19,186 nucleotides of DNA from Euryarchaeota archaeon UBA258 (GTDB lineage Archaea; Thermoplasmatota; Poseidoniia; Poseidoniales; Poseidoniaceae): contig DAPR01000026.1 in the NCBI GenBank assembly GCA_002502605.1, positions 1-19,186 of the forward strand, given 5' to 3'. The position numbers and the translations under genes are program-made. Under the pieces are notes generated by a model, which was not told the origin of the DNA, searched no databases, and saw only the letters and a program-made list of their open reading frames with translations. Within the stretch, counting starts at the first letter, position 1. Every line of letters starts with the position of its first letter. Shown one piece after another: positions 1 through 19,186 of the stretch.

Positions 1-13
1 TACTGCCAGAATA

Positions 14-84
14 TTTGTATCATTTTTATTGATTTAATATCAGTAATGAGCACTCAATAATATCAAACAGCAATTTTTGTATCA
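14..84. repeat. AT-rich 3' flank with a 9-base direct repeat
   Basis: Bases 1-90 are clearly more AT-rich than the coding DNA to the right and contain no credible gene. TTTGTATCA occurs twice in direct orientation, at 14-22 and 76-84. An imperfect palindrome, TGATttaatATCA, lies at 30-42. This may be the promoter region of a gene outside the window or simply a spacer downstream of the protease gene. The repeats are short enough to be chance in AT-rich DNA. Confidence 0.25.
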
Positions 85-145
85 CTCGTGAGGAAGGTCG
101 AAGGAAGCGCAGTGCAGCAGTATTGACGCATTGGTTGTTGTCGAC

Positions 146-156
146 AAAAGGAAAAA
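146..156 (-). terminator. T-rich terminator after the subtilase gene
   Basis: On the minus strand the protease stop codon is followed within a few bases by TTTTTCCTTTT. Archaeal RNA polymerase commonly terminates at runs of T without needing a hairpin, and the placement fits the end of the STT3-subtilase transcript. No stable stem was seen beside it. Confidence 0.4.
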
Positions 157-158
157 CG

Positions 159-1379
159 TCAGCATGTTGGAGCCGTTCGCCTGATTTCTTCAATCCATTC
201 AACAGCCTGAAGATGACCATATCCAGACCGGTCATCATGAAGGCCTTCTTCATGCAGAGGGCTTGCAGAATTCATCAAAGCCAATTTCACTGCATCAATG
301 CAATCACCATTGCTTGATTGGGTTGGCTTGTACTCAGGATAGGCTTCCAACAGAAGAGCGAGCCCTGCTGTGACAAAGACGGTCGCATCCGACGTTCCGC
401 TGCTCGAGTACCAGTCATTACCACTCCCAGTGCTTATGATACGGACACCAGGCGCCACGATCTCGGGTTTTTGATGAGGATGTTCTCGATCCATTCCCCC
501 GTTGTACGTCTGTGAACCAGAGGAAGAATTTTCCCAAACGGCCAAGCCTCGCTCCGAAGCACCAACCGTGATCACCCGAGGTATATTGGCTGGGACAGAA
601 ACCAGACCATCATCACCAGTGCCGCCATCGTTTCCCGCAGCTGCTACGACAAACACACCAGAATCAACTGCTCGACGGGTCGCTGAGGCCGTAGCCCCCT
701 CCCTCTGAGCGTCGAGGTTCTGTTCACCGCCAAGCGATAAAGAGATAATGTCAGCCTTGAAGAAATCCTGACACCAACGTATGGCTTCCGCAACAGTCGC
801 TTCATCGCCGCTATTCTCACCATCCTCATCAGTTCCTAGAGCAGCAGCAACCCCCAATGTGATGTTTGGAGCAGCACCAATTTGATGATCTTGAGCAATT
901 AAAATCCCAGCCATCAGAGTTCCGTGAGCAATCAATCCATAATCAACAGGAGTCTCAGAGTTACCACGGAAATCCTCAAACGTCACATCAACGCCTTGAA
1001 ACGCATCATGGGAAAGATCGATTCCGGTGTCGACCATGCACACGCGTACGCCTTCACCAGTAAGGCCCTGTTCTGCAAGCTGGTCCAACTGAGATTGTTC
1101 ATTCGCCCATTGGGAATCAGGTAAACTGAGTTCAACCCACAAAAGACCAGAATTCCATACAGCAAACATGGCAACGGCGAGGATAGCAAACGTCAGTGTG
1201 TTGGTAACGACCGCCTTTCTTCGTCTGCGATTGAGGATTGGAACTGCCTCAAGTGGAGCCCACCCGGTAACATCCGCCCGCCAAGCACCTTGAAACCCTA
1301 CCGCAGCAGGGTCGATGGCCGATAGGATGCGAGCGTCTTCCGGTTCTGGAAGAAATTCAACATGCTCAAATTCATCCAT
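159..1379 (-). CDS. Membrane-anchored subtilisin-like serine protease (S8 family)
   Basis: 406 residues. The S8 catalytic triad is visible: Asp117 in VDTGID, His152 in AHGTLMAG and Ser330 in SGTSDA; the oxyanion Asn250 lies in AAAGNDGG. Residue 331 is Asp, where many subtilases have Met or Val after GTS. There is no cleavable signal peptide. About 55 N-terminal residues end in RRRRK and are followed by one hydrophobic helix (about 57-76), so the N-terminus should be cytoplasmic and the catalytic domain outside. Residues 85-110 could be a short linker or propeptide remnant; there is no full I9 prodomain. The ATG has an AGGTGG ribosome-binding site 4 bases upstream. The gene lies 65 bases downstream of the giant STT3 gene on the same strand, so it may be co-transcribed. 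A role in trimming or shedding surface proteins, possibly the STT3 extension, is inference. Confidence 0.93.
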   Translation of the reverse strand: MDEFEHVEFLPEPEDARILSAIDPAAVGFQGAWRADVTGWAPLEAVPILNRRRRKAVVTNTLTFAILAVAMFAVWNSGLLWVELSLPDSQWANEQSQLDQLAEQGLTGEGVRVCMVDTGIDLSHDAFQGVDVTFEDFRGNSETPVDYGLIAHGTLMAGILIAQDHQIGAAPNITLGVAAALGTDEDGENSGDEATVAEAIRWCQDFFKADIISLSLGGEQNLDAQREGATASATRRAVDSGVFVVAAAGNDGGTGDDGLVSVPANIPRVITVGASERGLAVWENSSSGSQTYNGGMDREHPHQKPEIVAPGVRIISTGSGNDWYSSSGTSDATVFVTAGLALLLEAYPEYKPTQSSNGDCIDAVKLALMNSASPLHEEGLHDDRSGYGHLQAVEWIEEIRRTAPTC

Positions 1380-1383
1380 GGTA

Positions 1384-1389
1384 CCACCT
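1384..1389 (-). promoter_or_regulatory. Ribosome-binding site of the subtilase gene
   Basis: AGGTGG sits 4 bases upstream of the ATG at 1379 on the minus strand and resembles the archaeal Shine-Dalgarno core AGGTGAT. It supports this ATG as the start and indicates a leadered message, unlike several other genes in the window. Confidence 0.45.
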
Positions 1390-1401
1390 AGGGCTCTCCT
1401 T

Positions 1402-1427
1402 TACCCTTTTGTAGGGGGTTAAGGGTA
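1402..1427. repeat. 7-bp inverted repeat between STT3 and subtilase genes
   Basis: TACCCTT (1402-1408) and AAGGGTA (1421-1427) form a perfect 7-bp inverted repeat with a 12-base spacer. It overlaps the TATA-like element and the expected transcription start of the subtilase gene. It could be an operator or an RNA hairpin in the intergenic leader, or chance. Confidence 0.35.
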
Positions 1428-1432
1428 TAATG
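1424..1432 (-). promoter_or_regulatory. Possible TATA box for the subtilase gene
   Basis: CATTATACC on the minus strand lies about 49 bases upstream of the subtilase ATG. Initiation about 25 bases downstream would give a leader of about 20 bases that includes the AGGTGG ribosome-binding site. It sits between the STT3 stop codon and the protease start, so the protease may have its own promoter as well as read-through from STT3. Confidence 0.35.
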
Positions 1433-1444
1433 GGTTGTTATCCA

Positions 1445-4400
1445 TCAGAAGCGCTTGCTTCCACTGCCACTCTTACCGAGTTTGACGCCGCCATAGGCGA
1501 CAAGAGCAATCAAAGCAAGGATCAGGAAGGTCATCCAAATTGAATCTTCGCTGGTGGTTACGATGTTGTATTCCACTGAAAAGTCACCTGCAGTGATGTT
1601 GTCCGCAACAAATTGCGTGTCATCACCAACAACCTCGACACGGTAGTCGAATCGTTGGCTACCTGCATTCATTGCTCCAACATCAAACACTGCGTTGCCG
1701 GTGCCTTGGGCAGGGACGCTAATGGTTTGTGCCTCGTATTCAGTACCATCCATGTGCGTCAAGTAGACGATCACGCTTCCGGTCGCATCGAGGAAGCCGA
1801 AGTTCTCAATTGGCACGATCACTTGTGCGTTCTCATCGTCTGCGTCATGAGTGCTGGCTTGCTGAACCTTAGAGTCCGTGAGACGGAGGGAAATCATAGC
1901 CTGCTTCAATTCGACGTCGAAAGATTCTGTCTCTACGCCATTTTCGCTTGTCACAGTCACGCTCACAGTCTTTTGTGTGCCGTCCCAATCAGAGGCAGCG
2001 AACACAGTGAATGCTTGGGAACGGGTATCGTCCTTAGCAATGGTCACCACTGATTCCATTGGGGTTACTTCCCAGCCTTCTGGGATGTTATCTGCCAGAG
2101 TGATGGTGAACGAATCGTCACCGTTACCTGTGTTTAGAAGATCGAAGGTGAACTGTCGATTAGAATCGAATGGTACGCCGAGTTCAGTGACCTCATCATT
2201 GATCTCCAATCCGAAGGTTTGTGGAACTTGCACGTCAATGGAGATTTCGCTCGAAGCACCAGCAACTGTGCTGATTCGAACCTTCACCATGTGCGCATCT
2301 TCGAGATGCCAAGCTTCAGACTGGTTCGCAACATGGACACGCACTGGGATTGTAGCGGTCTGCTCTACAGTCGCATCGCTAGCGTTTGCACCGACACCAA
2401 GGTTGATGTCGTAGGATTCGACCCAATCGGTTCCGTTGTAGAATTCCACAGACCATAGACTGCTATCAGGAGCAACACCGATGGATCCACTCACAGTGAA
2501 GACATCGTTAATTTCTGTACCCTGATAGTCGACATCCAAGTCGAATTCGATTGTTTCGTAGGCTTCTCCCGAAGGAATCGCCATCAAGTCAGTTGAATCA
2601 GCGTCAATCATGGTCGCATTGACAAGTGTTCCAGTCGCCATCGAAAGGGCGCTGTCTGAGTTCGTAGAACGAGTGTAGGAAAGGACGATTGGTGAACGAC
2701 CTTCACCCACCGATGTTTTTCCACCAGCGATGTATTCCATATCGAGTCCGTCGTCGTGTTGTACGGTCATGAAGGTTGAATCAAAGTCAACATCTTCAGC
2801 TGGCATCAAGAGGGTCAGGGTACCATCAGTTCCAATTGGCATGTTCCAAGCAACATCATCGCCAATGGAGACGGTGACATCCACAGTTCCGTTGATCATC
2901 GATGCGCCATCGGAATCTGCACCGGCATGGTGGTCAACGAGGGTAAAGTCCGTCCATTCAGTGCTGAGATCAACCCAGCCTCCAAGTGCCATTTCCAGAT
3001 CCAGCGTTGCTCCGGTTGCAACGGTTGCATCAAGCAAACCAATTGCTACGCCGCCACCGTTCTCATCGGCGTCGGCTTGTGTCACCACAACGATCCACTG
3101 CCCTGGAGCGATGTCTGCATTCCATGTGAGCACACCATCGCTGACGGTGCTGGTGAGCGTGACTGGGTCACGCACTGCTGCATCCAATGTTGGGTACAAG
3201 ACAATTGTTGCCCCATCCAAACGTGAGGCATCGTTGATGTCTGTCACGTTTCCGGAAACAGCCACATTCCCAGCAATGACTTCAATGTCATGCGATTCTG
3301 GGTTGTTTTCAACAGGGTAGGCGCTTGAGTTGCTTAGATTGTAGACTTCCGTGGTGAATCCGTCCTTGGTCACAGTCACGGTGTAGTCGTCGTCAACTGG
3401 CACAAACAGTGCCCAAACACCGTTAGCATCCGTGGTGACGTTCGTGTCAACGCTTGATGTGTTGCCCATGATTTCCACAAGGAATCCTTCGACACCTTCG
3501 CTGATGCCAGGGGTGTCATCTTCGTTAAGGTCCCAGAACACCTTGCCACCAATCTCGACTTCGAGGTCGGCAGTCATCACACCCAAATCGAGGGTTCCGT
3601 TGACTGCATCGAATGGTGCATCAAAGGTGTCCATTGACCAGTGACGTTGTGGAGCTGTTTCGTTGAGGAAGAGGCTCCATGCCCCTGGCATCATATGTTC
3701 GGTAACGAATCCAGTCTCATTTGACTTGGTGAGTGTGATGTTGCCATAGCCGTCATGGCTTACTGCAGTCACACGAACATCCGTCATGTTGTTTCCGCTG
3801 CTTGTTTCCTGTAGTTGGAAGGTCACTTCGACGGTTTCAACGGTGCTCAGAGCCAAGTCAGTGCGCACTAAGGAATCAGAACCAACAGCAAGTGGTGAAC
3901 GGAGGATCTCCGTGGCGTTCTCGTTGGCGATGAATGGAGCCACAATGGCGACCCAGTCTCCACCGGGAACATATCCGTAGAAGGAACCATTTGCATCACT
4001 TTCAATGTTGTACCATAGGTCCTGTTCCGCTTCATAAAGAAGGAATTGCTTCTCAATTGCATCACCAGAGGCGTTGGTCAGTGTACCGGTCACGAGGTAA
4101 TCGTTTCGTAGCGGCATATCCATAGCGTCTTCAATGGCATCTAGACCGATGATCAGAGGCTGGAGAGCGGTCACGCCACCTAGTGCGTAATCGCTGGCAT
4201 TTTCCAAATCAGGTGTTGTGTAGTTGAATTGCACCGAATAGGTTCCCGGTTCCAAGGTGAGCGTGATCACACCTGGTGAGGTGTAGTCATCAGCAGTGTA
4301 GTTCATTTGAGCCCCATGGTCGTTGAGTGGGACTGCAGAGAATGAAGGTGACACCAAGGTGCCATTCTCAAAGGAAGCATCGTTGCCAGCATCCATGAAG

Positions 4401-7400
4401 AAATTCAAGGTCACTTCTTGGTGGGCTGGGTTGGCAAAGAGTTCGATTGGAGATGGAGGCTCACCGGACTCGCCGTCAATGTTGAAGTTCTCGACACCAT
4501 CGATGTTGAGGACAGCATCAATAGCGTTGAAGTCCCATTCACCGTCTTGTAGGTAGAAGGTAAATTCTCCACCCTCTGTGATTTGAGTTCTCCATTCCAA
4601 GCCGTCTGCGTTGGTGGCTACAAGGGTCTGAGCAGCCCATCCCGGAACCAAATTGTCCCACAGTGATGTGTTCTCGTAAAGGAACACAAAGCCACTTGTC
4701 GAGATTGCAGGTGCTAGATACATGATGCCCATGTCGAGTTCATCCTCGCCGTCTAGAGCGATCAATTGTCCACCAGTGTAGGTGGAGAAGAGGCTGATGG
4801 TGGTCATGTGGAAGTCTTGGCCATTCGGCAAGCGCATGCTGTAATTTCCATCAACATCAGTCACGGTTGTGAAACTGAGGTCGCCAGCAATGAAGTCGAT
4901 GCTCAAGCCGGAAGCAGGATCGCTTTCAAGCAACTTGATTTCATCTGAGTTCTCGAGCCATTGTTGGTAGTTTGAGGCATCGAGGTGAGTGCGGATGGTT
5001 CCATTGACCCAAGTGGAGACTGCGTAGGTGCCGTCGAACATCATGTCTTCCGTGTCAAGCTCAAAGTGGCTGAAGAGAATATATTCTCCATCTGCATCGT
5101 CTGACATGGTGTAAGCGCCCATTGGCAATTCAATGTAGACAACACCATTTTCATCCGAGGTGGCATTGATTGGCGCCATGAGGGCATCATCATTGGTGAA
5201 GGTCACGACACGGCCAGCAACGCTGAGTAACGATGTTTGAGTTTCTACATCAACCGGTGCAACAAGTTGAACCGTGACGTCATGCATTTCTGGAACATCC
5301 ATGCTTAACGAGAAGTTCTCAGAATCATCACGGACAAACAAAGTGTCATTCAATTCATACCAGCCATCGTTGTCAACGTCGACTCGGTAGAAGTATTCAC
5401 CCGGTGCCAGTGGGCCATAGGAGAATGTACCGTTTTCATCAGTGATGATGTCCACGGCAAACTCTTCGCCAAGTCCTGTGTCAATCAATTCAATTGTTTC
5501 GTTCGCAAAGACTTGGCTGAAGAAGTCTTCTAGGGTGTCTTCAAACAGAGACCCTGGCATCGACATAGCCAAATCATAGGATGGGGTAATACCGACGACC
5601 ACTGGGTCCGGGAGAAGAACTTCCTTTCCGTTATCAAGTTGGGCAATCATGTTGTACATTCCCGGAACAAGACCGGTGATGTAGAAGGACCCTGGTTGAA
5701 CCATCGATCCAGCAAAGTCACCTTGACCGATGAACAATCCAGTTCCGTTCACGGTTCCAATTCCTTCGAAGGAACCAGTAGCCTCAAACGTTGCATTCAC
5801 AACTTCGGTCATCAAAGTGGACACACCTTGAGAAGTCAAGCGTCCATTGGCGATGATTTCACCATCGAGCATGTAGGTGGTCAGTGCTCCATCGGTCGAC
5901 TCAGCGCAAACCGTTTCGTTGGTTGGCATTGAGTAGGTGCCGTTGTCTTCGATGCAGTCCACGATGTTCTCATTCGAGACCCAACTTGCTTCAAGGCTAC
6001 CGACACCGTTCCATGTACCGTTGCTGGTGTACGTTCGCTTATCGGCAATCGAGCGGGTAAAGGTACCCGTGAAATCTTGGGCAAAGGCCACGCCTTCGCT
6101 CTCGAAGGTACCATTTTCGGTAAAGGTCGCTTGACCGGTTCCTTGGAGAATTCGGCTTTCTTCGGAGGTGAAGGAACCGTTTGTTGTGGTCAGAGTGTAA
6201 TTTTCTGTCATTGACCAAATGCTACGGAGCACGAACGTTGTGTCCACGAGTGGATCGCCGTTGAACGATTCTGCACCCGACCACGAAACGAGACCGGACA
6301 CACCGCTGCTTTCCACACCAATATCCATGGCTTCTGTCACATCAGACACACGATCTGCTTGTTCCTCAGTGATGTTGAGTTGAGTTTCGCCCAACCAAGT
6401 CATGTTGGCGACTTCTCCGAGAATACCAGTGATTGCGTTCACTTGTCTGTCATCGTTGAATTCTGTGAGAATGTCTGCAAGACCTTCTGCGAATGAACCT
6501 GCTCGGATGCTATCACGTGCGTTGGTCGGGTCGTAGTCTCCTGCAAAGGCAGAAACTCGAATGCGACCAGCAGGAGCGTCAAAGCTCCAAGTTCCATCAT
6601 CAGCAGCATCAACAAATCCAATTGGGACCCAGTATGTATCTGAATCCAAATCTTCAGCGCCGGTGCCGGAGAATGCGTCACGCTCGATCAACAATCGGAT
6701 TCCAGACAGACCTTCGCCGTTATCGCTCATCGAAACTTGTCCGGAAATTTCTGCTCCGGAGTAGTACTTCATGATCTTGACATAGGTGTTGGTCTGGCCA
6801 ATGGTCACGTTAGGATCTTCATTGTACCAGTTGCTGATGACGAAGTGGTTGGACATAGCACCCGGAAGAGGAAGGGCTTGACTGAGTGCGCTACCTGGGC
6901 TACCTTGCTGTCCAAAGTGCTGTGCTGGTTGCGGGTTTGAGGATCCTGCTTCAATACCAAGCGTCGATGCACCATAACCAACGTAAGTGTTGGCAAGCAT
7001 GGTGTCAAAGAAGGCAGGGTTGTGATCAACACGCACGTCTTGAACTTGCAAAGGATCGATATCTGCACCTGCTTGTTGGTTGAGGAAATCTTCAGTGATT
7101 GCAGCATCGACTTCTTCACGGGTCATTTCATCTTGGAATTCTCCACGGGTGGTTTCGTACACTTCATCCATGAAGGTCCCGATGTCTTGGCCACTGAGGA
7201 TGGTTGGTGCGCCAAAGATGCCCATTGGTTGACCACGGTTGTAACCTGCATCTGCAGTGTAGCGTCCAGCACGTGGGTAGAGACGGCTATCGATAGCGAA
7301 GTAGCGGATTTCATGGTCTCTTTCGACAAGTTCACCTGGTGCGCCGTAGTAGTCTTGTACGGAGTAATACCCTTCCATGTTAATCAGGTCATGATACAGG

Positions 7401-10400
7401 TCGACAATTTGGCCTTCATCCAATGAATTGGACAACAACTGTACGGTCAAAGCCAAGCGAGCGTTGACACGGTGAATGTTGGTCGAAACGGATCCGAATT
7501 CTTCAATCATATCTTCAGTGTACCAGTAATCGTTGATGATGTAATGGGTCGTCTCTGAGGAAGAATCCTGTGCGGAACGGATGTTGTTGGTGAACGTGCG
7601 TTCAGCCTCAGAAAGTTCTGTCCAATCATCACCTTGGCATGTTGTCGAAAGCAATTCGGTGCACGGAATTTGCTCACCGTCGTTGTAGATGCGGTAGACC
7701 ATCTGACTGGTATCGAATGCACCGTCGACTTGATGGTAGCCCTCTGCCATGACAATGTCACGGTTGGACTTGATGACCTTGAAACTGCTTTCGATAACGA
7801 GGTTCTCCATCTTCTCCAAATCAGAGTCAGTGTTGATGGTGTCAAAGAGTTCCATTTGCTCAACAGTGAGGTGCTTAGCAACGTTGTTGTAGAAACCAGA
7901 TGTCAGAGCGTAATTGTCTCCATTTGCGTTGTTGTAGGCAATGTCACCTTGACCAAGTTGCCAAATGAACATCGAGACGAGGTCTTCTTGGGACTGAGCC
8001 AAAAGCATGTTACCAGTAGCGGGGATACCGGACTGGAAGTTGTCAGAAACTGAGGGGTGTTCACCTTGGTTAAGCGCTTGGAATCCATAGTCCCACCATG
8101 AGACAAACGCTGGCCGTTCCGTGTATGGACTATCTGTATCCTGATCAGCCAACCAATCGTAGGCTGCATTCCAACTGTTATCGTTGAAGCCTGAACCCAT
8201 TGAACCGAGGTACCAGTTGCCATCGTATGGGCTATCATCCAACAAGGAGAAACCGGCAAATTCGACTCGTAGTGCGTCAGGGATGAGGTTGAAAATCGTT
8301 TCATCGAGTTCTTCTTCCGCAGCCACGGTGGATGGAATTGCTGCATCGAGACCGTAGGTTGCTTGTTGTCCAAACAACATGATCATGATCAAAAGGATAG
8401 CCGAAAAGTTTGGAGTTCGCCAAACGGCCTTTCGAGCTCCGCGAATTCGATCTTCGGGTGTGCGAATGCCGTACTTCTTCCAAGCACGAACCATTCCGTC
8501 CCAGTTTGCCCACTTCCAAAGAGAGACAATGCCCCACGCACCAAGCACAGCGATAGCTGGAGTTGCGTTGAACATGAAACGTGCAGCAGACCAGGCCATG
8601 TAGGATGCTGCGAGAATCCAAACACCAAAGATGAGGTTGGTGTGCTTGCGCTCACGCAAGCCGGAGAAGAGGCAGAGAACACCCATGACCAATGCCAAGA
8701 GGAAGGTAATCGGTCCAAACTGTGCGAACAATTGTCCACGATCTGTTGCGTTTGCTTCAGCGACTGTTCCGAAAATCTTGGTCTTGGTAAAGTAACCTCC
8801 ACCAGTGAACAGGACGTCCCACGCATTCGAGAGATCTGCGACCTTCAAAAGGTAAAGAATGCCAAAGAACACGCCACCGCTTGCGGCAAGTACACCAAGC
8901 ACGAGCAACCACGGCTTGTCTCGGAATCCTGTTGTCACGAAGGCAATAGCAATCGTAAAGATTGAGATGAACAAGAAGGGTTGTAGGCCTGTGCCATCGA
9001 GCACCAAGTTGATTTGAGGGTTTCCATAGAATGGAAGTGCCATCAGGAAGTTCACTGCAAGCATCGACAAGAACAGCACACTGAGGGTGGTTGAATCCCT
9101 GCGTCGGAACATGTTGAGCGCAACTTGAAGCGCATAAGCAAGGAACAAAATCGCCGGTCCGACAATGAATCCCTTCCAACCAAGCGAAACGACACCGAAA
9201 GACACACCGGCAAGCACCGCATAGGAAAGCGCAGCTTGGCGTTCATTGGCAACTGCAGAGAAGGACTTCAAGAAAGTCGACATCGAAGGCGATGTTTCTC
9301 GCAACAGGCGATCTGATCCTGCATACTTTGCTGCCTTGAGCCAGAACATGAAGCCCATCGTCAAGAACAGCATGATGAATGCGTCGTGGTCAGCGAGAGC
9401 GAAGGTGGTGTGTGAAACGTGAGCTGGCATGAAGGCGATGAGCCATGCTGCGACAACTCCAGCCTTTTCGTTAACATGTTCACGGGCAATGGCTGCGACT
9501 GGAAGAATGGTAAAAGCACCATAGATTGCAGGGAGGACGAGAATTGACCACCAAACTGCATCTTCTGCCCCAACAAAGGGTTGCAACAATCCTGCAAGGA
9601 TTGCGATTGACCATGTGAACAACGGCGGACGAGGGTTGATGCCACCAACAGGGTAGTGTCGGTCAGCATCGAAGATCATGTGAGCGTTGTTTGCCAGGAT
9701 GTAATCGACGACTCGCTTCATGTACCAAGGGTCTGAACCACCGGTCATGTCCCACGTGTTTGTCCCTAGGGAATTCATAGAGGGCAAGACATACCATTGT
9801 GTTCGAATCACGAGGCCGAAGAAGAATGCCAAGCCAATCATGATGTTAGCCCAGTGGGCGTTCCAGAATTTTCGTGCACCGGAGGGCTCGAATTCGCTTC
9901 GGTTTGACCAGCCACCCCATTGGTCGCCAGTGGCGATTACGTAGATAACAGCGCAAATGAAGAAGGTAAAGGCAAGCCAAATCAAAGCTCCAGAATTATC
10001 GGCAACCAGAGGACTGTCAACGTCTCCAAGAAGGCCCGTTTCATACCAAGATGAAACCAAGTAAAGAGCCCACATCGAACCAAGGAACATGGAACGGGTG
10101 TACCATCGCTCTGAGACCATACCGGCGATGATTAAAGCGACCATACCGGTGAAGAAAGCGCTCCAGAATCCGAAGTATCCGTGGTAGGCGGCGAGTTCGG
10201 GGTATGCGTTCACAACAGGATCACTAAACGGTCCAAAGAGATTGAACATCAGTTGTTCATCGTTCATCAAGGTGTGGAAATGCCAAAGGCTTGCAATGTG
10301 CGCAAGCGCCCATACACCCAACCCGATTTGGAGTGGGAGCGTGGAGCGGTTCCATGCGCCATCACCGTCGGTGATGTGAGAGAACCAGCCCTTCGATGAA

Positions 10401-10999
10401 GAAGGCGAAAGGACGCCACGGGCGAGAACTGCCGCAAAAATCCCAAGGATTGTAAACAGCATAGCGTAGCTGAAGAATTGGTATCCAATTGCCGCACGGT
10501 ATGCGTCCAAGACGCCGATGGACTCACCGGTGGACATGGCGAGGCTGCTGGAGAGCGTGTTTGCGACGTGACCGGATGCAAGGAGACCAAGTTCAACACC
10601 AACGGCGGCAAACATGAGCACATTTGCCCATTCGAATGCTCCGCTCATCACCAAAAGGTGAACGCCGAACATCACGATGAAGAACATCAATGCGGTAAGA
10701 GCACCAAGTTCAGCCATGTAGACAAGTTCTGCACCGACCAGAGCAACAACCAGAGAAACGAGGGAAAGGGTTGACTTGGAAAGTGAGACTGTGCCAGTGA
10801 CTTGGACCATTCGTGGCGTGAGACCGAGCGATGCCGCCACAAGGACGACAAGCATTGGGGTCAGGTTGTCTAGGTTGAGATCGAAGGTCATACCAACAAT
10901 CTGTGTCGCTGCGAGCGCAAGAAGCACTGCAAGGGGGGCAATAAGCCACCCGAGCATAGGTGCAGGCGCTGGGCGCATTTCGGGGTTTTTCGTTTCCAT
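1445..10999 (-). CDS. aglB: Giant oligosaccharyltransferase STT3/AglB with N-terminal membrane module and huge beta-domain extension
   Basis: 3184 residues in one uninterrupted frame, several times the usual AglB length (roughly 600-1000). AglB moves a lipid-linked oligosaccharide onto Asn of N-X-S/T sequons at the outer face of the membrane. Catalytic features are intact: GSDP (Asp423, first DxD), DHD (537-539, second DxD), TVAE (745-748, the SVSE/TIXE glutamate in external loop 5) and WWDYG (968-972, sequon pocket). DxxKxxxL at 1060-1067 may be the DK motif. Order: residues 1-380, about ten extra membrane helices; 381-880, STT3 membrane domain; 880-1415, periplasmic-type catalytic domain; 1416-3150, tandem beta domains; 3154-3171, transmembrane helix; then a short basic tail ending SKRF. 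A GAGGG ribosome-binding site 6 bases before the ATG sets the start. The subtilase gene follows. The STT3 identity is firm; the role of the two extra modules is unknown. Confidence 0.95.
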   Translation of the reverse strand: METKNPEMRPAPAPMLGWLIAPLAVLLALAATQIVGMTFDLNLDNLTPMLVVLVAASLGLTPRMVQVTGTVSLSKSTLSLVSLVVALVGAELVYMAELGALTALMFFIVMFGVHLLVMSGAFEWANVLMFAAVGVELGLLASGHVANTLSSSLAMSTGESIGVLDAYRAAIGYQFFSYAMLFTILGIFAAVLARGVLSPSSSKGWFSHITDGDGAWNRSTLPLQIGLGVWALAHIASLWHFHTLMNDEQLMFNLFGPFSDPVVNAYPELAAYHGYFGFWSAFFTGMVALIIAGMVSERWYTRSMFLGSMWALYLVSSWYETGLLGDVDSPLVADNSGALIWLAFTFFICAVIYVIATGDQWGGWSNRSEFEPSGARKFWNAHWANIMIGLAFFFGLVIRTQWYVLPSMNSLGTNTWDMTGGSDPWYMKRVVDYILANNAHMIFDADRHYPVGGINPRPPLFTWSIAILAGLLQPFVGAEDAVWWSILVLPAIYGAFTILPVAAIAREHVNEKAGVVAAWLIAFMPAHVSHTTFALADHDAFIMLFLTMGFMFWLKAAKYAGSDRLLRETSPSMSTFLKSFSAVANERQAALSYAVLAGVSFGVVSLGWKGFIVGPAILFLAYALQVALNMFRRRDSTTLSVLFLSMLAVNFLMALPFYGNPQINLVLDGTGLQPFLFISIFTIAIAFVTTGFRDKPWLLVLGVLAASGGVFFGILYLLKVADLSNAWDVLFTGGGYFTKTKIFGTVAEANATDRGQLFAQFGPITFLLALVMGVLCLFSGLRERKHTNLIFGVWILAASYMAWSAARFMFNATPAIAVLGAWGIVSLWKWANWDGMVRAWKKYGIRTPEDRIRGARKAVWRTPNFSAILLIMIMLFGQQATYGLDAAIPSTVAAEEELDETIFNLIPDALRVEFAGFSLLDDSPYDGNWYLGSMGSGFNDNSWNAAYDWLADQDTDSPYTERPAFVSWWDYGFQALNQGEHPSVSDNFQSGIPATGNMLLAQSQEDLVSMFIWQLGQGDIAYNNANGDNYALTSGFYNNVAKHLTVEQMELFDTINTDSDLEKMENLVIESSFKVIKSNRDIVMAEGYHQVDGAFDTSQMVYRIYNDGEQIPCTELLSTTCQGDDWTELSEAERTFTNNIRSAQDSSSETTHYIINDYWYTEDMIEEFGSVSTNIHRVNARLALTVQLLSNSLDEGQIVDLYHDLINMEGYYSVQDYYGAPGELVERDHEIRYFAIDSRLYPRAGRYTADAGYNRGQPMGIFGAPTILSGQDIGTFMDEVYETTRGEFQDEMTREEVDAAITEDFLNQQAGADIDPLQVQDVRVDHNPAFFDTMLANTYVGYGASTLGIEAGSSNPQPAQHFGQQGSPGSALSQALPLPGAMSNHFVISNWYNEDPNVTIGQTNTYVKIMKYYSGAEISGQVSMSDNGEGLSGIRLLIERDAFSGTGAEDLDSDTYWVPIGFVDAADDGTWSFDAPAGRIRVSAFAGDYDPTNARDSIRAGSFAEGLADILTEFNDDRQVNAITGILGEVANMTWLGETQLNITEEQADRVSDVTEAMDIGVESSGVSGLVSWSGAESFNGDPLVDTTFVLRSIWSMTENYTLTTTNGSFTSEESRILQGTGQATFTENGTFESEGVAFAQDFTGTFTRSIADKRTYTSNGTWNGVGSLEASWVSNENIVDCIEDNGTYSMPTNETVCAESTDGALTTYMLDGEIIANGRLTSQGVSTLMTEVVNATFEATGSFEGIGTVNGTGLFIGQGDFAGSMVQPGSFYITGLVPGMYNMIAQLDNGKEVLLPDPVVVGITPSYDLAMSMPGSLFEDTLEDFFSQVFANETIELIDTGLGEEFAVDIITDENGTFSYGPLAPGEYFYRVDVDNDGWYELNDTLFVRDDSENFSLSMDVPEMHDVTVQLVAPVDVETQTSLLSVAGRVVTFTNDDALMAPINATSDENGVVYIELPMGAYTMSDDADGEYILFSHFELDTEDMMFDGTYAVSTWVNGTIRTHLDASNYQQWLENSDEIKLLESDPASGLSIDFIAGDLSFTTVTDVDGNYSMRLPNGQDFHMTTISLFSTYTGGQLIALDGEDELDMGIMYLAPAISTSGFVFLYENTSLWDNLVPGWAAQTLVATNADGLEWRTQITEGGEFTFYLQDGEWDFNAIDAVLNIDGVENFNIDGESGEPPSPIELFANPAHQEVTLNFFMDAGNDASFENGTLVSPSFSAVPLNDHGAQMNYTADDYTSPGVITLTLEPGTYSVQFNYTTPDLENASDYALGGVTALQPLIIGLDAIEDAMDMPLRNDYLVTGTLTNASGDAIEKQFLLYEAEQDLWYNIESDANGSFYGYVPGGDWVAIVAPFIANENATEILRSPLAVGSDSLVRTDLALSTVETVEVTFQLQETSSGNNMTDVRVTAVSHDGYGNITLTKSNETGFVTEHMMPGAWSLFLNETAPQRHWSMDTFDAPFDAVNGTLDLGVMTADLEVEIGGKVFWDLNEDDTPGISEGVEGFLVEIMGNTSSVDTNVTTDANGVWALFVPVDDDYTVTVTKDGFTTEVYNLSNSSAYPVENNPESHDIEVIAGNVAVSGNVTDINDASRLDGATIVLYPTLDAAVRDPVTLTSTVSDGVLTWNADIAPGQWIVVVTQADADENGGGVAIGLLDATVATGATLDLEMALGGWVDLSTEWTDFTLVDHHAGADSDGASMINGTVDVTVSIGDDVAWNMPIGTDGTLTLLMPAEDVDFDSTFMTVQHDDGLDMEYIAGGKTSVGEGRSPIVLSYTRSTNSDSALSMATGTLVNATMIDADSTDLMAIPSGEAYETIEFDLDVDYQGTEINDVFTVSGSIGVAPDSSLWSVEFYNGTDWVESYDINLGVGANASDATVEQTATIPVRVHVANQSEAWHLEDAHMVKVRISTVAGASSEISIDVQVPQTFGLEINDEVTELGVPFDSNRQFTFDLLNTGNGDDSFTITLADNIPEGWEVTPMESVVTIAKDDTRSQAFTVFAASDWDGTQKTVSVTVTSENGVETESFDVELKQAMISLRLTDSKVQQASTHDADDENAQVIVPIENFGFLDATGSVIVYLTHMDGTEYEAQTISVPAQGTGNAVFDVGAMNAGSQRFDYRVEVVGDDTQFVADNITAGDFSVEYNIVTTSEDSIWMTFLILALIALVAYGGVKLGKSGSGSKRF
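1550..6754 (-). other. STT3 C-terminal extracellular extension: tandem beta domains, 41 sequons
   Basis: Residues about 1416-3150 of the STT3 fusion. Visible units are carboxypeptidase-regulatory/Cna-B-like repeats with a recurring D-x-x-G-x-F turn and a P-G-x-Y/W strand (for example near 1416-1485, 1850-1870, 2330-2350 and 2520-2545), and an SdrD-B-like unit starting GGKVFWDLN at 2484. A NEW3/COG1470-like domain lies at about 2925-3020 (LLNTGNGDD, IPEGWEVTP), and a CARDB-like domain at about 3035-3145. Only two cysteines, C1682 and C1698, were seen in this part. I counted 41 N-X-S/T sequons by eye. Domain edges are approximate. Confidence 0.75.
6755..9859 (-). other. STT3 catalytic core (membrane domain plus soluble domain)
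   Basis: Residues about 381-1415, the part that corresponds to a normal archaeal AglB. It starts with a transmembrane helix at about 384-399, followed by the first external loop with GSDPWYMKR. About a dozen further helices run to residue 880. The soluble domain holds WWDYG at 968-972 and ends near VKIMKYYSGAEISG (1407-1420), a strand typical of the end of AglB peripheral domains. C1113 and C1121 could form a disulfide. Confidence 0.85.
8084..8098 (-). other. WWDYG catalytic signature of STT3
   Basis: Codons for Trp968-Trp969-Asp970-Tyr971-Gly972. This pentapeptide is the hallmark of STT3/AglB/PglB and binds the Ser/Thr at the +2 position of the acceptor sequon. It is intact, which argues for an active enzyme. 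Confidence 0.97.
9860..10999 (-). other. Extra N-terminal polytopic membrane module of the STT3 fusion
   Basis: Residues 1-380 lie before the first canonical STT3 helix. Hydrophobic segments are visible at about 17-37, 46-60, 75-95, 98-118, 122-145, 171-195, 220-240, 274-294, 301-317 and 335-357, so about ten helices. Between them is a loop with DGDGAW near 211-216 and a Trp/His-rich stretch at 230-245. I do not recognise a family. A role in lipid-linked oligosaccharide handling is possible but has no motif support. Confidence 0.7.
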
Positions 11000-11005
11000 T
11001 TTTTT

Positions 11006-11010
11006 CCCTC
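11006..11010 (-). promoter_or_regulatory. Ribosome-binding site of the STT3 gene
   Basis: GAGGG followed by six A residues and then the ATG at 10999. The spacing and sequence fit a Shine-Dalgarno element and support this start codon. Confidence 0.5.
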
Positions 11011-11066
11011 AGGGTGTTTGATTGACAGCAGCAAGGCTGGCAAGCAACTTCGCCACTTTGGGTCCT

Positions 11067-11077
11067 CTTTTAATATT
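11067..11077 (-). promoter_or_regulatory. Possible TATA box of the STT3 gene
   Basis: AATATTAAAAG on the minus strand, about 70-78 bases upstream of the STT3 ATG. It would give a leader of about 45 bases containing the GAGGG site. No TATA-like element is present at about -27, so this gene does not look leaderless. Confidence 0.35.
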
Positions 11078-11127
11078 GACTCCTCGAGGATAACGCCTGA
11101 ATGCTACGGAGTACCCTGTTTGTTTGG

Positions 11128-11137
11128 TAAAATAAAA
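11128..11137 (-). terminator. T-rich terminator after purD
   Basis: TTTTATTTTA on the minus strand, about 45 bases past the purD stop codon and upstream of the STT3 promoter region. It fits archaeal termination at T runs and would separate the purD and STT3 transcripts. Confidence 0.4.
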
Positions 11138-11180
11138 TTACTTTTTGGAGGTTTTTGCGGAAGCCAAAATCATACCACAG

Positions 11181-12440
11181 TTACAACGCACGATGGCCTA
11201 TGTCCGTCCGGTAATGGCTGCCTTCGAGATCGATCTTTGCTAGAAGGTCGTAGGCGCGTTGAGCTGCCTCATCAAGCGTGTCCCCTGTGGCCGTGCAAGC
11301 AAGAACCCTACCTCCGGTGGAGACAACATCTCCAGCATCGTTGCGGCCGGTTCCAGCATGGTTAATCCAAGCCGTTTCAGTTGGTGCTTGGAGGCCTTTG
11401 ATTCGACGACCCTTAACGGGTGAAGCAGGGTAGCCCTCCGCAGCAAGCACAACGGTGAGTGCGTGCTGACGATGGAACTCAACGTTCACTTCAGACAGAC
11501 GATCCGTGGCTGCGGCGAACAGCAGTTCATGAAGGTCTGATGCAATGAGAGGCAGGGTGATTTGGCACTCGGGGTCACCAAATCGAACATTGAATTCAAC
11601 CACACTTGGCAGCCCTTCAGAAGTGATCATCAGCCCGACGTAGAGAACACCCCGATAGGGTGTTGGTTGGGACGAAAGGTAGGCATGCATGGGTTCGACA
11701 ATGTCACGAACGGAGCGGGAGAGGACATCCGGCGTGGCAACTGGAGCGGGGCAGTACGCCCCCATTCCACCGGTGTTGGGGCCAAGATCGCCATCGTAGG
11801 CTCTTTTGTGATCTTGACTCGGTGGCAGACAGACAAAACCAGAGCCATCCATCACCACGAGCATGCTCGCTTCCTCACCTTCTAAAAATGCCTCAAGGAG
11901 CACTTTTCCATCGGTAGCAATTGACGCTTCAATGAACGCTTTTGCCTCGCTTCGATTCGCTGTGACAACAACACCCTTGCCACCAGCGAGTACGTCGCGT
12001 TTCACCACCCAAGGCTGACCCTCGAACCGGTCCAATGCCAACTCAATATCTGATTCTGACGTCAAAACTTGGTACTCTGCAGTTGGCACACCTGCAATGC
12101 TCATGACTTCCTTTGCATGTAATTTTGAGCCCTCCAAAACTGCGAGTGCTTGAACTGGACCGAAGCATGGGATACCTACCGCTGTGAGTTGATCTGCAAG
12201 AAAATCACACAGTGGTGCTTCGGGACCGACAACAACCAACGTTGCTTGGAGGTGCTGTGCGAGGGCCACTAAGCCTTCGACATCAGAAGCGGAAACTGAA
12301 TGGTTGGTCGCCACCTCAAGGGTACCAGCGTTGCCAGGGGCACAATGCACCGAATTGACTTGCTTAGAGGAGGCTAAAGCCATGCACAAAGCATGTTCTC
12401 GCCCACCGCCACCAACGACCAAAACTGAGCCTTTCGCCAT
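11181..12440 (-). CDS. purD: Phosphoribosylamine--glycine ligase (GAR synthetase)
   Basis: 419 residues, normal for PurD. The enzyme joins glycine to 5-phosphoribosylamine using ATP, the second step of purine synthesis, in the cytoplasm. Visible family features are VVGGGGREHAL at 8-18, GPEAPL at 72-77, SKLHAKEVM at 105-113 with GVPTAEY at 117-123, the ATP-grasp strand VVKRDVLAGGKGV at 145-157, QDHKRAYDGDLGPNTGGMGAY at 209-229, the signature EFNVRFGDPECQ at 282-293, and the C-terminal domain with HAGT and STGGRVLACTA. The usual KADGLAAGKGV is KRDVLAGGKGV here, a mild departure. An in-frame ATG nine codons upstream (12467) is possible, but it lies inside a TATA-like box and the family starts at the GGGG loop, so 12440 is preferred. 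Divergent from carS across 142 bases. Confidence 0.97.
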   Translation of the reverse strand: MAKGSVLVVGGGGREHALCMALASSKQVNSVHCAPGNAGTLEVATNHSVSASDVEGLVALAQHLQATLVVVGPEAPLCDFLADQLTAVGIPCFGPVQALAVLEGSKLHAKEVMSIAGVPTAEYQVLTSESDIELALDRFEGQPWVVKRDVLAGGKGVVVTANRSEAKAFIEASIATDGKVLLEAFLEGEEASMLVVMDGSGFVCLPPSQDHKRAYDGDLGPNTGGMGAYCPAPVATPDVLSRSVRDIVEPMHAYLSSQPTPYRGVLYVGLMITSEGLPSVVEFNVRFGDPECQITLPLIASDLHELLFAAATDRLSEVNVEFHRQHALTVVLAAEGYPASPVKGRRIKGLQAPTETAWINHAGTGRNDAGDVVSTGGRVLACTATGDTLDEAAQRAYDLLAKIDLEGSHYRTDIGHRAL

Positions 12441-12463
12441 GACTCGTATGGACCGCACCCACT

Positions 12464-12470
12464 CCATAAT
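12464..12470 (-). promoter_or_regulatory. TATA-like box of purD (leaderless)
   Basis: ATTATGG on the minus strand is centred 27 bases upstream of the chosen purD ATG at 12440. No Shine-Dalgarno sequence is next to that ATG. This spacing is what a leaderless archaeal transcript would need, and it favours the shorter start. Confidence 0.45.
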
Positions 12471-12550
12471 GTCATCGCGGCTCCATGCACAAGCAAAACT
12501 TCACGTTCGTCAACGGGGCAGTGTTCAAAGGCCCTCGTTGGTCATCGGCC

Positions 12551-12557
12551 TTTATGA
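12551..12557 (+). promoter_or_regulatory. TATA-like box of carS
   Basis: TTTATGA is centred about 29 bases upstream of the carS ATG at 12583, consistent with a leaderless or very short-leader transcript. A run of six G at 12571-12576, six bases before the ATG, could alternatively act as a weak ribosome-binding site. Confidence 0.4.
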
Positions 12558-12582
12558 CAACCAACTATACGGGGGGCCTCTG

Positions 12583-13236
12583 ATGAATTTCTTCATGCTC
12601 TTTCTCCTGTGCTTGTGGCTGTACTTGCCAGGTTTTTTGGCGAATTCTTTCGCCATGATGTGGGGTAAATGGCTGCCAAAAACGGGGTATGGTCCTTGGC
12701 CCATTGACGGTGGACGAACCCTCAAAGATGGAAATCGAATTCTAGGTGACGGAAAAACTTGGAACGGCCTCATTGGGGGATCGCTCACTTCAGGGCTATT
12801 GTGCATGTTGATGGTTCTGGCGACCAATGACGGCAGTGCAGCCGGAACGATTCAAGACAACACTGTCTTGTTCTCATCACCGCTAGCAGGTTCCGCAGGG
12901 ACTTGGTTTTCTGTCGAGAGCACCATGCTCTCAGCCTTCATTCTCGGTACCTTTCTCGGTTTCATGTGCCTGGTTGGTGACAGCACAGGCTCTTTTTTCA
13001 AGCGACGCAGAGGGCTTAAGCGAGAAGGTGAAATTTCGTCAAAGGCCCCAATCCTTGACACGCTGCCCTTCGCCATTTCCGTCTTTTTGGCCGGTCAACT
13101 CTTTCTCGGCACATCGTGGCTGGCTGCTGAAGAATTGAGAATTCCAATGATTGCCCTTGTGTTGTTCACCCCAGTCCTTCACCGAACCTTCAACCTTATC
13201 GGTTACAAGCTAGGATGGAAGGATGTTCCGTATTGA
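12583..13236 (+). CDS. carS: CDP-archaeol synthase (CarS, DUF46 family)
   Basis: 217 residues. CarS activates unsaturated archaeol with CTP to make CDP-archaeol, the branch point to archaeal polar lipids, in the cytoplasmic membrane. Family motifs are PIDGGRTLKDG at 40-50, RILGDGKTWNG at 52-62, GDSTGSFFKRRRGLK at 132-146, a following LDTLPF segment at 158-163, and the C-terminal W-K-D-V-P-Y. Hydrophobic segments lie at about 3-20, 64-80, 115-131, 163-180 and 188-200. It is longer than the usual 170-180 residues, mainly through a loop at about 80-113 between two helices. The frame is open well upstream, but those codons overlap purD antisense and lack family sequence; the ATG just before the first helix is the natural start. 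The next gene starts 40 bases downstream on the same strand. Confidence 0.93.
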   Translation: MNFFMLFLLCLWLYLPGFLANSFAMMWGKWLPKTGYGPWPIDGGRTLKDGNRILGDGKTWNGLIGGSLTSGLLCMLMVLATNDGSAAGTIQDNTVLFSSPLAGSAGTWFSVESTMLSAFILGTFLGFMCLVGDSTGSFFKRRRGLKREGEISSKAPILDTLPFAISVFLAGQLFLGTSWLAAEELRIPMIALVLFTPVLHRTFNLIGYKLGWKDVPY

Positions 13237-13246
13237 CGGAGCGAAG

Positions 13247-13253
13247 ATTATAA
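13247..13253 (+). promoter_or_regulatory. TATA-like box of the CARDB-like surface protein gene
   Basis: ATTATAA is centred 27 bases upstream of the ATG at 13277 and lies just after the carS stop codon. No ribosome-binding site precedes the ATG. The arrangement predicts a leaderless transcript starting at or near the ATG, independent of carS. Confidence 0.55.
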
Positions 13254-13276
13254 CGCTCCCACCGTTAGAAACCACC

Positions 13277-14986
13277 ATGCGAACTGCGTTTTCTTTGGTG
13301 GCACTTCTCCTCATATCAACGACTTTGGCTACAATGGCTGTATCTGCTGAAGTGGTCAGTGATGGTTCGAACATCACGGTTTCAGGCAGCGAAACTTGGA
13401 ATGAATCATCCATCGATACCGACCTAACCGTTCTTGAAGGTGCCTCCCTCCTCATCGAAAACACAACAAGCATTGCTCAAGATGTGACCATCACCGTGAA
13501 TGAGGGTGCAACCCTGACGGTCTCGGGAGACCTGGTTGGCACGGAATTGGACGCTGGATTGCTGGTTTTTGATGACACTTTGCTGCATCTTAACTTTGGC
13601 GACATTGCTGAAACAGGCCAAGTCAGAATTAATTTCGATCATGTCATTCCTGAAAGTGCCATGTTCAATGTGACCATTGGAAATGAAACTCAAAATGCCG
13701 TTGGGTCTGACTTTGTCGACATACCTGCGTCACTGAACGGTACTTCGTTGACCGTCGAGTTTGACATTTACTATTTCTTTTCCACTCAGATCACAAGCGT
13801 ACAAGCCCTGCACTCTGGAGCAAGCGGCACCGTATTGGTGAACGCTGAAGAACTCAATCACACAGCTGGGAGTTTGAAGTGGAATGCAGCAGCGTTTGAA
13901 CTTCAGGTCTTTGGCACGCTCACCGTCAACGATGCAGATGTTTCTGGCGCATCCATTGTCTGTTCAGGTGCATGTTCCGTCACCGATGCAACACTCACGG
14001 GAAGCGCACCAATTCATGTCGAAGATGGAGGAAGCCTCGTGGTCGAATCTTCAGTTCTTGTGGGTTCGAGAACCGATGAGGACATCATCGTCCATGACAC
14101 TGCGAACATCCAATACACAAACAACACGGGTACTGGCGGCCTAACCGATGCGTGGATTCGCCTGCTCTCACAGCGCACACTGCACACCAATGCTGGAAAC
14201 ATTACTGTTCACGCGACAGGTTTGGGCTATTATGGGAGCACCATTGACAACGTCACAGACCAAAATGGACATGTCGGGATCGCTTTGGGAGAGCAGGCAC
14301 GTATTGTCGAATGGGTCGATGGCGAAGGACAATACCATGAAGAAAACGCTGAAATTGTATTGACTCTAAGTTCAAGTTGGGGAAATTTCGCCACAACGGT
14401 TCCCGCGCCAAAAACACCAATCAGTGAGGTTTCGGTTCCACTCCCATACATTGATGTTGTTTCAATCGACCTTGAAGACAACAAAGCCTACATCGGCAAG
14501 AAGATCAGTGGCGACATAGTGGTCAAGAACACTGGTGATGTGGCCGTTACAGGGGTCAACTTCTGGTGCTATGTTGGGGATGAACTGCAAGACACCACTC
14601 AATTGGTCGTCTCGTTGGAAGCAGGTGAAAGCAAGACCATGTACGTCTCATGGTATGGCAACACCAATGGAAGTCTTGCTTTGGAGTGCCGAGCAATGCT
14701 TCCAACCGTCTTGAATTCAATTGCCTCGGATGTATCGAACCCAAGCGGTTCTGCCTCAGGAGAAATCGCATGGACCAATGCCGAGGAACGAGAAGATCAA
14801 CCCTTGATGATTTACGCTATGCTTGTCCTGATCATCCTTGCAGGGACCTTCATCGTATCTCATCAAGCATCAAAGAAGGTGATTCAATCTCAGCAAAGCA
14901 AAATCGAAGAGGAAGAAGCCGCAAAGGAATACCTCGAAGATGAGGAGGCCTTGGAAGAGGCATCTTCACTTGAAGATCAAGCATAA
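13277..14986 (+). CDS. Secreted membrane-anchored protein with beta-rich ectodomain and CARDB-like domain
   Basis: 569 residues, function unknown. Residues 1-24 form a clear signal peptide ending AVSA. Residues 25-380 are beta-rich, with short repeated strands of the type G-T/S-L-T-V (for example 77-84, 212-218 and 251-256), suggesting a solenoid, and several N-X-S/T sites. Residues 389-472 look like a CARDB/DUF11-type adhesion domain (IVVKNTGDVAVTGV, then LEAGESKTMYVSW). C229 and C233 may pair, as may C431 and C471. A transmembrane helix at 509-528 is followed by a 40-residue, very Glu-rich tail that is probably a cytoplasmic helix. The frame is open for 18 codons upstream, but only this ATG starts the signal peptide and sits 27 bases from a TATA box. 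It ends 23 bases from the convergent PKD-protein gene. Confidence 0.85.
   Translation: MRTAFSLVALLLISTTLATMAVSAEVVSDGSNITVSGSETWNESSIDTDLTVLEGASLLIENTTSIAQDVTITVNEGATLTVSGDLVGTELDAGLLVFDDTLLHLNFGDIAETGQVRINFDHVIPESAMFNVTIGNETQNAVGSDFVDIPASLNGTSLTVEFDIYYFFSTQITSVQALHSGASGTVLVNAEELNHTAGSLKWNAAAFELQVFGTLTVNDADVSGASIVCSGACSVTDATLTGSAPIHVEDGGSLVVESSVLVGSRTDEDIIVHDTANIQYTNNTGTGGLTDAWIRLLSQRTLHTNAGNITVHATGLGYYGSTIDNVTDQNGHVGIALGEQARIVEWVDGEGQYHEENAEIVLTLSSSWGNFATTVPAPKTPISEVSVPLPYIDVVSIDLEDNKAYIGKKISGDIVVKNTGDVAVTGVNFWCYVGDELQDTTQLVVSLEAGESKTMYVSWYGNTNGSLALECRAMLPTVLNSIASDVSNPSGSASGEIAWTNAEEREDQPLMIYAMLVLIILAGTFIVSHQASKKVIQSQQSKIEEEEAAKEYLEDEEALEEASSLEDQA
14962..14977. repeat. 16-bp palindrome at the convergent gene ends
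   Basis: ATCTTCA-CT-TGAAGAT is a perfect 7-bp inverted repeat with a 2-base centre. It sits in the last codons of the CARDB-protein gene, 33 bases from the convergent PKD-gene stop codon. It could serve as a hairpin for both transcripts, since the 23-base gap between them has no T run. Confidence 0.3.
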
Positions 14987-15009
14987 ATGTATTCGGTGAA
15001 GAACTGCCC

Positions 15010-15798
15010 TCATAGCGGGGCGGTCATGGTCCATTCTGTCAAGGGCTTGTGCCAATCTCGTACTTGATCGGTTTCTAGGCGCAATTGAAGCCCCTCACCT
15101 GGTTCAAATTCCAATGCAGTGAATTCAAAGGTCACCGTGAGTTCATTGGTTCGAAATGTATCATCGAAAAGCACTTCTTGATCCATCACGGCACCATCCA
15201 TTGTTCGTTCCACATACACCCTGACGTGGCATTCTTGAAGCGGATTTCGAAGAGAGCAGGATTCGCTGCTTCCGTCGTGCTCAACCGTCACGAATCCCTC
15301 ATAATCGATTAGACCCTGCTTCGGTACAAGATTCACGACGGTGTCTTTGGCCGTTGGGGCGCACACGCATTCCATGTTATCAGACTCGACGGTTCCGCTT
15401 TGATCAACAGTGAGTTCGAGGCTTGATTGCTCAATGCTGTCAACGGTCACAGCGGTTGCCGTCACTGTGTAGTGGCCCGCATCTGCGAATGTGTGAACGA
15501 CCGAGAACCCGGTTGCCGTGCTACCATCACCAAAGTCCCAAGTAACAACGCCGTCCACTTCCGAAGCAGTCAACTGGAACTCATGAAGGCGTTCTGTGAT
15601 TACATTTTCCTCATCATTGTCGCCTTCATCGACTTCAAGGAGCGTATACTCATTCATCCCAAACGCTTGATCAACATCGATTTCGAAGGTGGAATTGCTT
15701 GATGAGGAGGACGCTGTAAGACTTGTGAGAACCGAGCCAGCGGTAGCGCTTAGAATCAGCAAGAAAACCAATGTTGCAACCGATAGTGTGTACTTCAT
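15010..15798 (-). CDS. Secreted PKD-domain protein
   Basis: 262 residues, function unknown. Residues 1-22 are a signal sequence (hydrophobic core TLVFLLILSATAG), followed by a Ser-rich linker (27-37). A PKD domain spans about 75-131, with the hallmark WDFGDG at 87-92 and the paired HTFADAGHYTVT at 102-113. PKD domains are Ig-like beta folds common in archaeal surface proteins. Residues 140-262 form a second, unrecognised beta-rich region with four cysteines (C144, C146, C181, C190) that may make disulfides. There is no C-terminal membrane helix and no lipobox, so the protein is either released or held by an uncleaved N-terminal helix. A TTG two codons upstream is in frame, but the ATG at 15798 is preferred because a TATA-like box lies 27 bases before it. 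The 915-residue surface protein gene lies just upstream on the same strand. Confidence 0.85.
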   Translation of the reverse strand: MKYTLSVATLVFLLILSATAGSVLTSLTASSSSSNSTFEIDVDQAFGMNEYTLLEVDEGDNDEENVITERLHEFQLTASEVDGVVTWDFGDGSTATGFSVVHTFADAGHYTVTATAVTVDSIEQSSLELTVDQSGTVESDNMECVCAPTAKDTVVNLVPKQGLIDYEGFVTVEHDGSSESCSLRNPLQECHVRVYVERTMDGAVMDQEVLFDDTFRTNELTVTFEFTALEFEPGEGLQLRLETDQVRDWHKPLTEWTMTAPL

Positions 15799-15820
15799 AG
15801 CCAAAGGGACTTTTCAATTG

Positions 15821-15829
15821 GCTTATCAA
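15821..15829 (-). promoter_or_regulatory. Weak TATA-like box of the PKD-protein gene
   Basis: TTGATAAGC on the minus strand is centred about 27 bases upstream of the ATG at 15798. It is weaker than the boxes of purD or the CARDB-protein gene, but the spacing is the same and no ribosome-binding site is visible. Confidence 0.3.
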
Positions 15830-15859
15830 CATCTGTTTGAAAGGACACAAACAACACTG

Positions 15860-15869
15860 AAAAATCAAA
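15860..15869 (-). terminator. T-rich terminator after the TSP3 surface protein gene
   Basis: TTTGATTTTT on the minus strand, 10 bases after the stop codon of the 915-residue protein gene. It fits archaeal T-run termination and would separate that gene from the PKD-protein gene downstream. Confidence 0.4.
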
Positions 15870-15878
15870 CACGAGTTC

Positions 15879-18626
15879 TCACTGGTTTTTGAGGTAGTCT
15901 TCACCGTACCAAGCCCATTGTTCCAGAGTCCAACCTGCGGGCAATCCACTGTCAGGAATCGGGGGGCCACTTGGTGTGGTTTGTTCAATGAAAGGTGCCA
16001 CAAGAGCAGGATTGATTGCGTCTAAACCGACATCATGTTGTCGCTTTCGCCGTACGAACAAGAGACCCAGAACCAGAGCAGAAAGCAGAGCCACACCAAC
16101 CATCACAAGGAGATTGGAGGTCAGAGCAGATGAGGCATAGCGGGTTGAATCATTGGGATATTCATCCGAGGCATCCGACCAACCGTCGCCATCAGCGTCC
16201 GGGCAGCCAAACCGATCGAGGTATGAGTCACCAGGGGTTTCGATGCAACTGTCCATCTTTGTGGCGCCCTGCTGGTCAGGATACTGATCTCCGTCCACAT
16301 CAGACCACACGAGATTGTTATTTGCGTCAAAATCGATCTCATCTGCCCAACCATCACCATCGCTGTCTGTGCAACCGAACGGAATCTGAGTCGATTCACC
16401 AGCTTCGTTTGGACACGCATCAGGTTCAGAGCCAAGCGGGTTATCGCCGTAGCCATCACCGTCAACATCGCGATGCTGCGTAGGTTCGAGTGGAAGATCA
16501 TCACCCTCATCGGACCAGCCATCGTTATCGCTGTCAACGCAGCCAAAGCGGTCCTCGAATGAGGCACCAGGGGTGTCGATGCACTCATCTGCCTCGAACC
16601 CTAGAGGCGAATCACCGTATCCGTCTCCATCTTGGTCCAAGTGTTGAGAGGCTTCATTCGGGAAAGCATCCGCACCTGAAGCCACAAGCCATGTTGAATC
16701 TGCGTTCGACCACCCGTCATTGTCGGAGTCAACGCAACCAAGTCTGTCTTCAGTTGATGTGCCAAAGGCTGCTGGACAAGCGTCCCCGTTCAATCCATTT
16801 GTGACGTCTCCATACCCATCCTCGTCGAGGTCAGACCATTGAGTTGGCTCAGATGGAAATTCATCAATGGTGTTCGCGTAGCCATCGCCATCGGCATCAG
16901 GACAGCCAAACAGTCGGCCTTTGTCGCTCAGTCCGTATTCATTTGGGCAATCGTCATACTTGTCAATCAAAGCATCGTTGTCATCGTCTTCATCCTCGGT
17001 TCGATCCTCACAACCATCTTGATCGGCATCTGTTGAAGGCATTGAAGTGAATGAAAGGGAACTTGTTGGACAGACATCAGTGCCTACGCTTGATGCAACA
17101 CACAATCCCGTGATGTTCAGCCCACCATCACAGATACCATCATCATCGTCATCTTGGTCCTCACCCATATCTTGGCACCCATCTTGGTCATAATCCGTGC
17201 CAGATGTTGAAAGCCAGTCTAAGTCACCAGTTGGGCAATCATCTCGAATGTCGATGACATCATCATCATCATCATCGAAATCTTCACTGGAATCTCGGCA
17301 GCCATCCATATCATGATCTGACATGGTGTTTGCAATCCAGTTGGTTAAGCCCTGAGGGCAAGCGTCATTTTCATCTAGATAGCCATCGTTGTCGTCGTCA
17401 TCGTCACACACATCACCGAGTGAATCGCCGTCGTGGTTCAATTGAGCAACATTGGCAATGAGGGGGCAGTTGTCATCGACGTCCACCACGCCATCACCAT
17501 CTCCATCGGTGTAAGGGTCAATGCGAACAACTTCGTCTTGGACGTTATCAACATAGTACAGGTTTCCATTAGGACCAATTTCCAAACCCATGATGGATGA
17601 TGCTGTCGTTTGAATCGACCCTGCCTCAACCGCACTCTTTCCGTTGGTGCTTAGGTCGTACGCTACGATCGTTCCATCACCGTTTTGGGAGACAAAGAGT
17701 TGGTCACCAGTGAGTGCAATTCCAGATGGGCGGTTCAATCCGGTATCGAGTACCCCCCATTCGACTCCAGCAATACGAGAGTATTCTTGCAACGGCTCTA
17801 AGCGAGTTGCACTGTCCATGATGTCGGTTGAGGTTGTGGTTGTATCGTCGGTATTCACCCACAACACCCGGTTGGCTCCCGGGTCTGAAATGTAGAGGAT
17901 TCCTGAATCTTTGTCAAGGACCATGTGGCCTGGCACACCGAGCACGTGGCTCAGTTGAACTTCTGAGTAACGGCGAACAATCGCATCGGAGTGATCGTCG
18001 TATCCCGTGTCATGATCGAGTTGAAAATCGTAGTACACCAGTTCACCGTAGTAACCGTCATTGTACCAGTAGATGTTGGCCGAGTCGTGAGCCATACCTA
18101 CTCCAAAGGGAGACTCGTGGTTCATGTCAATGTGGCTCCCTAGCAACTCATCGTTTTGATGTTCAACGGCATAGTGAGACATCGAAGAGGGCCAAAGGGT
18201 TGGGCCCATGAAATTGTTTGGGGAGCCTTGACCGCAGTAGGTATTGTCTGTTTCTTGGGCTGAACCCCATTGCCAGTCAAATTCTGGGTGATAAGCACCA
18301 AAAGCGATCGCACTCACTTCTTCGAGGAAGTGGTTGCTGTACGCATCTTTTCGGTTTTGAGAGGTCTGATTGTCTAAGCCTGTGTTCTCCACGATGGTCA
18401 TGCTGTCCGTAGCGCGGTTGGCTACCCAAAGTTCGTTTGCCCTCCCGGGGTGGAATTCGAGATCACGTGGTTCATTTATCGCGTCTGAAGAATCAGCAAT
18501 CACGACTTCCTCAAACGCATGACCGAACTGCTCAACTGGAGGGGAACTCTCATTTCCCACAGCGCTCAATGGGAGGTAAAAGAGCAGAACCATGAGGATG
18601 ATGAGGGTCACGCGACGGTTTGCCAT
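15879..18626 (-). CDS. Surface protein: beta-propeller-like head, thrombospondin type-3 stalk, membrane anchor and Trp-rich tail
   Basis: 915 residues. Residues 1-24 are a signal peptide. Residues 40-372 resemble NHL/six-bladed propeller repeats: strand sets such as PRDLEFHPGRANELWVAN (53-70), PSGIALTGDQLFVSQNGDGT (300-319) and MGLEIGPNGNLYYVD (346-360). One part is rich in His and Asp (DHDTGYDDHSD, 204-214). Residues 373-826 are thrombospondin type-3 repeats (DGDGDGVVDVDDNCP and relatives), which bind calcium and form an extended stalk. A transmembrane helix (about 835-857) precedes RRKRQ, so the last 58 residues should be cytoplasmic; they end with GLPAGWTLEQWAWYGEDYL (894-912). Ligand unknown; adhesion or binding of extracellular polymer is plausible. 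The ATG fits the signal peptide and a TATA-like box 27 bases upstream. Confidence 0.9.
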   Translation of the reverse strand: MANRRVTLIILMVLLFYLPLSAVGNESSPPVEQFGHAFEEVVIADSSDAINEPRDLEFHPGRANELWVANRATDSMTIVENTGLDNQTSQNRKDAYSNHFLEEVSAIAFGAYHPEFDWQWGSAQETDNTYCGQGSPNNFMGPTLWPSSMSHYAVEHQNDELLGSHIDMNHESPFGVGMAHDSANIYWYNDGYYGELVYYDFQLDHDTGYDDHSDAIVRRYSEVQLSHVLGVPGHMVLDKDSGILYISDPGANRVLWVNTDDTTTTSTDIMDSATRLEPLQEYSRIAGVEWGVLDTGLNRPSGIALTGDQLFVSQNGDGTIVAYDLSTNGKSAVEAGSIQTTASSIMGLEIGPNGNLYYVDNVQDEVVRIDPYTDGDGDGVVDVDDNCPLIANVAQLNHDGDSLGDVCDDDDDNDGYLDENDACPQGLTNWIANTMSDHDMDGCRDSSEDFDDDDDDVIDIRDDCPTGDLDWLSTSGTDYDQDGCQDMGEDQDDDDDGICDGGLNITGLCVASSVGTDVCPTSSLSFTSMPSTDADQDGCEDRTEDEDDDNDALIDKYDDCPNEYGLSDKGRLFGCPDADGDGYANTIDEFPSEPTQWSDLDEDGYGDVTNGLNGDACPAAFGTSTEDRLGCVDSDNDGWSNADSTWLVASGADAFPNEASQHLDQDGDGYGDSPLGFEADECIDTPGASFEDRFGCVDSDNDGWSDEGDDLPLEPTQHRDVDGDGYGDNPLGSEPDACPNEAGESTQIPFGCTDSDGDGWADEIDFDANNNLVWSDVDGDQYPDQQGATKMDSCIETPGDSYLDRFGCPDADGDGWSDASDEYPNDSTRYASSALTSNLLVMVGVALLSALVLGLLFVRRKRQHDVGLDAINPALVAPFIEQTTPSGPPIPDSGLPAGWTLEQWAWYGEDYLKNQ
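16149..17510 (-). repeat. Thrombospondin type-3 repeat array in the surface protein
   Basis: Encodes residues 373-826. Two repeat styles follow each other. The first (about 373-560) has long Asp runs with C-P-x-G and D-x-D-x-D-G-C elements. The second (about 573-826) has about five copies of a unit of roughly 50-65 residues built on FGC-D-SDNDGWSD, then Q-x-x-D-x-DGDGYGD, then a D-x-C-P/I-x-x-x-G-x-S-x-x-D-R turn. The DNA also contains a (CAT)6 run at 17258-17275 inside one Asp run. Confidence 0.85.
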
Positions 18627-18648
18627 GTGGCTTGGTCGGCCCTTTCAC

Positions 18649-18658
18649 CTTTGATACC
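18649..18658 (-). promoter_or_regulatory. TATA-like box of the TSP3 surface protein gene
   Basis: GGTATCAAAG on the minus strand is centred about 27 bases before the ATG at 18626. An AGGTGA just downstream of the box is 18 or more bases from the ATG, too far for a normal Shine-Dalgarno site, so a leaderless start is preferred. Confidence 0.3.
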
Positions 18659-18727
18659 TTGCTTGAGAGGTGCAATACATTTGTCGGAATCAGACCGTGC
18701 GCTGATGCCGAGAATATCCAATCGGTA

Positions 18728-19186
18728 TCATGAGCATGCTGTCATTTCCCCTTCGGTGTTGGAGAAATCCAATTCCCAAGCGCTCGAACTCACCTGGGTG
18801 GACGAATCCCCTGTGAAATATTGATTCACAACAATCACTTGGAACGTATAGCATCCAGAACCGTCGTAGAAGTCATCTTCTTTGAGAATTTCAATCATGC
18901 CAGTGTCGACGTCGTAGCCAGTTCCCGCAATGCCCATCCACCGGTCAGAACTTCCGGACTTTGATCCCGAAACTGCGCTCTCCCAAGTGGTATCAGTTCC
19001 ATCAGCAGTAATCAGAGGGGATTGCCACTTCTGGCTGCCCCCTTTCATGACCTTGAGTTGGATGGTATAGTCTGAAAAGACAGGGAGATAGTTGCTTACA
19101 GTGCTCATCGAGTGTTCGCCACCATCTTCTGCCTCTTCGGAAGGATCAAAGAGACCTACAATCGATTCGACAATGAGCCCGTCAAC
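18728..19186 (-). CDS. Unrecognised protein, 3' part only (5' end outside the window)
   Basis: The frame is open from the window edge to the stop at 18728, giving the last 152 residues; the start lies beyond 19186. An in-frame ATG at 19108 is unlikely to be the true start, because 26 credible codons precede it without a stop (with an acidic DPSEEAEDGGE stretch). The visible part looks like an exported or surface beta protein: alternating strands (YTIQLKVMKG, YTFQVIVVNQ), Ser/Thr/Gly-rich loops (SAVSGSKSGSSD) and two late cysteines, one in SGCYTF and one in the terminal TACS, that may pair. There is no transmembrane helix or known motif in this part. It precedes the 915-residue surface protein gene by 101 bases on the same strand. 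No function is assigned. Confidence 0.7.
   Translation of the reverse strand, partial: VDGLIVESIVGLFDPSEEAEDGGEHSMSTVSNYLPVFSDYTIQLKVMKGGSQKWQSPLITADGTDTTWESAVSGSKSGSSDRWMGIAGTGYDVDTGMIEILKEDDFYDGSGCYTFQVIVVNQYFTGDSSTQVSSSAWELDFSNTEGEMTACS

Follow-up and report, generated by a model that had tools for sequence, protein, structure and literature searches.

The locus analysed here raises the question of why an oligosaccharyltransferase (OST) should be continued into a giant arm, and what such an arm might do. The window, i.e., the whole analysed stretch of 19,186 nucleotides of contig DAPR01000026.1 from Euryarchaeota archaeon UBA258, comprises a gene in which an STT3-type catalytic core is followed by a long chain of predicted beta-rich domains (Table 1). 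Archaeal OSTs are generally regarded as single-subunit enzymes with less than about 1,100 residues. We thus asked whether this fusion is real, how widely it occurs and which role of the arm fits the data best.

Table 1. Positions of the giant gene, its parts and its neighbours within the window.
Feature	Position	Strand	Basis
Giant oligosaccharyltransferase gene, 3,184 aa	1445..10999	minus	ATG start, 0 internal stops; PF02516 53.4 bits vs cut-off 24.5
N-terminal membrane extension, residues 1-380	9860..10999	minus	about nine hydrophobic peaks
STT3/GT-C membrane core, residues 381-885	8345..9859	minus	PF02516 at 422-683; aligns with A. fulgidus AglB 21-441
First acidic motif S-D423-P (SDP 422-424), AglB D47 position	9728..9736	minus	alignment
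Second acidic motif D537-H-D539, AglB D161/H163 position	9383..9391	minus	alignment
TVAE motif 745-748, E748 = AglB E360 position	8756..8767	minus	alignment
Soluble catalytic domain and conserved continuation, residues 886-1404	6788..8344	minus	AglB_core-like match 961-1005, below cut-off
WWDYG motif, residues 968-972	8084..8098	minus	sequence
First prealbumin-like unit, residues ~1405-1500	6500..6787	minus	repeat HMM
Eleven tandem prealbumin-like units, residues ~1701-2790	2630..5899	minus	by-eye anchors; CarboxypepD_reg 42.4 bits vs cut-off 32.3
Ig-like region ahead of anchor, residues ~2791-3140	1580..2629	minus	FixG_C and choice_anch_T matches, both below cut-off
C-terminal membrane helix, residues ~3150-3174, then basic tail	1478..1552	minus	hydropathy, sequence
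Downstream neighbour: single-pass S8 subtilase, 406 aa	159..1379	minus	PF00082 130 bits; 65 bases past OST stop
Upstream neighbour: phosphoribosylglycinamide synthetase (purD)	11181..12467	minus	present in 29/32 loci
CarS CDP-archaeol synthase and three predicted surface proteins (CARDB, PKD, TSP_3)	12304-13236, 13223-14986, 15010-15804, 15879-18626

An earlier note, made from this stretch of DNA, had described one uninterrupted frame, with an extra membrane part of about 380 residues before an intact STT3 core and about 1,735 residues of beta domains after the soluble catalytic domain, closed by a second membrane anchor. This layout was borne out. The opposite (plus) strand of 1445-10999 is rich in stops, all four motifs named for the core (SDP, DHD, TVAE and WWDYG) were located, and hydropathy averaged over 31 sequences of the order Poseidoniales gives about nine separate peaks N-terminal to residue 380, an end of the STT3 membrane segments at about residue 875 and then a single strong peak at residue 3163. 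Because the soluble domain of AglB sits outside, the roughly 2,270 residues between the two membrane parts are likely to be external, and from tethering at both ends it would follow that this ectodomain forms a closed canopy. The beta character of the extension held in part: Pfam matches, mostly below cut-off, and the repeat HMM favour it, and the AlphaFold models, computed from 11 alignment rows each, are of low confidence (mean pLDDT 44.1 for residues 1-1190 and 40.6 for residues 1395-2590). Among the phylum sequences compared, the N-terminal membrane extension of 380 residues was seen in Poseidoniales only, and hhalign found no kinship of it to the core or to the N-termini of five other lineages. 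In two other families (L077, L078), the N-terminus carries a membrane extension of another kind, about 240 residues long.

The assignment to STT3/AglB is based on a PF02516 score above cut-off (Table 1) and on acidic residues at the positions of AglB D47, D161/H163 and E360 (D423, D537/D539 and E748), together with W968-W969-D970; the AglB numbering of the acidic positions follows a passage of PMC7226087. Counted back from the second acidic motif, the residue of the window protein that corresponds to AglB R154 is His530 instead of the metal-site arginine, and this histidine is invariant in order alignments of 11 and 15 rows. The model TIGR04154 (archaeosortase-A-associated STT3) scores below its curated cut-off (173.7 vs 450 bits). 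The genome of the window, which is 78.7% complete, contains one STT3 match. We infer that the window protein is an AglB-type OST, and its motifs predict glycan transfer to Asn-X-Ser/Thr. If compared to A. fulgidus AglB (PDB 3WAJ, 875 aa), it shares the GT-C membrane core, the acidic motifs, a TIXE-type motif, WWDYG and the character of a single-subunit enzyme; however, it is about 2,300 residues longer, owing to the N-terminal membrane extension, the beta-rich ectodomain and the second anchor.

Within the arm, twelve anchors of one pattern were picked by eye; eleven of them lie between residues 1768 and 2724 at a spacing of 87-104 aa and the remaining one at residue 1467. Twelve order sequences served to train a unit HMM, which at 3 bits or more found a mean of 8.2 units per protein in 21 giants outside the training set versus 0.0 in shuffles; the order sequences gave about 12 units, a count that is partly due to the construction of the HMM. 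CarboxypepD_reg matches 15 of 15 order sequences and NOMO1-like_9th 14 of 15 (E<=0.01), the latter below cut-off in the window protein (22.2 vs 27 bits), as is the choice-of-anchor T family (NF041740, 29.8 vs 70 bits). A sequence search of the PDB with the stack gave no match. We consider the units to be probably of the prealbumin-like kind that NOMO is built of, without claiming membership in NOMO.

Since a fusion of this size might result from an assembly error, its conservation was analyzed in detail. PF02516 matches 265 of 292 Poseidoniales genomes, comprising two families, 22 of 22 genera and 33 of 35 high-quality genomes, and 262 of these 265 contain exactly one STT3 match. Among the 150 order matches listed, 104 lie in frames of 3,006-3,321 aa (median 3,193), 23 in frames of 2,000-2,999 aa and 23 below that length. 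Of the six shorter frames inspected, five reach a contig end; the other one, which is its genome's second match, contains ambiguous bases and stops before the contig end. A protein search with the core region matched at least 612 protein clusters among proteins of 1,751-5,572 aa, and the named matches are MAGs labelled Poseidoniales, Poseidoniaceae, 'Euryarchaeota', Thermoplasmatota or plain 'archaeon'. When 31 sequences, one of them a duplicate, were aligned, they proved colinear over their whole length. For residues 886-1404, identity to the second family is 0.38-0.57 per 80-residue block, but 0.21 at 1041-1120. In comparison with four relatives, dN/dS amounts to 0.05-0.08 for the whole gene and stays within 0.04-0.10 for every stack segment, the values for two of the four being rough because dS exceeds 1 there. 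Such low values rule out a fast-evolving decoy in Poseidoniales.

The earlier note had proposed to check whether related genomes keep the fusion and had named a misassembly near position 6755, or a stop codon between the STT3 core and the beta region in relatives, as what would speak against it. The fusion is conserved in the order. All 27 distinct full-length Poseidoniales relatives that were fetched continue across the junction near 6755 (residue ~1415) without leaving the frame, and so do L063, L131 and L067, whose frames are truncated at other places by contig ends; no stop codon was found at the border in any relative examined. A search with the stack only matched 28 of 31 genomes. Its long matches lie within frames of STT3 length or shorter; four of the shorter frames were fetched and all four run to the contig end. 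Three further matches of 67-105 residues lie in other frames of about 1,000 aa (E 9e-5 or weaker), and a separate stack gene without STT3 was not seen in the relatives examined. In favour of an artefact, i.e., a chimeric assembly or a missed stop that fuses two genes, one could cite frame breaks within the gene of the MG-II chromosome CM001443 (L073, near residue 1603) and of one MAG (L066, near residue 1942). However, both are located downstream of and away from the STT3/stack border, and many independent assemblies as well as single-contig genomes of other families read through. The two breaks are possibly assembly errors themselves. Because of the 104 of 150 listed order frames with 3,006-3,321 aa and the stack dN/dS of 0.04-0.10, misassembly or a missed stop at the border is excluded, and we assign virtually no probability to an artefact.

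The giant form is not restricted to this order. In a length survey whose scope was the phylum Thermoplasmatota, 329 of 389 genomes gave an STT3 match, and at least 31 of 54 sampled families possess STT3 frames of 1,860 aa or longer, which rules out a fusion private to one genome or order. Save those cut by contig ends, the giants fetched end in a hydrophobic helix and a basic tail, and the stretch 1229-1490 of the window protein, which includes the first prealbumin-like unit, matches most giant relatives. Giants from cultured sources are Thermoplasma volcanium TVG1271204 (2,076 aa), Oxyplasma meridianum (2,113 aa), Cuniculiplasma sp. SKW3 (2,111 aa) and Caldiplasma sukawensis (2,093 aa), and some database members of about 2,100 aa are already named glycotransferase or AglB. 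Consequently, the interpretation given in the earlier note stands as far as a real, conserved single-chain OST with a doubly tethered ectodomain is concerned, but its view that no known AglB/STT3 protein extends far beyond the soluble catalytic domain does not hold in this phylum. The T. volcanium protein comprises STT3 core, soluble domain, stack and C-terminal helix in the same order as the window protein; this Thermoplasma-type AglB of about 2,100 aa differs in that it lacks the N-terminal membrane extension and has a stack about 700 residues shorter.

In twelve other families, the sequences fetched are all forms of 908-1,430 aa that lack the end anchor. In a midpoint-rooted core tree, the giants fall into two groups with support of 1.0 and 0.87, the second of which includes Poseidoniales and its class sister, and the short forms group together at a support of only 0.30. 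One genome (L109 and L110; G320:C4 and C32) contains two STT3 genes of different subfamilies, with 908 and 1,288 aa. A simple tie of the giant form to the absence of an S-layer is ruled out: Aciduliprofundum boonei has an S-layer, and the family which we take to be that of A. boonei has a form of 2,088 aa.

Is the arm itself modified? In the stack, the ratio of observed N-x-S/T sequons to those expected by composition is 2.25 in the first Poseidoniales family (21 sequences) and 2.09 in the second (10), versus 1.06 and 1.00 for the reversed sequon and 1.05 and 1.03 for D-x-S/T as control motifs; in five further families it is 1.95-2.49. In the window protein, 42 of 48 sequons are located beyond residue 1040. 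Sequon asparagines are better retained than other stack asparagines (0.72 vs 0.52 in the first family, 0.29 vs 0.19 in the second). The window's three predicted surface neighbours serve as a small control: enrichment is seen in one (1.93) and absent from the other two (0.61 and 0.63). The enrichment suggests that the stack is probably an N-glycan acceptor itself. Two sequences, L077 and L078, carry 99 sequons each in the stack (observed/expected 3.4-4.1). Enrichment is weak despite WWDYG in L096 (1.10), L097 (1.23), L113 (1.24), L180 (1.40) and L081 (1.45).

A methanogen family (f17) differs from this picture. Its database relatives are named Methanomethylophilaceae, Methanomassiliicoccaceae or Methanoplasma, and MCR was present in three of three genomes tested. 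PF02516 detects 23 of its 61 genomes; a family member as query matches 60 of 61, including all 36 high-quality genomes and every one of the 14 genera. In 43 of the 61 (11 genera) the match lies in a frame of 1,829-2,555 aa, and the remaining 17 of the 60 matches lie in shorter frames. Of the 33 sequences examined, which represent 11 genera, 28 (from 10 genera) retain no more than one of five catalytic positions, some positions falling into alignment gaps. These 28 degenerate giants (L166-L168, L186-L196, L207-L220) keep the STT3 architecture. Judged by sequence, most of the genera examined retain the long protein after loss of the catalytic residues. One genus of the family was seen in which all five catalytic positions are present, g95, in all five sequences (L183-L185, L197, L198). 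In a sister methanogen family, L179 (G423) has broken OST motifs and its relative L180 looks intact.

The stack sequon ratio of f17 is at most 1.60 over the 33 sequences, and 0-1.2 in g95. Because these five sequences have intact motifs and show no enrichment, enrichment is not a clean marker of an active enzyme, and we reject it as a direct readout of the active site. In four degenerate f17 pairs, dN/dS is 0.21-0.31 for the membrane part; for the stack it is 0.60-0.69 in three pairs and 0.22 in the closest. This fast evolution of the stack would fit relaxed constraint as well as a scaffold. With the unit HMM, six degenerate methanogen giants gave a mean of 3.5 units, and five short forms a mean of 3.0.

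Most Poseidoniales loci share the arrangement purD, giant OST, S8 subtilase, with misses located at contig ends; the subtilase follows the OST in 31 of 32 loci (one pair duplicate). A tblastn search of the class sister, with two loci that are almost identical, did not recover this arrangement. A single hydrophobic segment is present near residue 70 of the subtilase, whose D, H and S motifs were recognized by eye. The subtilase is a candidate for a membrane-anchored partner or processing protease of the giant OST. The order of CarS and the surface-protein genes near the OST is partly kept in near relatives.

Taken together, the reading that we prefer, and to which we give an even chance, is that of an OST with a built-in, self-glycosylated scaffold which is loosely akin to NOMO or to OST accessory subunits. 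According to their motifs, the membrane core and the first soluble domain would transfer a lipid-linked glycan to Asn-X-Ser/Thr of secreted proteins. About twelve prealbumin-like and Ig-like domains would extend from the catalytic domain on the outer face, the last helix would pin this string back to the membrane, and the string itself would receive N-glycans, as suggested by sequon enrichment. It might then serve as a scaffold adjoining the exit of new surface proteins, so that a single chain would do the work of the separate lumenal subunits ribophorin, OST48 and NOMO at the eukaryotic ER. Such a role need not rest on catalysis, since most f17 genera examined retain the protein without the catalytic residues.

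The accessory function of the stack is thus proposed by analogy with eukaryotic subunits. NOMO, a part of the BOS complex of the eukaryotic multipass translocon, is likewise a membrane-anchored, lumenal string of prealbumin-like domains near the translocon, and in a passage of PMC11186639 these domains are numbered up to PLD12. In contrast to the window protein, in which the stack is within the STT3 frame, NOMO is a separate protein without STT3, and the comparison is limited by Pfam NOMO matches below cut-off and by a fold that is widespread. Ribophorin I and OST48 of the eukaryotic OST have lumenal beta domains and single anchors beside STT3; they differ in being separate polypeptides, and the window protein has no Pfam match to them.

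Other roles of the arm have to be weighed against a built-in scaffold. The ectodomain might mainly be a surface coat or adhesion element, the OST being an abundant envelope glycoprotein in cells thought to lack an S-layer. The domain types are typical of surface proteins, the stack is enriched in sequons, the giant is retained without catalytic residues in f17, and the giant form occurs in Cuniculiplasma, whose isolates are described as S-layer-deficient in a passage of PMC5155288. However, the strong constraint in Poseidoniales (dN/dS 0.10 or less) does not favour a coat. An enzyme, moreover, seldom reaches the abundance needed for one, and we consider this reading rather unlikely. If instead the stack were a lid or shield, closing the active site to the environment or excluding folded or foreign acceptors, the topology, which fixes both ends in one membrane, would suit it, as would the giants of Thermoplasma and its relatives, which are acidophiles. 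Yet giants also occur in marine and methanogen lineages, and in f17 the stack is kept where the active site is gone; a lid therefore appears quite improbable.

The f17 giants themselves allow for a different view, namely that they were recruited to another job, such as another transfer reaction or a receptor, and are uninformative on the role of the stack in Poseidoniales. The loss of the catalytic positions in 10 of the 11 genera examined and a fast-evolving stack with few recognisable units speak for it; length, order of the parts and the sequence of the C-terminal anchor, which stay near those of sister methanogens with intact motifs, speak against it. We regard such a recruitment as possible, at clearly less than even chances. 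The scaffold reading can also be pushed further: the Thermoplasmatota OST might be one half of a single-chain glycosylation-and-folding platform, with the arm as counterpart of NOMO and the OST accessory subunits and scaffold work as the conserved function, of which most Methanomethylophilaceae genera would keep an active-site-erased pseudo-oligosaccharyltransferase. This extended proposal is tentative, at clearly less than even chances.

With respect to the literature, the enzyme family and its database members of about 2,100 aa are already known. In passages of PMC9723583, an 'oligosaccharyltransferase' transcript is raised in samples with an active Poseidoniales genus; because nearly all genomes of the order have one STT3 match, this transcript may be the giant OST. 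In a passage of PMC4973528 a referee objects that over-long homologues were dropped from that survey. The long form is absent from passages of PMC9723583, PMC5155288, PMC4973528, PMC2952790, PMC11186639, PMC3750248, PMC10354927, PMC12153357 and PMC7226087. Likewise, the literature searched, which covered subscription papers only in small part, yielded neither the long-form class nor its array and sequon load, nor the degenerate methanogen giants. The work of Nikolayev et al. from 2020 is reportedly on AglB evolution and could contain the long form.

The OST is thus a single chain of 1,860-3,300 residues in 31 or more of the 54 families sampled from one phylum, which include abundant ocean archaea, cultured acidophiles and methanogens, and in most families checked its outer arm has many glycosylation sites. 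Since cultured Thermoplasma has the giant form, the role of the arm is testable. The degenerate giants of the Methanomethylophilaceae would represent a natural separation of the scaffold from catalysis, and they predict that those methanogens either have no N-glycosylation or perform it with another enzyme.
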